Shown here one piece after another: positions 1 to 64,000 of a DNA stretch of 64,000 nucleotides (its first letter is position 1; each line of letters begins with the position of its first letter). This stretch comes from an uncultured Opitutia bacterium (GTDB taxonomy: Bacteria; Verrucomicrobiota; Verrucomicrobiia; Opitutales; UBA953), in assembly GCA_945957395.1 (NCBI GenBank), contig CAMFKE010000002.1, forward strand, positions 186,001 through 250,000, read 5' to 3'. Under the pieces are notes generated by a model, which did not search any database, was not told the origin of the DNA, and saw only the letters and a list, made by a program, of their open reading frames with translations. The translations under genes were made by a program, and so were the position numbers.

Positions 1-1226
1 AGCTTGGGGTCGGGGTGGATGACCTCCTGGAGGTAGTCGACGACGATGAGGTCGGTGCGGCCGGAGCGGGAGTGGGCGAGGCGGGCCTCGGCCTCGATGT
101 GGTCGATGCGGTTGAGGTTGGCGCGGACCTGGAGGCGGCGCTCGTCGGAGTAGGCGCGAAGCTCGCGCAGCCAGGAGCGGTGGGCCTCGACACGCTCGTC
201 GAAGAGGCGGGACTCGACGCGGGCCTGGAAGTCCCAGAGGGATTCCTGACCGATCTTGCGGCCGAAGGCGTCGCCTTCGCGGATGAGGGCGCGCTCGGCG
301 GAGCGCCACTTGGCGAGGAGGGCGGCGTCGTTCTGCTCGCGGAAGGGGATGCCTGACATGAGGCCGGCGCAGCGCCCGGTGAACTGTTCGTCGGAGGTCT
401 CGAGGAGGAAGGCCTGCACAAAGCCGCCGGAGCGCAGGTGGGCGAAGGCGAGCTGGCGAACGAGGGAGGACTTGCCGGCGCCGGGCTTGGCGCCGACGAC
501 CACGAGGCCGTCGCCGGTGGCGGCGCAAAGGGGCTGGAGGCGCTCGTCGAGGGAGCGAAGGCCCCAGGAGACGCGGCGCAGCTTGGATTCGTCGGGGGCG
601 ATGCCGCCGACGGCGTCGTCGAACTTGCGCAACTGGCGCTCGATGACATCGGCGAGGGTCTCGCGGCGCTCGGTGGTGGCGCGCAGGGCGCCGAGCATGC
701 CCTCCATGTGGGGGGAGACGGCGGCGGAGAACTCGCCCCAGGAGGAGCGTGGGGAGAAGACGGACTCGGTGACGCAGGAGGCGCCGGCGAGGAGGCGGCG
801 CAGGAGGTACTGCTCGCGAACGGCGCCGAAGTGGGCGTGGACGAAGGCGGTGCCTGAGACGCCGCGGGTGAGCTCGGCGAGGTAGGCGAGGCCGCCGGCG
901 GCGTCGGCCTCGCCGGAGTCCTTGAGGGCGATGCCGAGGGAGAGCGAGTCGCAGGGGCGGCGGTCGGAGTGGAGGCGCACCATGGTCTCGGCGATGATCT
1001 GGTGCGAGGTGAGGAAGAACCAATCGGGGGCGAGGCCTTCGACAAGGAGGGAGGCGAGGATGCCGCCTTTGCCCTCGTCGAGCTCGAAGTCGTTGATGAT
1101 GGCGGCGAGCACGCCGCGCTCGGCCTCGGGGTGATGGGGCGGAGTGCGCCCGGATACATCCCCTTGGGGAGGGTATGGGTTCTTGTAATTTTTTTTCCTC
1201 GGGGAGGATGAGGCAGTGTCAGTCAT
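1..1226 (-). CDS. DnaB-family replicative helicase of the prophage (C-terminus cut by window edge)
   Basis: Ring helicase expected to unwind phage DNA at the replication fork. The N-terminus carries the DnaB signature PPHHPEAERGVLAAII near residue 30. The RecA-like core shows a Walker A motif (GAKPGAGKSS, about residues 244-253) and a Walker B motif (DLIVVDYLQ, about residues 393-401). The ATG at 1226 gives the natural DnaB N-terminus. The gene runs off the left edge, so the last part of the helicase domain is not visible. It lies just downstream of a replisome-organiser-like gene, a common phage replication pairing. No Shine-Dalgarno sequence precedes the start. Confidence 0.9.
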   Translation of the reverse strand, partial: MTDTASSSPRKKNYKNPYPPQGDVSGRTPPHHPEAERGVLAAIINDFELDEGKGGILASLLVEGLAPDWFFLTSHQIIAETMVRLHSDRRPCDSLSLGIALKDSGEADAAGGLAYLAELTRGVSGTAFVHAHFGAVREQYLLRRLLAGASCVTESVFSPRSSWGEFSAAVSPHMEGMLGALRATTERRETLADVIERQLRKFDDAVGGIAPDESKLRRVSWGLRSLDERLQPLCAATGDGLVVVGAKPGAGKSSLVRQLAFAHLRSGGFVQAFLLETSDEQFTGRCAGLMSGIPFREQNDAALLAKWRSAERALIREGDAFGRKIGQESLWDFQARVESRLFDERVEAHRSWLRELRAYSDERRLQVRANLNRIDHIEAEARLAHSRSGRTDLIVVDYLQEVIHPDPK

Positions 1227-1269
1227 GGTCTTGGTTTTCGTGGTCGGTGGGGGAAATCGGGAGTGCGGC

Positions 1270-2271
1270 TCAGGCGGCGGCGGGCTCGGGGCGAGGGGCC
1301 GGGCGCTCCGGGGGGCGGACGGGGCGGCGAGGGCCGGATTCGGGCTCGGCGAGGATGACGCGCAGCGACTCGGTGTTGTCGGCGGAGGGGGCGGCGGAGG
1401 CGGGGGTGCGGCCGGGGCGCATCGAGGGGTCGGCGGGGAAAGGCAGGTTGCGGCGCATGGCCTCCTCCAGCGCCCAGATGGCGTCGTCGACGGCGTGGGA
1501 TTCGATTTGGCGCTTGTGGCGGTGGACGGTGGTGAAGGGCGGGTTGAAGCCCTTGTGGTGCTTGGCCTTCAGGTGGGCGATCCAGTCGCACCAGGCGTCG
1601 CGGAAGGGGGAGGATTCCAAAAAGGCGGAGGGAAGCCCCTTGGCCTCCTTGCGGCAGTACTCGCGGTGGTGGCGCGCTTCGACTTCCTCTTGCGTCAGCC
1701 GCCCCTCCCCACCCTCGCCTTGCGTGGTGCCGGGTGGAACGGAGTCATGGGGTAAGGGGGAGTCTCCTTCTCCTTCTCCTTCTCCTTCTCCTTCTGCAGC
1801 GGCATCTTTTGCGGAGGTTTTCCGGCAAACATGCGGCATGTCCTGCGGATGTTCTGCGGCATGCTCAGGGGTGGCGGAGCGGGTGGGCTTGGCCTGCTTG
1901 GAGGAGGTGCCGACCGAGGGGAGCTCGGCGACTGTGGACATCCATCCCACTTCCGGAGAGGAAAAGAAGGCGATGGCGTCGGCGAAGTCCTTGGCCTTCC
2001 AGCCGGTCTTGGCCTCGAGGTCGTCGGGCGTGTAGGGGGTCTGGCCTTGGCTGAGGTAGCCGCGACGCCCGTGTGGATTTTCGCAGGAGACCTCGCTCAT
2101 GATGCGCCACATGTTGAGGAATTTGTGGCCGTCCTTGTGCCGGGAGAGGCGCCGGACGATGATTTCGTTGCCCCAGACGGGGCATTTGTACCAGTCGAGG
2201 TGCTTGTAGCGCTTGGCCTCGCCGGAGTTGTTTTCCCGAGCGATGGCGTCGAGGCGGAGATAGGCGGACAT
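1270..2271 (-). CDS. Replisome organiser / replication initiation-like phage protein
   Basis: 333 residues. The N-terminal ~110 residues (MSAYLRLDAIARENN..., with WYKCPVWGNE and LSRHKDGHKF) look like a compact DNA-binding region, and the C-terminal third (AWCDWIAHLKAKHHKGFNPPF) resembles the tail of phage replication proteins that load a helicase. I infer the role from the position directly upstream of the DnaB-type gene; no catalytic motif is visible. A Glu-Gly dipeptide tract at about residues 159-168 is encoded by a hexanucleotide tandem repeat (1762-1796). It could instead be an unrelated DNA-binding protein. Confidence 0.6.
   Translation of the reverse strand: MSAYLRLDAIARENNSGEAKRYKHLDWYKCPVWGNEIIVRRLSRHKDGHKFLNMWRIMSEVSCENPHGRRGYLSQGQTPYTPDDLEAKTGWKAKDFADAIAFFSSPEVGWMSTVAELPSVGTSSKQAKPTRSATPEHAAEHPQDMPHVCRKTSAKDAAAEGEGEGEGEGDSPLPHDSVPPGTTQGEGGEGRLTQEEVEARHHREYCRKEAKGLPSAFLESSPFRDAWCDWIAHLKAKHHKGFNPPFTTVHRHKRQIESHAVDDAIWALEEAMRRNLPFPADPSMRPGRTPASAAPSADNTESLRVILAEPESGPRRPVRPPERPAPRPEPAAA
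1762..1796. repeat. Hexanucleotide tandem repeat inside a phage replication gene
   Basis: About five copies of CTCCTT (GAAGGA on the coding strand) in a row, encoding an EG dipeptide tract. The unit is a multiple of three, so copy-number change would alter linker length without shifting the frame. Confidence 0.9.
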
Positions 2272-2311
2272 GGTGGAATGCGGGGGAGGTGTTTCGGTGA
2301 ATCAGGGGGGC

Positions 2312-3001
2312 TCACTGGGGGCGGGGCTTGGGCACGGGGCCCACGGGCTCCCAGACGCCGGAACTCACGGGGCGCACGAGCACGGGCATGCCTACGCGCC
2401 AACGGTCACGCAGACGCGCCGCCACGCGCACGGCGACCACCTCGGCGGGATCGCCCTCCAGGCGCACCAGCAGCACGGACGGGTTGCGCGGCAGCGACTG
2501 CACCATGCCCGGCCGCTCGGCGCGCTCGAGCAACAGCGCCTCGGCCTCGGACGGCTCCACGCCCACGGCGCGGGCCACGGCGGCCACACCGGCGGCGCTC
2601 AGCGGCGCCTTGGCGTCGGCGGGCGCACCGGTCAGCCCGGCGAGGCGGGCGCACCGCGGGCGCAGCAGGCCCAGCGCATCCGCCAGCTGCGCGACCGTGG
2701 CGGGCGCGGCCCCACCTGACGGCGGCGCGCCGTCTGAATTTTTTTTCTGTTCCGGCAGTTCAAGGGGATGGGTCAAATCCGACCCCCTTTTGGGTGTAAT
2801 CCCGCCGGAGTGGGATGAGTTTTCGCAGCCCCCCCCCGTGTTCGCGGGCGCACCCCCGCCCCCCCCCATGCTCGCGCCCTGCAAGAGGCGCGCGGGCGCG
2901 TTGTCGGCGACGCGCGCAGGCGGCGCAGGAGGTACGGGCGCGGTCTCGCGCGCCATCTCGGCGATCATCCTTTTGCCCTTTTCCCGGTCTTTGTGTGACA
3001 T
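2312..3001 (-). CDS. Unknown prophage protein with two G9 homopolymer tracts
   Basis: 229 residues, unrecognised. The N-terminus is charged (MSHKDREKGKRMIAEMARE). The middle (residues ~40-90) is low-complexity, rich in Gly, Pro and Ala, and contains GGGGGAP. The C-terminal half is better ordered (ALGLLRPRCARLAGLTGAP..., then RLRDRWRVGMPVLVRPV). Two runs of nine G on the coding strand (2859-2867 and 2829-2837) lie 21 bp apart in the low-complexity part. It sits between an HTH-like gene and the replication genes, so a regulatory or replication-accessory role is possible but not shown. Confidence 0.65.
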   Translation of the reverse strand: MSHKDREKGKRMIAEMARETAPVPPAPPARVADNAPARLLQGASMGGGGGAPANTGGGCENSSHSGGITPKRGSDLTHPLELPEQKKNSDGAPPSGGAAPATVAQLADALGLLRPRCARLAGLTGAPADAKAPLSAAGVAAVARAVGVEPSEAEALLLERAERPGMVQSLPRNPSVLLVRLEGDPAEVVAVRVAARLRDRWRVGMPVLVRPVSSGVWEPVGPVPKPRPQ

Positions 3002-3070
3002 GATTGTGTAACAGCGTGTGAATTGATGCGGCTCTTAGGCCATAAAACAGGGGTTTCAAACTCCCTTGCG

Positions 3071-3724
3071 TCAGTTTTCGCCAGCTTCCCCTGGCTCGGC
3101 ATCCGCCTGCTCGGGCTCGCCGACATCGATGACCTCGAAACCCTCGGCGTCCTTCATGACCGGGCCCTTTTGCTGCGCCGCCGCCGCCCTCAAACCCATC
3201 AGCGCGGCGCGCAGTTCGTCGGGCGACCAGTTCGGCGCGGCCACGACCAGCGTCTGGGCGCCGCCGAGCAACTCCTCGGAGCGCTGGGCCACGATGCCGG
3301 CGATGATGGCCTTGTCCTTGGTGGAGATCTTGGCGCGCTTGACCGGGTCGGCGAAGTCGTCGGCGATGCCATCGACCGCCATGACGGCGACCGCGCGCAT
3401 GGAGCGACCGAGTCTTTCTTTTTCGGTGCTTAAACTCTCCTCCGCCATGCGGATGATGCGCACCGAATCCGGAGCCAGTTCGAGCAACTCGGCGACCTTG
3501 ACCGTGCCGAACCCTGCCGCCAGCAGCTGCACGGCAGCCGCATAGGTCTTCGGCCGGCGTTGTTTTATCTGAGCGGCCGTGTATCGGCTCACCTCGGCGC
3601 GCGACTCCGGCTCGATGGCGAGCGAAATCGGGTCGGTCCACCCGTCACCCAGCCTTCCCTCCGTGACCAGGTCGATTTGCCCCTCCTGCTCTTCCTTCGG
3701 CTTCGCCGTGCGGCCTTTGCCCAT
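3071..3724 (-). CDS. Prophage protein with a predicted helix-turn-helix segment
   Basis: 217 residues. The region TYAAAVQLLAAGFGTVKVAE followed by LLELAPDSVRIIRM (about residues 60-95) reads as a helix-turn-helix, as seen in small terminase-like and phage regulatory proteins. The rest is helical, with a conserved-looking APNWSPDELRAALMGLRAA, and the C-terminus is acidic. It starts 18 bp after the upstream HTH gene, so the two are probably co-transcribed. I cannot decide between a DNA-packaging accessory and a regulator. Confidence 0.65.
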   Translation of the reverse strand: MGKGRTAKPKEEQEGQIDLVTEGRLGDGWTDPISLAIEPESRAEVSRYTAAQIKQRRPKTYAAAVQLLAAGFGTVKVAELLELAPDSVRIIRMAEESLSTEKERLGRSMRAVAVMAVDGIADDFADPVKRAKISTKDKAIIAGIVAQRSEELLGGAQTLVVAAPNWSPDELRAALMGLRAAAAQQKGPVMKDAEGFEVIDVGEPEQADAEPGEAGEN

Positions 3725-3742
3725 GGTCGTTTCCGAAAAAAA

Positions 3743-4015
3743 TTAAAGAGCATGCGTCCGCAGCCAGTGAAGGACGGCGGAAGCGGGCACCACGGTGCAG
3801 CGGATGTTGAGCTTGTAGCGAGGGCCGATGCCCTCCTTGCCCTTGGTCTCCTCGTACAGCGCGATCTGGCGCGCGACCTCTCGCTCGGAGATGGTGAGCA
3901 GCTCGGCGATGCGCTCGATGCGGTACATCTGCTCGACGGCAGGGAGCGGCGCCGCCGGTGCATCCTTGATGACAATCAGTTTGGCCTTCGTTTCGGGGGG
4001 TGTTGCGTTCGACAT
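3743..4015 (-). CDS. Small excisionase/MerR-like HTH protein
   Basis: About 90 residues from the ATG at 4015; an in-frame GTG at 4039 is an alternative. The segment MYRIERIAELLTISEREVAR is a winged-helix/excisionase-like DNA-recognition motif, followed by a short basic and hydrophobic tail ending HWLRTHAL. It is the first gene after the strong terminator of the large polyvalent-protein gene. Its leader also carries a weak match to the phage leader element seen at 11997 and 19519. A switch regulator or excisionase is the natural guess, but there is no integrase in view to pair it with. Confidence 0.6.
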   Translation of the reverse strand: MSNATPPETKAKLIVIKDAPAAPLPAVEQMYRIERIAELLTISEREVARQIALYEETKGKEGIGPRYKLNIRCTVVPASAVLHWLRTHAL

Positions 4016-4109
4016 GTTCGGACCGTCCCCGAACCGCACACAGGTGCGTCAAGCGGCTTTTCTTCCATGACTAAAAACGCCCGCAAAGCCCGATAAAACC
4101 TAGCTCCGC

Positions 4110-4143
4110 AAAAAAAGCCCCCTGCCTTTCGAGGCAGAGGGCT
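4110..4143 (-). terminator. Rho-independent terminator after the polyvalent-protein gene
   Basis: On the minus strand AGCCCTCTGCC-TCGAAA-GGCAGGGGGCT forms a strong hairpin followed by seven T. It separates the late (virion and lysis) block from the replication and regulatory block. Confidence 0.9.
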
Positions 4144-4161
4144 CGTCATGCGCGCCGTCCG

Positions 4162-7100
4162 TCACGGCTTGTTGAGCTTGCGCCACTCGTCCGTGCGCAC
4201 CTCCAGCTCCTTCAGCGCGTCCGCCGGCGAAGACCCGATGCGCCTCAGCGTCACGGCCTGATCCTCACACCGCACCAGCGTCTGCTCGTGCCAACGGTTC
4301 AGGCGGTTCAGGCGCGCCTTCAGCTCGGGCTCGAGCTGCCCCTTGACGCCCTGAAGCATCGTGCGCTCGGCCATGAGGGCGCGCGCATTGTCCGGGCGCC
4401 TGGCGCGCACATAGTTCGTCGCCTCGTCCGCGCGGTCCTTCTCGCGCTCCATGGACTCGAACTCTCCGGCGTTGGAGATGGTCACGAACCCCTTCACGAT
4501 CGGCAAGCGAGCCACTCCCGAGAGGTCGCCCTCCACTTCCTGTCGCCCGGTGAGCACCTTCGTTGGCACGCCGAACTGATCCAGACTCCACAGCGTCATG
4601 CGCGCGAGCCCAGGCGTTCCGCCGGCCTTCATCTCCGCCTCATTCAGAATGGCGCGCCCGTTCTCGTCCCGCGGAGCATTGCCGGTCGCGTAGCTCGCCC
4701 ACGCGCCGACCTGCTTGATGAGCGCATTGGGCCCGGGAATCATGCCGCCCGCGGTATTCGCCGCAGCATTGCCCGCCTCGCTCCAGGTGCGCTGGCCGGT
4801 CGCCGCGAGCGCCAGGAATCGGCCCGCGCCAAAGAACAGCCGCTGCGTATCATCCATGGCGAACGGCACGGCCACCGTCTGCTCGCTCGCGCCGTAGCCG
4901 ACCGAGCCCACAGGCAGCTGCATGCGGCTCTGCTTCTGGTACTCCGGCAGCCGCCGATACAGGCGCTTCACCTCTTCGCCGAACAATCCGGCCTCCGCCA
5001 GCGCCACCATCACCCCGGCGGCGAACACCAGGCCGAGTCCGAACCACGCGGCGCCCACCGACGCCCCGCTCGCCGCTCTCGCCGCCACGCGCGCCGCCAG
5101 CATGGAGCCCGCCGCCACCTTGCCTACAGGCTCCATGCCGGGCAATCCGGCATACGGAGAGTCGCCGGTCATCAGTGCGAAGTCCTGATGCCACCCGCGC
5201 ACCGCCACGCGCACATATTGCATGGCGGCGCCGGCCACCTTCAGGTGCGCACCGGCCGCCAGCGTATTCGGCACCCCTATCATGTCGCGCACGAACCCGG
5301 CCGCCTTGTCCTTCGGCCAGCCCAGCTCGCGCGTCAGGTACATCCAAGCCTTCAGCTTCGCCACCGACTCGTTCGTCTCGTTCACGAAGCCGATGTGGTC
5401 CATGAGCCGGCCCATGAACACATAGCCGCCCAACTTGCGGTACAGGTCATGCTTCTCATGCGGCTTGCCAGTCACCGCATGCCGCTGCAGCAGCGCGTTC
5501 ACCGCCTCGCCGTCATCTCCCGGGTGGAATATGCGCCCGCCCGCCGCATACAGCTCATGCGGAGGCGAGATAGCCCGCGCCGCCAGCATATCGGCCAGCA
5601 CCGGGTCATACTCGCCCGCCAGGTACTTGCGCGCCAGCCCGCCCGCCTCGTCGAGCGGCATGCCGAACCAGCCGCTCATGAAGTTGCGCACGATGCTCCA
5701 CATCACCGCGCCCTTACCCTTCCAAGTCGGCATATTCGTGAAGGCGCGGCCCATGTCGCGCTCCGCACCGCGCACCGTGAAGGTCGGCGAGTACTGAATG
5801 AAGTTGGGGTGGAAGAAGTTCTGGAACAGGTAGTTGAGCGACTGCGTCACCACGCTCACCGAGGCGCCCGGCGCGCGCTCGAACACCTCGGCCAGCTCGC
5901 GCGGGATGTGGTACGCCTCGGGCTTGCCGCCCCACCTCACCACGAACAGCGCCTCGTCCTGCCGGTTCGCCGGCTCGGGGAACGGCGAGAAGTTCGTCTT
6001 GCGCTTCACCGGCTTCCACTCGTCCGGATTCACCTTCGAGAGCGTCAGCATAGCCTCCACCTTCGCCTTGTTCAGCTGCGCCGCGCGCACGGTGGTCACC
6101 GCCTTGAGCACCATCGCCAGCGCCGGATTGGCCACCTCCTTGAAGGTGCCTCCCTGCGCGCGCATCGTGCTCGCCACCGAGCCCGTGAAGTAATCCACCA
6201 CCACGAACGGCGCATAGAAACCGCGCGCACCGGCTCGCATCTTCTCCACCGCCCCGGCCTCGAAGATTCCGCACGCCACGGCCTGATCCACCACGCCCTC
6301 CCAGATGCGGCGCATCTCACGCTGCGCACGGATGAGCGCCACGCGCGCCTCACGGTTCGGCTGACGCCTGAGCAGTTCGCTCACCTGCAGGCGCGCATCC
6401 TTCACCTGCACGCCGCCGGGGTTGAACAGCTTGTCGTCGAAACTCGTCTTCGTCACCGCCTCCCTGGTCACTTCGCCCGACTCGTCGAGCTCGGCGGCCT
6501 CCAACTCCTCCACCACCTCGCGCGCCCGGTCGCCCTTCAGCACGCGCATGTGCTGCATATACAGGCCGAGGTCGTGCCAGTTCACCCCGGCGGCGTCCAG
6601 CGGCGCGAGCACCGACCGGTGGAAGTCGCTCAGGAAACCGTGCACCTCGTTGTCCGCCAGCGTCAACTCGCCGAACAGCAGCCGGAAATCCTTCGCCCCG
6701 GACGGCACGAGACCCTCCGCCTTGCCGTCCAGGTATCGGCGTATCGCCGGGCTCGCCGCCTCCAGCAACTCCGACTGCAGACGCCCCAGCACATTCTCCG
6801 GAGCGCCGCCCAGCAGCCTCTCGCGCCTCAGGTGCTGCGCCATGAAGACGGCGTCCGCCCGTCCGTAGCCCTTCAGCGCGTCCATATCCGTCGCCAGCGC
6901 CTGCGCGGCCTTGTCGCCACCTTGCAGCAGCGCCTGCATCTCCAGCAGCGCGCGCGCCGCATCCGGCTTGCGGTCGAGGTGGTCGAAGAACATGCGCCAC
7001 CCCAGCGGAGCATGCTCCAGCGCCGTCGCCGGGCTGGCCAGCACGGCCGCGAAAAAGTCCGCATACAGTTCGTCGGCGCTCCCGCGGTACGCGTCATAGC

Positions 7101-10100
7101 CGGCGTCCGCCCCCTTCTGCCACGGGCGCATCTTGCCGCTCAGCTCCAACAGCTCCTCGCGAATCTCGCCGTGTAGCGCCAGATCGCCCTGCACACGCTT
7201 CGCCACCAGCGCCTGGTAACGCTCGTTGCGCGCCACCAGCCACTCCGCGTGGTCCGCCGTGCCCTTCTCCGGCTCGGGCATGCCGCTGTCGCGCAGCTCC
7301 GCCGCCGCCGCCACCTTCAGCTTGTCGCGCACCGGCTTCACCAGCGTGGGCATGGTGCCCGGGAACACCGGCAGCGCCGTGCGCCTGAAGTCCGCCAGCA
7401 CCGCCAGCCTGCCCAGCAGGTTGCCGGAGCCCACGGCGCCCTCGCGCACAGCCTTCCCGTACTTGTCCTTGCCCACGATCTTGCCGAACTGCGCGTAGTC
7501 CACGCCGTGCCCTATCTCGTGCGCCATCACGAACAGCGCCGTCTCCGGCTTGAACGCCGTCGTGCGGTTGATCGCGATACGGCCCGTGCCGGGCGAGTAA
7601 AACCCGCGCTTCTTTTCCGACATCTTCCGCACATCCGGCACCATCCCCGTGAGCTCCTTCCAGAACCTCACCAGATTCGGCAGCCGCGCCGCCTTCCACT
7701 CCGGCAGGCTCACCGCGTCCACCGGCTTGAATCCGTACTCGCTGCGCCAGTATAGCCCCGACTCCGACGGCGGGATGGGCAAGTCGCCTGAGGACGGCTT
7801 GACTCCGAGGATTTCCCCGATCACCTTGTTGATGACTCCTAGGTCTTTGGTGTCGGCGTGTACTTCGCCAGCGGCGGAGAGCCCGGTTTTGAAAGCCAAA
7901 CGACCTAGGAGTCCTTCGTTCAGCACCTCGTGCACATACAGCCGGCGATCCTTCACCGAGGTCTTCAGGAGCGCGACTCCGGCAAAGGTGTCGGAACCGA
8001 TTCGCACGGGAGCCGCCACGATGTAGACATGCGCACCGGGAATTCCGCTCCTGTCAGGCCAGTCGGCCACCACTTTGCCCTTGGCGATGATATCAGGCAC
8101 CAGCGCGAACGCCTGCACCTTGGCCTTGCCAAGACCATGCCCGGCGGAGTCATGCACGGCGCGCCCATCCAGCAGCACGCGCCCAAGGTCTGGACTCTCC
8201 ACGCCTCCTCCGAAGTGTTGCGCGTAGTACTCTATCACCCATGCCTTCAACGCCTTGGTGCTTCCAAAGTGCGGCACCTCGTCGCCACGGATGGACGCCA
8301 CCGGCGCCGAAGTGAGGAACCTCCTGGCATCATCCCTGGGCACCGAGGACACACGCGGCGCAGGGTCGGCCTGCCTGCGGTCGCTCAGCACGCCCGCCGC
8401 CGCCGTCGGGTAGCCCCCGTCGCCACCGCCGAGCACATCGCGCAGGCGCTCCATAAACTCCTCGCGGTCGATGTCGAAGCCCGCGTTGCGCGCCATCGCC
8501 AGCGCTTCCTCCACGGTCTTGCCTCGCCCGTCCTTGGTCTTCGCCAGGCGGTTGTACAGCGCCAGCGCGCCGGGTTCGGTCTTCACCCCGGCGTCGCCCA
8601 TGATCGCCTCCACCTCCGACACCAGCGCGTCGCCCTTCGCCCCGCCGACCGACTCCGCTCGCGCACTCGGCGCGCGCAACGCGCCGTCCTCCATCAGGTC
8701 GCGGAAGGTCGGGCCGGCATCGCCTTCGGCCATGCGCCGGTCGTACTCGCGGCCCAGTTCGCCGTGCAGCTCGGGGAAATCCTCGGCCCCCGCCATCTGT
8801 TTGGGCGTCAGCTTACCCCAGGCGATGCGGCCCACGCCGTCCTTGGGCAGCGTGCCCACGAACACATCCAGCCCCTCCGTGGCCGCCTCGTGCGCCACCG
8901 CGTCCACCTCCGCACGGTCGGCGTCCACCGACGCGGCGGCCTCCTCCGCCCGGCTCATCGCCTCCACCTCGGCGTCCACCTCGGCATCCACCGCCTGCTC
9001 GTGGCGCTCCTGCGGCGTCGCATCGCGCACCCCGGCGAACGGGTCGTCCTGCGCAGGCACGGCGGGCACCTCCCTGTTTCCGGTCACATTCACCACCGGC
9101 GCCGCGGGAGCTTCAGGCGACGGCCTCACCGCCGGCGCTAGCGGCTCGCCGGGGCGCAGCGTGAACGGCGCGTCCGGGTTCAGATCCGGCGCGCGCGTCG
9201 GCGCCTCGGGCGCAGAGGAGACATGACCGCGCTCCGATGCGGACGACGAAACATCAACGCCAGGAGCCGCGTCCACATCAACTGTCTGCGATGCCGCAGA
9301 ATCGGCCACCTTTCGCGCGGCCGCAAACTCGGCCTCCTCTTTTGCCTTGGCCGCCGCAGCCGCCTCGGCCTGCGGCTTCTTCGCCAGCGCCTCGAGCTCG
9401 TCGAAATTCGTCACACCGGCGAAGCGCGGGTCCACCGCCGCACGCTCCCTCGCCAGGCGCACCGCCTCCGCTTCCGCGTCATGCCGAGCCTGCACCCCGG
9501 CCGCCACCTCCTGCGGCGTCACTCCGGCCTTCGCCGCCGCCCGCGCATACAGCGCACGCGTCACCGCCGTCTCCAGCAGCCCTGCTCCGGCGCCGAACAG
9601 GCCGCCGAACAGCGACTCCGCCGCCACCTCGCGCGCATCCACATGCCCGGCGTCCACCGCCTGGCGCACCACGCTGCCGGCACCCGACATCACCGCGCCT
9701 TCGCCGGCGCGTATGGCCATGGTCGTGCCATAGCTCGTGCCCTGCAGCGGCGACAGCTTCGCCCCGGGGATCATCGCCAGCGGCGCGCTCACCACGAGCC
9801 CGCCCACGCTCGCGTCCTGCCTCACGCCACGATGCACCTCGTCGAGCTGCGCCGCGCCCTCGCCCGCCACGCCTGCCGCGCCCAGGGCGCCCAGCATGGG
9901 CAAACCCACTGGCGCGCCCACGCCCGTCGCCGTGGCCGCCGTGGCCACGGCGGCCAGCCCCATGGGCGCCATGCGCAGCGCTCCCGCCTTCACATTGCCG
10001 GGGCTTTGGAAGAACCCGGCGTTGCGCTCGAACACCGGCTTGGGCACCGCCCACGCCCGCACCGCCTCCGGATCGCCCTCCGTCTTCGGCGCCTCAAACT

Positions 10101-10410
10101 CGCGCGCGAAGTCGGCCGCGCCGCCGAAGTCCGTGTCATCAGGCAGCGCGCGCCGCGTCCAGCCGTTGTCCACCAGCGTCTGGCGAGCCTCGGTCACATT
10201 CATGCGCCCCTCCAGCATCAGCCGGTGCAGCGTCGCCGGCACCTCCTTCACCTTCGCCTTGAAGTGCACCGGGTCCACGGGGTCCCAGCCGCCGCCGAAC
10301 TCCACATCGGCACGCTCAGCGTCCTTCACGCCCGCGAACGGGTCAGCGTCCTTCACTCCGGCGAACGGGTCGAGGTCCTTCACGCCTTCAAACGGATCAA
10401 CGCCGCTCAT
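4162..10410 (-). CDS. Giant phage polyvalent / DNA-injection-type virion protein with zinc-protease motif
   Basis: 2082 residues, likely carried in the virion and delivered into the host. The N-terminus has three near-tandem repeats of the type DPFAGVKDA (residues ~5-32), with a further copy near residue 465. Residues ~130-310 are Ala/Gly-rich and hydrophobic; ~330-560 are acidic and low-complexity. Residues ~707-830 resemble MuF-type polyvalent nuclease/LPD domains (for example VHDSAGHGLGKAKVQAFALV, YIVAAPVRIG, RRLYVHEVL). A zincin motif HEIGH at residues 964-968 is followed by ADELYADFF (~1112-1120), which fits the third zinc ligand. The C-terminal half (QNFFHPNFIQYSPTFTVRG, GFVNETNESVAKLKAW) resembles large polyvalent-protein domains, with one hydrophobic segment near 1782-1808. 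It overlaps the upstream gene by 4 nt. Domain names are by resemblance only. Confidence 0.75.
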   Translation of the reverse strand: MSGVDPFEGVKDLDPFAGVKDADPFAGVKDAERADVEFGGGWDPVDPVHFKAKVKEVPATLHRLMLEGRMNVTEARQTLVDNGWTRRALPDDTDFGGAADFAREFEAPKTEGDPEAVRAWAVPKPVFERNAGFFQSPGNVKAGALRMAPMGLAAVATAATATGVGAPVGLPMLGALGAAGVAGEGAAQLDEVHRGVRQDASVGGLVVSAPLAMIPGAKLSPLQGTSYGTTMAIRAGEGAVMSGAGSVVRQAVDAGHVDAREVAAESLFGGLFGAGAGLLETAVTRALYARAAAKAGVTPQEVAAGVQARHDAEAEAVRLARERAAVDPRFAGVTNFDELEALAKKPQAEAAAAAKAKEEAEFAAARKVADSAASQTVDVDAAPGVDVSSSASERGHVSSAPEAPTRAPDLNPDAPFTLRPGEPLAPAVRPSPEAPAAPVVNVTGNREVPAVPAQDDPFAGVRDATPQERHEQAVDAEVDAEVEAMSRAEEAAASVDADRAEVDAVAHEAATEGLDVFVGTLPKDGVGRIAWGKLTPKQMAGAEDFPELHGELGREYDRRMAEGDAGPTFRDLMEDGALRAPSARAESVGGAKGDALVSEVEAIMGDAGVKTEPGALALYNRLAKTKDGRGKTVEEALAMARNAGFDIDREEFMERLRDVLGGGDGGYPTAAAGVLSDRRQADPAPRVSSVPRDDARRFLTSAPVASIRGDEVPHFGSTKALKAWVIEYYAQHFGGGVESPDLGRVLLDGRAVHDSAGHGLGKAKVQAFALVPDIIAKGKVVADWPDRSGIPGAHVYIVAAPVRIGSDTFAGVALLKTSVKDRRLYVHEVLNEGLLGRLAFKTGLSAAGEVHADTKDLGVINKVIGEILGVKPSSGDLPIPPSESGLYWRSEYGFKPVDAVSLPEWKAARLPNLVRFWKELTGMVPDVRKMSEKKRGFYSPGTGRIAINRTTAFKPETALFVMAHEIGHGVDYAQFGKIVGKDKYGKAVREGAVGSGNLLGRLAVLADFRRTALPVFPGTMPTLVKPVRDKLKVAAAAELRDSGMPEPEKGTADHAEWLVARNERYQALVAKRVQGDLALHGEIREELLELSGKMRPWQKGADAGYDAYRGSADELYADFFAAVLASPATALEHAPLGWRMFFDHLDRKPDAARALLEMQALLQGGDKAAQALATDMDALKGYGRADAVFMAQHLRRERLLGGAPENVLGRLQSELLEAASPAIRRYLDGKAEGLVPSGAKDFRLLFGELTLADNEVHGFLSDFHRSVLAPLDAAGVNWHDLGLYMQHMRVLKGDRAREVVEELEAAELDESGEVTREAVTKTSFDDKLFNPGGVQVKDARLQVSELLRRQPNREARVALIRAQREMRRIWEGVVDQAVACGIFEAGAVEKMRAGARGFYAPFVVVDYFTGSVASTMRAQGGTFKEVANPALAMVLKAVTTVRAAQLNKAKVEAMLTLSKVNPDEWKPVKRKTNFSPFPEPANRQDEALFVVRWGGKPEAYHIPRELAEVFERAPGASVSVVTQSLNYLFQNFFHPNFIQYSPTFTVRGAERDMGRAFTNMPTWKGKGAVMWSIVRNFMSGWFGMPLDEAGGLARKYLAGEYDPVLADMLAARAISPPHELYAAGGRIFHPGDDGEAVNALLQRHAVTGKPHEKHDLYRKLGGYVFMGRLMDHIGFVNETNESVAKLKAWMYLTRELGWPKDKAAGFVRDMIGVPNTLAAGAHLKVAGAAMQYVRVAVRGWHQDFALMTGDSPYAGLPGMEPVGKVAAGSMLAARVAARAASGASVGAAWFGLGLVFAAGVMVALAEAGLFGEEVKRLYRRLPEYQKQSRMQLPVGSVGYGASEQTVAVPFAMDDTQRLFFGAGRFLALAATGQRTWSEAGNAAANTAGGMIPGPNALIKQVGAWASYATGNAPRDENGRAILNEAEMKAGGTPGLARMTLWSLDQFGVPTKVLTGRQEVEGDLSGVARLPIVKGFVTISNAGEFESMEREKDRADEATNYVRARRPDNARALMAERTMLQGVKGQLEPELKARLNRLNRWHEQTLVRCEDQAVTLRRIGSSPADALKELEVRTDEWRKLNKP

Positions 10411-11978
10411 TTCGCGCCCCCTTCCGTCACCGTGAGTCCCGCCTTGCGCAGCTGCTCCAGCTGCGCCTTCGCCTGCGCCGCGTCGATCACGCCGTCCTCA
10501 TACATCTGCTTCAGCGCCGCCACCGTGAACATCCCGCCTTTCGCCGGCACAGGATACTGCGCTCCCGTCTTCTCATCCGTCTTCAGCGCATACAGCTTGC
10601 CCTTGCCCACCTCCACAGCCGAAGGAGGGATGGCCGCCGGCGCGGGCGCACCACCCAGCAGCTTGGCCGTGCCGTCAAACATGCCGGCTCCGGACGCTTC
10701 CGGCGCAGCGGTCTTCACCTCCGGCGCGGGCGCTTGCTCGCCGGTCGCTCCCGCTGCCACAGGCGCTCCCTGACGCCGCCTCGGCTCGTCCGGATGTCGC
10801 CCGAACAGGTTCTTGAACGCCTTCGCCGCACCATCCGCCGCGGCACGGAAGTCCGCATTCCCGGGCTCACGGTCCGCGCGCGTCCTGTACAGCGAATACT
10901 CGTTGAGCGCATCGTACTCCGCCTTGCTCGGCTCGTCCCCGGGCAGCCTCTGCTGCGTCAACTCCTTCCCGTATCGCGCATAGCGCTGGCCGGTCATCGG
11001 GTCGGTGATGAACTCCGGCTTCACCTCCGGCTCCGCCGTCGGGCGCAGGTTGCCGTTGGCGTCCTCGATCCAGTCGCGCCCACCCAGGCTCACCACCCGC
11101 GCCGTCTTGTCCGGCTTGGGCGCCCAGCGCCCCTCCTGGTTCACCTCCTGCACACCCTTCAGCACATCCAGCCTCTTGCCCTGGTTGCCCAGCACGGTCG
11201 CGTCGCGCCCCAGCTCCTGCTCCTCGCGCAGCCTCCTCATGGCCTCCTCGTCGCTCAGCCCCGCCGCGCGACCGCTCGCCAGCGCCGTGGCGCGCGCGTT
11301 CGCCTCGTGCCTGTACAGGTCCAGCTGCGTGTCGTAGCGCTTGCCCACATCCTCCTGCATCAGCTTGAAAACACGGTCCTGCCGCGCCCTCGCCTCCGCC
11401 TGGTCCGCGCCCATGCCGTTGAGCACGAAGCTGCGCACATCGTCATAGCCGCCGGTCGCCCCGGCACTCCACGCCTCGCGCCCCAGCACCTCCGCGCCGG
11501 GCCCTCGAATCCCCAGCGACTTCATGACCTCCGCCGCCTGCGTGCTGCTCATGCCCATGCGCCGCACGCCCAGCGTGCCCGGGCCGCTGCCCGTGTTCTC
11601 GATGCTCGTGTAGTTCGGCCTGTCCTCATTGCGGAACCAGCCCTTGCGCATCCCCGGCGAACGCTCGGGCAGACCCACCCCACCCGCCAGGCTCACCGCC
11701 TCCGCATCGCTCATGCGCCTCGGCGTCGCCGGCACAGCTCCTCCAGCCGTCGCCGACGCATCCGGCGCAGGCATCGCACCCGCCGTCGTCGCGCCCCACC
11801 CGCGCATCAGCGCCCGCGCCGTGCCACCCACCGTGTGGATCGCATTCGGCGCCAGCCGGCGCACATCCCCGGACGGCCCCACGCTGTCCATGCCCGCGGG
11901 CACGCCGCCAGGCGTCATGGCCGCCTCCCCGGGGCGCGGGAAGCGGGAGGGTTTCGTGTCGTCGTAAGGTATCGGCAT
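10407..11978 (-). CDS. Unknown prophage protein, probable virion component
   Basis: 523 residues from the ATG at 11978 (MPIPYDDTKPSRF); GTG at 12002 would add eight. The first 130 residues are Gly/Pro/Ala-rich; residues ~140-330 are helical and charged (AEARARQDRVFKLMQEDVGKR and similar), and the C-terminus ends in a short helical hairpin with GGMFTVAALKQMYEDGVID. Its stop overlaps the start of the 2082-residue gene by 4 nt (ATGA), implying translational coupling. A role alongside the giant protein, as scaffold or ejection partner, is inferred from this coupling only. Confidence 0.65.
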   Translation of the reverse strand: MPIPYDDTKPSRFPRPGEAAMTPGGVPAGMDSVGPSGDVRRLAPNAIHTVGGTARALMRGWGATTAGAMPAPDASATAGGAVPATPRRMSDAEAVSLAGGVGLPERSPGMRKGWFRNEDRPNYTSIENTGSGPGTLGVRRMGMSSTQAAEVMKSLGIRGPGAEVLGREAWSAGATGGYDDVRSFVLNGMGADQAEARARQDRVFKLMQEDVGKRYDTQLDLYRHEANARATALASGRAAGLSDEEAMRRLREEQELGRDATVLGNQGKRLDVLKGVQEVNQEGRWAPKPDKTARVVSLGGRDWIEDANGNLRPTAEPEVKPEFITDPMTGQRYARYGKELTQQRLPGDEPSKAEYDALNEYSLYRTRADREPGNADFRAAADGAAKAFKNLFGRHPDEPRRRQGAPVAAGATGEQAPAPEVKTAAPEASGAGMFDGTAKLLGGAPAPAAIPPSAVEVGKGKLYALKTDEKTGAQYPVPAKGGMFTVAALKQMYEDGVIDAAQAKAQLEQLRKAGLTVTEGGAK

Positions 11979-11996
11979 GCCGTAGGCATGACCCAC

Positions 11997-12039
11997 CCGC
12001 ACACACCCCGGTCAACCTCCCTCACCCAAAAGCAGCGCC
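11997..12039 (-). promoter_or_regulatory. Prophage leader element, copy B
   Basis: 43 nt immediately upstream of the 523-residue gene. Read on the minus strand it contains CGCTGCTTTTGGG, then GGTTGACCGGGGTGTGTGCG. It matches the copy at 19519-19561 with about three substitutions. Placement just before phage genes suggests a phage promoter or binding site; it has no clear -10 box, so the function is inferred. Confidence 0.6.
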
Positions 12040-12047
12040 TTACGCCG

Positions 12048-12251
12048 TCATATCCATATCGCCTCTTCAGCAGGCGGCCATGCGCGCGCATCCGAGCCGC
12101 CGGCCGCATTCAGAGCACGGCGGCGCCCGGCGCACCCGCCGCATGTGCCAAGGTGCGTGCCGAGCAGCTTGTCGGCGACTCGCGCGACAGGCTTGGCCAG
12201 CGCGGCCACGGCATCGCCGGCGCGAACACCAACCTTCAGCACCTTAGGCAT
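12048..12251 (-). CDS. Small phage protein with CGGC...RRRALN motif
   Basis: 67 residues: an amphipathic N-terminal helix (MPKVLKVGVRAGDAVAALAK), then THLGTCGGCAGRRRALNAAG. A Cys-Gly-Gly-Cys followed by a basic helix ending in Leu-Asn is a pattern I recall from small phage proteins of unknown function. The CxxC could bind a metal. The start overlaps the end of the upstream gene by a few nt, so it is part of the late operon. Confidence 0.6.
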   Translation of the reverse strand: MPKVLKVGVRAGDAVAALAKPVARVADKLLGTHLGTCGGCAGRRRALNAAGGSDARAWPPAEEAIWI

Positions 12252-13044
12252 TTCGAGGCACCACCCTTATGCCGGTGACCTTAACCGCCCAGTTTGTCTT
12301 GCCATCCATAGGCACAGACAGGGTTTCCGAGAAATACCTTCCAGCGACCCCGGCATCAACAATCATGCCGAGCACCACATCCCTGTCATAAGAGGGATCC
12401 GGGGAAAACGACGGCTCCTGATAGGGGTCTATTTTCAAATCCCCCTCGCTAAGGCTGACCACCACATCCAGCTCAAGAGGGCCGCAACCAGGACAGACAG
12501 GCTGGAAAACATCCAGCATGGCGCCGATTCTAGCGTCCGCTCTGAACCACATACAGGGATCCATAAGCACGCTGCCTGTCCCTTTTGTGCAAGGGCTCCA
12601 CCAGTAATCTCTGGCAAATGTTTCCCACGCGACAAGGTTTCGCTCCGCGCATGGCGTAACAGCGCCAAACGGCCCCGCTTGCCTCTCGCAGTATGATAGG
12701 CCCTGGAATGAAGACCCGCATGCGTTCACGCCAGTGCATTGAGTCATGAACCCTGTTTGCTCGAAATCGTTATAGATACTAGACGGCGCCTCGGAGTAGT
12801 ATTGAGCAGCCGACTGAGCCGTGCAGCCAGGGTATCCCAACGGGTTCGGACGAGAAAACGCACAGGCCTGCCCATAGATGGCGGACCATTGAACCTGCAC
12901 GGAGTTATGGCGACGAAACACACTCGGGACCATGCCTCGCAGAATGCTATACGAATGCCCAGCGCCGACACCCCCTGGGGTCAGATCCACCTCATCGACC
13001 GTGTGCGCGCAGGAACGACTATTGGTGATCAGAAGCGAGTTCAT
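12244..13044 (-). CDS. Cysteine-rich unknown prophage protein
   Basis: 266 residues from the ATG at 13044, chosen because it overlaps the upstream stop as ATGA. It is unusual for a cytoplasmic phage protein in having more than a dozen cysteines (SCAHTVD, YPGCTAQ, FMTQCTGVNACGSSF, VCPGCGPLE). It is also rich in aromatic residues and ends in a beta-strand-like stretch (NWAVKVTGIRVVPRNA). Its base composition is visibly less GC-biased than its neighbours, suggesting recent acquisition. Possibly a disulfide- or zinc-stabilised virion surface protein; function unknown. Confidence 0.65.
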   Translation of the reverse strand: MNSLLITNSRSCAHTVDEVDLTPGGVGAGHSYSILRGMVPSVFRRHNSVQVQWSAIYGQACAFSRPNPLGYPGCTAQSAAQYYSEAPSSIYNDFEQTGFMTQCTGVNACGSSFQGLSYCERQAGPFGAVTPCAERNLVAWETFARDYWWSPCTKGTGSVLMDPCMWFRADARIGAMLDVFQPVCPGCGPLELDVVVSLSEGDLKIDPYQEPSFSPDPSYDRDVVLGMIVDAGVAGRYFSETLSVPMDGKTNWAVKVTGIRVVPRNA

Positions 13045-13754
13045 ATCGCGCCCCAGTAATAGGATGCACCACCTCCGCACGCCACTCTCTCCACCGCCAG
13101 CGAATGCGTGACGCCCTGCGCGATGGAGTCCAGCGCGCCATTGACCATCGTGTGCGTGGCGAGGAGTTGGTAGCCGTGCGTCAGGTCATCGTCAGGCACG
13201 CCGGCACCCACCTTCACGGCGGCGCTCTGCAAGGTGTAAGGCTCAGACGCACCGCCCCATACTGTCTCCAGGTACGACACGCCTCCGGCCGTAACATCAA
13301 GAACCGGCGGCGTGCCCGGGTATGTCCCTACAAATCCATCCATCGGTGTACCGTCCACGGTAGGGACGACATTACCGACGATGCCAAAGATGTATCTCAG
13401 GTGCGTTGCGTCGGCCCTGATCACCTTGAACGGGTGGTCGCCCAATCCTCCCGCGCCTCCCGCCACGGCGAGGCGGAAGCTGCGCTGCAATTGCTCGGCC
13501 GGGTTGCGCGCCTCCAGCTTCAGGCACCGGTATTGCAGCTCGCGGATCTTGGCGAGCAACTCGCCCTCCGGCGTGGCCGCCTTCTCCGCCGCCTCGTGCT
13601 GTTGGCGGGCCAGCTTGCGCGCCTCGGCGCGCTCGCGCATGCCGCGCGCCGCCTCCGTGCCAAGCCCGGCGGACACGCCGTGCGAGGCGTTCACACCATG
13701 GTCGGGGTTCACGCCGTGGTTCGGGTTGGCACCCAGAGAAGGGTCGGTGGTCAT
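13041..13754 (-). CDS. Unknown prophage protein with N-terminal NHGVN-type repeats
   Basis: 237 residues from the ATG at 13754, which overlaps the preceding stop as ATGA. The N-terminus has four short repeats around NPNHGVNPDHGVNASHGV, then a charged helix (RERAEARKLARQQHEAAEK) that could be a coiled coil. The C-terminal part is a beta-rich domain (FRLAVAGGAGGLGDHPFKV, YIFGIVGNVVPTVDG). This layout suits a virion appendage protein, but I do not recognise the family. Confidence 0.65.
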   Translation of the reverse strand: MTTDPSLGANPNHGVNPDHGVNASHGVSAGLGTEAARGMRERAEARKLARQQHEAAEKAATPEGELLAKIRELQYRCLKLEARNPAEQLQRSFRLAVAGGAGGLGDHPFKVIRADATHLRYIFGIVGNVVPTVDGTPMDGFVGTYPGTPPVLDVTAGGVSYLETVWGGASEPYTLQSAAVKVGAGVPDDDLTHGYQLLATHTMVNGALDSIAQGVTHSLAVERVACGGGASYYWGAI

Positions 13755-15115
13755 AGGTTGGCCTTGAGGGTTTCCATCTCGTAGTGCATCACGCCCGTAT
13801 CGAGCGCGCACGCGTAGGGGCGCACACCGCACTCCAGCACCGTCTCACCCGTGGGCATCCAGTCCGGGTACGAACTGCCGGCGCCCACCAGGCTCACGAT
13901 GGGAAGGCCGTTCCAGGTGCCCGAGTTGGTATACGCGAAGGTCACATTGCCGATGCAGTTGGGCACGCTCTCGTCCCGCGCATACGGCACCTCCTTATTC
14001 GAGGCGTCCTTCACCGTGCCGCCGATGCTGATGGAAAAGCCGCTCTCGATCTGCCACGGCGCCACCGGCGTGACGCTCGCGCCCCACGCCATGCTGCGCA
14101 CCCCCACCAGACGCCGCTGCACCGGCGGCGTGATGACGAGGTTCTTGTCCGTGCTTCCGCCGACACTGGCCTGTCCCGGTTGAGTCCAGGGCACGATGGC
14201 CGGCTCGTCGCGGTCCACCGGCAGCACGAGCCACTGCTTTGTGCGGCCCACGATGCCACCCGCGCGGGTAAATTCGCTCTCGCCCGTCAGGAGCACGGTG
14301 CGCGTGCCGTAGTCGCTCGCCGCGCATGCCGGGGCTTCGCCCGATTCGGTCACGCTCTCCGTCACGCTGCCGTCGCGTTGCGCGGTGCGGCTGCGGCGCA
14401 CACGGCCCGGCGCGGGCAGTTGGGCGTCGGCGGGTTTGCTGTAGTCCACGCGCCAATAGCCCGACATCGGCGTCTTCGTCCAGGTGTCGAAGGCGCCGGG
14501 TGTCGGGTCGGCGGGTTCCGTCATGGTGGCGTAGGAGCCGCTTTCGACGATCACGCCCTCGCCGTCCTCGTTGTACGAGGTGCGCAGGTCACCCTGTCCG
14601 CGCACATCGCGCACCTGGTACACGGTGCGCCCGGCGTCGGAGGACGCGCCCAGCACCACGCGCGAGTAGCCCGAGGCCGCGCCCGGCAGCGCCTGACCGG
14701 TCGCGCACACCACGGTGCGGTCGGTCGAGAGCAGCGCGCCCTGAGCGTCCGTCTGGCTGCCCGTGGTGCGCTCATACGGGGTTTGCTCGTAGATTTTCTC
14801 CACGATACGCCTGGAGCCGTCGCCCTCGGGCGAGCCCGCCACGGGAGCCGGCAGCACGCGCAGCTCCACCAGGTACGCGTCCGACCAAATGCGGCGCGCC
14901 TCCGGCGTGCGACTCGACACCGTGCCGGCGCCCACGCCGTCCGCCGTGCCGTACGGCTCGATAAGCTCGGCCAGCGCGCCGTTCGCCACGAGGTCCGACG
15001 CCACCGAGAAACGCCTCGTGATGCGCAGCTTGCCCGTGCCGTCGATGGGCTCCACGGCATACGGCACACCGTTGGTCGTCGGCAGCGAGGTCAAAAGGGG
15101 GGAGGAGAGGGACAT
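13751..15115 (-). CDS. Unknown prophage protein, probable tail/appendage component
   Basis: 454 residues from the ATG at 15115 (MSLSSPLLTSLPTTNGVPYA); the open frame continues upstream, but that part is not convincingly coding. It is predicted mostly beta: many short Thr/Ser/Gly-rich strands such as TGKLRITRRFSV, YRV-type repeats and WQIESGFSISIGGTVKDASN. No enzymatic motif. It sits between the lysis genes and the repeat-containing protein and is coupled to the next gene by an ATGA overlap, so it belongs to the late operon. Confidence 0.65.
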   Translation of the reverse strand: MSLSSPLLTSLPTTNGVPYAVEPIDGTGKLRITRRFSVASDLVANGALAELIEPYGTADGVGAGTVSSRTPEARRIWSDAYLVELRVLPAPVAGSPEGDGSRRIVEKIYEQTPYERTTGSQTDAQGALLSTDRTVVCATGQALPGAASGYSRVVLGASSDAGRTVYQVRDVRGQGDLRTSYNEDGEGVIVESGSYATMTEPADPTPGAFDTWTKTPMSGYWRVDYSKPADAQLPAPGRVRRSRTAQRDGSVTESVTESGEAPACAASDYGTRTVLLTGESEFTRAGGIVGRTKQWLVLPVDRDEPAIVPWTQPGQASVGGSTDKNLVITPPVQRRLVGVRSMAWGASVTPVAPWQIESGFSISIGGTVKDASNKEVPYARDESVPNCIGNVTFAYTNSGTWNGLPIVSLVGAGSSYPDWMPTGETVLECGVRPYACALDTGVMHYEMETLKANL

Positions 15116-15179
15116 GGGGTGGGGAAGGCTAAAGGTGGGAGGTGCGAGGTGCGCGGCCTCAGAAAACCGAATCACGGAA

Positions 15180-15452
15180 TCACCTGTTATTTCGCGCCTG
15201 TTCGAGGGCGGCGAGGGCATCCATGCGCGCCTCGCGCTCCGCCATGTACGCGCGGTGGCTGTGCCACAGCTCGTCAACCTGCGGGCGGTACTCGCCCTCC
15301 GGCGTCGCCACCGGCACCCCGGCTTTCAACACCAGCGAGTCCGGCGCGTAGATCGTGGGCGAGAGCGCATCGGGCCGTCCACTCGGCGAGCAGGCGGTCA
15401 GCGTCAGCGCGAGCAGCGGCGTCAGCACTGTCGCTAAGTCGGCGTATCTCAT
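15180..15452 (-). CDS. Rz1-like outer-membrane spanin lipoprotein (candidate)
   Basis: 90 residues. A signal sequence ends in the lipobox LTLTAC (lipidated Cys at residue 21), followed by a short Pro-containing mature part ending DALAALEQARNNR. The gene starts inside the preceding gene in another frame and extends past its end, the arrangement typical of o-spanin (Rz1) genes relative to i-spanins (Rz). Spanins fuse inner and outer membranes in the last step of lysis of Gram-negative hosts. Assigned from architecture and lipobox, not sequence similarity. Confidence 0.6.
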   Translation of the reverse strand: MRYADLATVLTPLLALTLTACSPSGRPDALSPTIYAPDSLVLKAGVPVATPEGEYRPQVDELWHSHRAYMAEREARMDALAALEQARNNR

Positions 15453-15576
15453 GGCGTTGGGCGAGCAGGGCGGCGGCGATGTCGCACTCCAGGTTCCAGC
15501 GCGCGCGGTGAGCCTGCACCAACAGGTACAGGCGCAACGCCTCGGCCAGACTTTGAAGCAGCGCGATCACGCCCAT
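15274..15576 (-). CDS. Rz-like inner-membrane spanin (candidate)
   Basis: 100 residues. The N-terminus (MGVIALLQSLAEALRLYLLV) could be a membrane anchor, though weakly hydrophobic for one. It is followed by a long helix rich in Arg, Ala and Asp (HEIRRLSDSADAAARADADR) of the type expected for the periplasmic coiled coil. The lipoprotein gene starts inside it in a different frame. It begins 4 nt after the holin-like gene. If the helix is not membrane-embedded, the spanin reading fails. Confidence 0.5.
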   Translation of the reverse strand: MGVIALLQSLAEALRLYLLVQAHRARWNLECDIAAALLAQRHEIRRLSDSADAAARADADRLLAEWTARCALAHDLRAGLAGVESRGAGGDAGGRVPPAG

Positions 15577-15580
15577 GCGC

Positions 15581-15757
15581 TCACTTGGCTTCGGGCTGGT
15601 GGCGCGCGGCGGCTATGCCGAACACGCCACCGACGATACCGAGGATGCCGGCGATGACTTCGTTCACGCTTTCGGAGGGCAGGCTCCACTTGGCCACGGC
15701 TGCTGCGCCCAGGGCTGAGAGGATGGCGGAGGCGATGGTGATGATGGTCGTTTTCAT
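15581..15757 (-). CDS. Small holin-like two-helix membrane protein
   Basis: 58 residues from the ATG at 15757. Two hydrophobic helices (IITIASAILSALGAAAVA and VIAGILGIVGGVFGIAAA) are separated by a short polar turn (KWSLPSESVNE) and followed by a tiny charged tail (RHQPEAK), the layout of small class II holins. It lies directly before the spanin-like pair. Holin activity is inferred from topology and context. Confidence 0.65.
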   Translation of the reverse strand: MKTTIITIASAILSALGAAAVAKWSLPSESVNEVIAGILGIVGGVFGIAAARHQPEAK

Positions 15758-15801
15758 GGGGATGACTTGGGTGGGTGTGTTTCGAAAGGGGCTTGCGGTG
15801 G

Positions 15802-16023
15802 TCAGCTTTCCAGCGATTTCTCGCGGCACGCGCGGCACTTCTCGCGATCCGCACGCAGCGCGCGCCGCTCACGCTGGCAGCGCAGCAGCGCCGCATACGC
15901 GCTCAGGCCGATGACCACCAGCGACGCGGCGGCGTTGATATGCGTGAGGCTCAGGCCACTCAGGGCGCCGGTGGCGATGACGGGGAAACTTTCGTGCGTG
16001 GGTACCGGCGTATTGGCGGCCAT
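15802..16023 (-). CDS. Small single-span membrane protein of the lysis region
   Basis: 73 residues from the ATG at 16023. A polar N-terminus (MAANTPVPTHESFPV) is followed by a hydrophobic helix (INAAASLVVIGLSAYAALLR) and a strongly basic, Cys-containing tail (CQRERRALRADREKCRACRE). A second holin, antiholin or pinholin-type partner of the 58-residue protein is possible. It is not on the open-frame list as a separate entry because a longer frame spans it, but the ATG and the lysis context favour this short form. Confidence 0.5.
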   Translation of the reverse strand: MAANTPVPTHESFPVIATGALSGLSLTHINAAASLVVIGLSAYAALLRCQRERRALRADREKCRACREKSLES

Positions 16024-16093
16024 GGTGTTTATCGGTGGGTGTTGGTGGGATTTTAGGGAAATCGCGAAATCACGCCGGACTCTCCGGCAGACC

Positions 16094-16510
16094 TTACGGC
16101 GCCACAGGCAGCGCGGCGGCGTCGGCCACGGTGGCGAGTTTGGAGAGCAGCGCGGCCACCTCGCCCGACACATCCACCGGCGAGCCGGCGGCGTCGAGGA
16201 GGGCGACGGTGTGCGTGGACGGCACCGGCGATGAGGCGACGAAGGCGGCGAGCGGGTCGCTCTGGCGCAGGGCCAGCAGGATGCGCGCGGCGATGTCTCC
16301 GGACATAAGCTTGGCGCGCGACTCCGGCGAGAGCTCGGCGAGAACCTCGGCGGGCGTGCTGTCGTGCGGCCGCCACAGCGCGTTGGCGGAGCGCGAGCGC
16401 GTGGCTTCGACCTGCGCGGCGAGGTTGCGCGCGCCGTGTCCAAGGGCCTCGGCGGAGGTGCGCGCCGGGCTGGCGGCGGGAGTGACAGTGGGGAAGAGGG
16501 TGATGGCCAT
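16094..16510 (-). CDS. Conserved small phage protein next to the tail fibre gene
   Basis: 138 residues, helical. The core ANALWRPHDSTPAEVLAELS resembles a short motif (Leu-Trp...TPxEVL) that I recall from small phage proteins of unknown function. The C-terminus is Ala/Val-rich. It follows the tail fibre gene by 21 bp in the same direction. No enzymatic motif. Confidence 0.6.
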   Translation of the reverse strand: MAITLFPTVTPAASPARTSAEALGHGARNLAAQVEATRSRSANALWRPHDSTPAEVLAELSPESRAKLMSGDIAARILLALRQSDPLAAFVASSPVPSTHTVALLDAAGSPVDVSGEVAALLSKLATVADAAALPVAP

Positions 16511-16531
16511 GGATGGTTTTTCGAGGGAGGA

Positions 16532-19159
16532 TTAGGCGTGGCGGAACCACTTGTTTTGGGTGGAGCGGTAGACATAGGCGGCGGTCTGCGAGGCGGCGGC
16601 GGCGGTGAGCGCCGCGCCTGTGGCGAAGGTGGCGGACGCCGGGCCGACCGGGTTCATGGAGAGGGCGGTCACGCCGAAATCGCCGAAGCAGATCCTGAAC
16701 ACCTGGCCGTCCGCAGGCGTGGTGGGCATGGTGATGGTCAGCGTAGCCAGCAGGGCGGCCGGGTTGATGATGGTCGTCTCGTCGTTGGAGCCGATGGCCA
16801 CCGTGCCGCCGGTGGCTGGCGTCGCGTAAACCACCCCGACGACGCGACCGCGCAGGGTCTGGAGCATGCCGTTTGCCGCGACCTTGATCGAGTCGGTAAG
16901 CGTCGTGCCCACGCCCACGGCGAACACCATCTCCATGCGCTGCGAGGCGTTGTTCCACGCGAAGGCAGTCGTATTGTTCGCGCGGATACGGCCACCGACG
17001 AACGGGGTGGCGTCGCCGGCGAAGGTGATGTCGGCGTATTTTCCGGCCGTCGTGGCGCTGGAGGTGTTCGCGATTTCCAGCCCGCGAACGCCGCCGGACT
17101 GGGCGTTGGAGACGCGCACCGTGGGCGTAGCGCCGCCGGTCTGGCCGCCGTTGATTTGAGCCGTGACGGCGGTCTGCGAGCCGCTGCCCAGGGCGATGGT
17201 GCCGGTGGTGAGCGTACCGCCGATGGTGATGGTGGACGTGGCGGCCGAGGTCAGCGTGAGCCCGCCGCCGGAAACGGCGGAGAGCAGACCCGTGCCGGTG
17301 TTGGTGAGGGTCAACGCGCCGTTGGCGCCGGCGGCGCGCGAGAAGGTCGTGGTCGGGGTCGTGCCGCCGGCCCCGAAGAGGTCGAGACTGAGGTTGGCCG
17401 ACGACGACCCCCACTTGTTCACCTCGACCCCGGACGCCCCGAAGCGCACCGGCGCGGCGTAGGTGACAGCGGTGGTGCCCACGACGATGTCGGCAGTCGT
17501 CGTGCAGCGGTAAACAAGGCCTGCCGCGCTCGCCTGATTGGTGCCTTTGCCCAGCACGGACACGAACGCACCCTTGAGGGCGCGCCCGGTGGCGGCCAGC
17601 GGATGGCGTGTCCACGCTCCCGCAGCGGCGATGTAGACGCCGTTCTCGGCCTGGGCGGTCTGCGCCACGCAGAGGATGACATCGCCGGCGGATGTCGTCA
17701 GACCGTCGAAAGTCTGCGCTCCCGACAGGGTGAGGTTCGTCCGCGCCACATGGTCGGCCACGATGCAGGTGCCAGGCCATGCGCTCACATTGCCGGCGCC
17801 GTCGAGTGTGACGGACCCGTTGAGCGTGCCGGGAGCGCCTGCCAGAGGACCGAGCGTCGGCTTGTTCGTCAGGTCGGCGTAGCTGCCGCTCGTCGCCACC
17901 GCGGCGAGCGTCGGCTTGTTCAGTATCTTCGCCTGGCCGCTCACGGCGGACCAGTCGGCGTTCACGCCAAGCTCGACATCGTAGATGCTTCCGCCGCGTC
18001 CGAACTTGAGGTGAGGCACCGTGCCGAAGAGATAGAGCGAAGACTCCCAATCGCCGACGGCGGCCGGGAGCGGCAGAATGGAGATGAGCGGCGACTCTAT
18101 GCCGCTAAGGACTTTGAGGGAACCGGCGGAGCGCACGGTGGTCTCCGTAGCGCTGTCGATGAGCATGTAACCATCGCCCATGACCTCCGTATACCGAAAC
18201 GCAGGGGTGGCGTAGGGGTCCCCACCTCCGATGGACACGCTATTGGTGCGCACATCGATGCCGCAGCCGGCATGCATGTACTCGGAGGCGTTGATGTAGA
18301 CGCGGCTCGACGGGTTGGCGCGCACGCGCACCTCGTTCGAGTCGTTCGAGTACAGGCCGATTGCGTCCCAGCCTGAGCCAGGAATCCACCCAAGTCCGGC
18401 GGGCGCGCCCCCTCCGCCTTCGAGGACAAGCTGGCCAGATTGGAGCACTACAGCGCGCCCGAGGGTAAGGAGTGCGCTGTCCGAAATCAGGTCAATGCCG
18501 CCATATTGCAGGTTGCCGAGGGTGAGCGCCGCAGCCTGGGTGTCGGCGGAGAAATCCATGCCGAGCACTTCCATGTCGCTCGCCCGGCGTATGAGGCCGT
18601 ATTGCGAGCTGAACGGGTCGGCCCACTGGTCCACCCTGAACTGCAGAGCGCGAGGCGTTACGGCAATGGAATCGGAAGCGCCGTCGGAGGCCTCGGCCTC
18701 CGTGGCCAGTCGCACCTTCCCCTTGGTCGCGGTGGTGGCGTCAGGCACGGTCGCTCCTCCGGCGAGCAGAGCGGCCTTCAGCGCGGCGGGAGTCACCGCG
18801 CGCTCGGCGTCCGTCCCGGCGATGGCTTCGGAGTCAGTGGCCAGCTCGACCACCCCGCGCTGCGAGGTCGAGGCGTTGATGTCGATCCCGGCCACGATGT
18901 CGGCGGCCTGGTCGGCCGAGCTCTGCGCACCCTGACGCGCCACATCCGCCAAGGCGGCCGAGTTTTGCGCCGCAGCTTTCGCCACACCGGCAGAGTCGGC
19001 ATGGCCGGCGGCATTCCCGGCCTCCACTGACGCCTCATCAGCCTTCTGCGCAGCCGTCACGGCCGACCCGGTAGCGGCGCTCGCGGCGGCAGCCGCCGCC
19101 TGCGCCAGCGGATTCAGGTCTCCCGCATACGACGGCGGGCCGGGCAGTATCGCAGACAT
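16532..19159 (-). CDS. Phage tail fibre protein
   Basis: 875 residues. The N-terminal ~100 residues are Ala-rich and coiled-coil-like. Two tail-fibre repeats follow at about residues 100-170: STSQRGVVELATDSEA...VTPAALKAAL and ATKGKVRLATEAEAS...VTPRALQ. The rest is a long Gly/Thr/Ser-rich beta structure with repeated short strands (LTLTNTGTGLLSAVSGGG, TSTITIGGTLTTGTIALG), consistent with a trimeric fibre shaft. It ends in a small domain finishing STQNKWFRHA. The receptor-binding tip should be the C-terminal part. The host receptor cannot be read from the sequence. Confidence 0.88.
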   Translation of the reverse strand: MSAILPGPPSYAGDLNPLAQAAAAAASAATGSAVTAAQKADEASVEAGNAAGHADSAGVAKAAAQNSAALADVARQGAQSSADQAADIVAGIDINASTSQRGVVELATDSEAIAGTDAERAVTPAALKAALLAGGATVPDATTATKGKVRLATEAEASDGASDSIAVTPRALQFRVDQWADPFSSQYGLIRRASDMEVLGMDFSADTQAAALTLGNLQYGGIDLISDSALLTLGRAVVLQSGQLVLEGGGGAPAGLGWIPGSGWDAIGLYSNDSNEVRVRANPSSRVYINASEYMHAGCGIDVRTNSVSIGGGDPYATPAFRYTEVMGDGYMLIDSATETTVRSAGSLKVLSGIESPLISILPLPAAVGDWESSLYLFGTVPHLKFGRGGSIYDVELGVNADWSAVSGQAKILNKPTLAAVATSGSYADLTNKPTLGPLAGAPGTLNGSVTLDGAGNVSAWPGTCIVADHVARTNLTLSGAQTFDGLTTSAGDVILCVAQTAQAENGVYIAAAGAWTRHPLAATGRALKGAFVSVLGKGTNQASAAGLVYRCTTTADIVVGTTAVTYAAPVRFGASGVEVNKWGSSSANLSLDLFGAGGTTPTTTFSRAAGANGALTLTNTGTGLLSAVSGGGLTLTSAATSTITIGGTLTTGTIALGSGSQTAVTAQINGGQTGGATPTVRVSNAQSGGVRGLEIANTSSATTAGKYADITFAGDATPFVGGRIRANNTTAFAWNNASQRMEMVFAVGVGTTLTDSIKVAANGMLQTLRGRVVGVVYATPATGGTVAIGSNDETTIINPAALLATLTITMPTTPADGQVFRICFGDFGVTALSMNPVGPASATFATGAALTAAAASQTAAYVYRSTQNKWFRHA

Positions 19160-19174
19160 CGCGAGCTCGCCCGG

Positions 19175-19501
19175 TTAGACGGTGTAGGCCTGCGCCTCGA
19201 TCTTCGGAGTGCCCGACGCCAGGATGACCCTCAGCGCCGCATACTCCGCCGCACTCACCACCTTCACCGCTCCATCGGTCCACAGCCTGCCCAGAGTGGT
19301 GGTGGGGTTCGTGGCGCCGTCGCTCGTCGAGCGCACGGTACCACCGGCGACCTGCAACTCCACGCTCTTCGCCCCGGCGGGCAAGGTGCCCAGCAGCGTG
19401 GTCAGCGCGGTGGCCGTACCGGTGGCGGCCACACTCTTATGCGTCCACCCGGCAGCCGGCTTCAGTTCATGGGTCAGGTTTGTGACTCGTGCATTGCTCA
19501 T
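19175..19501 (-). CDS. Small prophage virion-type protein
   Basis: 108 residues from the ATG at 19501, beta-rich (SVAATGTATALTTLLGTLPA, SVELQVAGGTVRSTSDG) and ending PKIEAQAYTV. This resembles small capsid-decoration or tail-associated proteins in size and composition, but the match is generic. It is the first gene of the late block as visible, 15 bp before the tail fibre, and its leader holds copy C of the phage leader element. Confidence 0.6.
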   Translation of the reverse strand: MSNARVTNLTHELKPAAGWTHKSVAATGTATALTTLLGTLPAGAKSVELQVAGGTVRSTSDGATNPTTTLGRLWTDGAVKVVSAAEYAALRVILASGTPKIEAQAYTV

Positions 19502-19518
19502 GCCCCACCGTCCCCGCA

Positions 19519-19561
19519 CCGCACACACCCCGGTCAACCCGCCTCTCCCAAAAGCAGCGCC
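19519..19561 (-). promoter_or_regulatory. Prophage leader element, copy C
   Basis: 43 nt upstream of the small virion protein gene, near-identical to the copy at 11997-12039. The 305-bp gap 19502-19806 otherwise holds two short direct repeats (CCGTAGCA, near 19608-19628) and the tRNA remnant. A weaker, shortened relative lies at 4034-4057 in front of the HTH gene. Confidence 0.6.
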
Positions 19562-19667
19562 ACCGCTCCTCGCCGGTCCGCCGCCAGTTCACGACCCTTT
19601 CAAAATCCGTAGCAAAACCCGTAGCACACGCCACAAAACCCTCATCAATACTCAATCCGCCACGGTC

Positions 19668-19705
19668 TTATGAGACCCCTGCTTTGACCATTAAGCTAAG
19701 GGCCC
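19668..19705 (-). other. 5' half of a tRNA gene (anticodon CAT): prophage attachment-site remnant
   Basis: Read from 19705 on the minus strand: acceptor GGGCCCT, TA, D-arm GCTT-AATGGTCA-AAGC, A, anticodon 5' strand GGGGT, loop CTCATAA. This matches tRNA positions 1-38. The expected ACCCC strand and TpsiC arm are missing; phage-side sequence follows directly after position 38. Anticodon CAT means tRNA-Met or tRNA-Ile2. The break at the anticodon loop is a common crossover site for tyrosine integrases, so this is read as the right att junction of the prophage. Confidence 0.75.
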
Positions 19706-19806
19706 GAAATGGGCGGCTCGCAACTTGCCCGACTGCACGCCGTTTCGGCAAGCGCCGAATCGCCTCCACTCAAGGAATCACCCGCCCGGTACGCCCGCTT
19801 ACCGGC

Positions 19807-20352
19807 TCAGACATGCGGAGGGTCCACATGCAGCTTCACGGGAACCGCGGCGAGCTTGCTGTGGATGCGTCGCAGGCGCAGCACCGGCCACCATCGATAC
19901 AACACCGTATCCACCGGTTTCCACATGGCCACCCATCCGGCGATCAGCAGCACCTCGCTCAGGATGCCCTGCCAGCCGCCTCCGCCGCCGGAACGCGCCC
20001 CGACCGCATGGGAAAGCGTCAGGCAGACGGCGAGAAACACGACGCCGATGGCCAGGCTGATGCGTGCATCCTTCATATGCCTGGCAAACTCCAGTCGCGA
20101 AATCATGGCGCGATAGGAGAAATAGTGCCGGATCGCCGCCTCGATCTGCTCGGCCGTGCTTCCCTCAGGCTCGTGGCGCAGGTGGATGACCAGCCTGATC
20201 GGCTCGTTCAGCGGATACTCCTGAGCCCAACTCACGATGAACTCCTCGGCGTCGTGGTCCAAGTCGCGCTCATTGAACGGCGAGGGATCCATGGAGTTGA
20301 AGAGCTGGTGTATGTTATCCAACCGAATCTCGATGACATGCGAGCGGCTCAT
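19807..20352 (-). CDS. Conserved two-helix membrane protein
   Basis: 181 residues. The cytosolic N-terminus is distinctive (VIEIRLDNIHQLFNSMDPSP, then FNERDLDHDAEEFIVSWAQE), a pattern I recall from conserved hypothetical proteins of many bacteria. Two membrane helices follow (ISLAIGVVFLAVCLTL and ILSEVLLIAGWVAMWKPVD), then a basic tail. It reads towards the prophage junction and is the first host gene beyond it. Function unknown. Confidence 0.75.
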   Translation of the reverse strand: MSRSHVIEIRLDNIHQLFNSMDPSPFNERDLDHDAEEFIVSWAQEYPLNEPIRLVIHLRHEPEGSTAEQIEAAIRHYFSYRAMISRLEFARHMKDARISLAIGVVFLAVCLTLSHAVGARSGGGGGWQGILSEVLLIAGWVAMWKPVDTVLYRWWPVLRLRRIHSKLAAVPVKLHVDPPHV

Positions 20353-20541
20353 GCCCCGAGACTAACGCCGCGCCCGCACTCGGCCAAGGCCTTCTTTTAC
20401 CGCCCAGCGGCAGTCTTCAAACAACACACGGGGGTAAAATTCCAGGCGGTTATTGCCTGCCGCGCCGTCTCATGCTTTGAACGGCGCGCCGAGCGAGTGA
20501 TTCGGCATTCGATTCATCCCAACAACACACCCACACACACC

Positions 20542-20703
20542 ATGAAGACCCTCATCCTCTCTCTCACCGCCGCCGTCGGCCTCTGCCTCGCCGGCTGCAA
20601 GTGCGGCTCCTCCTGCGGCTGCGACGACTGCTCCAAGGGCGGCGCCGACGCCAAATGCTGCGGCACGTGCAAGACGGACGCCGCCAAGCCCGCGGCCAAG
20701 TAA
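20542..20703 (+). CDS. Tiny cysteine-rich lipoprotein
   Basis: 53 residues. A signal peptide ends in lipobox LAGC; the mature part (CKCGSSCGCDDCSKGG..., KCCGTCKTD) has nine cysteines in about 28 residues, then an Ala/Lys tail. The spacing is metallothionein-like, which suggests metal binding outside the inner membrane. The leader CCAACAACACACCCACACAC is A/C-rich without a Shine-Dalgarno sequence and resembles the leader of the next small gene. A terminator follows at once, so it is monocistronic. Confidence 0.8.
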   Translation: MKTLILSLTAAVGLCLAGCKCGSSCGCDDCSKGGADAKCCGTCKTDAAKPAAK

Positions 20704-20725
20704 GCCCGCCTCCGGCGATTCAAAT

Positions 20726-20758
20726 GGCCCGTCCCGCCCCGTGCAGGACGGGCCTTTT
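20726..20758 (+). terminator. Rho-independent terminator
   Basis: GGCCCGTCC ... GGACGGGCC stem followed by TTTT, ending the cysteine-rich lipoprotein transcript. Confidence 0.85.
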
Positions 20759-20931
20759 CATGTCACTACAAGACGAAGAAGGAGACGCCGCGGCGCCCGC
20801 CCCGTCCGATGCCAAAAAAAATCGACCCAAAGCGGGGGGATTGGGTGCATGCGGTGTTTTATCCCTTGAATCCGCAAACCGTGCGCACCGCGCGGGGCGC
20901 GATTCAGCACCAACAACACCTCCCCATACCC

Positions 20932-21120
20932 ATGAAAATCCTGCTCCTGCCTCTCTTCGCCACCGTCGCCCTCGCCGGCTACGCCCAGGCCTCCGAAACC
21001 TGCTGCCCCGACAAGGACAAGGGCCCCGGCACCTGCTGCCCCTGCAAGGAAAAGTGCCCCGACAAGAAGAAGTGCCCGGACAAGGAGAAGTGCCCGGACA
21101 CCTGCAAGCCGGCCAAGTAA
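20932..21120 (+). CDS. Tiny secreted cysteine-rich repeat protein
   Basis: 62 residues. A cleavable signal peptide (MKILLLPLFATVALAGYAQA) is followed by a Lys/Cys/Asp/Pro-rich mature part with repeats CPDKKK, CPDKEK and CPDTCK, and nine cysteines in total. A metal-binding or disulfide-linked periplasmic protein is likely. Its leader (GATTCA..CCAACAACACCTCCC) matches the leader of the 53-residue lipoprotein upstream, suggesting shared control or duplication. It has its own terminator. Confidence 0.8.
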   Translation: MKILLLPLFATVALAGYAQASETCCPDKDKGPGTCCPCKEKCPDKKKCPDKEKCPDTCKPAK

Positions 21121-21141
21121 GACCGCAGGTCCCGATGCGAC

Positions 21142-21175
21142 AAGGCCCGCCCGGAGTTTCCGGTCGGGCCTTTTT
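21142..21175 (+). terminator. Rho-independent terminator
   Basis: GGCCCG-C-CCGGA-GTT-TCCGG-T-CGGGCC stem followed by TTTTT, between convergent genes. Confidence 0.85.
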
Positions 21176-21196
21176 CGCGGCGTTGTTGAAAAACGC

Positions 21197-22360
21197 TTAC
21201 GAGAGCTTGTTCTTGTAGTCGGCGTAGCCGAACTTGCGCACCACCTTGTACTCGCCGGTCTGCGGGTAGTAGGTGGCGATGCTGGGCAGGTTGATGCCGT
21301 TGAAGGTGGTGTTCTTCACCATCGTGTAGTGGGACATGTCGAGGAACACGACCTTGTCGCCGGGCTTGAGCGGGGCGTCGAAGGAGTAGTCGCCGATGAT
21401 GTCGCCGGCCAGGCAGGTGGTGGCCGCGAGGCGGTAGGTGTGCGCCTTCACGCCCGGGTGGTCGGCGCCGATGATGTCGGCGCGGTAAGGCATCTCCAGC
21501 GTGTCGGGCATGTGCGCGGTGGCGGAGGTGTCCAGGATGGCGATGTCGCGCCCGTTGTGCACGATGTCGAGCACGGTGGACACGAGCACGCCGGTGCCGA
21601 GGGCGATGGCCTCGCCGGGCTCCAGGTAGATCTGGATGTGCTCGCCCCACTTCTTGCGGAAGTCGCGGATGGTCTTCACCAGCAGCTCGACGTCGTAGTC
21701 GGCGCGGGTGATGTGGTGGCCGCCGCCGAAGTTCACCCACTTCATCTTCGGGATGAGGTCGCCGAACTTTTCCTCAAAGTGCGGGATGGTGCGCGCCAGC
21801 GTATCCGAATTCTGCTGGCACATGGTGTGGAAGTGGAGGCCCTCGAGCCCGTCGAGGTCGGCGAGGTCCTTGATGGCGGAACGGGGGGTTCCGAGGCGGG
21901 AGCCCAAGGCGCACGGGTTATAAAGCTCCACTTCGACCTCGGCGTATTCCGGGTTCACGCGCAGGCCGCAGGAGACTTTGCGCGGGGCGGATTGGACGCG
22001 GGACTTGAAGCGCTGCCACTGCGAAGGCGAGTTGAACGAGATGTGGTCGGCGATGCGCAGGAGGTGCTCGAGCTCGTCATCCTTGAAGGCGGGAGAGTAA
22101 ACATGCACCTCCTTGCCGAACTCCTCGTAGCCGAGCAGGGCCTCGTGGATGCCGGAGGCCGTGGTGCCCGCCAGGTATTGGTTGATAAGCTTGAACTCGC
22201 TGAACTGCGCGTAGCCCTTGAGCGCCAGGAGGATCTTGGCGCCGGAGCGCTCCTGCACATCCTTGAGGATGCGCAGGTTCTTTTCCAGCAGGCCGCGGTG
22301 CAACAGGTGGCACGGGCTGGGAACCTTGTTGAAGTCGAGGGTCGAGAACTCGGCGAGCAT
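21197..22360 (-). CDS. nspC: Carboxynorspermidine decarboxylase
   Basis: 387 residues from the ATG at 22360, the usual family length. It is a PLP-dependent alanine-racemase-fold decarboxylase that makes spermidine (or norspermidine) from its carboxylated precursor. The PLP lysine lies in ILLALKGYAQF (K48). Other family hallmarks are HFHTMCQQNSDT, NFGGGHHITRADYD, LEPGEAIALGTG and DTSATAHMPDTLEMPYRA. The upstream in-frame extension to 22510 is basic and shows no coding character. The usual partner, carboxynorspermidine dehydrogenase, is not adjacent. Confidence 0.92.
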   Translation of the reverse strand: MLAEFSTLDFNKVPSPCHLLHRGLLEKNLRILKDVQERSGAKILLALKGYAQFSEFKLINQYLAGTTASGIHEALLGYEEFGKEVHVYSPAFKDDELEHLLRIADHISFNSPSQWQRFKSRVQSAPRKVSCGLRVNPEYAEVEVELYNPCALGSRLGTPRSAIKDLADLDGLEGLHFHTMCQQNSDTLARTIPHFEEKFGDLIPKMKWVNFGGGHHITRADYDVELLVKTIRDFRKKWGEHIQIYLEPGEAIALGTGVLVSTVLDIVHNGRDIAILDTSATAHMPDTLEMPYRADIIGADHPGVKAHTYRLAATTCLAGDIIGDYSFDAPLKPGDKVVFLDMSHYTMVKNTTFNGINLPSIATYYPQTGEYKVVRKFGYADYKNKLS

Positions 22361-22720
22361 GGGCGGAGGAAAGTTTTCGGGTTTGAGGGAGACGGGGCAA
22401 GACCCGCCGGTGCGTGCGCAGGACGCCGGCGCGCGAGGGGAAGTCAAGCGGCGGAGCAAGAGCCATCTGCAACATCTGACGGCACGCCGTACCGGAAGCC
22501 GCCCACACACTCGCCGCGAGCGGTGAGCAGGCGCAACGCCGGAGCGAGCGGCAGTCGGAAGTCGTGAAAGCGCCGCCCCCGATCCTCGGGTGCGCGGAAA
22601 ACCACGCGGAAGGCCGGCTCAAATTCTTTGCCCCGCCAAGGTCTCCGGATGGACTGCGTACTGTCGACCGAGAGCTTCGCCCTTGCGCGAACGGCAGCCG
22701 CGCCGACTCTCGCAAACCGT
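22361..22720. other. Intergenic region with a possible gene relic
   Basis: 360 bp between divergent nspC and the sulfatase operon; it should hold both promoters, but I see no convincing -35/-10 pair. On the minus strand, 22444-22630 reads as a plausible protein C-terminus (EFEPAFRVVFRAPEDRG..., then CVGGFRYGVPSD, stop at 22444) with coding-like codons but no start. It may be the remnant of a lost gene. Confidence 0.3.
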
Positions 22721-24280
22721 ATGAAACGACCCGCCGCCGCCCTGGCCCTCGCCTGCGCCCCCGCGCTCTGCGCCGCCGCCGAATCGGGACGCCCCAACAT
22801 CGTCGTGATCCTCTCCGACGACCAAGGCTACGCCGACGCCGGATTCCAGGGCTCCAAGGACTGCCCGACGCCGAACCTCGACCGACTCGCGAGGGAGGGC
22901 GTGCGCTGCACGCAGGGCTATGTGACGCATCCGTATTGCAGCCCTTCGCGTGCGGCGTTGCTGACAGGGCGCTACCAGTCGAGATTCGGCCACGAGCGCA
23001 ACCCGGACAACCGGGGCGAGGGGCTTCCGACCTCCGAGTCCTTGCTGCCGCAGCACCTCAGGGAAGCCGGTTATACGACCGGCTGGGTCGGCAAGTGGCA
23101 CCTGGGCGTCGAGCCGCGATTCAGGCCTGAAAACCGCGGCTTCGACAAAACCTTCGGTTTCTACGGCGGCGGTCACCATTATCTCGGGTGGAAGCCGAAT
23201 CCTGAATCCGAATACAACTGGCCCGTCATGCGCGACGGCAAGGAGACGGAGGTGAAGGAGCACCTGACGCTCGCGTTCGGCCGCGAGGCGGCCGGGTTCG
23301 TGGCGCAAAACCGTGACCGCCCCTGGTTCCTTTACCTGGCCTTCAACGCCCCCCACTCGCCGCACCAGCCCACTCGCGAACGCCTGGAACGCTTCAGTGG
23401 CATCCGGGACAAGCGACGCCGCGCCTATGTCGCCCAAATCAGCCTGATGGACGACGCCATCGGAGAAATGCTTGAGGCGCTGCGCAGGACGAACCAGGAG
23501 CGCAACACGCTGGTTTTCTTCCTCAGCGACAACGGCGGCGCGCTGCTCGAACCGGCGGACAACGCCCCGTTGCGCGGTAACAAAGGCATGCTGTACGAGG
23601 GCGGCGTGCGCGTGCCGTTCGTCGTCTCGTGGCCGGCCGTTTTGCCCGCCGGAACCGACTACGCCAAGCCCGTCAGTTCACTGGATATTTTCGCCACCTC
23701 GCTCGCGGCCGCCGGCGTGCCCATGCCGACCGACAAGCCCCGCGACGGCGTGAGCCTGCTGTCCTATCTTCGTGGCGAGAACAACGACGCCCCCCACGGA
23801 CGACTCTTCTGGCGCACCACCGAACGCGGCAAGCGCACCTGGGCGGCCCGTGTCGGAGACGACAAGCTCGTCTGGATCGCGCGCCACCCGTGGATTCACG
23901 ACACGGAATATTTCACCTACTCTCGCGAAACACCCTCCCGAGACACCTGGCTCTCGCAGGGGCCCGCGGAGATTTTCGACATCACGAAGGACCCGTGCGA
24001 ACGCAGCGACCGCTCCCGCGCCGAACCCGGGCGCGTACACGCCCTGGTCGAACACCTCGCGCAGTGGGAAGCGGGCGCCGCGCCGCTGGCCTTCCCCGGC
24101 AGCGACGGGCCGGACGACGGCGAGCACCCTTCCGTGTCCGCGAAACCGCCCTTGGGCAAAGCCTGCAAGGAGAGCCTTACGGAAAATGCCGCAGATTCCG
24201 CGCAACCCGACGGGCTCGCCCGCGGTTCCTTGCCACGAACCCCAGACCAAGACGCCCCAAAGAAATCAGTACACCGATGA
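22721..24280 (+). CDS. Secreted sulfatase (Cys-type), first of three
   Basis: 519 residues from the ATG at 22721, giving signal peptide MKRPAAALALACAPALCAAA. The type I sulfatase core shows the metal-binding SDDQ (D33, D34) and the modification motif C73-S-P-S-R77, so a Cys-type formylglycine enzyme hydrolysing a sulfate ester. Further family motifs: GKWHLG, FLYLAFNAPHSPH, FFLSDNGG and NKGMLYEGGVRVPF. The last ~60 residues are polar and unusual. Its stop overlaps the fucosidase start by 4 nt (ATGA). The first 36 nt and a later 138-bp patch are nearly identical to the second sulfatase. The maturase is not in the window. Confidence 0.92.
   Translation: MKRPAAALALACAPALCAAAESGRPNIVVILSDDQGYADAGFQGSKDCPTPNLDRLAREGVRCTQGYVTHPYCSPSRAALLTGRYQSRFGHERNPDNRGEGLPTSESLLPQHLREAGYTTGWVGKWHLGVEPRFRPENRGFDKTFGFYGGGHHYLGWKPNPESEYNWPVMRDGKETEVKEHLTLAFGREAAGFVAQNRDRPWFLYLAFNAPHSPHQPTRERLERFSGIRDKRRRAYVAQISLMDDAIGEMLEALRRTNQERNTLVFFLSDNGGALLEPADNAPLRGNKGMLYEGGVRVPFVVSWPAVLPAGTDYAKPVSSLDIFATSLAAAGVPMPTDKPRDGVSLLSYLRGENNDAPHGRLFWRTTERGKRTWAARVGDDKLVWIARHPWIHDTEYFTYSRETPSRDTWLSQGPAEIFDITKDPCERSDRSRAEPGRVHALVEHLAQWEAGAAPLAFPGSDGPDDGEHPSVSAKPPLGKACKESLTENAADSAQPDGLARGSLPRTPDQDAPKKSVHR
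22790..22927 (+). repeat. 138-bp patch nearly identical to 25997-26134
   Basis: Aligned without gaps to the second sulfatase gene, I count three mismatches in 138 bp, while flanking coding sequence is strongly diverged. The first 36 coding nt (22721-22756 and 25928-25963) plus about 11 nt upstream are identical as well. Confidence 0.9.
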
Positions 24281-25884
24281 AACCTTGCTTCCTCCTCCCG
24301 GCGCTTGCCTGCATCCCCCTTTGCGCCATGGCCGCGCATCCGGCCGAAAACCTTTCCTGGGAAGAGATCGGAGCGCGCTACGAAGTCCCGGCCTGGTACC
24401 GGGAGGGCAAACTTGGCGTATGGGCGCACTGGGGCCCGCAAGCCGAACCGGAGCACGGCGGCGGGTGGTACGCCAGGCATCTTTACATGCAGGACACGGG
24501 ACGCGAAAAGTGGGGGTCGGAAGCCTACTCGTATCACCTTAATCACTACGGGCACCCCTCTGTGGCGGGATACAAGGAGGTTCTCAACTCATGGAAGGCC
24601 GCCCGGCTGGATGCCGACTCCGTCCTCAAATATGCGCGCGACACCCTCGGCGCTCGCTTCTTCTTGGCGCAGGCGAACCACCACGACCATTTCGACAACT
24701 TCGACTCCTCGCACCACCCCTGGAACTCCGTGCGTGTCGGCCCTCGCCGCGACATCGTGGGCGAATTCGCCGCCGCGTCGCGCAAGGCGGGCTTGCGATT
24801 CGGCGTATCCTCGCACGACGACAGATTCCTGAGCTGGTGGCTGCCCGCGTTCGGCACCGACAAGACGGGGCCGAAGCGTGGGGTCGCCTATGACGGGCAT
24901 CAAACGCTCGCAGACGGCAAGGGGCGCTGGTGGGAGGGGCTCGACCCGCAAAAGCTCTACGGACTGCCGCCCGCTCAACGCACGCCCGAGTATGTCGAGT
25001 CCGTGAAGCGCAACTGGCTCGAACGCCACACCGAGCTGGTCGACAAGTACCGGCCCGACATGGTCTGGTTCGACGGCAACAACTTCCCCTACGGCGACTA
25101 CGGCAAAAAGTTCGCCGAGCATTTCTTCAACGAGGCGCTGCGCCGGGATGGCGGCCGATTGGAGGTCGTTCTTGGCGGCAAACCCCAGGGGCTCCCGCCG
25201 GCGCAGCGCCGCGGTTGGGTTCGCGACATCGAGCGGGGCGTTCCTGAGCGCATCCCGGACTACGCATGGGAATCCATCACCACGCCCAACACCTGGTTTT
25301 ATCAGCAGGAATCCTCCCCTCGTCAGGACGCTCGCACCCTCGCCGAGATTTTCGCCGATGTCCTCAGCAAAAACGGCGTCTTCATCATCAACCTTGAACT
25401 GCGCGGCGACGGCGCCCTGCCGGAGCGACTCATGCCCGTGTACGAGCGTTTCGGCGCCTGGGTTCGCCTCAATCGCGAAGCCATTTACGCCACCCGCGCC
25501 TGGAAAACCTTCGGCGACAACCTGTCGGGCGCCGCCAGCGCATCCGGCGAAATGAGCGAGGCCGACCTCTCGCGCGCCAAACACAAGTCGTCCGATTTCA
25601 ACGAACGCACGCTCTCCGCCGCCCCCTACTCTCACGACGAGGTGCGCTTCACCGTGCGCGGCGACAAACTCTTCGTGTTCGTGCTCAACCCCGAGCCCGG
25701 AACAGTAAAACTCTCGACGCTTGGCCTCAAGTCGCGCCACGCGCCCGGGAAAGTGACGGCCGTGCGTCATCTCGCCGGAGGCGCCGCCGCCTTCTCGCAG
25801 ACCGACGACGCGCTCACCTTGGAAGTTCCGGCCTCCGTTCAACACGGTATGCCGGCGGTCTTCGAGGTCTCCGGCGCGCTGTAG
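24277..25884 (+). CDS. Secreted alpha-L-fucosidase (GH29)
   Basis: 535 residues with a signal peptide (MKPCFLLPALACIPLCAMA). GH29 enzymes cleave alpha-L-fucose with retention. Visible hallmarks: GKLGVWAHWGPQ near the N-terminus, YARDTLGARFFLAQANHHDHF, and the nucleophile region RPDMVWFDG (D266), with a C-terminal beta domain (VRFTVRGDKLFVFVLN). The general acid cannot be fixed by eye. It is translationally coupled to the upstream sulfatase (ATGA), which implies that sulfate removal and defucosylation act on the same polymer. Confidence 0.9.
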   Translation: MKPCFLLPALACIPLCAMAAHPAENLSWEEIGARYEVPAWYREGKLGVWAHWGPQAEPEHGGGWYARHLYMQDTGREKWGSEAYSYHLNHYGHPSVAGYKEVLNSWKAARLDADSVLKYARDTLGARFFLAQANHHDHFDNFDSSHHPWNSVRVGPRRDIVGEFAAASRKAGLRFGVSSHDDRFLSWWLPAFGTDKTGPKRGVAYDGHQTLADGKGRWWEGLDPQKLYGLPPAQRTPEYVESVKRNWLERHTELVDKYRPDMVWFDGNNFPYGDYGKKFAEHFFNEALRRDGGRLEVVLGGKPQGLPPAQRRGWVRDIERGVPERIPDYAWESITTPNTWFYQQESSPRQDARTLAEIFADVLSKNGVFIINLELRGDGALPERLMPVYERFGAWVRLNREAIYATRAWKTFGDNLSGAASASGEMSEADLSRAKHKSSDFNERTLSAAPYSHDEVRFTVRGDKLFVFVLNPEPGTVKLSTLGLKSRHAPGKVTAVRHLAGGAAAFSQTDDALTLEVPASVQHGMPAVFEVSGAL

Positions 25885-25927
25885 AAAACCGGAAAAAAGA
25901 CGCCCCGACATGCCCCTCGCAAACCGC

Positions 25928-27247
25928 ATGAAACGACCCGCCGCCGCCCTGGCCCTCGCCTGCCTCGCGCTTCCGGCCGGTGCGGACACACCCAAGCGCC
26001 CCAACATCGTCGTGATCCTCTCCGACGACCAAGGCTACGCCGACGCCGGATTCCAGGGCTCCAAGGACTGCCCGACGCCGAACCTCGACCGGCTCGCGAG
26101 GGAGGGCGTGCGCTGCACGCGCGGCTATGTGACGGCGCCCGTGTGCAGCCCTTCGCGCGCGGGCCTCATGACCGGACGCTACCAGCAACGCTTCGGCCAC
26201 CACAACAACCTGGTGAAGACCGCCGACAGGGACCACCTGCCCTCGCACGAAACGACGCTGGCGGATGTGTTGGGCAAAAGCGGATACCATACGGCGATGG
26301 TGGGCAAGTGGCACCTCGGCAACCCCGACGGTTCGCGCCCCTACGAGCGCGGCTTCGCCGAATCCTTCTGCTTCCCCAACGGCGGCCATGATTATTTCAA
26401 AAACAATCCCGACAAACGCGCGGTGGTCGACGGCGACTACACCGCCCGCATCGAACGCGACGGCAAAGGCGTGAAAGTCCCGGGCTACCTGACCGACGCC
26501 TTCGGCGCCGAGGCCGCCCGCATCGTACTCGAAAACAAGGACAGGCCGCTCTTCCTCTACCTCGCCTTCAACGCCCCGCATACGCCCACCCAGGCGCCGG
26601 AAGCCCTCGTCAAGTCCATGCCCGACACACCGGGCGGCAGGCAGCGCCGCATCTACGCCGCGCAGATCGCGTCGATGGACAGCGCCGTCGGCCGAGTGCT
26701 CGACGCGCTCAGGAGCACCGGAGCGGACAGCAACACGCTGATCTTCTTCTTGTCCGACAACGGCGGAGCCAACCACGCGTACTACGACAACTCGCCGCTG
26801 CGCGCCCACAAGGGCACGCTCTATGAGGGCGGCGTGCGCGTGCCTTTCATCGTCGCATTCCCCGGGCGCCTCCCGGCGGGCGCCACCAGCCCGACCCCCG
26901 TGACATCCCTCGACATCTTCGCCACCGCCTGCTCGGCCGCCGGTGTCACGCCGTCGACGCACGGCCCGCTCGACAGCCGCGACATGCTCCCGGTGCTCGC
27001 CGGGAAAGCGGCGGCGCCGGCCCACGAGGCGCTCTTCTGGCACTTCCCCTCGTTCGGCAAAGCGGTCTGCGAGGGCGACCTCAAACTGGTGCTGCCGAAA
27101 GGCGGCGCACCCGAATTGTACGACCTGTCCGTCGACGCCGGTGAGCGAAGCAACCTGGCCCCCGCCCGCCCGGCCGATGTCGCGCGACTGCAAAAGCGCC
27201 TCGCCGACTGGGAAACAGGAAACATCGAACCGCGCTGGCCGCAGTGA
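25928..27247 (+). CDS. Secreted sulfatase (Cys-type), second of three
   Basis: 439 residues from the ATG at 25928; an in-frame ATG at 25910 would add six residues but breaks the match with its paralogue. Signal peptide MKRPAAALALACLALPAGA; metal ligands in SDDQ; motif C73-S-P-S-R77; then GKWHLG, FLYLAFNAPHTPTQ, FFLSDNGG and KGTLYEGGVRVPF. It is shorter than the first sulfatase, ending soon after the ELYDL...ERSNLA motif. It starts 43 bp after the fucosidase in the same operon. Substrate position probably differs from that of the first enzyme, since the sequences diverge outside the shared 5' patch. Confidence 0.92.
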   Translation: MKRPAAALALACLALPAGADTPKRPNIVVILSDDQGYADAGFQGSKDCPTPNLDRLAREGVRCTRGYVTAPVCSPSRAGLMTGRYQQRFGHHNNLVKTADRDHLPSHETTLADVLGKSGYHTAMVGKWHLGNPDGSRPYERGFAESFCFPNGGHDYFKNNPDKRAVVDGDYTARIERDGKGVKVPGYLTDAFGAEAARIVLENKDRPLFLYLAFNAPHTPTQAPEALVKSMPDTPGGRQRRIYAAQIASMDSAVGRVLDALRSTGADSNTLIFFLSDNGGANHAYYDNSPLRAHKGTLYEGGVRVPFIVAFPGRLPAGATSPTPVTSLDIFATACSAAGVTPSTHGPLDSRDMLPVLAGKAAAPAHEALFWHFPSFGKAVCEGDLKLVLPKGGAPELYDLSVDAGERSNLAPARPADVARLQKRLADWETGNIEPRWPQ

Positions 27248-27307
27248 GCGCCGCCGCGCGATTCGCACTTCACTCTTAGCGCCACGCCTTCATTCTGCGC
27301 GCGTCCC

Positions 27308-28387
27308 ATGCCCGACCCGGTCTCGTTCAAAAGCATCGACGCGCAGCTCGCCGAAGAGATGCGCCGGCGCATCCGCACCGGCGTCTGGGCGGACGCGCTT
27401 CCCGGCATCCACCGGCTCACGCGTGAATTCGCCTTGGGAAGGCCCACCGTGCTCAAGGCGCTCGCGCTGCTCGAGCAATCCGGCGACATCGTCTCAGGCG
27501 GCAACGGACGCGCCATGCGCCCCGTACGACGCGACAACGCCACGCCGCTCACCGGCAGCCTTCTCGCCTATCACCTCCCGCCCGACCTGCGCACCGGCGA
27601 AAGCCCCGCCATCCTCGACGCCCTCGAGGCCGCGCTGCCCGGGCCCGTCCACCGTGTTTTGCTTGAGAAGGCGGAGCCTCCCGAAGTGCTCGCCTCGCGC
27701 CTCCTGGAAAGCCCGGCGCGCGTCATCGTCACAGCCAACATGCACGCCGAGGTCGCCGACCTGCTCGCGGCGGCCGGGCGCCGCGTGGTGGCGCTGGGAG
27801 GACCGGGCACGCCGGTGCGCGCGCCCCGAGTCAGCGTGGACCACGAGGCGCTCGTTCGGGAGGCCTTCAGGCGGGCCTTCGCGGCGGGGCACACACGCGT
27901 GAGCCTGATCATCTGGCGACGCCATCCGGATGTCGCGCGGCGTATGCGCGAGTGGATCGCCGCGGAGTACGCCAGGGCGGGCTTGCGCCACGCCCCCGAT
28001 TTCGACGCGCCCATCCTGGATGACGACACGCCCGGGGCGGTGCACGACTGCCTGCGCCAGCTCTTCCGGCACACGCCGCCCACGGCGCTGGTCATACATG
28101 ACTTCCCCCAGTGGGTCGCCACCGTCACCACTCTTTGCAGCCTGCGCCGCCGCGTGCCCGAGGATGTCTCCACACTCCTGCTCACTCGCACGCCGGAAAT
28201 CGCGGCGGCCACGCCGACGCAGGCGCACTTCCGCCACCCGGTGGACGCCGTGGTGGGCGCCATTCGCCGACTCCTGCGCTCCCCCAAGCCGCCCAAGTCG
28301 CCGCCCCAACTGAGACTGGCGCCCATATGGGTTGCGGGCGATTCGCTCAACGCCCCCCGAGAACACACGGCGCTCCCCAAACTCTGA
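27308..28387 (+). CDS. Transcriptional regulator: GntR-type HTH plus LacI-type sensor domain
   Basis: 359 residues. The N-terminal winged helix (residues ~5-75) has the GntR pattern: LAEEMRRRIRTGVW...LPGIHRLTREFALGRPTVLK, then LEQSGDIVSGG. The remainder looks like a periplasmic-binding/LacI sensor (ARVIVTANMHAEVADLL, SVDHEALVREAFRRAFAAGH, TALVIHDFPQWVATV). Such hybrids usually sense a sugar. It lies in the middle of the sulfatase-fucosidase operon, so it most likely controls this locus in response to a released sugar such as fucose. The ligand is inferred. Confidence 0.82.
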   Translation: MPDPVSFKSIDAQLAEEMRRRIRTGVWADALPGIHRLTREFALGRPTVLKALALLEQSGDIVSGGNGRAMRPVRRDNATPLTGSLLAYHLPPDLRTGESPAILDALEAALPGPVHRVLLEKAEPPEVLASRLLESPARVIVTANMHAEVADLLAAAGRRVVALGGPGTPVRAPRVSVDHEALVREAFRRAFAAGHTRVSLIIWRRHPDVARRMREWIAAEYARAGLRHAPDFDAPILDDDTPGAVHDCLRQLFRHTPPTALVIHDFPQWVATVTTLCSLRRRVPEDVSTLLLTRTPEIAAATPTQAHFRHPVDAVVGAIRRLLRSPKPPKSPPQLRLAPIWVAGDSLNAPREHTALPKL

Positions 28388-28473
28388 ACGGGAGAAAACA
28401 GGACCGGAACCTCGTCGTCCTCCCCGTGTTTCGTCCGCGCAGCCCTCCCCTTTCGGCACACCAGCCCATATCC

Positions 28474-30504
28474 ATGAAACCTCACGCCCTGCTCGCCCTC
28501 GCCGCCCTGGCTCCCCTCGCCCCGGTCGCCGAGGCGAAGACCAAGCCCAACATCATCCTCGTCCTCACCGACGACCTGGGCATCGGCGACCTCGGCGTGC
28601 ACCATCAGAACGAGCGCGCCCGGAAGGGGTTGCCCGCCATCGTCACCCCGAACCTGGACCAGTTCGCCGGAAAAGGCGTGCGCCTCGACCGACACTACAC
28701 CGCCGCGCCCGTTTGCGCGCCCGCGCGCGCCTCGCTGCTCACCGGCGTCCACCAAGGCCACTGCGACCTGCGCGACAACCAGTTCGACAAGGCCCTAGAG
28801 AACAACCTCACGCTCGCCTCACTCCTGCGCTCCGCAGGATACTCGACGGCCGTCATCGGCAAATGGGGCGTGCAAGGGCCCGGAACAGCGACCGAGATGC
28901 CGGCGCACCCGCTTCGCCGCGGCTTCGACTATTTCTACGGACCCGCCGCCCACCTCACCGGACATTTCCACTACCCCAAGGAAAACCCGGGCAAGGACAA
29001 CCAGGGCCAGCCCACCGCCGTGTTCGAAAACGAGGTCAACATCACCGACGCCCTAGACAAAGCCTACTCCACCGACCTCTACACGGCCCGCGCCAAGGCC
29101 TGGATCGCGGAACGCGCCGCCAAGGAGCCGGCCAGGCCGTTCTTCCTCTACCTCGCCTACACCGCGCCGCACGCCAGACTCGATGTGCCCACCGGCCCCT
29201 ACCCCGCCGGACGCGGTCTGCGGGGCGGATTGCAATACTCGGGCAAGCCCGGCGCCGTCATCAACACCGCCAAGGGTGAAATCAATTCCTGGATACATCC
29301 GGACTACGCCGCGAAACCCTGGCCGGCGCACGCCAAGCGCCACGCCACCATGGTTCGCCGCCTCGACGACGCCATGGGCGACCTGCTCGCCACGCTCAAG
29401 GACCTCAACATCGACCGCGACACGCTCATCGTGTTCACCTCCGACAACGGCGCCCACCACGAGTGCGGATTCGGCGGCAAGTTCACCCAGGACCCGTCCT
29501 TCTTCCAATCCTACGGCGACTTCGACGGACTGAAGCGCGATGTGCTCGAAGGCGGCGTGCATGTGCCGGCTCTCGTGCGCTGGCCGGCCGCGGCCCCGGC
29601 CGGCCGCGCCGTCGCGCGCCCCTCGCAGTTCCACGACTGGATGGCGACCTTCGCCGAAGCCGCCGGCCTGCCCGTACCCGCGCGCACCGACGGCGTCTCG
29701 CTCCTGAGCGATCTGACCGGACAAGGAGAACGCCCGGACTCCACGGTGTATGTCGAATACGCCATTCGGGGGGGGAAGACCCCCGCGATCAAGGACTTCG
29801 CAGCCTCCAACCGGGGCCGAGCCCAGGGCCAGATGCAATCGATCGAAATCGACGGCTACAAGGGCCTCCGCTACGACATTAAAAGAGCCGACGCCGACTT
29901 CGAAATCTACGAGCCGGCCAAGGATACGCACGAGGCAAGAAACCTCGCCGATTCCTCCGAAAAATTCCGCGCGCTCAACGCGCGCATGAAGGCCGAAGTC
30001 CTGCGCCTTCGCCGAGCGAACCCGACCGCCGCGCGCCCCTACGACTCCGCGGCGGTGCCGGCGCTCGCGGCCCCCAAGGAAACCGCGCCGGGGCTGCTGC
30101 GGCGCACACTCGAAAAGCCGAGCCCGTGGGTCCCAGCGCCCCGCGAATTCGCCGCCGCGTCCGCCACGCCCTCCTCGGATTTCGAGACCCCGCCCGGGGC
30201 GGGCACCGTGCAGTGGGAAGGATTCATCACCGTGCCGGCCGACGGCGTCTACACCTTCCACATCACCGCCGGCGGCCGCGCCTTCGCCCGACTGCACCGG
30301 GCCATCCTCATCGACGCGGACACCGCGGCCGACGCGGCGCCCGGCAAGACTGTCTCCACCTCCATCAAGCTGGCCGCGGGTACGCACGCCATCACCCTCG
30401 GCTTCGTTCCCGCCGGAGAAAAGTCGTCGCTGAAGCTCGAATGGGAAGGCCCCGGCCTCGCACGCGAAGCCGTCCCGTCCTCCGCCTTCAGCCACGCGAA
30501 GTAA
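28474..30504 (+). CDS. Secreted sulfatase fused to a C-terminal PA14 domain
   Basis: 676 residues. Signal peptide MKPHALLALAALAPLAPVAEA; metal ligands LTDD; formylglycine motif C81-A-P-A-R85; GKWGVQGPG; FTSDNGAHHE; LEGGVHVPALVRWP. After a linker near residue 545, the last ~125 residues form a PA14-like carbohydrate-binding domain: VQWEGFITVPADGVYTFHIT, then GTHAITLGFVPAG and LKLEWEGPG. The fusion should tether the enzyme to its glycan. It is much more distant from the other two sulfatases than they are from each other. Last gene of the operon, with a terminator directly after. Confidence 0.92.
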   Translation: MKPHALLALAALAPLAPVAEAKTKPNIILVLTDDLGIGDLGVHHQNERARKGLPAIVTPNLDQFAGKGVRLDRHYTAAPVCAPARASLLTGVHQGHCDLRDNQFDKALENNLTLASLLRSAGYSTAVIGKWGVQGPGTATEMPAHPLRRGFDYFYGPAAHLTGHFHYPKENPGKDNQGQPTAVFENEVNITDALDKAYSTDLYTARAKAWIAERAAKEPARPFFLYLAYTAPHARLDVPTGPYPAGRGLRGGLQYSGKPGAVINTAKGEINSWIHPDYAAKPWPAHAKRHATMVRRLDDAMGDLLATLKDLNIDRDTLIVFTSDNGAHHECGFGGKFTQDPSFFQSYGDFDGLKRDVLEGGVHVPALVRWPAAAPAGRAVARPSQFHDWMATFAEAAGLPVPARTDGVSLLSDLTGQGERPDSTVYVEYAIRGGKTPAIKDFAASNRGRAQGQMQSIEIDGYKGLRYDIKRADADFEIYEPAKDTHEARNLADSSEKFRALNARMKAEVLRLRRANPTAARPYDSAAVPALAAPKETAPGLLRRTLEKPSPWVPAPREFAAASATPSSDFETPPGAGTVQWEGFITVPADGVYTFHITAGGRAFARLHRAILIDADTAADAAPGKTVSTSIKLAAGTHAITLGFVPAGEKSSLKLEWEGPGLAREAVPSSAFSHAK

Positions 30505-30531
30505 AGTCGCGCCCACAATAGCCTCCAAACG

Positions 30532-30564
30532 AAAGGGCCGCCCCATCGAGGGAGCGGCCCTTTT
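30532..30564 (+). terminator. Rho-independent terminator of the sulfatase-fucosidase operon
   Basis: AAAGGGCCGC ... GCGGCCCTTTT hairpin 28 bp after the last sulfatase stop. Confidence 0.88.
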
Positions 30565-30613
30565 GGCATCCGTCGCCGGCGCGATTCTGCGCCGCCCCGG
30601 GCCCGATGGGAAA

Positions 30614-31291
30614 TCAGGAAGCGGGCTGAGAAGGCGGCTCGTCACCGGACTTGGCGGGGGGAGGCGGCGCATCGCCTTCGGGGCCACGGGGACGGTCGGG
30701 AGAACCCGGCTTGCCGTCAGGCTTGGGGCCAAGGCCGTATTTTTCGCGAAGCGCGCTCAGATAGGCGATTTTCTCCTCACGCGGCAGGGCGAGAAACTTC
30801 TCTCGCTCCGCCTTGGCCTGATCCGGCGGCATCGTTGCGAAATGCTTGTCCAACAGGTTGCGCACCGGCCCTCGCGGGCCGCCCTCGGGAGGCTTGGGCT
30901 CGCCGGGTTTGGCGGGCTTGCCGGGTTCCTTCATGCGCACCTCCTCGCCCGACACGCCCAGACGCCCTCGCAATTCGGCGGCGAAGGCCTCGCGCTGCTC
31001 CGGCGTGGCGTGTCGCATCTCGTTGAGCCGAGTGCGCAGGGACTCCCGTTCGGCGGGGGAAAGTTTCTCGACTTTCTCGATGAGTTGGCGGGAGCGCGCC
31101 AGTTGCTCGTCGCTCATCGACAGCAGCCGGTGCAGGTGAATGACCGCCTCCATCTGCCCGCGTCGCTCCCGTGTGACGGGCTCGGCCGGAGGACGGGGCG
31201 ATTCGGGGCCGCGCGCCGGCTCTTCGGCGGCGGCGTACAACGGGGCTGCGACGGCCAAAAGACAGAGGGAGAGCGGGGAACGGAGCATCAT
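30614..31291 (-). CDS. Secreted helical protein (DUF3106/Spy-like), partner of the anti-sigma gene
   Basis: 225 residues with a signal peptide (MMLRSPLSLCLLAVAAPLYA). The mature protein is helical and charged: LHRLLSMSDEQLARSRQLIE, KLSPAERESLRTRLNEMRHA, TPEQREAFAAELRGRLG. These LSxEERxxLRxxL-type repeats occur in periplasmic stress proteins. A Pro/Gly/Lys linker and a Pro-rich tail follow. Its start overlaps the anti-sigma-like gene by ATGA, so it is co-translated with it and is probably the envelope sensor or effector of the sigma unit. Confidence 0.7.
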   Translation of the reverse strand: MMLRSPLSLCLLAVAAPLYAAAEEPARGPESPRPPAEPVTRERRGQMEAVIHLHRLLSMSDEQLARSRQLIEKVEKLSPAERESLRTRLNEMRHATPEQREAFAAELRGRLGVSGEEVRMKEPGKPAKPGEPKPPEGGPRGPVRNLLDKHFATMPPDQAKAEREKFLALPREEKIAYLSALREKYGLGPKPDGKPGSPDRPRGPEGDAPPPPAKSGDEPPSQPAS

Positions 31292-31791
31292 AGGGAGTAG
31301 TCGTTGGAGTCCTCGGCGAAAAGCGCCCCGATTCCGGCCAGCGTCGCGAGGTCTTCGGTTTTCAAGGCTTCGCCGGAAGTCTTCGCGGCGGGCAACGCCG
31401 CCAGAGCGCGCAGCTCGGAATCGGCGTGAAGCAGGGCGGCGACGGGGTCGCCGGGAGTCCGGGCGCGCCCGGAGACAACGAGCGTGGGCAGGGCCACGAG
31501 CGCCACGCAGGCGGCCGCGGCCCAGGGCGCGAAGACACGGACAAAGGTGCGCCGGCGCCGCGCGGCTCGCACCGAGGCGAGCACCCGGTCCGCAAAGTCG
31601 GCGCAGGGACGCACCGGCGTCGACTCCAGCAGGGCGTCCAGGTCGCCATCACGCTGCGCCGAATCACGCTCGATGCGGGCAAGCGTGCGGTCGACGAAAT
31701 CCGGGCCGGGACGCACGGCGTCCGAAGCCAGCAGCGCGTCGAGCGTGTCGTCGGGCTCCGGCCGGGTATGGCGTTCGTTGGGCGTTTTCAT
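31288..31791 (-). CDS. Membrane anti-sigma-like protein with an internal 34-residue repeat
   Basis: 167 residues. One membrane helix (about residues 86-108, FAPWAAAACVALVALPTLVV) divides a cytosolic N-terminus from an outside C-terminus, the topology of anti-sigma factors. The cytosolic part contains a duplicated module: LDALLASDAVRPGPDFVDR at residue 17 and LDALLESTPVRPCADFADR at residue 51, exactly 34 residues apart. No zinc motif (HxxxCxxC) is visible. The likely cognate ECF factor is at 32497-33165, separated by an opposing gene. Confidence 0.7.
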   Translation of the reverse strand: MKTPNERHTRPEPDDTLDALLASDAVRPGPDFVDRTLARIERDSAQRDGDLDALLESTPVRPCADFADRVLASVRAARRRRTFVRVFAPWAAAACVALVALPTLVVSGRARTPGDPVAALLHADSELRALAALPAAKTSGEALKTEDLATLAGIGALFAEDSNDYSL

Positions 31792-31887
31792 GTTCAGGGT
31801 TTCCTGTCCGGGGATAACGCCGGCCGGACGCTCCGGTTGCGCAAAAGGACTTTATTTTTTAAAAAGCCCGCGCTTGCTGCCGCACCC

Positions 31888-32490
31888 ATGGAAATCCGCA
31901 CCAAGCGCCTGATCCTGCGCGAGTTCACTCCGGCCGACATCCCGGCCGTGGAGGCCTATCACGCGCACCCGGACTATCACCGCTTCCTTCCCTGGGAGGG
32001 CGACGGGCAGTCCAATGCGGAGGAATTCGTCAACAAATGCATCCGACGCGCGCAGGAGCCCGACCGCGTGCTGTACCAGTTCGCCATCACCCTGCCTTCC
32101 GGTGAAATCGTGGGCAGCGCGGGGTTGAAGCTCAATCCGAACCACCGCTACGAAGCCCACTTCGCCTGCGAACTCGATCCGGCCCACTGGGGGCGCGGCT
32201 ACGGCTCGGAAAGCTGCCACGCCCTCATGGATTTGGGCTTCGGTACGCTCGACCTGCACCGCATCTATTCCCAGGTCACGGCCCAGAACCGCGCGGCCGT
32301 TCGCATGCTCATGTCCGCAGGCATGCAACGCGAAGGGCTTTTCCGGGAAAACCGGTTCTTTGCCGGACACTGGTGGGACGCTCTCAGCTACGGCATCCTC
32401 GCTCGCGACTGGCGCACCGCCCAGGATGTCGACCACGAGAAAAACACGATGCCCCCCTTTGCCGGCGGCGCTCCCGAGGCGTCCCGCTGA
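31888..32490 (+). CDS. GNAT-family N-acetyltransferase (RimJ/RimL-like)
   Basis: 200 residues from the ATG at 31888. The start MEIRTKRLILREFTPADIPA is typical of RimJ/RimL-type acetyltransferases. The acetyl-CoA loop is HWGRGYGSESCHAL, and the C-terminal motif is LDLHRIYSQVTAQNRAAVRM followed by GMQREGLFRENRFFAGHWWD. It acetylates an amine (protein N-terminus or small molecule; substrate unknown). It lies between the ECF sigma gene and the anti-sigma-like gene on the opposite strand, ending 6 bp from the sigma stop. A TTGCGC-17-TAAAAA promoter candidate lies upstream. Confidence 0.88.
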   Translation: MEIRTKRLILREFTPADIPAVEAYHAHPDYHRFLPWEGDGQSNAEEFVNKCIRRAQEPDRVLYQFAITLPSGEIVGSAGLKLNPNHRYEAHFACELDPAHWGRGYGSESCHALMDLGFGTLDLHRIYSQVTAQNRAAVRMLMSAGMQREGLFRENRFFAGHWWDALSYGILARDWRTAQDVDHEKNTMPPFAGGAPEASR

Positions 32491-32496
32491 GGCGGC

Positions 32497-33165
32497 TCAG
32501 TCCGCGTCCCCGTCGCCCGCACGGCCGGCCGAAGCCGATGAGGTGCGGGCGGGCGCAAGGTGCTCGCCCAGCAGTTCGCGCAGCTTCTGGCGCCCTCTGA
32601 AAATCCAGGTCTTCACGGCCGGCACGCCGGCGCCCATGACCGCCGCGATTTCCTCATAACTGAGGTCCTGCTGCTTGAGCAGCAGCAGGGCGTTGCGCTG
32701 GTTTTCAGGCAGGGACACGAGCGCCGCCGAGAAGGCCTCCTCCAGTTCGCTCATGCGCCGCGCCGGTTCGTCGCTGTGCGAGACATGCATCTCGGCGGGA
32801 TCCGTGGCTTCGGCCGGCTTGCGCTTGCGCCGGCGGTACTCCGTGATGAGCACGGAGCGCGCTATGGTGAACAGGTAGGTGGTGAACTTGGCCTCCGGCC
32901 GATAATGCGGCGCGTTGCGCCACAGCTTCACAAACACGATCTGCGCCAGGTCCTCGGCGGTCGCGACATCCCGGACCGACCGATGCAAAAAGTTCACCAA
33001 GGGCGACTGCCAGCGCAGGATGAGCAGCCGCAAGGCGTGCTCGTCGCCCTCGCCGACCAACACCAGCAGACGCGCGTCGTCATCGGGCTCGCCTACGACG
33101 GCGGACGGGGACGGCACGGGTTCTGCGGAAGGTGCGACCATCGGCGGGGTGAACGGCGAAGACAT
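32497..33165 (-). CDS. ECF-type sigma-70 factor
   Basis: 222 residues from the ATG at 33165. Region 2: LVGEGDEHALRLLILRWQSP, DVATAEDLAQIVFVKLW, and the promoter-melting part FTTYLFTIARSVLITEYRRR. Region 4: LPENQRNALLLLKQQDLSYE, then EEIAAVMGAGVPAVKTWIFRG. It directs RNA polymerase to a stress or envelope regulon. The N-terminus is a Pro/Ser-rich extension and the C-terminus an Ala/Ser tail. The probable anti-sigma factor is 700 bp downstream on the same strand, beyond the opposing acetyltransferase gene. Confidence 0.92.
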   Translation of the reverse strand: MSSPFTPPMVAPSAEPVPSPSAVVGEPDDDARLLVLVGEGDEHALRLLILRWQSPLVNFLHRSVRDVATAEDLAQIVFVKLWRNAPHYRPEAKFTTYLFTIARSVLITEYRRRKRKPAEATDPAEMHVSHSDEPARRMSELEEAFSAALVSLPENQRNALLLLKQQDLSYEEIAAVMGAGVPAVKTWIFRGRQKLRELLGEHLAPARTSSASAGRAGDGDAD

Positions 33166-33289
33166 TGGCGTGGACGGACGGGCGGGTCCAAGCGTCAAAC
33201 GCCGGCGCACCCGTAAAAGTCTCACCCTCGGAAAATTTGGCCGAAGGCGCGAAAAAACGACCTGCGGAGCGCCCCGGGCGCCGCCCGGC

Positions 33290-34102
33290 TCACCATTTCA
33301 GTTTCGCGCGCAGGATGTCGAAGTGCGACATGCCGCGAGGGCGCAGGATCGGCAGACGACGCGGAGAGGTGCGCACGATCAGCGGGAAAAGCTCACCGCA
33401 CAAGGGGTCGTGACCGTCGACCGAAACGACGAGCTGAGCCCACGGATCCTCCTTCTCCACCAGGATTTTTGCGCAATCGGGGAAAATCACGGACCGGTTG
33501 GTCAGCGTGTGCGGGCAGATGGGGGTCATCGCGAAGACGGAAGCTTCGGGCAGAATGAGCGGCCCGCCCGCACCCAGGTTGTAGGCGGTCGAGCCCGTGG
33601 GCGTGGAGAAGATCAAACCGTCTCCGCGGAAGGTGTTCACGAAACCGTGCCCGTCGCGCACCCCAAGCCTGGCCAGACGAAACACATCGCGCGTCTTGAT
33701 AACGATGTCATTGAGCGCGCAGAACACGCGCCCGTCGGCGGTCTCGCACTCCAGCAGCGACACGTCGACCCGGCGGTAATCGCCATCCAGCACGGACACG
33801 AAACCCTGCGCGGCGGATTCGGCCGCATAGTTGGCCAGGAAGCCGAGCTTGCCTCGGTTCACCCCGAAGATGGGCACCCCGTGGCGCACGGCGGAGGCCA
33901 CGGCGCCGAGAATGGTGCCGTCGCCGCCCAGAACGCAGCAAGCCTCGCATCCGGCGAGAAAGTCCTCCGGGACCGGATGCGTCTCCGTGCGCACGACCTC
34001 GATGCCGCGCGCACTCGCGATGCCGGCCAGTTCCCCGGCCAACTCGCAGGCGCCAGGCTTCGCGCGATTCACAATCAGCGCGACTTTTTTCGTAATCGGC
34101 AT
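33290..34102 (-). CDS. nadK: NAD kinase
   Basis: 270 residues from the ATG at 34102; an ATG four codons earlier is possible. It phosphorylates NAD to NADP in the cytosol. Diagnostic motifs: VLGGDGTILGA (GGDGT), VNRGKLGFLA, LNDIVIKTRD and STPTGSTAYNLGAGGPL, with a C-terminal PICPHTLTNRS. All catalytic landmarks are present and the length is normal. It is followed on the same strand by nothing close; the membrane-protein gene upstream is 30 bp away, so the two may be co-transcribed. Confidence 0.95.
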   Translation of the reverse strand: MPITKKVALIVNRAKPGACELAGELAGIASARGIEVVRTETHPVPEDFLAGCEACCVLGGDGTILGAVASAVRHGVPIFGVNRGKLGFLANYAAESAAQGFVSVLDGDYRRVDVSLLECETADGRVFCALNDIVIKTRDVFRLARLGVRDGHGFVNTFRGDGLIFSTPTGSTAYNLGAGGPLILPEASVFAMTPICPHTLTNRSVIFPDCAKILVEKEDPWAQLVVSVDGHDPLCGELFPLIVRTSPRRLPILRPRGMSHFDILRAKLKW

Positions 34103-34132
34103 GGGGGCGGGCAAAAGGCGACCTTGAGCCGT

Positions 34133-34609
34133 TCAGGGCGCGGGAGGCGCCTCGACCTGGGTTTCCACCTTGGTCTCCAACTTCGATGCGGCGTCCGCGA
34201 CCAGGTCGCAAACGCGGCCGGACAGGTTCGCCACACCGCCGAGAATCGCCAGCGAGAACACCGTCAGACCGAAGGCGGGGCCGAACGGCATGCCCATCAG
34301 GAAAGCCACCGGCACCAGCCCGACCAGGCTGCCCAGCGCGCCCAGACCCAGGGCGATAACGATGTTATCATTACCCCAGGTGAGCCACGCGCCGCAGGCG
34401 GCGAAACCGCAGGCGGTCACGACAAGCATGCCCAGAAACGGCTTCAGCAAGCCGAGGTCCTTGCTGAAGATCAGGCGCGACAGGGTGCCGGCGGAGAAAA
34501 AGAGAATGAGCAGGGACACCACGAGGGTCACCCAGAAGGAGGCGGTGCCCCAAGGCTGGGCGCAAAGGGTGGAAAGAAGGTCCCGGAGGTTGGCGTAATA
34601 GAGTGTCAT
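34133..34609 (-). CDS. Multi-pass membrane protein of unknown function
   Basis: 158 residues from the ATG at 34609. Four hydrophobic segments are visible: FWVTLVVSLLILFFSAG, FLGMLVVTACGFAACGAWL, NIVIALGLGALGSLVGLVPV and GLTVFSLAILGGVANLSG. A short acidic tail with KLETKVETQVEAPPAP follows. It is divergent from pyrC and just upstream of nadK. I recognise no family. Confidence 0.7.
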   Translation of the reverse strand: MTLYYANLRDLLSTLCAQPWGTASFWVTLVVSLLILFFSAGTLSRLIFSKDLGLLKPFLGMLVVTACGFAACGAWLTWGNDNIVIALGLGALGSLVGLVPVAFLMGMPFGPAFGLTVFSLAILGGVANLSGRVCDLVADAASKLETKVETQVEAPPAP

Positions 34610-34761
34610 AGGCATCCTTTGTGCGCGCCACACGCCGGACGGAAAGCCGATTTTTCAAGTCGCCCCGGCAAAGGACGGCTAAACTCGGCCCGCAATCCGC
34701 CTTGCGCCACCCGCCCTTTGACACCTTGTTACGACCTCCCACCCCCCAACCGACGCCCGCC

Positions 34762-36099
34762 ATGGCCACCCTCCGCATCAACAACGCCACCCTCGTGAAC
34801 GAAGGCCGCTCCTTTGCCGCCGACATCCTCGTGAAGGACGGGCGCATCGCCGCCATCGGCGGGGTCCCCGCCGGCGTGAAGCCCGACCGCGAGATTGACG
34901 CGACCGGCCTGCTCGCACTTCCCGGACTCATCGACGACCAGGTGCACTTCCGCGAACCCGGACTCACGCACAAGGCCGACATCGGCAGCGAGGCGCGCGC
35001 GGCCGTCGCCGGCGGCGTGACCTCCTTCATGGAGATGCCCAACACCAATCCGACCTCCACCACGCTGGAGCAGTTGGAATGGAAGTACGCCCGCGCCGCG
35101 CAGACCTCGCTCGCCAATTACTCCTTCTACTTCGGCGTGACCAACGACAACATCGAGGAGATGAAGCGCGTGGACCCTCGCACCGTCTGCGGACTCAAGG
35201 CCTTCATGGGCTCCTCCACCGGCAACATGCTCGTGGACAACCCCGAGGTCCTCGACCGCGTGTTTCGCGAGGCGCACATGATTCTGGCCACCCACTGCGA
35301 GGACACCCCCATGATCAAGGCCGCCGAAGCCGCGGCCAAGGCGAAGTACGGCGAGGATGTCCCCGCCGCCCAGCACCCGGTCATCCGCGACGCCGAAGCC
35401 TGCTACAAGTCCTCGTCCTTCGCCGTGGAGCTGGCGCGCCGCCACGGCACGCGCCTGCACATCCTTCACATCACCACCGCCCGCGAGCTGGAGCTTTTCT
35501 CCAACCGCCCCCTCGGTGAAAAGAACATCACGGCCGAGGCCTGCGTGCACCACCTTTGGTATTCGGATTCCGACTACGCCACGCTCGGCCACAAGATCAA
35601 GTGCAACCCCGCCGTGAAGACCGCCGCCGATCGAGACGCGGTGCGCGCCGCGGTGAACTCCGGCCTCATCGACGTCATCGCCACCGACCACGCCCCGCAC
35701 ACGGCGGAGGAGAAGGCGCAGACCTACTTCAAGGCCCCATCGGGCCTGCCGCTCGTGCAGCACTCGCTGCCCATGCTCCTCGACCTGTGGAAGGACGGCG
35801 TGTTCCCCCTGGAGACCGTCGTGCGCAAGACCTCGCACGCCGTGGCCGACCTTTACCGCGTCAAGGACCGCGGATACCTGCGCGAAGGCTACTTCGCCGA
35901 CATCGTCCTCGTGAACCCGAACGCCGGCGAGACCGTCACCAAGTCCAACATCGCCTACAAGTGCGGCTGGTCCCCCCTGGAAGGGCACACCTTCCGCACC
36001 AAGGTCGTGGCCACGCTCGTGAACGGCTCAGTCGTCTTCGAAAACGGCGCCTTCGCCGCCGGCGCGCAGTCCGGTCATCGCCTGTCGTTCTCCCGCTGA
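34762..36099 (+). CDS. pyrC: Dihydroorotase
   Basis: 445 residues from the ATG at 34762. Class I dihydroorotase of the amidohydrolase fold, forming dihydroorotate from carbamoyl-aspartate in pyrimidine synthesis. Metal and substrate motifs: DDQVHFREPGLTHK (HxR), the carbamylated lysine in GLKAFMGSSTG (K146), THCED, LHILHITTA and IATDHAPHT (catalytic Asp). No other pyr gene is adjacent. A hydantoinase-type relative is less likely given HFREPG and DHAPH. Confidence 0.92.
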   Translation: MATLRINNATLVNEGRSFAADILVKDGRIAAIGGVPAGVKPDREIDATGLLALPGLIDDQVHFREPGLTHKADIGSEARAAVAGGVTSFMEMPNTNPTSTTLEQLEWKYARAAQTSLANYSFYFGVTNDNIEEMKRVDPRTVCGLKAFMGSSTGNMLVDNPEVLDRVFREAHMILATHCEDTPMIKAAEAAAKAKYGEDVPAAQHPVIRDAEACYKSSSFAVELARRHGTRLHILHITTARELELFSNRPLGEKNITAEACVHHLWYSDSDYATLGHKIKCNPAVKTAADRDAVRAAVNSGLIDVIATDHAPHTAEEKAQTYFKAPSGLPLVQHSLPMLLDLWKDGVFPLETVVRKTSHAVADLYRVKDRGYLREGYFADIVLVNPNAGETVTKSNIAYKCGWSPLEGHTFRTKVVATLVNGSVVFENGAFAAGAQSGHRLSFSR

Positions 36100-36184
36100 C
36101 CTTGCCGGGCTTCGGCGGGCGGCCTTGCGGCTTAAAACGCAAGGTCGCCCGACCGAACCAGCAATCCGCATCCCGTTTGCCGTC

Positions 36185-37300
36185 ATGACGCTTCTCGACC
36201 GATACATTCTCAAGGAATGGCTCAAGGTGTTCGGCATGGCGCTGGGCGCCATGGTGGGGTTGATTCTCATCGGCGAGATTTTCAACTCCATGCCGGACTT
36301 CATCCAATGGAAGACGCCGGCGGGGCGGGTCGCCCTGTATTATCTCTACCAGATCCCCGAACAGATGCCCATCGTGCTGCCCGTGGCCACACTGGTATCC
36401 ATGCTGTTCATACTCGGCCATCTGCACAAGAACCAGGAGATCACCGCCATGCGCGCCGCCGGCCTGAGCGTGCGCCGCATCACCCGCTCCCTGTGGGTCG
36501 CCGGCGCCGCCTGCACGGCGGCCCTCCTGCTTGTCAACACCGTCATCGCCGCCGCCTCCACCGAAGCCGCGCGAACCATTTACGAGAACTCCGAGTTCGA
36601 CTTCCGCCGCAAGGCGGAGAAGTCGGCCGCCAAGGCGGACCACTTCTCCTCCGTTTTCTTCGACAACGGCCGCGACAGCCGCCGCTGGCGCATAGCCAGG
36701 CTCGGCGCCTACACCGGGCAGGCCTCCGGCGTCCAGGTGTACGAACTGGACGGCACCGGCGCCCCCCTGCGCCAGGTTTTCGCCGAAAGCGCGCGCTTCG
36801 ACTTCACCCGGGGATTCTGGGTCTTTGAGAACGGCCGGGAAGTCGAGTACGCGAAGGACGAACCGGCCTTCACTGCACAACGCGCCTTCGCGACCAAGGA
36901 ACTGCCGTACTACCGCGAGAAGCCCATGCACATGAGGCTCATGACCATGAAGCCCTCGAACCTCTCGCTCGCCGAAATCGACAGCCTTCTGGCCATATCC
37001 AGCGACATGGAATCCGCCAAGACCTCGGCTCTGGCGGTGCGTTACCATAGCCTGCTGGCCAGTCCGTTCGCCTGCCTGGTCTGCGTGGGACTGGCCATAC
37101 CGTTCGCCGTGGCCGGCGTGAGAACCAACCCGATGATCGGAGTCTCCAATGCCATCGGGGTATTCATCCTCTACTACCTTTTTGACCGCATAGGATACGC
37201 GCTGGGCTCACAGCAGATTCTGCCGCCCATGCTCGCCGCATGGCTTCCCCTTCTGCTCGTCCTCGCCTACGCCGCGCACCTGGCTCGCAAGATGAACTGA
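36185..37300 (+). CDS. LptF/LptG-family permease (LPS export)
   Basis: 371 residues from the ATG at 36185 (MTLLDRYILKEWLKVFGMAL). Inner-membrane part of the LptB2FG exporter that moves lipopolysaccharide to the LptC-A bridge. The family pattern is clear: N-terminal TLLDRYILKE, early membrane helices, FILGHLHKNQEITAMRAAGL (coupling region), a large periplasmic beta-jellyroll (~residues 130-270), and C-terminal helices (LLASPFACLVCVGLAIPFAV and GVFILYYLFDRIGYALG). Only one of the usual F/G pair is here. It implies an LPS-producing Gram-negative envelope. Confidence 0.9.
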   Translation: MTLLDRYILKEWLKVFGMALGAMVGLILIGEIFNSMPDFIQWKTPAGRVALYYLYQIPEQMPIVLPVATLVSMLFILGHLHKNQEITAMRAAGLSVRRITRSLWVAGAACTAALLLVNTVIAAASTEAARTIYENSEFDFRRKAEKSAAKADHFSSVFFDNGRDSRRWRIARLGAYTGQASGVQVYELDGTGAPLRQVFAESARFDFTRGFWVFENGREVEYAKDEPAFTAQRAFATKELPYYREKPMHMRLMTMKPSNLSLAEIDSLLAISSDMESAKTSALAVRYHSLLASPFACLVCVGLAIPFAVAGVRTNPMIGVSNAIGVFILYYLFDRIGYALGSQQILPPMLAAWLPLLLVLAYAAHLARKMN

Positions 37301-37442
37301 CCTCGCCAAGTATGCGGCAGAAGAGCCCGAAGCGGCCGGCCGCCCTTCCGTCGCCCATTCGTCCGGATCGCCTCGCCCTTACGCAGATTGCCCGTCCAGT
37401 CGCCCCCTGTCTTTCGTCCATAGCCTCTCGCCCACATTTTCC

Positions 37443-38600
37443 ATGTCCGACTTCCTCCGCCTCAAACCCGGCCGCCACAACCGCGTCATCGACGGACACC
37501 CCTGGGTGTTCGCCGGCGAAATCATCCCGCCCCCCCCCGGCCTTTTCCGCGACGGCGATGCGGTGGAACTGCGCGACCCGAAGGACCGCGTGCTGGGCAC
37601 CGGTCTGTACAACGCCAAGTCGCAGATCGTGTGGCGCCGCTTCGCCCGCGCCCCGCGCCCCTTCGATGAGCTCACCGTGCACGGCCTGCTGGACGCCGCC
37701 CTCGCGCGCCGCGACAAGAACGCGCGCGTGCAGCGCCTCGTGTGGTCCGAATCGGACAACCTGCCCGGACTCGTGGTCGAGCGCTTCGACGACTGCGCCA
37801 GCGTGCAGTCCACGACCTGCGGCATGGACCGCATGCTGCCGGCCGTTGCCGGCTGGCTGCAGATCCGACTGGGCATCAAGGACATCGTCTTCCGCTGCGA
37901 CTCCCCCTCGCGCAAGTACGAGGGCCTTGAGTCGTATGTGAAAACCTGGGACGGCAAACCCTTCCGCCCGCGCCCCGTCATGATCGACGGCATCACCTAC
38001 ACCATCGACCTCGTGGGCGGCCAGAAGACCGGATACTACCTCGACCAGCGCGAGCAGCACAGCCGCGTCGCGCAGTTCGCCAAGGGCCGCAAGGTGCTCG
38101 ACGCCTGCTGCAACCAGGGCGGCTTCGCCCTCCAGGCCGCCAAGGCCGGCGCCGCCTCCGTGCTCGCCATCGACATCTCCGAGGACTGCGTGGCCGCCAC
38201 CAAGGCGAACGCCGCCGCCAACGGGCTCACCGTCGAGGGCGTGACCGCCAACATCTTCGACTGGTTCACCACCAACCGTGAGACGAAGTTCGACCTCATC
38301 ATCCTGGACCCGCCCCCCTTCGCGCGAACCAAGGACAGCGTCGAGGGCGCCCTGCGCGGCTACAAGGAGCTGAACCTTCGCGCCATGCGCCTGCTCACGC
38401 CCGGCGGCATCCTCGCCACCTACTCGTGCTCCCAGCGCGTCTCCATCGACGACTACCTCGCCGTGCTCGGCGACGCCGCCGCCGATGCGCGGCGCGAGGC
38501 GCGCCTGGTGGAGATCACCGGCCAGCCGGCCGACCACCCGGTGCTGCTCACGTTCCCCGAATCGCGTTACCTCAAGGGCGCCATCGTGCGCGTCGACTGA
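37443..38600 (+). CDS. rlmI: RlmI-like class I rRNA (cytosine-C5) methyltransferase
   Basis: 385 residues. An N-terminal PUA-type RNA-binding domain ([23 protein letters not shown]) is followed by an SAM methyltransferase core: [20 protein letters not shown] (motif I), [21 protein letters not shown] (motif IV) and TYSCSQRV (motif VI Cys). The family methylates 23S rRNA C1962. A C9 homopolymer at 37530-37538 encodes the PPPP turn near residue 30. The assignment to RlmI rather than another COG1092 member is by overall layout. Confidence 0.85.
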
Positions 38601-38751
38601 GCCGGATCCGGAACTGCGCCGCAGAGGGGCGAAGGAGGCGTATCGCGGGCGACCGCACCGCCCCTTCGCCCTTCGTCGTTCTTACTTTCCGCACCCTCCG
38701 CAGTTGACCGAAGGGCCCGGCGCCATACCGTGCGCCCCTCCTTTTAAAACC

Positions 38752-40164
38752 ATGGCGAAGACGCTTTTTGAAAAGGTGTGGGATGCCCACACCGTCCGCA
38801 CCCTGCCCAACGGGCAGACCCAGCTCTTCATCGGCACGCACCTTATCCACGAGGTGACGAGCCCGCAGGCCTTCGGCATGCTTCGCGACCTCGGCCTGAA
38901 GGTGAAGCGTCCCGACCGCACCTTCGCCACGGTCGACCACATCGTGCCCACCCTCTCACAGGTCGAGCCCTTCGCCGACGACATGGCCCAGGCCATGATT
39001 TCCGAACTGCGCCGCAACTGTAAGGACGCCGGCATCAAGTTCTTCGACCTGCCCACCGGCGCCCAGGGCATCGTGCACATGGTCGGCCCCGAGCAGGGCA
39101 TCACCCAGCCCGGCAGCACCATCGCCTGCGGCGACTCGCACACCGCCACCCACGGCGCGTTCGGCGCCATCGCCTTCGGCATCGGCACCAGCCAGGTGCG
39201 CGACGTGCTCGCCACGCAGACGCTGTCGATGTCCAAGCTCAAGGTGCGCCGCATCAATGTGGACGGCCGCCTCGCGCCCGGCGTGTACTCTAAGGACGTC
39301 GTCCTGCACATCATCCGCGTGCTCGGAGTGAACGGCGGCCTCGGCTACGCCTACGAATTCGGCGGCTCCGTCTTCGACAACTTCACCTGCGAAGAGCGCA
39401 TGACGGTCTGCAACATGGCCATCGAGGGCGGCGCCCGCTGCGGCTATGTCAACCCCGACCAAACCACCTTCGACTACCTCAAGGGCCGCCCCTTCTCGCC
39501 CAAGGGAGCCGAGTGGGACGCCGCCGTCGCGCGCTGGAAGGCCACCGCCTCCGACCCCGGCTGCAAGTACGACGATGTCGTCAACATCAAGGCCGAGGAC
39601 ATCCGCCCCACCGTCACCTGGGGCATCACGCCCGGCCAGGCCGTCTTCATCGACGAAAACCTGCCCAAGCTCGCCGAGCTGCCCGAACACGACCGCGGCA
39701 CGGCCGCCGAGGCCTACAAGTACATGAAGCTCACCGAAGGCGCCCCCGTGAAGGGCGTGAAGGTGGATGTCGCGTTCCTGGGCTCGTGCACCAACGGCCG
39801 CTACTCCGACCTCGTCGAGGCCGCCAAGTACCTGAAGGGCCGCAAGGTCGCCCCGGGCGTGAAGGCGCTCGTGGTGCCCGGCTCGCAGGCCGTCGCGCGC
39901 CAGTGCGAAGCCGAGGGACTCGACAAGGTCTTCAAGGACGCCGGATTCGAGTGGCGCGGCGCAGGCTGCTCCATGTGCCTGGCCATGAACCCCGATCGCC
40001 TCCAGGGCGACCAGCTCTGCGCCTCCTCCTCGAACCGCAACTTCAAGGGACGCCAGGGCTCGCCCACCGGCCGCACCATCCTCATGTCGCCCGTCATGGT
40101 CGTCGCCGCCGCCGTCACCGGCACGCTGGCCGACGCCCGCGAGGTTTTCGGCATCCGAGCCTGA
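38752..40164 (+). CDS. leuC: 3-isopropylmalate dehydratase large subunit
   Basis: 470 residues. Aconitase-family enzyme of leucine synthesis, isomerising 2- and 3-isopropylmalate. The [4Fe-4S] ligands are in GSCTNGR (C346) and [10 protein letters not shown] (C406, C409), at the positions expected for LeuC; other motifs are [28 protein letters not shown] and [13 protein letters not shown]. The small subunit leuD does not follow, and the gene has its own terminator, so the subunits are encoded apart. Confidence 0.95.
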
Positions 40165-40203
40165 TCCGAATTCCACGCGTTTCGCCAAGAAAAGCGCGAA
40201 CCG

Positions 40204-40239
40204 AAGGCCGCCCGAGCACAAGGCTCCGGCGGCCTTTTT
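40204..40239 (+). terminator. Rho-independent terminator of leuC
   Basis: AAGGCCGCC ... GGCGGCCTTTTT hairpin 40 bp after the stop. Confidence 0.88.
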
Positions 40240-40289
40240 GCGCCCGCCCTCGGGCAAAAAAACTGGAACAGCGCGACCGGATTCCTGTC

Positions 40290-43082
40290 ATGCGCCACGC
40301 CATGCATTCCCCCATCATCCCCATCCTGGCCCTGGCGCTCGCCCCGCTCGCCGCATTCGGTCAGGCCCGCCCCGACGCCGTCCGCTACGACGCCAACAGC
40401 CTCATCATCGACGGCAAACCCTTCCAGGTCTACTCGGGCGCCTTCCACTATTTCCGCTGCCCCAAGCCCCTGTGGCGCGAGCGCTTCCAGAAAATCAAGG
40501 AAGCCGGGTTCAACACCGTCGAAACCTATGTCGCCTGGAACGAGCATGAGCGCCGCAAGCCCGCCGGCGGCGTGAAGGACTTCTCGCAGGTCGACATGAC
40601 CGACCTCGTCGAGTGGATGACCATGGCGCACGAAGAGTTCGGACTCTACACCATCATCCGCCCGGGCCCCTACATCTGCGCCGAGTGGCAGGCCGCCGGA
40701 TACCCGCGCTGGCTCCTCGCCGAAGTCCCCGAAAAGGTCGCCAAGGACCGCCCCATCTGGCTGCGCTCCGACGACCCCTCCTACCTCGACTGGTCCCAGC
40801 ACTGGATGGACGCCGTCTGCAAGGTCGTCGCCCCCCTTCAGGTCACCCGCAAGCCCGCCGGAGCCAAGGGCGTGATCCTCTTCCAGATCGAGAACGAGTA
40901 CGACTTCTGGGGCATGCCTCGCGACGCCAAGATCACCCACCTCAAGCGCCTCAAGAAGGACGCCCGCGCCGCCGGCATCGAAGTGCCCATCTTCACCTGC
41001 CTCACCGGAGAGACCCGCGGTTCCAAGGACCCCGAGCTCGCCGAGGTCATCGACGTGGTGAACCTCTACAACCGCAACGACATCCTCGGCGCCGGCGCCA
41101 AGATGGCCGACTTCAAACGCTCCCAGCCCGGCAAGCCCGGCGGCGTCGGCGAGCTGCAGGGCGGCTGGTTCGCCAAGGTCGGCGGCGGCAGACTCAGCGA
41201 GGAGCAGGACGGCATCGACGAGCTGCAGATCAACGCCATCACGCTCTCCGCCTTCGCCAACGGCGCCACGATCACGAACTACTACATGCTGTTCGGCGGC
41301 TCCCACTTCGGCCCCACCGGCGCCCGCGGCCAGCTCACCTCCTACGACTACAACGCCCCCATCCGCGAGACCGGCGCCGTCGGCCCGCGCTATGCGGCCG
41401 TCAAGGGCATCGGCGCCATGCTCGCCAAGTGGGGCGAGACCCTCGCCTCCTCCGACAAGGTCAAGATCACCGGCGTCACCGGCGGCGACGGCCTGGAGTT
41501 CACCGTGCGCGCCGCGAAGACCGGCGAGCGCCTCGTGTTCGCCTTCAACAAGGACCGCAAGGCCGGCAAGACCGGCGAGGCCACCCTCGCGCTCGACGGC
41601 GGCGTGTCGTTGAAGGTCAACTACGACCTCGGCCCCTTCGGCTACGAAATCTGCAAGCTCGCCCCGGGCGAGACCTCCACCGTCGGCAAGGAGTGGCTGC
41701 CCACCCCGGGCGCTCTCCCCAAGCGCCCCGACCCCGCCTCCCTCCCCAAGCCCATCCGCGTCGCCTCCGCCCTCGTCTTCGAAGAAAACGCCCCCGCCTC
41801 CGGCTGGAAAACCCTCCCCAAGGACGGCGCCCACCTCGCCACCCTCGGCGTCTTCGACGACTTCCCCGTCGCCTACGCCACCAAAATCACCCTCTCCCCC
41901 GCCGAAGCCAAAAACTTCACCGGGCTCGCCCTCACCCTCTTCAACGACGACCGCGCCGTCGCCCGCGTGAACGGCACCGTCCTGGCCACCAACCACAACG
42001 CCTCCAAGCCCGGCCGCGGCAAAACCGCCAAGCTCGACTTCGACGTCGCCTCCCTGCTCAAGCCCGGCGCCAACCTCATCGAAATCTTCCACGAGGACCT
42101 CGATTCACACAACTGGGACTACGAGACCCAGGACTTCTACGGCCTCAAGAGCGCCCGCCTCACCCGCCAGGCCCCCGGCCGCGACCTCCTCGACTGGTCC
42201 GTGCGCCTCGTCGCCGACGAAGCCGAGGGCCGCAAGCTCGCCGCCACCGCCGACGACGGCAAGGGCGCCAAGTTCTCCTTCGACGCCGCCACGCTCTCCG
42301 AACTCAACGGTGTGCACCAACCCGGCGCCGACACCACGAAGCTCGCCGCCGCCAAGATCCTCTTCGATAAAATGGGCGTCGCGCTCTACCGCACCACCCT
42401 CGACCTCCCCCCGGCCGACCTCAAGGCCGGACTCACCCGCCTCGTCCTCGAGCGCCTCGACGACAAGGGCGAAATCTTCCTCAACGGCCAGCCCATCGGT
42501 AAACACAACGACTGGAAGACCCCCTTCGTCGCCGATGTCGCCAAGCTCCTGCGCCCGGGCAAAAACGAACTCGCCGTGGTCGTGCTCAACAGCGACGGCC
42601 AGGGCGGCCTCACCCGCTCCGCGCGCCTGGAAAGCGCCTCCGACGCCTTCAACAAAGACCTCGCGCTCTCCTGGGCGCGCACCCCCGCCGGCCTCGTCCC
42701 GGCCTCCGGCGGCCGCCGCCTCGCGCTCGACACGACCAAGGTCGTGCCCGACCGCGGCACCGCGCACCCGAAGGGCAAGCCCTCCGCCCTCCTCACGCGC
42801 TATGTCGCCGAGTTTGATCTGCCCGCCGCCCCCGCCGGCGTCCGGCTGCCCTGGCACGCCCGCCTCGACGCCTCCGGCAACGGCCAGCTCTACCTCAACG
42901 GCCACCACGTCGGCCGCTACTTCCAGGCCGGCCCCCAGCGCGCCTTCTTCCTGCCCTCCTGCTGGCTCAAGCACGGCGCTAAGAACACCCTCGTCATCGA
43001 GCAGCTCCCCACCGCCGCCGGCGCCGAGCTGCGCGCCCTCGAGATCACGCCCGCCGTCGACCACGCCGAACTCCTCCGCTAA
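40290..43082 (+). CDS. Secreted GH35-type beta-galactosidase
   Basis: 930 residues from the ATG at 40290 (or MHSP at 40302), with a signal peptide (IIPILALALAPLAAFGQA). The catalytic TIM barrel starts FQVYSGAFHYFRCPKPLWRE; acid/base Glu in FQIENEYDF (E203), probable nucleophile in GVGELQGGW (E288), and YYMLFGGSHFGPTGA. Residues ~490-930 are two or more beta-jellyroll domains (KKITLSPAEAKNFTG type, GEIFLNGQPIGKHNDW, GQLYLNGHHVGRYFQAG). It probably releases beta-linked galactose from glycans and may complement the sulfatase-fucosidase locus. Its 3' end is duplicated at 51830-52150. Confidence 0.88.
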   Translation: MRHAMHSPIIPILALALAPLAAFGQARPDAVRYDANSLIIDGKPFQVYSGAFHYFRCPKPLWRERFQKIKEAGFNTVETYVAWNEHERRKPAGGVKDFSQVDMTDLVEWMTMAHEEFGLYTIIRPGPYICAEWQAAGYPRWLLAEVPEKVAKDRPIWLRSDDPSYLDWSQHWMDAVCKVVAPLQVTRKPAGAKGVILFQIENEYDFWGMPRDAKITHLKRLKKDARAAGIEVPIFTCLTGETRGSKDPELAEVIDVVNLYNRNDILGAGAKMADFKRSQPGKPGGVGELQGGWFAKVGGGRLSEEQDGIDELQINAITLSAFANGATITNYYMLFGGSHFGPTGARGQLTSYDYNAPIRETGAVGPRYAAVKGIGAMLAKWGETLASSDKVKITGVTGGDGLEFTVRAAKTGERLVFAFNKDRKAGKTGEATLALDGGVSLKVNYDLGPFGYEICKLAPGETSTVGKEWLPTPGALPKRPDPASLPKPIRVASALVFEENAPASGWKTLPKDGAHLATLGVFDDFPVAYATKITLSPAEAKNFTGLALTLFNDDRAVARVNGTVLATNHNASKPGRGKTAKLDFDVASLLKPGANLIEIFHEDLDSHNWDYETQDFYGLKSARLTRQAPGRDLLDWSVRLVADEAEGRKLAATADDGKGAKFSFDAATLSELNGVHQPGADTTKLAAAKILFDKMGVALYRTTLDLPPADLKAGLTRLVLERLDDKGEIFLNGQPIGKHNDWKTPFVADVAKLLRPGKNELAVVVLNSDGQGGLTRSARLESASDAFNKDLALSWARTPAGLVPASGGRRLALDTTKVVPDRGTAHPKGKPSALLTRYVAEFDLPAAPAGVRLPWHARLDASGNGQLYLNGHHVGRYFQAGPQRAFFLPSCWLKHGAKNTLVIEQLPTAAGAELRALEITPAVDHAELLR

Positions 43083-43104
43083 GCCGTATCCAAAGCACCA
43101 CCCC

Positions 43105-43137
43105 AAAAGCCGGCGTCCCCGCGACGCCGGCTTTTTT
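43105..43137 (+). terminator. Rho-independent terminator of the beta-galactosidase gene
   Basis: AAAAGCCGGCGTC-CCCGC-GACGCCGGCTTTTTT. The same hairpin, slightly altered, follows the duplicated gene end at 52171-52203. Confidence 0.9.
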
Positions 43138-43213
43138 GCGCCCGGCCCAAGTCGGCGCCGGGGCGAGGCGGGGCGAAATCCAGGTTGAAGCCGGGGGTCG
43201 CCCAAGGACCGCC

Positions 43214-44329
43214 TTAGTCGAGAATGCGGCCAAAGGGGGTGCGAAGACCGACGGCCGCCGGGAAGGAGGCGAAGAGTCCGCCGAGGAACAGCGCGGCGGT
43301 CAGAACCGCGAGCGAGCCGCCGGAAATGAAGGCGGACCCGAGCCCCGGGGCGGCGTCCGCGAGGGCCAGGTGCGCGAGCACCTTGGACGCGACCAGCGGC
43401 AGCGAGGCGACGGCCAGCGCGCCGCCGACAAAGGCCACGCAAAGAGCTTCCGCCAGAGCTTGCGCGTAGAGAGAGCCTCCGGTGGCGCCCATGCTGCGAA
43501 GGAGCGCGAAAACGAAGCGAGACTCACGGTATTCGAGGGCGGCGATGGCGCCGAACACCAGGGCGATGAGGGCGACGGAGCCCGCGGCAAGCAGCCCCAT
43601 CGCCACCGCCTTCTTTTGGCGAAGCTCGGCAATCTGGTCCATGAGGGAGCCGGCGGAAACCACGCTGGCGCGGGTGCGCTCGGCGGCATGGAAGCGGTCG
43701 AGGGTGGCGGTGATGGCGGAAACCGCCGTGTCGCTGCGATTCTCGAAGACCGTGACTTCGGAGCCGCCTTCGGACGAGATCACCTGCCCGACCATTTCGG
43801 CGGGAACGAGCGCGACGACCTCGGCGCCGTCGGCGGGCAGCTTCGAGGCGAGCCCGCCGCCGGTATTCTTGGCGCGAAAGGACATGTCGCCAAAGGTGAC
43901 GGTCGAGATGAGGCCGGCAGGGAGTTCGCCTCCGACAATCATGCAGCCCTGTTCGTCATCGAGGCCGCGCAGCGCGGGAATCGCCTCGTTCGAATAGGCG
44001 TAGAGGGCGAGGCGTCGGCCCATGTCGTCCTCGGCGGAACGGAAGAGCCGAACGACGGAAAGCACCTCCCCTTTTTGGGAAAGCCATTCGTAGCGCGTGG
44101 CCGCATTCGGGGTGACGCCGGGCGAAAGAGGCGAGAAAACGGAAACCACATTGGCCCCCGACTTTTCCATGCGCGACAGCAAGAGCGCCTCCGCGCTGTC
44201 GAAGCCGCCCATGACGGAGAGCGTCCCCGTGGAAATCAGGAGGGCCACGGCCATGCGCCCAAGGGGCGACCAGGGCTGCTCGCGCCAGCGGTGCAGGGTG
44301 TGCGTGGCGAGGTATCGGGCGAGGCGCAT
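43214..44329 (-). CDS. ABC transporter permease, FtsX/MacB type
   Basis: 371 residues. One N-terminal membrane helix (GRMAVALLISTGTLSVMGG), a large periplasmic domain (~residues 45-240), and three C-terminal helices (VAMGLLAAGSVALIALVFGA, LAEALCVAFVGGALAVAS, and LAVLTAALFLGGLFASFPA). This is the MacB/FtsX layout, in which the periplasmic part transmits force to a partner protein rather than forming a classic channel. Last gene of a four-gene operon, 5 bp after the ATPase. Confidence 0.88.
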   Translation of the reverse strand: MRLARYLATHTLHRWREQPWSPLGRMAVALLISTGTLSVMGGFDSAEALLLSRMEKSGANVVSVFSPLSPGVTPNAATRYEWLSQKGEVLSVVRLFRSAEDDMGRRLALYAYSNEAIPALRGLDDEQGCMIVGGELPAGLISTVTFGDMSFRAKNTGGGLASKLPADGAEVVALVPAEMVGQVISSEGGSEVTVFENRSDTAVSAITATLDRFHAAERTRASVVSAGSLMDQIAELRQKKAVAMGLLAAGSVALIALVFGAIAALEYRESRFVFALLRSMGATGGSLYAQALAEALCVAFVGGALAVASLPLVASKVLAHLALADAAPGLGSAFISGGSLAVLTAALFLGGLFASFPAAVGLRTPFGRILD

Positions 44330-44334
44330 GGTGC

Positions 44335-44964
44335 TCAGGCGAGGGGGGTGAACTCCACGATTTCGCCACAGATGCAGAGCAGGCGAGGGTCATGGGAGGA
44401 AACGATGCAGATGGTATCCGCCGGAAGGGATTTCAGGATGCCCTTGATTTGCTCGGTGTGGTGGTCATCGAGCGCCGAAGTGGGCTCATCGAGGAGGAGC
44501 ACACGGGGGCGCTTGACGAGGGCTCGGGCGATGGCGGCGCGCTGGCGCTGGCCGCCGGAAAGCGTCTCAGGGGTGCGTTCGGAGAAGCCGTGCAGCCCCA
44601 TCGAGTCCAGGAGCTCCTTGGTGCGCTCGGCGAGCTCCTGGCCGGTAATGCCGGCCAGCTCGCCGGACATGGCGATGTTGCGGCGCACGCTGGCTCGCGG
44701 GAGCAGATTGACCGCTTGCGGAACGAGGCCGATGCGACGGCGGCACACCTCAGACGAAATAACCTCCCCATCAAGGCGAACCTCCCCCCTGTCAGGAGGA
44801 AGGGATGCAGGGCCGGCGAGGAGGCGCAGGAGCGTGGTCTTCCCGCTGCCACTCCACCCTTTCAGCCCGGTCAGCCCCGGCGAGAAGGTGTGGTCAAACC
44901 CCGAGATGACCCACGGGGCGCTCTTGGCGTAGCGGAAGTGCAGTTGGCGTGCTTCGAGAGGCAT
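44335..44964 (-). CDS. ABC transporter ATP-binding protein, LolD/MacB type
   Basis: 209 residues. Walker A GWSGSGKTTLL, Q-loop region IGLVPQAVNLLP, signature LSGGQRQRAAIARALV, Walker B VLLLDEPTSALDD, H-loop SSHDPRLL. It powers the FtsX-type permease. The ATG at 44964 is preferred over GTG at 44970, which lies directly on the upstream stop. The short length and absence of extra domains suit the LolD/MacB ATPase class. Confidence 0.92.
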   Translation of the reverse strand: MPLEARQLHFRYAKSAPWVISGFDHTFSPGLTGLKGWSGSGKTTLLRLLAGPASLPPDRGEVRLDGEVISSEVCRRRIGLVPQAVNLLPRASVRRNIAMSGELAGITGQELAERTKELLDSMGLHGFSERTPETLSGGQRQRAAIARALVKRPRVLLLDEPTSALDDHHTEQIKGILKSLPADTICIVSSHDPRLLCICGEIVEFTPLA

Positions 44965-44970
44965 GCGCAC

Positions 44971-46080
44971 TCACTTTGCAGGCGGGGTGACCCCGAGGAC
45001 GCTTTGGCCTTCGACCTTGATGGAGGCGCCCGGCCAGACCTTGCCCACGGCCGTCGCCCAGTCCGCCCCACCCTTGAAGGCGTCGGGGTGTTCCGCGGCG
45101 AAGCGCAGCTTGGGGATGACTCGCACGGGCTCGGCGGTGGTGTGGACGATCTCCGTCATAATGTTGCCGGCGCCGAAGCGGGCGGCGGCGGGCATGGACT
45201 CCTTTTCGACCTGAAAAAGATACACCTGCTCCTCGCGGCCGAAGACCTTGGCGCTCTCCGAGGAGTAGAAGGTGGCGCGGAGGCGCTCCCCTCCGGGAAG
45301 GCGGACGAGGGCGGTCAGGGAGCCGGGGGGGAGGAATCGCCAAGACTGCGTGCCGGTAGGGACGGCCACGAGGTAGCGCGAGCGGTCCTCGATGTTGGCG
45401 ACCGCCTGCCCGGCTTGCAGGCGCACGAACCCGTCGGCGTCGGGCTCCACGAGCAGCGTCACGCTGCCGGCAAAGGGCATCCTCTGTTTGGACAGCTCGC
45501 GCAGGCGAATGATTTCGAGCTCCTGCGTAGCCACGCTCACGCGGGCACTCTCGATTTCCCCCGCCCGGTTGCCCTCGAAGCTGTCGAGGCTGGCGAGCAG
45601 GAGGTCGCTCTGACGGGTGAGCGCCTCCTTGGTGTCCTTGGCACGCTTGGCGAGCTGGGCGCGGAACTTCTCCCCGCCCTCGATGTCACCGAGAGCCGAA
45701 TCATCCTGGTTTTCCAGAACGACGAGCTGCTGGGAAACCTCCTGCACGCGCCGCTCGATCTCGGCGCGGCGCAGGCCGGCCTCGGCGTCATTCTTTTCGC
45801 GCCGCGCCAGAGTCGCCTTGGCGTTGGCCAGGCGGCGCTCCTCAACGCTCAGACGCTCGGCGTCGATTTCAGCCCACTGCGTGTCCTTGGGCAGCACGGC
45901 CTCGCGCCCCTTGAACAGAATGCGGGCGCGGCAGGGCATGGGGCTTTCGACCTTGGACGAGCTGCCTGGGGAAAGCTTGCCGAGGCAGTCGCCGACCTTC
46001 ACCGCCGAGACGGCCGGGTAGGAGTCGAGGTTCGCGCCGAAGGCGCCGGCGCACAGCGCGAAAGGAATGAGGTGACGCAT
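44971..46080 (-). CDS. Periplasmic adaptor (HlyD/MFP-type) of the ABC exporter
   Basis: 369 residues from the ATG at 46080, with a signal peptide (MRHLIPFALCAGAFGA). A lipoyl-like half motif (VKVGDCLGKLSPGSSSKVES) is followed by a long coiled-coil hairpin (~residues 85-190: RRLANAKATLARREKNDAEA, RRAEIERRVQEVSQQLVVLE), then beta-barrel parts (GSVTLLVEPDADGFVRLQAG, SLTALVRLPGGERL). It bridges permease and outer-membrane protein. Ends 6 bp before the ATPase start. The sequence is divergent; the fold is inferred. Confidence 0.75.
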   Translation of the reverse strand: MRHLIPFALCAGAFGANLDSYPAVSAVKVGDCLGKLSPGSSSKVESPMPCRARILFKGREAVLPKDTQWAEIDAERLSVEERRLANAKATLARREKNDAEAGLRRAEIERRVQEVSQQLVVLENQDDSALGDIEGGEKFRAQLAKRAKDTKEALTRQSDLLLASLDSFEGNRAGEIESARVSVATQELEIIRLRELSKQRMPFAGSVTLLVEPDADGFVRLQAGQAVANIEDRSRYLVAVPTGTQSWRFLPPGSLTALVRLPGGERLRATFYSSESAKVFGREEQVYLFQVEKESMPAAARFGAGNIMTEIVHTTAEPVRVIPKLRFAAEHPDAFKGGADWATAVGKVWPGASIKVEGQSVLGVTPPAK

Positions 46081-46090
46081 GACGGCGTAT

Positions 46091-47434
46091 TTATTCTTCG
46101 TAGTTATCGAGGATGGCGTTGAGGCGGGCGAACTCGGCCGCATCGGCCTCCTCGCTTGCCTCCGGGTGGGTGACGGGCCAGCGCGACTCCTCCACGAACC
46201 AGAACACGGCGTTCAGCGCGTCGGCTTCGGCGCCGAGGCGCTCGCGCTCCACGATGAGGGAGCGAAGTTCGTTGGACCAGGCCGAGTAACTGTTGAAGTC
46301 GGTGGCCGGCGGCGCGGCCATGACGGTTGAAAGGCGGCGGTCCACATCGTCGGCCCGCCGACGCAGGGTGCGCATCGCGTTGCGCGTTGTTTCAAGACGC
46401 CGGATGCGCTCCTGATTCTGGAGAATCAGCCGATTGCGCATGAGCGCCACCTGCCGCTTGGTTTCGGCCAGGGAGTAAACGGCGGCCAGTTGGGTATCGA
46501 GCCGCCAAGTGAGGTTGGCCTGGGCACGGGCTTCCTTGGCGGACCAAACGGACTCCCCGTTGGTGCCATTGGAATACAGGGGCGGGCCGCTGATGCCGGC
46601 GGACACATCGGGCCAGAACGCGAGCGTGGCCCCCATCCGGCGCAGACGGCCGCCCTCCAGCTCGGTGGCCGCCAGCTTCATCGCCAACAGCCCGACCTTC
46701 TTGGTGTCGCGCAGGTCGAGCTTGTCGTCGCGATAGTCGGGGGCGGGCAACCCGGCATGAACCAGGCGATACTCCTTGGTCATGTCGCCAAGGAGGGAGC
46801 CGACGCGGTCCTGAAGGGCGTCCCGCTCCTTGCGCAGGGTGTGCTCATTGAGGAGCTCGGAGAGGGCGGCCGTGCCCCCGGTGCCGGCCAGAAGGTTACG
46901 GGAGCGGGCGAGCTTGGCCCAAGCGGCGCGGTCATCCAGGCGGCGGGAATCGCGGTAGGCGTTCCACAGCGCAAGGGTCTGCTCGCGCACGGCGAGGTCG
47001 TAGGCGTACTCGGCGCGGATCTTCGACAGGACGGCTCCGTAGTAGCGCATCCTCGTGGAAACTACGCCGGGGATGTTGATGAACGCGAAAATGGAGAGCT
47101 GCCCGTTGCCTCGGGCGGCGATGTCGCTCAGGCTGCGGTCCAGCGAATACGAAAGCGAGCTGGCGGGGAGCAGATCCAGCCACACGCGGTCGATTTGCGC
47201 GTCCGCCGTCAGGATGTTGGCGCGCGCGGCGAGCAGCTCGGGACTCCCTCGCAGAAGCTCGGCGTGCGCCTTCTCCCAAGTCAGCTCCACGCGCTCGCGC
47301 TGCCCCATCTTGGCGTGCGTGTCGGCATTGAGCTGCGACCACTCCGCTTCGCGCTCGGCGACATTCTCGCTCCGCGAACCGCACCCACTCAGGGTGACGG
47401 CGGCGGCCAGGGTAAGGGCTTGAGTTCGGGTCAT
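46091..47434 (-). CDS. TolC-like outer-membrane efflux lipoprotein
   Basis: 447 residues from the ATG at 47434, with lipobox LSGCGS (C at residue ~18). The body is long alpha-helical repeats with TolC-like internal duplication: ELLRGSPELLAARANILTAD, YAYDLAVREQTLALWNAYRD, then WRLDTQLAAVYSLAETKRQV and RNRLILQNQERIRRLETTRN. Beta-strand-like segments (SLSYSLDRSLSD) would form the barrel. First gene of the operon: lipoprotein, adaptor, ATPase, permease, all within 10 bp of each other. Substrate unknown; export of a peptide, lipid or antibiotic-like molecule is possible. Confidence 0.75.
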   Translation of the reverse strand: MTRTQALTLAAAVTLSGCGSRSENVAEREAEWSQLNADTHAKMGQRERVELTWEKAHAELLRGSPELLAARANILTADAQIDRVWLDLLPASSLSYSLDRSLSDIAARGNGQLSIFAFINIPGVVSTRMRYYGAVLSKIRAEYAYDLAVREQTLALWNAYRDSRRLDDRAAWAKLARSRNLLAGTGGTAALSELLNEHTLRKERDALQDRVGSLLGDMTKEYRLVHAGLPAPDYRDDKLDLRDTKKVGLLAMKLAATELEGGRLRRMGATLAFWPDVSAGISGPPLYSNGTNGESVWSAKEARAQANLTWRLDTQLAAVYSLAETKRQVALMRNRLILQNQERIRRLETTRNAMRTLRRRADDVDRRLSTVMAAPPATDFNSYSAWSNELRSLIVERERLGAEADALNAVFWFVEESRWPVTHPEASEEADAAEFARLNAILDNYEE

Positions 47435-47743
47435 GGCGACAAGCGCGCGGATTCTTGCAGAACAACAAGAGCCAAGCGGGAAAGGGAGGCGCCCCGGTGC
47501 GGGACGCCGCCACCTCGGTTGGCGCCGCCGAGCTTCGGAATGCAGCCGAGCGTCAAACGCATAAGGGCCGGCCGCGCCAAGCTCGATTCGCGGAAAGTCA
47601 GGGTGATCCTCATTCAACTGGCGGTTGAAGGTCGCCGGACGCACGCGGCCCGGCACCTCCGGCCCGGCGGAGGCCTTGGCCCTCAACCACTCTGCGCCAA
47701 GGGGTTGCGTCAGCCGATTCGCCCTTGCCCTCGGCAAAAGTGC
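47435..47743. other. Intergenic region upstream of the efflux operon and the toxin-antitoxin pair
   Basis: About 310 bp between divergent units. It must hold the export-operon promoter on the minus strand, but I see no clear consensus. No open frame of coding quality; GC-rich with short inverted repeats. Confidence 0.4.
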
Positions 47744-47753
47744 CACTTAAGTG
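47744..47753. promoter_or_regulatory. Palindrome CACTTAAGTG, probable antitoxin operator
   Basis: A perfect 10-bp palindrome ending 7 nt before the antitoxin ATG. Phd/YefM-type antitoxins bind such short palindromes to repress their own operon, so this is the natural autoregulation site. Confidence 0.65.
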
Positions 47754-47759
47754 ATACAA

Positions 47760-48017
47760 ATGAGAACGGAACTCGTCACCTCCCTCAAACGTAGGGCGAC
47801 CGAAATCATCGCCGAACTGCCGCATGAAGACGGCCCCGTCCTCATCACGCAGCACGGCAAGCCCGCCGCCTACCTCATCGGTGTTGACGACTATGAGGCG
47901 CTCAATCGCAGACTGGGAATACTCGAAGCCATCGCCCGCGGCGAGAAAGCGGCGGAAGAGGGTCGAGTCACCACCCAAGACGCCGCCAAACAGCGCATGG
48001 CCCGATGGCTGAGCTAA
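47760..48017 (+). CDS. Type II antitoxin, Phd/YefM family
   Basis: 85 residues from the ATG at 47760. The Phd/YefM fold is evident: TSLKRRATEIIAELPHEDGP, VLITQHGKPAAYLIGVDDYE, ALNRRLGILEAIARGEKAAE. The N-terminal part dimerises and binds DNA; the C-terminal acidic helix neutralises the toxin. Its 3' end overlaps the toxin gene by 13 nt. It would be autoregulated through the adjacent palindrome. Confidence 0.92.
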   Translation: MRTELVTSLKRRATEIIAELPHEDGPVLITQHGKPAAYLIGVDDYEALNRRLGILEAIARGEKAAEEGRVTTQDAAKQRMARWLS

Positions 48018-48328
48018 TCTGGACCGATCCGGCGCTCAGCGACCTCGACGCGATTGCCGACTACATCGCCCTCGATGATCTCAACGCCGCCAAAAAACTT
48101 GTGCAGCGAGTTTTTGCTCATGTCGAGCAGCTGCGCGAGCACCCGGAGAGCGGCCCCAAGATTCCCGAATTGAAGCAGTCCAGGTATCGCCAGATCAGCG
48201 CGCCACCCTGCCGAATCTTCTACCGCTTCGACGGCCGGAGCGTCACCATCCTTCATGTGATGCGCGCTGAGCGCCTTCTGAAAAAATCATGGCTGGCCAG
48301 TCGAGGCCGACGCCCCAAAAACGGCTGA
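48005..48328 (+). CDS. Type II toxin, RelE/ParE family
   Basis: 107 residues. The start MAELIWTDPALSDLDAIADY, then FAHVEQLREHPESGPKIPEL, RQISAPPCRIFYRFDGRSV and TILHVMRAERLL is the ParE/RelE pattern. The C-terminal basic tail continues ten residues beyond the usual end. The target, gyrase or ribosome-bound mRNA, cannot be told from sequence; the mix of ParE-like N-terminus and Phd-type antitoxin is common. It overlaps the antitoxin gene. Confidence 0.9.
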   Translation: MAELIWTDPALSDLDAIADYIALDDLNAAKKLVQRVFAHVEQLREHPESGPKIPELKQSRYRQISAPPCRIFYRFDGRSVTILHVMRAERLLKKSWLASRGRRPKNG

Positions 48329-48390
48329 CCGGTCGCCGGAGCCAACGGCCCCGGAGGCCGGTGCGCCCGGGAACGCCGGCCTCCGGCCGC

Positions 48391-48434
48391 CCCACCAACA
48401 CGGACGAGTAAACAGCACGCCGCCGCGCGCGGCA
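48391..48434. repeat. Dispersed repeat, copy 1
   Basis: CCACCAACACGGACGAGTAA, then ACAGCACGCCGCCG and a GC hairpin ending GCGGCA. A second copy is at 51749-51794 with a few differences; both follow the 3' ends of genes. A nearby CCGGAGGCCGG motif accompanies each copy but on opposite sides. Confidence 0.8.
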
Positions 48435-48480
48435 TGGCGCCTATGCTGGTGCCACCCGGTAGTGAGTCAGCGAAGCTGAA

Positions 48481-48521
48481 AACAACAAACCGACCCCCTG
48501 GCAGGGGGTCGGTTTGTTGTT
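48481..48521. terminator. Bidirectional terminator with a perfect 18-bp stem
   Basis: AACAACAAACCGACCCCC - TGGCA - GGGGGTCGGTTTGTTGTT. Perfect stem with A and T flanks, able to stop both the toxin-antitoxin transcript and the opposing lipoprotein gene. Confidence 0.92.
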
Positions 48522-48538
48522 CGGAACCAATCAGGCGA

Positions 48539-49627
48539 TTATTCCGTCAGCGGTGTGATGCTGATTTTGCCATCCGAACCGTTGAAGGCGCGATTGCAGA
48601 TACCCGTGATGCCGCCCATTGCGAGATTCAGTTTCGCGGACTTCAGCCTGGACTCAATCAGCGAGGAGCTGAGTCGAGTCCTCGTGCCGCCATGTGTCTG
48701 CGCGTGGAAGGCGTAGTTGGGATCTGTTTTCTCCACATCCGTTCCCCGCAGGGATTGGATGGAAATCAAGCTTTCCGATTCAGGGGTGATGAATCCCTTG
48801 AAATAGAGTTCCGTCGTATTTTCATAGGAGTCATTAAACGCGGGCGGGTAAATTGTGGCGTCGAATTCCTTACCATTGCTTTTGGTGACGGTCATTTTGA
48901 ACGATGCGGTACCGTCGTAGTGGCTGGTGCTGATGATGAAGGACTTTCCTTGCACGAATATCTTCTTGGCCGTGTTGGCGAGTTCCTCGCGCCGGGCGGC
49001 GTTCAGGGCGAATACTTTCTTTTCGGCCTCGATGGCGTCCTGCGCGGACTTCACCTTCAGGTCGTTCACGGCTTTTTCCGCCCGACTGATTTGTTCCTGT
49101 TCGGCGATCAGGGCGTCGGCCCGTGTTTTCTCCAAAGCCACCCTCTGTTCCGCAATGAGCTTGGCGGCTTGGGTTTGCGCTTCGATCTCTTGTTTGAGCT
49201 CGGGGCTTCCCGCAACCTTGGCTTCCGTTTGTGCTTGGGGCAGGCCGGCTTTGGGCATCTCCAGCGAGAGGACACTCAGCTCCCATTTATCCACATTTTT
49301 CTGGTAAGCGATTTTTCCGTAGGCGGAGAGGGGTTGTTGGGCCTTCGATTTCAGCGTGGAGACGCGTACCGCGTTGCCCGTAGTGGACTCCGGGATGCGG
49401 ATTTCATCCACCACCTGATACAAGTCCTCGGAGGGGATGAGGCTCAGTTTCACATTGGACATCATCCGGTCGGATTGTTGCACCTCGATGGCCTGGATGT
49501 TCAGGTGCGCGGGAATAGTTTTTGCAAACGCAGCTTGGATTTGGTCTTTGGGGGGGGCGTTTTCATTGCATCCCGTGATAAACAGGATGAGGGCGAGGCA
49601 TAGTCCGAGGGGCGTTTTATTGTTCAT
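48539..49627 (-). CDS. Lipoprotein with a central coiled coil, base composition unlike neighbours
   Basis: 362 residues. Lipobox LFITGC (C at residue 20). After a beta-like N-terminal part, residues ~140-220 form a coiled coil (LKQEIEAQTQAAKLIAEQRV, ALEKTRADALIAEQEQISRA), then a C-terminal domain with ISTSHYDGTASFKMTVTKSN, LYFKGFITPESESLIS and GITGICNRAFNGSDG. Codon use is clearly less GC-biased than the genes around it, a sign of transfer. Function unknown; probably anchored in a membrane with the coiled coil as a spacer or oligomerisation element. Confidence 0.75.
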   Translation of the reverse strand: MNNKTPLGLCLALILFITGCNENAPPKDQIQAAFAKTIPAHLNIQAIEVQQSDRMMSNVKLSLIPSEDLYQVVDEIRIPESTTGNAVRVSTLKSKAQQPLSAYGKIAYQKNVDKWELSVLSLEMPKAGLPQAQTEAKVAGSPELKQEIEAQTQAAKLIAEQRVALEKTRADALIAEQEQISRAEKAVNDLKVKSAQDAIEAEKKVFALNAARREELANTAKKIFVQGKSFIISTSHYDGTASFKMTVTKSNGKEFDATIYPPAFNDSYENTTELYFKGFITPESESLISIQSLRGTDVEKTDPNYAFHAQTHGGTRTRLSSSLIESRLKSAKLNLAMGGITGICNRAFNGSDGKISITPLTE

Positions 49628-49823
49628 TCTTGGAATGTATGAGGAGTCGGGGAGGGATTGATTTTGCGTCTGAAGGCGAGCATGGATTGCGCTAGCTTGA
49701 CGAAGGCAGGTAGGGCGGCGTCAGCACCCTTGATGCGCTCGCCCACTCCAAGAACCGGGCAAATCACCCCAATCCCTGCTCTTGCGAAGCGGGGTGAATC
49801 CGCCACATACGCCCCGCTCTTTT

Positions 49824-51053
49824 ATGGACTTCCCCATGCCTACACTCCCCTCCCTTTCCCTTTGCTTCCTCGCGGCGCTGGCCGTGTCCGCGCCCCTCAC
49901 CGGCTGCGGCGGCGGCGGCGGCGGCTCTTCCGCCTCCACGCCCGCCTCCTCCACCATCACCGCCCCCAACTCCATTCCCGCCGGCGTCGTGATGTCCTTC
50001 GGCGGCCTCACCCTCACCTTCACCGGCGGCACCTCCCTCACCTACGCCAACTCCGGCAATCCCGACTTCACCGCTTCGCTCTCCTCCGCAGGCGCGGTTT
50101 ATTCCTCCATTGACCCCGGCTCTTCGCCCCTCGCCTCCCTTCTCCTCAGTGGCGTCGGCGCAGGCGAGCCCGGCAAGCTCCTCTCCGGCAACGGCACCGA
50201 AACCATGCAGCTCTCCTTCTCGCGCATGGAAAACGGCATCCTCAAGGAAGCCGTCGTGACCATCGGCGGAAAGACCTACACCGCCACCTTCTCGGGCACC
50301 CCGCTGCCCAAGGGCTCCTCGGTTTCCACGACCACCCCGCCCCCCGCCTCCGCCAACGAGGTGCCCGCCGTCGCTCAGGGCTCCTACTCGCTCACCTTCG
50401 GCATCGACCGCGGCGTGTCCGGCTGCCCCTGGTCTTCCGGCCAGGCCGCCGCCATCACCCTCGCCGCCAATTCCCTGACCATCAACGGCAAGACCCTCCC
50501 GCTGGATCGCAAGGTCAACGAGAATGGCGACTTCTACTTCTTCAAGGACGGCGCCCTCGAATACCGCGTGGAAGGCGCCGGCTGGCTCAACGGCTCCGGC
50601 AAGGTCACGGCCATCGTCGTCCTGTGCAACGGCGCCTACGCCGGCCAACTCTCCTACACCAACCCGGTCAACACCACCAACGACCCGACCCGCTCCATCG
50701 TCGGCAAGCGCTTCATCGTCGTTTGCGTGCAGTCGGATAATACCATTGATGGCACGACGCCCTCCGGCGCGGCTTGGACTCCGGTTGGGGCCACAGGGGT
50801 AGTCGAAGTTTCCACTTCGGTTGGCGAACTCGATTTCAAAACTGTTAGCGGCGATGTCGCCGCCGGTGGCAATGCCTCCTACGATGGCGTCAGCTCCGTT
50901 GGCACTGGCGTTGGCAGCTATCTTGGCGGCGGCGAACATCGGACCACCGCCTACTATGATGTCAAAGCCAAGACGCTTACCCGGCTGGTCATTTCGCGTG
51001 TCCTCCCGACCGCCACTTACACCTACACCTACGATGTGGTCGGCCAAAACTAA
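49824..51053 (+). CDS. Lipoprotein of unknown function
   Basis: 409 residues from the ATG at 49824 (a second ATG at 49836 is equally possible). Lipobox PLTGC followed by a GGGGGGSS linker, a pattern typical of surface-exposed lipoproteins. The mature part is beta-rich in two similar halves (TLTFTGGTSLTYANSGNPDF, then LTFGIDRGVSGCPWSSGQAA, TYTATFSGT). No enzymatic motif. It overlaps the next secreted protein by 20 nt, suggesting that the two work together. Confidence 0.75.
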   Translation: MDFPMPTLPSLSLCFLAALAVSAPLTGCGGGGGGSSASTPASSTITAPNSIPAGVVMSFGGLTLTFTGGTSLTYANSGNPDFTASLSSAGAVYSSIDPGSSPLASLLLSGVGAGEPGKLLSGNGTETMQLSFSRMENGILKEAVVTIGGKTYTATFSGTPLPKGSSVSTTTPPPASANEVPAVAQGSYSLTFGIDRGVSGCPWSSGQAAAITLAANSLTINGKTLPLDRKVNENGDFYFFKDGALEYRVEGAGWLNGSGKVTAIVVLCNGAYAGQLSYTNPVNTTNDPTRSIVGKRFIVVCVQSDNTIDGTTPSGAAWTPVGATGVVEVSTSVGELDFKTVSGDVAAGGNASYDGVSSVGTGVGSYLGGGEHRTTAYYDVKAKTLTRLVISRVLPTATYTYTYDVVGQN

Positions 51054-51711
51054 GCTCCTTGCCGCGGCCCTTGGCTTGCCCTTGGCGGCGTTCGCCGGGG
51101 ACATCAATAAGGCGTATCTCCAGAAGTTCTACTACGACGCCGTGGCCACGGAATCCTATGTAGGCGCCAAGAATGTGAAGCGCGCCTCGGGCGTGGTCGT
51201 CCGCCCCGACGGCACCGTGGATAATGTTATTCCAGCATTCGCGTCAAAGGATGGGGTTGTTGCTCGCTCCGATTTCAACTCCACGCTGGCGACCTCGCTG
51301 GGGGACTGGCAGGTGCTCGCGCAAGGGCAGGACATCTTCGGCAACTGGACGGAGGTGAATTGGCAACCCACCAAGTCCCTCAAGACCGTCTCGGTTTACA
51401 ACCCGTGGCGCTTCGCCGAAATCCAGTGCCGCTTCGAGCCCATGCCCGGCAAGGAGCAGTGGGTCGCCCCCGGCGCCTGGCACATGCTCACGAGCGCGCC
51501 GATGACGATTTACCTCCACCCCACGCACCCGCCCGGCGCGCGCGTTTTCAAGGAAGGCTATGTCGTGCCCATTCCCTGGGGGAATTACATTCACGACCCC
51601 GCCCCCAAGAATGACGGCTACCGCTCCCTCGCCGGCTTCACCGACTTCCAGAAAGCCTGGGCCGCAGGCTACGCCCGCCTCGCCCACCGCCAAATCGAAG
51701 TAGCGGCATAG
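51034..51711 (+). CDS. Secreted protein of unknown function, overlapping the lipoprotein gene
   Basis: 225 residues from the ATG at 51034, chosen because it gives a signal peptide (WSAKTKLLAAALGLPLAAFA) cut before GDINKAYLQ. The mature part contains FYYDAVATESYVGAKNVKRA, VLAQGQDIFGNWTEVNWQPT, a Trp/Pro-rich centre (YNPWRFAEIQC, APGAWHMLTSAPMTIYLHPT) and ends FTDFQKAWAAGYARLAHRQI. Not recognised. The frame starts inside the lipoprotein gene, so translation is probably coupled. Confidence 0.7.
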   Translation: MWSAKTKLLAAALGLPLAAFAGDINKAYLQKFYYDAVATESYVGAKNVKRASGVVVRPDGTVDNVIPAFASKDGVVARSDFNSTLATSLGDWQVLAQGQDIFGNWTEVNWQPTKSLKTVSVYNPWRFAEIQCRFEPMPGKEQWVAPGAWHMLTSAPMTIYLHPTHPPGARVFKEGYVVPIPWGNYIHDPAPKNDGYRSLAGFTDFQKAWAAGYARLAHRQIEVAA

Positions 51712-51748
51712 GCCCGGCGCTCCCGAATCCCCCGTCGACCCTCGCCCA

Positions 51749-51794
51749 CCCCACCACACGGACGAGTAAACAAAACGCCGCCGTGCTCGCGGCA
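51749..51794. repeat. Dispersed repeat, copy 2
   Basis: Near-copy of 48391-48434, placed 36 bp before the truncated beta-galactosidase duplicate. Confidence 0.8.
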
Positions 51795-51829
51795 GGATCC
51801 GTTGAACGCACCCAACCGGCCGGAGGCCG

Positions 51830-52150
51830 GCGCACCCGAAGGGCAAGCCCTCCGCCCTCCTCACGCGCTATGTCGCCGAGTTTGATCTGCCCGCCGCCCC
51901 CGCCGGCGTCCGGCTGCCCTGGCACGCCCGCCTCGACGCCTCCGGCAACGGCCAGCTCTACCTCAACGGCCACCACGTCGGCCGCTACTTCCAGGCCGGC
52001 CCCCAGCGCGCCTTCTTCCTGCCCTCCTGCTGGCTCAAGCACGGCGCTAAGAACACCCTCGTCATCGAGCAGCTCCCCACCGCCGCCGGCGCCGAGCTGC
52101 GCGCCATCGAGATCACACCCGCCGTCGACCACGCCGAACTCCTCAAGTAA
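51830..52150 (+). pseudogene. Truncated 3' duplicate of the beta-galactosidase gene
   Basis: 321 bp matching 42762-43082 without gaps; I see two substitutions in the body plus an altered last codon (CGC to AAG). It encodes the last 106 residues of the C-terminal jellyroll (from AHPKGKPSALL to HAELLK), but an in-frame TGA at 51803 precedes it and no start exists. The matching terminator follows. Clear remnant of a duplication or recombination event. Confidence 0.93.
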
Positions 52151-52170
52151 GCGTATCCAAGCCCCGACGA

Positions 52171-52203
52171 CAAAGGCCGGCGTCCCCGCGACGCCGGCCT
52201 TTT
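52171..52203 (+). terminator. Duplicated rho-independent terminator
   Basis: AAAGGCCGGCGTC-CCCGC-GACGCCGGCCTTTTT, the copy of the hairpin at 43105-43137. Confidence 0.9.
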
Positions 52204-52325
52204 TGCGCCCCGGTCCGGTCCCGCCGGACAGGGCCTTGCGATATCGACCCCGTTAGCCCCCCGTGGGATTCCGATTGAGACCCCGTCCGCATTCGCCATT
52301 CGCCCATCTCGACTCCCTATTCCGC

Positions 52326-53021
52326 ATGACCGCCCCCCGCATCCACCCGACCTGGGCCGACGCTCTCGCCGACGAGTTCGCAAGCGAACGCATGCGCCGA
52401 CTGGACGAATTCCTGCGCACCGAAAAGGCGGCGCATGCGGCGGGTACCGGCGAGCCCGTGTATCCGCCGGGTCACCTCATCTTCAACGCCTACGACACCA
52501 CGCCGTTCGACCGCGTGCGCGTCGTCATTCTCGGGCAGGACCCCTACCACGGCCCGGGACAGGCCCACGGCTTGTGCTTCTCGGTACCCGAAGGCGTGCC
52601 GCACCCGCCCTCGCTCCAAAACATCTTCAAGGAGATGGCCGCCGACCTCGGCGTGCCGCCCCCCAAATCCGGCGACCTCACCGGGTGGGCGCGACAGGGC
52701 GTGCTGCTGCTCAACACCACGCTGACCGTGCGCCGCGGCGCACCCTTCTCACATGTGGGGCAAGGTTGGGAGGAGTTCACCGACGCCACCATCCGTCGGC
52801 TCAGCGCGGAACGCGAAGGCCTCGTGTTCGTACTGTGGGGAAGCCATGCGCAAAAGAAGCTGCCGCTCATCGACACGAAGAAGCACCTGGTGCTGAAGTC
52901 CGCGCACCCCTCCCCTCTCTCCGCCTACCGGGGATTCTTCGGCTCAAAGCCCTTCTCGCAAATCAACGCCTACCTGCGTTCGCGCGGCGAACCCGAGATC
53001 GAGTGGGCCCGGGCGAGCTGA
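52326..53021 (+). CDS. ung: Uracil-DNA glycosylase
   Basis: 231 residues. Family 1 UDG removing uracil from DNA in base-excision repair. The water-activating motif GQDPYHGPGQAHGLCFSV (D72) and the minor-groove motif HPSPLSAYRGFFG (H194) are intact, as are LLLNTTLTVRRG and VLWGSHAQKK. Normal length. Confidence 0.96.
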   Translation: MTAPRIHPTWADALADEFASERMRRLDEFLRTEKAAHAAGTGEPVYPPGHLIFNAYDTTPFDRVRVVILGQDPYHGPGQAHGLCFSVPEGVPHPPSLQNIFKEMAADLGVPPPKSGDLTGWARQGVLLLNTTLTVRRGAPFSHVGQGWEEFTDATIRRLSAEREGLVFVLWGSHAQKKLPLIDTKKHLVLKSAHPSPLSAYRGFFGSKPFSQINAYLRSRGEPEIEWARAS

Positions 53022-53061
53022 ATGACCTCCCCATCATCGGCAAGAACGCCAAGAAAATGCC

Positions 53062-53469
53062 ATGACTTCAGATAAGTCGACCGCTACCTCCGCCATGCCG
53101 CGCCGCAGCACTCGCCTCATGGTCATTGTCAGCATTACTATTTTTGCGGCCGGGGCACTCTGCGGAGGGGCGTATCGGTGCCTGACAAAAGAGCCATGGT
53201 TGACCGTTCATCGACAAGAGGACTTTGAATTCGGCGGGGCCAAGCTGAGACGAAGCGTGACGACGGAATCAATCGGGGTCCCGTTCTTGCAGCCCGAAAC
53301 CACGACCCTCGAATACCGTGGCAGAATCATCTACAAGGCGCAGCGCGGGTTCCAAGAAATCACCCCCATTGCGCAAGACATCCATACCGACGGAGACACC
53401 ATTTCCTGGCATGACGGCGAACTTAAGTTCCGCCTGACGGTGGAGAAAATCCCCCCGACGACGAAGTGA
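53062..53469 (+). CDS. Small membrane-anchored protein of unknown function
   Basis: 135 residues. A polar N-terminus (MTSDKSTATSAMPRRSTR), one membrane helix (LMVIVSITIFAAGALCGGAY), then a beta-rich domain (FEFGGAKLRRSVTTES, TLEYRGRIIYKAQRGFQEIT, ISWHDGELKFRLTVEKI). Starts 40 bp after ung in the same direction. Not recognised. Confidence 0.65.
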   Translation: MTSDKSTATSAMPRRSTRLMVIVSITIFAAGALCGGAYRCLTKEPWLTVHRQEDFEFGGAKLRRSVTTESIGVPFLQPETTTLEYRGRIIYKAQRGFQEITPIAQDIHTDGDTISWHDGELKFRLTVEKIPPTTK

Positions 53470-53478
53470 GGCCGCAAA

Positions 53479-54216
53479 TCACGCCGCGCCAAGCCCCTTG
53501 GTACGGCGTGCGGCGAGTCCGGAACGCAGGCCGAGAACACGATTGCGCAGGCGCTCGGAGGGAGTGACCGGGGCCCACTCCTTGCGCTCAAGCAGCCAGA
53601 TGCGCGTGGCCAACGGCGAGCGAAAAAGGTCCTCGGGCGTGGTGTGTTTGGGCTCGATTCCCGGCAGGGCGTCGACTCCGGCGCGCAGAAACACCAGGCG
53701 AACGAAGGCGGAGCAATAGGCCGAGTGGGCCTTGCCCAGCACATTGGGCCTCGGACGCAGCCCGGGGTGGCGCAGCGCGAGGAGCGTACCGAACAGTTCG
53801 GCCACCGAGTAGCGCATGCGCGCGGCGACCATGTCGAGCGCGGCGGCCTGCACGGCGCCCAACGCCGCCGCATCCAAACCGAAGTCCACCACGGCCATGC
53901 GGGAATAGTCGGCCTCGTCGTGAAACTTCTCCGCCCGGTTCTCCTGCACGCCCAGTCTCAGGTGCTTGCGATGATACTCCAGGTCCGATTCGACGACCCA
54001 ATGCCGTCCGTCGGCGCGCCGGCCTTGGAACAGGAAGGCGTGAGACCAGCGCCCGGGTCGACGGTGGGCATCCACGCGTCGCTGCGCGTAACACAGCGTA
54101 CGGTCCAGAAGACGGTCGCCTCCCACAAGGCCGACGCGGCCGGGCGCGGCAAAATTCTCGAGGAACTCGGCGTTGGACTGGTCGCGGAGGGTGATGATTT
54201 CAACGGACGCGCTCAT
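53479..54216 (-). CDS. YiiX/NlpC-P60-like papain-fold hydrolase
   Basis: 245 residues from the ATG at 54216. Permuted papain-fold pattern: catalytic-type His in RWSHAFLFQ (near residue 60) and Cys in SAYCSAFVRLVFLRAG (near residue 165), with VVESDLEYHRKHLRLG between. Such enzymes cut peptidoglycan peptides or lipid-type amides. There is no signal peptide, so a cytosolic substrate or lipid is possible. The order His before Cys supports the permuted YiiX/LRAT-like subclass. Confidence 0.65.
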   Translation of the reverse strand: MSASVEIITLRDQSNAEFLENFAAPGRVGLVGGDRLLDRTLCYAQRRVDAHRRPGRWSHAFLFQGRRADGRHWVVESDLEYHRKHLRLGVQENRAEKFHDEADYSRMAVVDFGLDAAALGAVQAAALDMVAARMRYSVAELFGTLLALRHPGLRPRPNVLGKAHSAYCSAFVRLVFLRAGVDALPGIEPKHTTPEDLFRSPLATRIWLLERKEWAPVTPSERLRNRVLGLRSGLAARRTKGLGAA

Positions 54217-54272
54217 GAGACGGATGTAGCGGAGAAAACCGGAGGGGGCGGTCCTGTACGCCGTGCGCGGGC

Positions 54273-54977
54273 TCAGGCGGCCACGGCCACCCCGGAGGGA
54301 GCCAGACGCGCCTTGGAGTGCGAGGCGATTTGCAGGCACATGAGCGACCAGAAGCACCCGATGAGGTTGGCCATCGGCAGCTGCAGATCGCAGGGCATCG
54401 CGTACACGAGGGTCACGCCCGGGAACCAAACCATGAAGTTGGGAATCAGATTGGGCAGCACCAGACGCGAGTACCAACCCGCGCCCAGGTTCGCCCGCAG
54501 CCGGCGGAAATCGAAGCCGAGGTCCTTCCACAGGTGCGCCAACGCGTTCGCCGGCGACGCGAAGAAGGCGGTGAAGCCGAACATGTCCGTGAACACCTTC
54601 ACCAACACCAGAACGCCCACCGGCCAGCCGAGCCCGTCGTAGAGGTGACCGAGCAGCCGGTAAAAGGCGTCGATGACCACGCACATGGGCGGCCACCAGA
54701 GCAGCCCGAACAGCAGCTCGGCGAGCGGGCGCTCGGGACGCAGCGCGGGGATGGCCATGCGGAACAGCCAGGGGATGAGCCCGCTGAGCGCCATGCCCGC
54801 GAAAACGGGGAAGAGCACGCCGGCATCGCGTTTCAGCGCGCCCACCCGCGACATCGCCTCGGCCACGGCGGGCACGCGGTAGTACGCCACGACCAACGCG
54901 GTGCCGGCGGCCAGCAGGACCAACGCGGGCAAGGCGAGCTCGCGACAGGAGCGCAGTCCGATGCGAAGGGGGGTCAT
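54273..54977 (-). CDS. Integral membrane protein, tandem paralogue A
   Basis: 234 residues from the ATG at 54977. Several membrane helices: LALPALVLLAAGTALVVAYY, GVLFPVFAGMALSGLIPWLF, LLFGLLWWPPMCVVIDAFYR. The C-terminal half has WYSRLVLPNLIPNFMVWFPG, then NLIGCFWSLMCLQIASH. It is clearly related to the neighbour at 55125-55832. The spacing of LGHLYDG...K...D and the LPNLIPN..VWFPG block remind me of the eukaryotic Mpv17/PMP22 membrane family, a weak resemblance only. Confidence 0.7.
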   Translation of the reverse strand: MTPLRIGLRSCRELALPALVLLAAGTALVVAYYRVPAVAEAMSRVGALKRDAGVLFPVFAGMALSGLIPWLFRMAIPALRPERPLAELLFGLLWWPPMCVVIDAFYRLLGHLYDGLGWPVGVLVLVKVFTDMFGFTAFFASPANALAHLWKDLGFDFRRLRANLGAGWYSRLVLPNLIPNFMVWFPGVTLVYAMPCDLQLPMANLIGCFWSLMCLQIASHSKARLAPSGVAVAA

Positions 54978-55124
54978 GGAAAGTGGGAACTTAGAACGAA
55001 GCACTAAGAAAGGGCGGGACTGCGCCCGGCGCTTGTCTGAACAATTCCGGAAGAGGTCACCGCGCGGGCCGGCCGCAGGTCGACCCCACTTCGGCATTCC
55101 GCATTTTGAATTCCGCCTTGGCCT

Positions 55125-55832
55125 TCAGGCCTCCTCGGGATCGACGGCCACGCGGCCCCGGGTGCGCGCGGCGATCTGCAGGCACATGAGCGCCCAGAAG
55201 CACGCGATGAGGCTGGAGAGCGTCAGCTGCAGGTCCGCCGGCATGCAAAACACGAGCAGCGTTCCGGGAATCCACACCATGTGATTCGGGATGAGATTGG
55301 GCAAAACGAGGCGCCGATACCACCCCGGCCCCATGCCCGAACGCAGCTTCGCAAAATCGTACCCGGCGTCCTTCCACAGGTGCGCCAGCGCGATGACGGG
55401 CGCGGCGAACAGGGGCATGAACAGCACCAGGTCCACGGCCATCTTCGCCCCGATCACGCCGGCCACGGGCCAGCCGCGGCCGTCGAAAAGATGGCCCAGC
55501 CCGCGGTAGAGCGCGTCGACGATGATGGCGAAGGCGCCCCACCAAAGCGTGCCGAACACGAGCTCGGAAACCGGGCGCGCCGGGCGCAGCGAAGGCAGCG
55601 CCATGCGCATCAGCCACGGCAGGACTCCGGCGAGCAGGAAGTTCAGCGCGAAAGAGAACGCGTATCCGTATCGCGACTTCAACTCCGCCACATGCGAGAA
55701 CGCGCCCGACACCGCCGGCGCATGAAAATACGCGACGACCAGCGCGACGCCGCCGGCGATGAGAAAGGCGGCCGGCACGGCCAGCGCGCGGGCCGACTTG
55801 AAGCCGATTTGGAAAGGATTGTCCTGCGACAT
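55125..55832 (-). CDS. Integral membrane protein, tandem paralogue B
   Basis: 235 residues. Shares with the previous protein ALVVAYFHAPAV, LRPARPVSELVFGTLWW, LGHLFDGRGWPV, ALAHLWKDAGYDFAKLRSGM, WYRRLVLPNLIPNHMVWIPG and CFWALMCLQIA. Both are alone on the minus strand, in tandem, 147 bp apart. Such conserved charged and Trp/Pro blocks argue for a specific function, which I cannot name. Confidence 0.7.
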   Translation of the reverse strand: MSQDNPFQIGFKSARALAVPAAFLIAGGVALVVAYFHAPAVSGAFSHVAELKSRYGYAFSFALNFLLAGVLPWLMRMALPSLRPARPVSELVFGTLWWGAFAIIVDALYRGLGHLFDGRGWPVAGVIGAKMAVDLVLFMPLFAAPVIALAHLWKDAGYDFAKLRSGMGPGWYRRLVLPNLIPNHMVWIPGTLLVFCMPADLQLTLSSLIACFWALMCLQIAARTRGRVAVDPEEA

Positions 55833-55873
55833 GCGGAAGGGAGCGGGAGGAAAGATCTCAAAACCTCAGAAAG

Positions 55874-56011
55874 AACCACGAAAGACACGAACCACACGAA
55901 AAGGAGGCGAATGGCGACTTCGCCACGCAGCCGTAGCTCTTGCTTTTGTCAGGGTTGAACGGCGGCTCACCCCGGACGAACGCTTTCGTGTGGTTCGTGT
56001 CTTTCGTGGTT
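55874..56011. repeat. 28-bp perfect inverted repeat with 82-bp loop
   Basis: Arms at 55874-55901 (AACCACGAAAGACACGAACC...) and 55984-56011 are exact reverse complements. The loop shows no coding frame of quality. It lies between convergent-looking ends of the paralogue and hisS, in the 267-bp gap 55833-56099. The CACGAAAGACACGAA phrase is one I recall as a dispersed intergenic repeat in several bacterial genomes. Confidence 0.92.
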
Positions 56012-56099
56012 AAAAACCTGGCGGAAGGTTTTGCGGCAAACCTGACAAGGAAGAGCAGAGCAAAGTCAGCGACGCCGATTCCTTGCCTCTTCCGTCCGG

Positions 56100-57482
56100 T
56101 TAGTGCGAGCAACCGCAGCCGCCCTGACGGTCGCAACCGGGCTTGGGCTGATCGCACGGCAGACCGTGCTCGGCGATGAGACGCAGCGCCTCGATGAGGT
56201 GGGCGCGCGGCACGGCCACCTCGCGGCGCTCCTTCATGTCGCGCACCTTCACCACGCCGGCGGCCAGCTCGTCGCCGCCGTACACGAGCGCGTGGCGCGC
56301 GCCGGACTGTTCGGCCGTCTGGATGAGTTTGCCGAACTTGCCGTCCTTGAACGCATATTCGACGCAGATTCCGGCGGTGCGCAGCGCAGCGACATCCTTC
56401 AGCGCCTCGGCGCGATTCTCCTCGCCGATGACGATGGCGTAGAAGTCGGGGGCGTCGTGGTAGGCGGGGATGAGCTTGAGGTCGTCGAGCAGGTTGCGCA
56501 GCACGACATCGCCCATGCCGAAGCCGACGGCCGGCATGTCGGGGCCGCCGAGCTTCTTCACCAGGTTGTCGTAGCGGCCGCCGCCGGCGAGCGCTCGGCC
56601 CTGGCCGACGAGCTGGAAGGCCTCGAACACGAAGCCGGTGTAGTAGGCGAGGCCTCGCACGATGGTCATGTCCACGCGGATGAAATCGCCCAGGTTCATG
56701 GCGGAAAGGATGCCCAGCAGCTCGCTCCAGTCCTTCAGGCGGGCCTCCACGGCCGCATTGCCGGCGCCGAGGAAGGCGCGCACCTTGTCGAACGAATCGC
56801 AGGCGACGAAACCGCGCACGGCGTCCAGGATGGCGACCGGGTCGCAGTCCGTGCCGGCCAGAGCGCCGGCGGCGTTCTTGAGAAGGTCCTCGGGCTTGTC
56901 GCGCTCCAGTTTGTCCACGACGGAGAGGATGGCGGGCACCTTGTCGGCGGGCACGCCGCGCGACTCGAGGAAAAGGAACCACAGGTTGCGGTCGGAAAGA
57001 CGGATGCAGAACTCGCCCTCGCGCAGACCGAAGGCGCGCAGCGACTCCACGCACAGCGCGATGATCTCGGCGTCGGCGGACGGGCCGGGCTCGCCGAGCA
57101 GGTCGGCGTTGTACTGCACGAAGCTGCGCAGGCGCCCCTTCTGCTGCTTCTCGTAGCGGAAGTTGTCGCCGATCGCGAACCACTTGATCGGGCGGCGCAT
57201 CGAGCCCGCACGGGCGGCGACCATGCGCGCCAGCGAGGGCGTCATCTCGGGACGCAGCGTCACGGCGCGCTCACCCTTGTCCACGAAGTTGAACAGCTGG
57301 GAGACGATCTCCTCGCCGGACTTCTCGGTGAACAGTTCGAGCTCCTCGAGCACCGGGGCGTCCCATTCGCGGAAACCGAAGCGGCGCGAGGTGCGCCGCC
57401 AGATGTCGAAGATGTGGTTCTGGACGGCCTTGTCCTCGGGGTAGAACTCGCGGAAGCCGGGGAGGCTCTTGAACTGTGTCAT
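56100..57482 (-). CDS. hisS: Histidyl-tRNA synthetase with a cysteine-rich C-terminal tail
   Basis: 460 residues. Class II synthetase charging tRNA-His. Motif 2 region FRYEKQQKGRLRSFVQYNAD, the histidine-specific RGLAYYTGFVFEAF, motif 3 ALAGGGRYDNLVKKLGG and an anticodon-binding domain (YAIVIGEENRAEALKDVAAL, YVEYAFKDGKFGKLIQ). The end is odd: CDQPKPGCDRQGGCGCSH adds four cysteines and a His after the usual domain. It is followed on the minus strand by the inverted-repeat region; the IHF-type gene lies upstream. Confidence 0.95.
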   Translation of the reverse strand: MTQFKSLPGFREFYPEDKAVQNHIFDIWRRTSRRFGFREWDAPVLEELELFTEKSGEEIVSQLFNFVDKGERAVTLRPEMTPSLARMVAARAGSMRRPIKWFAIGDNFRYEKQQKGRLRSFVQYNADLLGEPGPSADAEIIALCVESLRAFGLREGEFCIRLSDRNLWFLFLESRGVPADKVPAILSVVDKLERDKPEDLLKNAAGALAGTDCDPVAILDAVRGFVACDSFDKVRAFLGAGNAAVEARLKDWSELLGILSAMNLGDFIRVDMTIVRGLAYYTGFVFEAFQLVGQGRALAGGGRYDNLVKKLGGPDMPAVGFGMGDVVLRNLLDDLKLIPAYHDAPDFYAIVIGEENRAEALKDVAALRTAGICVEYAFKDGKFGKLIQTAEQSGARHALVYGGDELAAGVVKVRDMKERREVAVPRAHLIEALRLIAEHGLPCDQPKPGCDRQGGCGCSH

Positions 57483-57516
57483 GGCGTGAAGTGAAGCGGT
57501 GTTGCGGTGTAACCGT

Positions 57517-57555
57517 AAAATGGAGACGGGCCCGCGGGGGAACCCGGGGCCCGTC
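57517..57555 (-). terminator. Rho-independent terminator after the IHF/HU gene
   Basis: On the minus strand GACGGGCCCCGGG-TTC-CCCGCGGGCCCGTC followed by an ATTTT stretch. It separates the IHF gene from hisS. Confidence 0.75.
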
Positions 57556-57575
57556 CGGGAAAAACCGGGTCGGTG

Positions 57576-57920
57576 TCAGTTGGCGGGAACCTCGACGAGA
57601 TCGAGTTTCTTGAGGCTCTCCTTGAGCTCCTTGCCGGCCTTGAACTTGACCACGGAGCGGCGGGGGATGAGCACGTCGTCCTCGGGCCGGTTGGGATTGC
57701 GGCCCACGCGGGCCTCGCGCACCTGCACCTCGAAGACGCCGAAATTGCGCAGCTCGACGGTGCGGCCCCGGGAAAGGGCGTCGCAAATGACATCGAGAGT
57801 CATCTGCACGGTGTCCCGGATATGACTCTGCTGGATCTCACCTTTGGTCTTCTCGAATATCGAGTGCACAATCTCGCGCTTGGTGAGGTTTACATCGGAC
57901 ATGTTGTCACGGTCGTTCAT
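57576..57920 (-). CDS. IHF/HU-family DNA-bending protein
   Basis: 114 residues, ATG at 57920 (or MSDVNLTKRE at 57902). The HU/IHF dimer core: LTKREIVHSIFEKTKGEIQQ, TVQMTLDVICDALSRGRTVE, LRNFGVFEVQVREARVGRNP (with the proline-loop RNPNRPEDDVLIPRR) and VVKFKAGKELKESLK. The loop is more IHF-like than HU-like, but the class needs a tree. The tail DLVEVPAN is slightly longer than usual. Confidence 0.93.
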   Translation of the reverse strand: MNDRDNMSDVNLTKREIVHSIFEKTKGEIQQSHIRDTVQMTLDVICDALSRGRTVELRNFGVFEVQVREARVGRNPNRPEDDVLIPRRSVVKFKAGKELKESLKKLDLVEVPAN

Positions 57921-57940
57921 AAAAAAACTTAATCGAGGGC

Positions 57941-58780
57941 TCAGGAGACCTCGGCTGTGGGATTGGCGGCCTTGAAGGCCTCGACCTTGGCGGCGAATGC
58001 GGCCTCCTTGGCGGCCAGCATGGCCAGGCCCTTGCGCAGGTTCTCCTCCTGCTGCTCAAGCTCCACGGCGCGCCGTTCCTGCTTCTGGAGTTTCCCGATG
58101 AGGGACTCCTCGGACTCGGTCACATAGTCCTCGCGCTCGACGATCTCGTCTTCGCGCTGCTTGAGCTCGGCTTCCACGCCCTTCAGCGCCGCCTCGCGCT
58201 TGTCCAGCTCCGCCGCGCGCGCGGCGAGTCTGGCCTCCTCCTCCGCGCTCATCGCGACGGGCTCGGCGGCGGGGGCCGTCGCGGCGCTCACGACTGCGGC
58301 GGCCGCTACGGGCGCGGCCGAGGGCGCGGGAGCCGCGGCGGGCTTGGAGGGGGACTCCTTGGAAGCGGAACCGCCGGGAGAAAAGACCACGCGAGGCGTG
58401 ACGGCTTCCGGAGCGGCCTGGCGGCCGGAGGCAACGGGCGCGGCGGCGGATGCGCGAACGGGCTCCAACTGGGTGCCGCGCTCGATGGGCTTCACCAAAC
58501 CGACGACCGTCTCGTTCTTGCGGGCATCCTTGGGGCAACCGGCGCAGCGCACCATGAACTTGGCGAACTTGCGGTCGATGATGGCCCGCTTGGCCTGCTC
58601 CAGGCTGGTGCAGTCCTGCTCGGGTCCGACCGTGAGCAGCCCCATGTCGGGCTGGAAGTGATTGGCGAAAACGACGATGTAATGAATCCCCGGATCGTCG
58701 AAATACTCCGCGATCTGCTCGTGCGCGGAGGCGTCGAACAGGGCCAGGAGCTCCTTCAATGTCAGTTCCTTGAGTTGCAT
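57941..58780 (-). CDS. Coiled-coil protein with an N-terminal globular domain
   Basis: 279 residues. The N-terminal ~90 residues form a compact domain: LTLKELLALFDASAHEQIAE, YFDDPGIHYIVVFANHFQPD and KFMVRCAGCPKDARKNETVV, with a CxxC. An Ala/Pro-rich linker (~95-180) precedes a long coiled coil (~185-265: EEEARLAARAAELDKREAAL, KQREDEIVEREDYVTESEES). Unknown, but the upstream position beside the IHF gene (20 bp) suggests one transcript. Confidence 0.75.
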   Translation of the reverse strand: MQLKELTLKELLALFDASAHEQIAEYFDDPGIHYIVVFANHFQPDMGLLTVGPEQDCTSLEQAKRAIIDRKFAKFMVRCAGCPKDARKNETVVGLVKPIERGTQLEPVRASAAAPVASGRQAAPEAVTPRVVFSPGGSASKESPSKPAAAPAPSAAPVAAAAVVSAATAPAAEPVAMSAEEEARLAARAAELDKREAALKGVEAELKQREDEIVEREDYVTESEESLIGKLQKQERRAVELEQQEENLRKGLAMLAAKEAAFAAKVEAFKAANPTAEVS

Positions 58781-58908
58781 TACTTCGTTTTAGTGTCGGA
58801 AGAGGCGTTGTTTTGGCCGCAGGGCCGACGATTGTAAAGCGCAGGTTGGCCCGCCCGGGAAAGCCGCCTGTCGGAGCGGAGGCATTTCGCCCCGCAAACC
58901 GCATCACA

Positions 58909-60966
58909 TCAGCGATAAACTGGCATCACCGTCGCGATTTCCGCAAGGCGGAAACTTGTAAAATCAGGCTGCGGCAAAGCCCTTATGAAATGCTTCCCGT
59001 AGACCTTGGAAAGCACCCGGGAATCGAGCACAACCACCCTACCCCGATCCTCGGTTGTGCGGATGAGCCGGCCGACGCCCTGACGAAACCGGATAAGCGC
59101 GTCGGGTAACATCATCTGCGCGAACGGTTTGCCGCCGCGGCTCTCGATACGCTCGGCTCGCGCGGCCGCCACCGGCGCGGTGGGGTTCTCGAACGGCAGT
59201 CGCGTGATGATCAGCTGAGACAAGGCAGGCCCGGGGATGTCCACACCGGTCCAAAAGCTGGATACACCCAACAGCACGCCGTTGCCGGAGTCGCGGAAGC
59301 GCTTCACCAGCTCCGTGCGGGAAAGCCCGGCGCCCTGCGCGAAAACGGGGCGCTCGCCGCGCAGGGACTCCTCGAGCCGGTCGCGCAGGTCGGCCAGCTC
59401 GGCGTTGGCGGTGCACAGGATGAGCGTGCCGCCCGGCATCATGCGCACCGCGTGCAGCGAGGCCGCCGCCAGGTACTCGCGGTCGGTGCGCGAACCGCCC
59501 CGCGCGGTGGGCTCGGGCGCGTCGGCGGCGACGAACACCTGCATGTTCCTGCGGAAATCGAAGGGCGAGGGCTCGATGCGCTCCTCCGCCGAGGCGGGCG
59601 CGCCGACCATGGCGCGGAAGCGCTTCATGTTCACGCCGTCGGAGAGCGTGGCGGACGGCAGCACGACCGGCACTCCGGCGCCGAAAAGCTTGTCGCGCAG
59701 GATGGGCGCAACATCCAGCGGCGCGCTGTTCACGGAAACCACGCGCCCCTCGCGCCCGGACTTCTCCACCCAGTACACGGAATCCTCCGCCTCGGTGAGC
59801 AGAAGCGCGTCGGTGAGCGCGCTGCGGAAGCCGCCGATGCGCTTGCGGAAGTCGCCCAGTTCGGCCTTCAGCGACTGATTCGTCTCGATCTCGAAGAGCT
59901 TCGCGAGGCGGTCCTCCAGGTGCTTGAGCGGCAGGTTCAGGTGCGGCTCGCACCAGTTCGACTCCAGCAGGCGCATCTCGCCCTTGCGCTCCAGCCACGC
60001 CTCGCGCGTTTGATTGAAAAACACATCCGACGCGGCGAGCGCCTCGGCCACGAGCTGCGCGTCGCTCTGTTTGCCCCACTTGCGCAGCAGGCCGCGCTTG
60101 CCGTTCCAAAGCATCTTCAGCGCCCGGTTCACGGCGAACGACGACACGCGCTCGCCGAAGTGGTCCGTGGCCACCTCCGGCACCGTGTGCGCCTCGTCGA
60201 GCACGACGAAGTCGTTCGGGAACAGCACGCCCTTGGCGTTCTCGCCCTTGGGGCCCATGCCCGCCGCCAGCAGAGCGAAAAGCAGGCTGTGGTTAACAAT
60301 CACGATGTCGGCGTCGCGCAGGGCGGCGCGCGCCCGCCGGTACGGGCACTCCTCGGGCTTGCAGTCGCGGTTGTTGCACACCGAGGAGTCGGCGTTCACC
60401 CACTCCCACACCTCGTCCGAAACGCCGTCGCCGAGCTCCTCGCGCAGCCCCGACTTCGTCTCGCGCGACCACTCGGCCAGTCGCTGCAGCTCCGAAAATT
60501 TCTCGTCGCCGAAAAGCGTGGCCTTCTCGGCCAGGGCGCGCGCCAGGCGCGTGGTGCACAGGTAGTTGGACTTGCCCACGAGCAACGCGTGCCGGAATCC
60601 GGCGTACGGCTTGAGCTGCGGCACCTTCGAGAACAGCCGGCGGCAATGCGCCAGGTCCTTCCGCAAAATCTGCTCCTGAAGCGGGATGGTGTGTGTGGAG
60701 ACCAGCAGCTTGCGCTTGCTCTCCTGCGCGAACAGCAGCCCGGGAATCAGGTACGCGAGGCTCTTGCCCACCCCGGTCCCGGCCTCCACCAGCAACGCGC
60801 GGTCCTCCTCGAGGGCGGCCGCCACGGCCTGCGCCATGCGCGCCTGCCCCGGACGGTGCGCCATGCCCAACGCCTCGTGCAGCCACCCGTGCGCCGCGAA
60901 CGCGCTACGCACCGGCCCGCGCACCGACCGCACCTCCGGCAGCTCGTCATCATGCAGGCGGATCAC
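58909..60966 (-). CDS. DinG/XPD-like ATP-dependent DNA helicase
   Basis: 685 residues from the GTG at 60966 (VIRLHDDELPEVR), chosen because the open frame above it is formed by an intergenic inverted repeat. Superfamily 2 helicase: Walker A VEAGTGVGKSLAYLIP, DEAH box FVVLDEAHTVPE, Arg-finger RFRQGVGRLIRTTEDRG. Between motifs, cysteines in NADSSVCNNRDCKPEECPYR suit the Fe-S cluster of DinG/XPD enzymes. It unwinds DNA with structures or R-loops during repair. The SSFWTGVDIPGPALSQ motif is typical of DinG. Confidence 0.9.
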   Translation of the reverse strand: MIRLHDDELPEVRSVRGPVRSAFAAHGWLHEALGMAHRPGQARMAQAVAAALEEDRALLVEAGTGVGKSLAYLIPGLLFAQESKRKLLVSTHTIPLQEQILRKDLAHCRRLFSKVPQLKPYAGFRHALLVGKSNYLCTTRLARALAEKATLFGDEKFSELQRLAEWSRETKSGLREELGDGVSDEVWEWVNADSSVCNNRDCKPEECPYRRARAALRDADIVIVNHSLLFALLAAGMGPKGENAKGVLFPNDFVVLDEAHTVPEVATDHFGERVSSFAVNRALKMLWNGKRGLLRKWGKQSDAQLVAEALAASDVFFNQTREAWLERKGEMRLLESNWCEPHLNLPLKHLEDRLAKLFEIETNQSLKAELGDFRKRIGGFRSALTDALLLTEAEDSVYWVEKSGREGRVVSVNSAPLDVAPILRDKLFGAGVPVVLPSATLSDGVNMKRFRAMVGAPASAEERIEPSPFDFRRNMQVFVAADAPEPTARGGSRTDREYLAAASLHAVRMMPGGTLILCTANAELADLRDRLEESLRGERPVFAQGAGLSRTELVKRFRDSGNGVLLGVSSFWTGVDIPGPALSQLIITRLPFENPTAPVAAARAERIESRGGKPFAQMMLPDALIRFRQGVGRLIRTTEDRGRVVVLDSRVLSKVYGKHFIRALPQPDFTSFRLAEIATVMPVYR

Positions 60967-60997
60967 CGGCGCCCCCTTCCGGGATCGCCGAAGGCAC

Positions 60998-61089
60998 AAT
61001 GCAGAGTGCAAATTGCAGAAACGGGTGCCGAACCTCCGCCGGGGCGAAGAGCGACGCGGGCGCCCCTTTTGCAATTTTCACTCTGCAAT
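60998..61089. repeat. Imperfect 23-bp inverted repeat upstream of the dinG-like gene
   Basis: Arms AATGCAGAGTGCAAATTGCA (60998-) and TTTTGCAATTTTCACTCTGC (61067-) pair with a few mismatches around a 46-bp loop. Similar phrases (GCATTCCGCATTTTGAATTC) lie at 55098-55117 in another intergenic gap, so this is a dispersed element rather than a gene part. Confidence 0.75.
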
Positions 61090-61105
61090 CCGCAATCCGC
61101 GTTCC

Positions 61106-62608
61106 TCACGGTTGGCGCCTCCGCAGGTACTTGGGGGCGACGCCGAGCTCCTCGCGATACTTGGCCACGGTGCGCCGCGCGACCTTCACGCCCTTCTTCT
61201 CCAGAGCCTCCGCGATGGCCTCGTCGGACAGCGGGTCGTCGGCGTCCTCGGCGGACACGATGTCGGAAATCATCTCCTTCACGCCGGCGGCGGCCACGGC
61301 GCCGCCCTCGGCGGTCGCGTAACCGGAGGTGAAGAGTTCGCGCATCTCCACCATGCCCCGGGGCGTGCGCATCCACTTTCCGGCGACGGCACGCGAAACG
61401 CTCGTCTCGTGAAGGCCGAGGTCGGCCGCCACGACCGCCATGGTGAGCGGGCGCAGCGCGGCCCGCCCTTGCTCGAAGAAGTCGGCCTGGCGCTCCAGCA
61501 GGCGATCCGCCACACCCAGCACGGTGCTCTGCCGGTGCGCCAGAGCGTCGATGAGGAAACGGCCCTCCTTCATCTTTTCCGAAAGGTACGCACGGTCCTT
61601 CGCCGAGAGCCGGCCGCCGGCCAGCAGCTCCTTGTACGGGTGGCTCAACCGCAGGCGCGGAACGCCCTCCCCCGTCAACTCGGCGCGCCAGCGGCCCGTT
61701 TCCTCGTCTCGAAACACCACCACATCGGCCGTGACCGCATGGTTGTCGTCCGCCGCGAACCGGCGCGCCGGCGCGGTGTCCAGCTTCGCGATTTCCGCGA
61801 GCGCCTCGCGCACGGCGTCGGGCTCGACGCGCAGACGCTTCGCGATGTCGGCGAAACGACGCTTCAGCACATCCTCGTACGACTCCTCCAATATTCTCGC
61901 CGCGAGCGAGCCGGAGCGACCCGCCGCGCGCAACTGCAGCAGCAGGCACTCGCGCAGGTCGCGCGCCCCGAGTCCTGCGGGTTCGAACGCGTGCAGCAGT
62001 TCCAGCGCCTCGGCCATGTCGGCGGCGCCCAACCGGCGAGACAGGGCGATGTCGCGCGGGTCGTCCGTCAGGAAGCCGCGCTCGTCAAGGTGCCCGATGA
62101 GAGCGTGAAGGGCGGCGAGCACGCCCTGAGTGCGGGCCACATCGCGCGCCTGCTCGGACAAGCGGGCATGGAAGGAGACCTCGCCCGTGTGGCTCTCAAA
62201 AAGGTTTTCGCGCCGCTCGGCGTCCTCGGCGGTGTAGGACTGGGTGCGCTGCTCGTCGTAGTAGCTCTCGCGCCAGTCGTCCTCCATGCGCCGCAACGCC
62301 GAGAAATCGCCCTCCGTCACCGTCAGTTCGCCGGTCGGTTCGCCCTCGTCGCCGGCGGAGAAATCGGCGTCCAGCGAGGCGTCGCGCGCCACCTCCGGCT
62401 CGACCTCCTCCAGCACCGGGTTGGCCGCCAGTTCAGCGGAGAGCTCGGAGCGCAGTTCGGCCGAGGGCACCTGGAGCAGCTTCAAAGCACGCTGCAGGCG
62501 GGGCGTGATGGCCGTCGTCTGGGCGAGTTTTTGGGAGGACTGGAGGCTGTTGGAAGGCACCGGTGAGCGTGCGCAAGGCAACGCCGTTTCCGCCAAGGCG
62601 AAAGGCAA
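61106..62608 (-). CDS. rpoN: RNA polymerase sigma-54 factor
   Basis: 500 residues from the ATG at 62608; GTG at 62560 gives a more usual N-terminus (VPSNSLQSSQKLAQTT). The activator-interaction region is ITPRLQRALKLLQVPSAELR and NPVLEE; the core-binding domain spans ~120-320; DNA-binding HTH DLGLHETSVSRAVAGKWMRT; and the C-terminal RpoN box ARRTVAKYREELG (about residue 478). Sigma-54 depends on AAA+ activators, none of which is in this window. Normal length. Confidence 0.95.
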   Translation of the reverse strand: MPFALAETALPCARSPVPSNSLQSSQKLAQTTAITPRLQRALKLLQVPSAELRSELSAELAANPVLEEVEPEVARDASLDADFSAGDEGEPTGELTVTEGDFSALRRMEDDWRESYYDEQRTQSYTAEDAERRENLFESHTGEVSFHARLSEQARDVARTQGVLAALHALIGHLDERGFLTDDPRDIALSRRLGAADMAEALELLHAFEPAGLGARDLRECLLLQLRAAGRSGSLAARILEESYEDVLKRRFADIAKRLRVEPDAVREALAEIAKLDTAPARRFAADDNHAVTADVVVFRDEETGRWRAELTGEGVPRLRLSHPYKELLAGGRLSAKDRAYLSEKMKEGRFLIDALAHRQSTVLGVADRLLERQADFFEQGRAALRPLTMAVVAADLGLHETSVSRAVAGKWMRTPRGMVEMRELFTSGYATAEGGAVAAAGVKEMISDIVSAEDADDPLSDEAIAEALEKKGVKVARRTVAKYREELGVAPKYLRRRQP

Positions 62609-62650
62609 AAGTGCCCGGGGTGAAAACGGAGGGGAACCCGGCCCGCGCTA

Positions 62651-64000
62651 TCACCGCGCCGATTCGCCGCCGGCCTGCGTCGGGCGGGACTCGCCCACGA
62701 ACACCTCGGCGAACTGGCCGGAGCGGGAATCCGCGGAGATCCAGACGCGATAGGGCCCCTCGGGCGACGCCGACGAACCGTTCACCGCGCCGAGCCGGGC
62801 GAACGCGCTCGCGGGCACCTCGAAGGTGACACGACGCGCCTCGCCGGGCTCCAGCCGCAGTCGGCGGAAGTCGCGCAACTCGCGCACGGGACGAACGCCG
62901 ACCCGGTCGCCCAGGCAGCGGATGTAAAGCTGCGCGACCGTTTCCCCGGCGCGTTGGGAGGTGTTTCGAATGTGCGCGGAAACCGTCACCGTCTCGTCGC
63001 CGGCGATGGCGCGCGAGGACACATGCGTCGGCGAATAGTCGAAGTCGGCGTACCCGAGGCCGAAGCCGAACGCGTAGAGCGGCGAGGACGGGGCGTCCTT
63101 GTAGTCGGTGTACTGCGGGCGTCCGGTGTTGGCGTGGTTGTAGTAGAGCGGGCATTGGCCGGCGCTGCGCGGCCAGGTCATGGCGAGCCGCCCGGTGGGC
63201 TCCGCCACGCCGAGCAACAGATCCGTTATCCCGGGCCCGGCCTGCACGCCGGGATGCCAGGCGAGAAGCACCGCCGCGGCGCGCTCCTGCACAACGGGAA
63301 CGGCCAGCGGGCGGCCGCTGAACAACACCACCACGACCGGCTTTCCCGTTTCCGCCACCGCCTCGAAAAGCGCCTGCTGCCGGCCGGTCAGCGAAAGCTC
63401 CGTGCGGCTGGCGTTTTCGCCGCTCCAGCCGCGCGGTTCGCCCAGGGCCATCACCACGACATCGGCCGAACGCGCTACGGACACCGCGTCCGCAATCTCG
63501 CGAGCGCTGCCCGATTCGGCGTCGCCCACGATGACCACCGAACCGTCGGTCTTCGTGCGCGTCTTGACCGTCTCGATAAGCGGGCAACCGCGGGCCACGA
63601 CGACCTTTTCGGCGCCCAGGGCGCCGCGAAGGGCGTCGGCGAGGTTCACGACCTCGTGGGCGCGCCCCTGCCCCTGCCAGGTGCCCAGCATCTCGTCGGA
63701 GGCCTCGGCGAGCGGCCCGATGAGCGCGAGTTTCCCGATTTTGGAAGCCTCCAGCGGGAGCGACCCGGGCGAGCGTTTCACCAGCACGCACGACTTGCGC
63801 ACGGATTCGCGCGCGAGCGTCACGGCGTCGGGCCGCAGGAAGGCGTCGGCCACGAGCGTCTCGTCGGCATAGGGGCGATCAAAGAGGCCCCGTTCGAACT
63901 TCACGCGCAGGATGCGCCGCACCGCCTCGTCCACCGAGGCTTCCGGCACGCCGCCCTCGGCGAGCAGGCGAGGCAGCATGTCGGCGTAGCAGGCGGAGAC
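62651..64000 (-). CDS. GH3 beta-glucosidase-type enzyme (N-terminal part beyond window)
   Basis: About 450 C-terminal residues; the catalytic TIM barrel N-terminus lies past the right edge. Visible: end of domain 1 (DMLPRLLAEGGVPEASVDEA, VRRILRVKFERGLFDRPY), domain 2 with SCVLVKRSPGSLPLEASKIG, IGPLAEASDEMLGTWQGQG, the GH3-typical ALGEPRGWSGENASRTELSL (acid/base region), LLAWHPGVQAGPGITDLLLG, and a C-terminal fibronectin III-like domain (VTVSAHIRNTSQRAGETVAQ). Degrades beta-glucosides from plant or microbial glycans. It ends 42 bp before rpoN. Confidence 0.92.
   Translation of the reverse strand, partial: VSACYADMLPRLLAEGGVPEASVDEAVRRILRVKFERGLFDRPYADETLVADAFLRPDAVTLARESVRKSCVLVKRSPGSLPLEASKIGKLALIGPLAEASDEMLGTWQGQGRAHEVVNLADALRGALGAEKVVVARGCPLIETVKTRTKTDGSVVIVGDAESGSAREIADAVSVARSADVVVMALGEPRGWSGENASRTELSLTGRQQALFEAVAETGKPVVVVLFSGRPLAVPVVQERAAAVLLAWHPGVQAGPGITDLLLGVAEPTGRLAMTWPRSAGQCPLYYNHANTGRPQYTDYKDAPSSPLYAFGFGLGYADFDYSPTHVSSRAIAGDETVTVSAHIRNTSQRAGETVAQLYIRCLGDRVGVRPVRELRDFRRLRLEPGEARRVTFEVPASAFARLGAVNGSSASPEGPYRVWISADSRSGQFAEVFVGESRPTQAGGESAR

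What the first reader, a model, noticed from the sequence alone, without database searches (positions are those of the whole stretch)
4162..10410. A 2082-residue virion polyprotein combining DPFAGV repeats, a MuF-like domain and a HEIGH zinc-protease
The protein shows short tandem N-terminal repeats (DPFAGVKDA and variants, with one copy reused near residue 465), a middle domain with a polyvalent-nuclease feel (residues ~707-830), a HEIGH zincin motif with a plausible downstream third ligand (964-968 and ~1114), and a hydrophobic segment near the C-terminus. I know of polyvalent virion proteins delivered with phage DNA (a precise family is not assignable by eye), but this domain combination may carry new effector functions against host defence.
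Basis: partly seen in the sequence, partly recalled or inferred. Interest (0 to 1): 0.75.

Follow-up and report, generated by a model that had tools for sequence, protein, structure and literature searches.

The report
Giant phage polyvalent protein with metalloprotease
This prophage gene encodes a giant, probably virion-packaged protein that carries a conserved zinc-protease domain and one predicted effector domain; the class is known, but its start bears several copies of a short motif that differs from phage to phage, which looks like an undescribed docking or packaging tag.

Summary
The 2082-aa ORF is real (minus strand, 10410 to 4162) in a ~37-kb prophage with integrase, capsid, DnaB helicase and tail-fibre genes. 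Residues 693-877 are an LPD3 domain of polyvalent proteins, not MuF-C by sequence. Residues ~905-1190 are a zincin: HEIGH (964-968), D971 and third ligand E1114 are kept in relatives, and the AlphaFold model's best PDB matches are zincins (IrrE Z 7.7, anthrax lethal factor Z 7.4). The C-terminal ~840 aa define a wide family of giant proteins: 80 viral contigs, two other genomes, and Pelagibacter phage Baldr at the position of T7 gp16. Variable middle regions carry RadC, GGDEF, zeta toxin or ART-like domains. So it is a new member of the polyvalent/ejection-protein class (Iyer 2017). The LPD3 model's two best matches are BECR RNase toxins (weak, Z 4.7 and 4.3). New observation: the DPFAGV repeats are one case of a family habit. 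26 of 66 full-length members have a private duplicated N-terminal motif (controls 14/396 and 12/200); in 11 of 58 the N-terminal stretch recurs before the MPTase (1 expected). It is not shared with neighbouring genes and not general in PLxRFG isolates. I read it as a packaging/docking motif; function untested.

The parts
4162..10410 (-). giant polyvalent protein CDS, 2082 aa
   Evidence: open frame, strongest coding score of the window; homologous to giant phage proteins over MPTase + C-terminus
10321..10401 (-). three tandem copies of the private motif, residues 4-30 (VDPFEGVKD LDPFAGVKD ADPFAGVKD)
9022..9048 (-). isolated internal copy of the same motif, residues 455-463 (DDPFAGVRD)
   Evidence: score 37 against a null maximum of 29 in other family members
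9553..10035 (-). Gly/Ala-rich N-terminal domain, residues 126-286
   Evidence: matches L023 residues 118-273, E 1.7e-5; similar Gly/Ala-rich sequence seen by eye in H66 gp60 and others
7780..8334 (-). LPD3 domain, residues 693-877; invariant in relatives: H758, G759, K764, F768, Y825, H827
   Evidence: Pfam PF18798, homologues, alignment A7, model pLDDT 78
6841..7710 (-). zincin-like metallopeptidase (MPTase) domain, residues 901-1190
   Evidence: alignments and model pLDDT 86; PDB matches to IrrE and lethal factor zincins
7507..7521 (-). HEIGH motif, residues 964-968
7069..7071 (-). E1114, third zinc ligand (ELYAD motif)
   Evidence: 83 of 83 relatives
4165..6693 (-). conserved C-terminal ~840-aa region, residues 1240-2082, that defines the giant-protein family
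4969..5067 (-). hydrophobic TM-like segment, residues 1782-1814
   Evidence: hydropathy
10407..12002 (-). preceding ORF (531 aa), ATGA overlap with the giant gene; possible gp15-like ejection partner (inference from position only)
   Evidence: no family match
16532..19159 (-). tail fibre gene of the same prophage
   Evidence: PHROG tail-fibre matches, best E 1.5e-16
1..1226 (-). DnaB-like helicase of the same prophage (continues beyond the window start)
   Evidence: phrog_19, E 7.6e-47

Best explanation
A late, virion-packaged polyvalent protein of a temperate, probably podovirus-like phage. Shown: an N-terminal private repeat motif, an LPD3 domain, a zincin metallopeptidase with complete ligand set (H964, H968, E1114, base E965) and a C-terminal ~840-aa region shared with a large family of giant phage proteins. 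Inferred: it is packaged in the head, leaves with the DNA, and its conserved C-terminal part takes the place of T7 gp16 in the DNA-delivery conduit, while the middle is a swappable effector bay (here LPD3; in relatives RadC, ParB, GGDEF, zeta toxin, ART-like or lysozyme-like domains). The zincin most likely cuts the polypeptide itself, before or after delivery, to free the effector. LPD3 most likely is an RNase-like effector. The repeated N-terminal motif most likely docks the protein to a virion partner during head assembly or ejection. My confidence by step: zincin fold 0.95; packaged and ejected 0.75; self-processing 0.45; LPD3 an RNase 0.4; motif as docking/packaging tag 0.45.
For: H964, E965, G967, H968, D971, E1114 and A1117 are identical in 83 of 83 aligned relatives. 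The scan pattern forced part of this, but 9 of 10 contigs recovered by a pattern outside the MPTase also keep HExGH, as do L022 and L023 (found by protein search) and Baldr. MPTase model pLDDT 86; best PDB hits IrrE 3dti Z 7.7/97 residues and lethal factor 1yqy Z 7.4/135 residues, then PPEP-3 and others, all zincins at the top. Homologue H66 gp60 shares LPD3 and is noted in its record as verified by mass spectrometry as part of the virion. Baldr gp20 lies after tail tubular A/B and before the tail fibre. Prophage context: integrase, major head protein, DnaB helicase, tail fibre. Effector bays of relatives. LPD3 model: top two of 998 aligned PDB chains, 6cp9 and 7m5f, are both BECR-fold CDI toxins (PMC9086364, PMC8616854). 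Motif statistics.
Against: No direct evidence that this prophage is functional or that this protein is in a virion. BECR match Z 4.7 is weak; Foldseek alone gave no significant match, and profile comparison with MuF_C is negative. One relative (L110) has HELGQ, so the protease can be lost. The motif is not shared with other ORFs of the same contigs, so if it docks, the partner recognises it without carrying it. No NCBIfam match.
Confidence: 0.72

Rival explanations
1. The zincin does not process its own chain; it is an effector that cuts host proteins after injection.
For: Closest solved relatives by fold are proteases of other proteins, IrrE/PprI and lethal factor; Iyer et al. list this option.
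Against: The MPTase is linked to the conserved C-terminus in every family member although the effector bay changes, as expected for a structural or maturation role.
Confidence: 0.3
2. The repeated N-terminal motif is the cleavage site of the protein's own MPTase rather than a docking motif.
For: Copies lie before and after the N-terminal domain and would release it; repeats and protease are in the same protein.
Against: Tandem copies at the extreme N-terminus would release only short peptides; no copies near the MPTase or C-terminus (2 of 58, 1 expected); motifs differ strongly among proteins whose catalytic residues are identical; H66 and L122-L126 carry duplicated motifs with a different (PLxRFG-type or unassigned) C-terminus.
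Confidence: 0.15
3. The N-terminal repeats are neutral by-products of local duplication in a disordered tail.
For: The tail is compositionally simple; some family members have no repeat (40 of 66 below z 3).
Against: Enriched only at the N-terminus (26/66 against 14/396 internal windows and 12/200 other ORFs); copies hundreds of residues away are preserved; of codon differences between copies 100 are synonymous and 72 not (detection by protein similarity biases this count).
Confidence: 0.25
4. It is a remnant in a decaying prophage without function.
For: Private divergent sequence, no close relative in 38 related genomes except LPD3 fragments.
Against: Intact 2082-codon frame, strong codon bias, complete catalytic set, intact neighbours.
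Confidence: 0.1

Closest known systems
Phage-type polyvalent proteins with zincin MPTase (Iyer et al. 2017, PMC5512222)
   Same: Giant phage-encoded multidomain protein, LPD3 domain, HEXXH...E MPTase, phage late-gene context
   Different: Only one recognised effector domain; MPTase lacks the conserved histidine that the paper describes at the end of strand 2 of one common phage clade; private N-terminal repeats, not mentioned in the parts of the paper I read
H66/F116-like giant virion protein gp60 (PLxRFG, NCBIfam NF032893 tail-700)
   Same: LPD3 (35% identity), Gly/Ala-rich N-terminal domain, duplicated N-terminal motif (KPWEEF), last long structural gene
   Different: C-terminal module is tail-700, to which ours has no detectable match; H66 carries a methyltransferase and LPD23 that ours lacks
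T7 gp16 / ejection (pilot) proteins
   Same: Family member Baldr gp20 sits at the syntenic position, with a lysozyme-like stretch (by eye) in its N-terminal half; TM-like segment
   Different: No sequence match; no recognised transglycosylase in ours; much longer; carries an MPTase
N4 virion RNA polymerase
   Same: Giant virion protein with a C-terminal-side zincin MPTase (PMC5512222)
   Different: No RNA polymerase domain found in ours
BECR-fold CDI toxins CdiA-CT Kp342 and BWH57
   Same: Weak structural resemblance of the LPD3 model (Z 4.7 and 4.3)
   Different: No sequence similarity; LPD3 conserved residues (H758, K764, Y825, H827) do not map simply on the Lys-Tyr-Thr/His/Arg set reported for Kp342
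T4 capsid targeting sequence (own knowledge)
   Same: Short N-terminal peptide proposed to direct internal proteins into the head
   Different: In T4 shared by several proteins; here private to one protein and repeated

Membership tests
Polyvalent protein (Iyer et al. 2017) | two or more domains of disparate activity in one chain | tested here: met
   LPD3 + MPTase + conserved C-terminal region
Polyvalent protein (Iyer et al. 2017) | encoded beside phage structural/late genes | tested here: met
   integrase, major head protein, tail fibre, DnaB helicase in the same prophage
Polyvalent protein (Iyer et al. 2017) | transferred into the host with the DNA | not testable with these tools
   only homologue H66 gp60 is noted as a virion protein by mass spectrometry
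Zincin metallopeptidase | HEXXH plus downstream acidic third ligand, conserved | tested here: met
   H964 E965 H968 E1114 in 83/83, 9 of 10 in the set not selected on the motif
Zincin metallopeptidase | N-terminal helix, three strands, HEXXH helix, second helix with the ligand | tested here: met
   model H10-21, E26-28, E36-39, E44-48, H55-72, H212-225; top PDB matches are zincins
Phage MPTase clade with His at end of strand 2 and Asp 3 after HEXXH | Asp three residues after HEXXH | tested here: met
   D971 invariant
Phage MPTase clade with His at end of strand 2 and Asp 3 after HEXXH | conserved His at the end of strand 2 | tested here: not met
   no His in residues 925-950 of the ORF
LPD3 (PF18798) | score over the Pfam gathering cut-off | tested here: met
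   27.2 bits vs 27; close to the limit, but homologues L022 (66.7 bits) and H66 (47.6) pass clearly
MuF / MuF_C (PF18819) | sequence match to the domain | tested here: not met
   no hit; no hit in own genome; hhalign probability 0.65%
BECR-fold nuclease | fold match | tested here: inconclusive
   top VIA matches 6cp9 Z 4.7 and 7m5f Z 4.3, both BECR; Z is low
BECR-fold nuclease | RNase activity | not testable with these tools
   needs protein
PLxRFG / tail-700 (NF032893) | NCBIfam model match | tested here: not met
   0 NCBIfam families up to E 1
T7 gp16-like ejection protein | syntenic position between tail/internal genes and tail fibre | tested here: inconclusive
   true in Baldr; in this prophage the tail fibre gene precedes it

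The most novel reading that the evidence does not exclude
Giant phage ejection proteins of this family carry a private short linear motif, repeated 2-5 times at the N-terminus and often again behind the N-terminal domain, that is exchanged as a set of copies between close relatives and docks the protein to a co-evolving virion partner during packaging or ejection: an uncharacterised cargo-loading code of tailed phages.
Probability: 0.35. Interest if true: 0.72.

Novelty: new member of a known kind. Interest (0 to 1): 0.5.

Why it matters
How phages load giant proteins into a head and thread them out with the DNA is an open question. If the private N-terminal repeats are the loading or docking signal, they offer a small, testable, possibly portable tag. 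The LPD3 result gives a first, weak structural lead (an RNase-like fold) for a domain left uncharacterised in 2017. The family of MPTase + C-terminal region links many environmental giant ORFs to one delivery scaffold with exchangeable effectors.

Tried and rejected
(1) Motif as a tag shared by several virion proteins: own-contig ORFs beat all nulls in 5 of 63 cases, 2.4 expected: not supported. (2) Generalisation to PLxRFG giant proteins of isolates: only H66 and its relative USP_25 exceeded z 3 among 15 PLxRFG isolates plus Baldr: not general. (3) MuF identity: negative. (4) PHROG 4529 'minor head protein and DNA pilot' hit covers only the HEXXH area, so not used for naming. (5) Joint alignment of LPD3-only and MPTase-only rows misaligned; modelled apart. 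(6) Full-length single-sequence scans of viral and genome collections found nothing; only the family alignment reached relatives. (7) PDB sequence search empty; plasmids empty. (8) Foldseek alone gave no significant match for either model; the zincin and BECR matches come from VIA-align of Foldseek's candidates. (10) A first phylum-wide genome search failed technically.
Full report
Observation. The ORF at 4162-10410 is real, 2082 codons, on the minus strand; the finding gave no strand, and the plus strand of the same interval has stops. It has the strongest coding score of the window and starts with an ATGA overlap on the stop of a 531-aa ORF.

Setting. Window plus upstream DNA of the same contig shows a prophage of about 37 kb: integrase (phrog_1, E 4.5e-25), major head protein (phrog_1328, E 1.1e-12), DnaB helicase (phrog_19, E 7.6e-47) and tail fibre (phrog_910, E 1.5e-16), on one strand apart from the integrase. 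The 711-aa and 639-aa ORFs look like portal and large terminase by eye only; PHROGs did not confirm either.

Domains. Pfam gives LPD3 at 718-825 just over its cut-off, and a weak Peptidase_M78 (IrrE-like) match at 927-969. LPD3 is supported by homologues: 38% identity to a related genome, 34.6% to giant proteins of H66-like Pseudomonas podoviruses, and E 3e-18 for Pfam LPD3 in the full homologue L022. H66 gp60, which shares LPD3, is noted in its record as verified in the virion by mass spectrometry.

Family. A search with residues 680-1240 found two further giant ORFs, L022 (2411 aa) and L023 (2088 aa), related over MPTase and C-terminus. Their alignment with ours (A2) found 80 viral contigs, E down to 3e-100, nearly all with ORFs of 1500-4500 aa. 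In 83 aligned members H964, E965, G967, H968, D971, E1114 and A1117 are invariant. Part of this is built in, because the scan patterns covered these sites. A scan from the C-terminal region alone gave 10 contigs, nine of which keep HExGH; the tenth, L110, has HELGQ but keeps the Glu ligand. L022 (HEVGH), L023 (HETGH) and Pelagibacter phage Baldr (HELGH), found without the motif, also keep it. Baldr gp20 lies behind tail tubular A/B and three further ORFs and before the tail fibre, the position of gp16 in T7 (established knowledge; PMC8954989). The region before the MPTase varies: RadC, ParB_N, LPD3, GGDEF, zeta toxin, PARP-like.

Structures. The MPTase model (A6, 50 rows, pLDDT 86) has the zincin order helix, three strands, HEXXH helix, later helix with E1114. 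VIA-align puts zincins at ranks 1-8: IrrE 3dti Z 7.7, 97 residues, 28% identity; lethal factor 1yqy Z 7.4, 135 residues; PprI; and others. The values are just under 8, but the top rows are all of one superfamily and agree with the conserved ligands, so I take the fold as shown. Iyer et al. also matched the N4 MPTase to lethal factor. The LPD3 model (A7, 13 rows, pLDDT 78) gives no significant Foldseek match; VIA-align ranks 6cp9 (Z 4.7, 90 residues) and 7m5f (Z 4.3, 91) first and second of 998 chains. Both are BECR RNase-fold CDI toxins (PMC9086364; PMC8616854). This is suggestive only. A profile comparison with MuF_C sequences of the phylum was not significant, so I do not call it MuF-like.

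Repeats. In 26 of 66 members with a true N-terminus the first 120 residues contain an ungapped self-match with z over 3 against shuffles: for example DPYAGIG (L036), NPFSIF x5 (L089), TDPxLxARLEG (L061), RKHGGR (L069), LPxGFxLD (L071). Some of the 66 are near-duplicates. Controls: 14 of 396 internal windows of the same proteins and 12 of 200 N-termini of other long ORFs of the same contigs. In 11 of 58 non-redundant proteins the N-terminal stretch recurs better in the protein's own linker/effector region than in any other member (1 expected); in the MPTase and C-terminus 2 of 58 (1 expected). Ours recurs at 455-463. Among codon differences between copies 100 are synonymous and 72 not (protein-level detection biases this). 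The motif is not found in other ORFs of the contig beyond chance. In an independent set of PLxRFG isolates only H66 and USP_25 have it strongly, so the habit is not universal. L122 and L123 carry giant proteins 97% identical over the last 1510 residues but with different duplicated motifs (SEIDDILKGAP/SEIDDIMKDAP against ISYEDAF twice); the DNA between them is unalignable from 1273 to 4188 of L122, which includes upstream genes and the N-terminal ~190 residues. One recombination can explain this, and it would carry motif and upstream genes together.

Mechanism. Shown: domain content, catalytic set, fold of the MPTase, family, repeats. Inferred: virion location (from H66 gp60 and class), ejection with DNA, role as conduit part, self-processing by the MPTase, RNase-like action of LPD3, docking by the repeats. 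Iyer et al. propose self-processing of polyvalent proteins by MPTases; this applies here unchanged and untested.

Known or new. The protein is a new member of the polyvalent class. New, as far as eight searches of the held open-access library show, is the family-wide private N-terminal repeat. The library misses most subscription papers, so novelty is not proven.

Noticed in passing
window 22628-24280 + and 25910-27247 +: Two neighbouring plus-strand ORFs share the stretch LANRMKRPAAALA near their starts; the second continues like a sulfatase (NIVVILSDD). Looks like a duplicated sulfatase gene start.
   Followed up: no
L110, ORF 1913-9368, around residue 1470: Family member with HELGQ instead of HEXXH while the Glu ligand motif YRESSKELYAD is kept: possibly an inactivated protease.
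   Followed up: partly
L122, L123, L133, L124: Near-identical giant phage proteins whose duplicated N-terminal motif differs (SEIDDILKGAP type against ISYEDAF type), apparently exchanged together with upstream genes.
   Followed up: partly
L119:7042-14031 (Pelagibacter phage Baldr gp20) and L094-L107: A branch of the family has N-terminal AGF(N/S)DxxI repeats and, by eye, a lysozyme/transglycosylase-like stretch (ESxNRNI...G.FQF).
   Followed up: no
L061 residues 755-849, L071 residues 477-642, L041 residues 722-798: GGDEF and zeta-toxin matches inside giant phage proteins upstream of the MPTase.
   Followed up: no
window 10407-12002, 13751-15277 and L002 7880-12299: Long prophage ORFs without a significant PHROG match (531, 508, 711 and 639 aa); the last two look like portal and large terminase by eye.
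   Followed up: no
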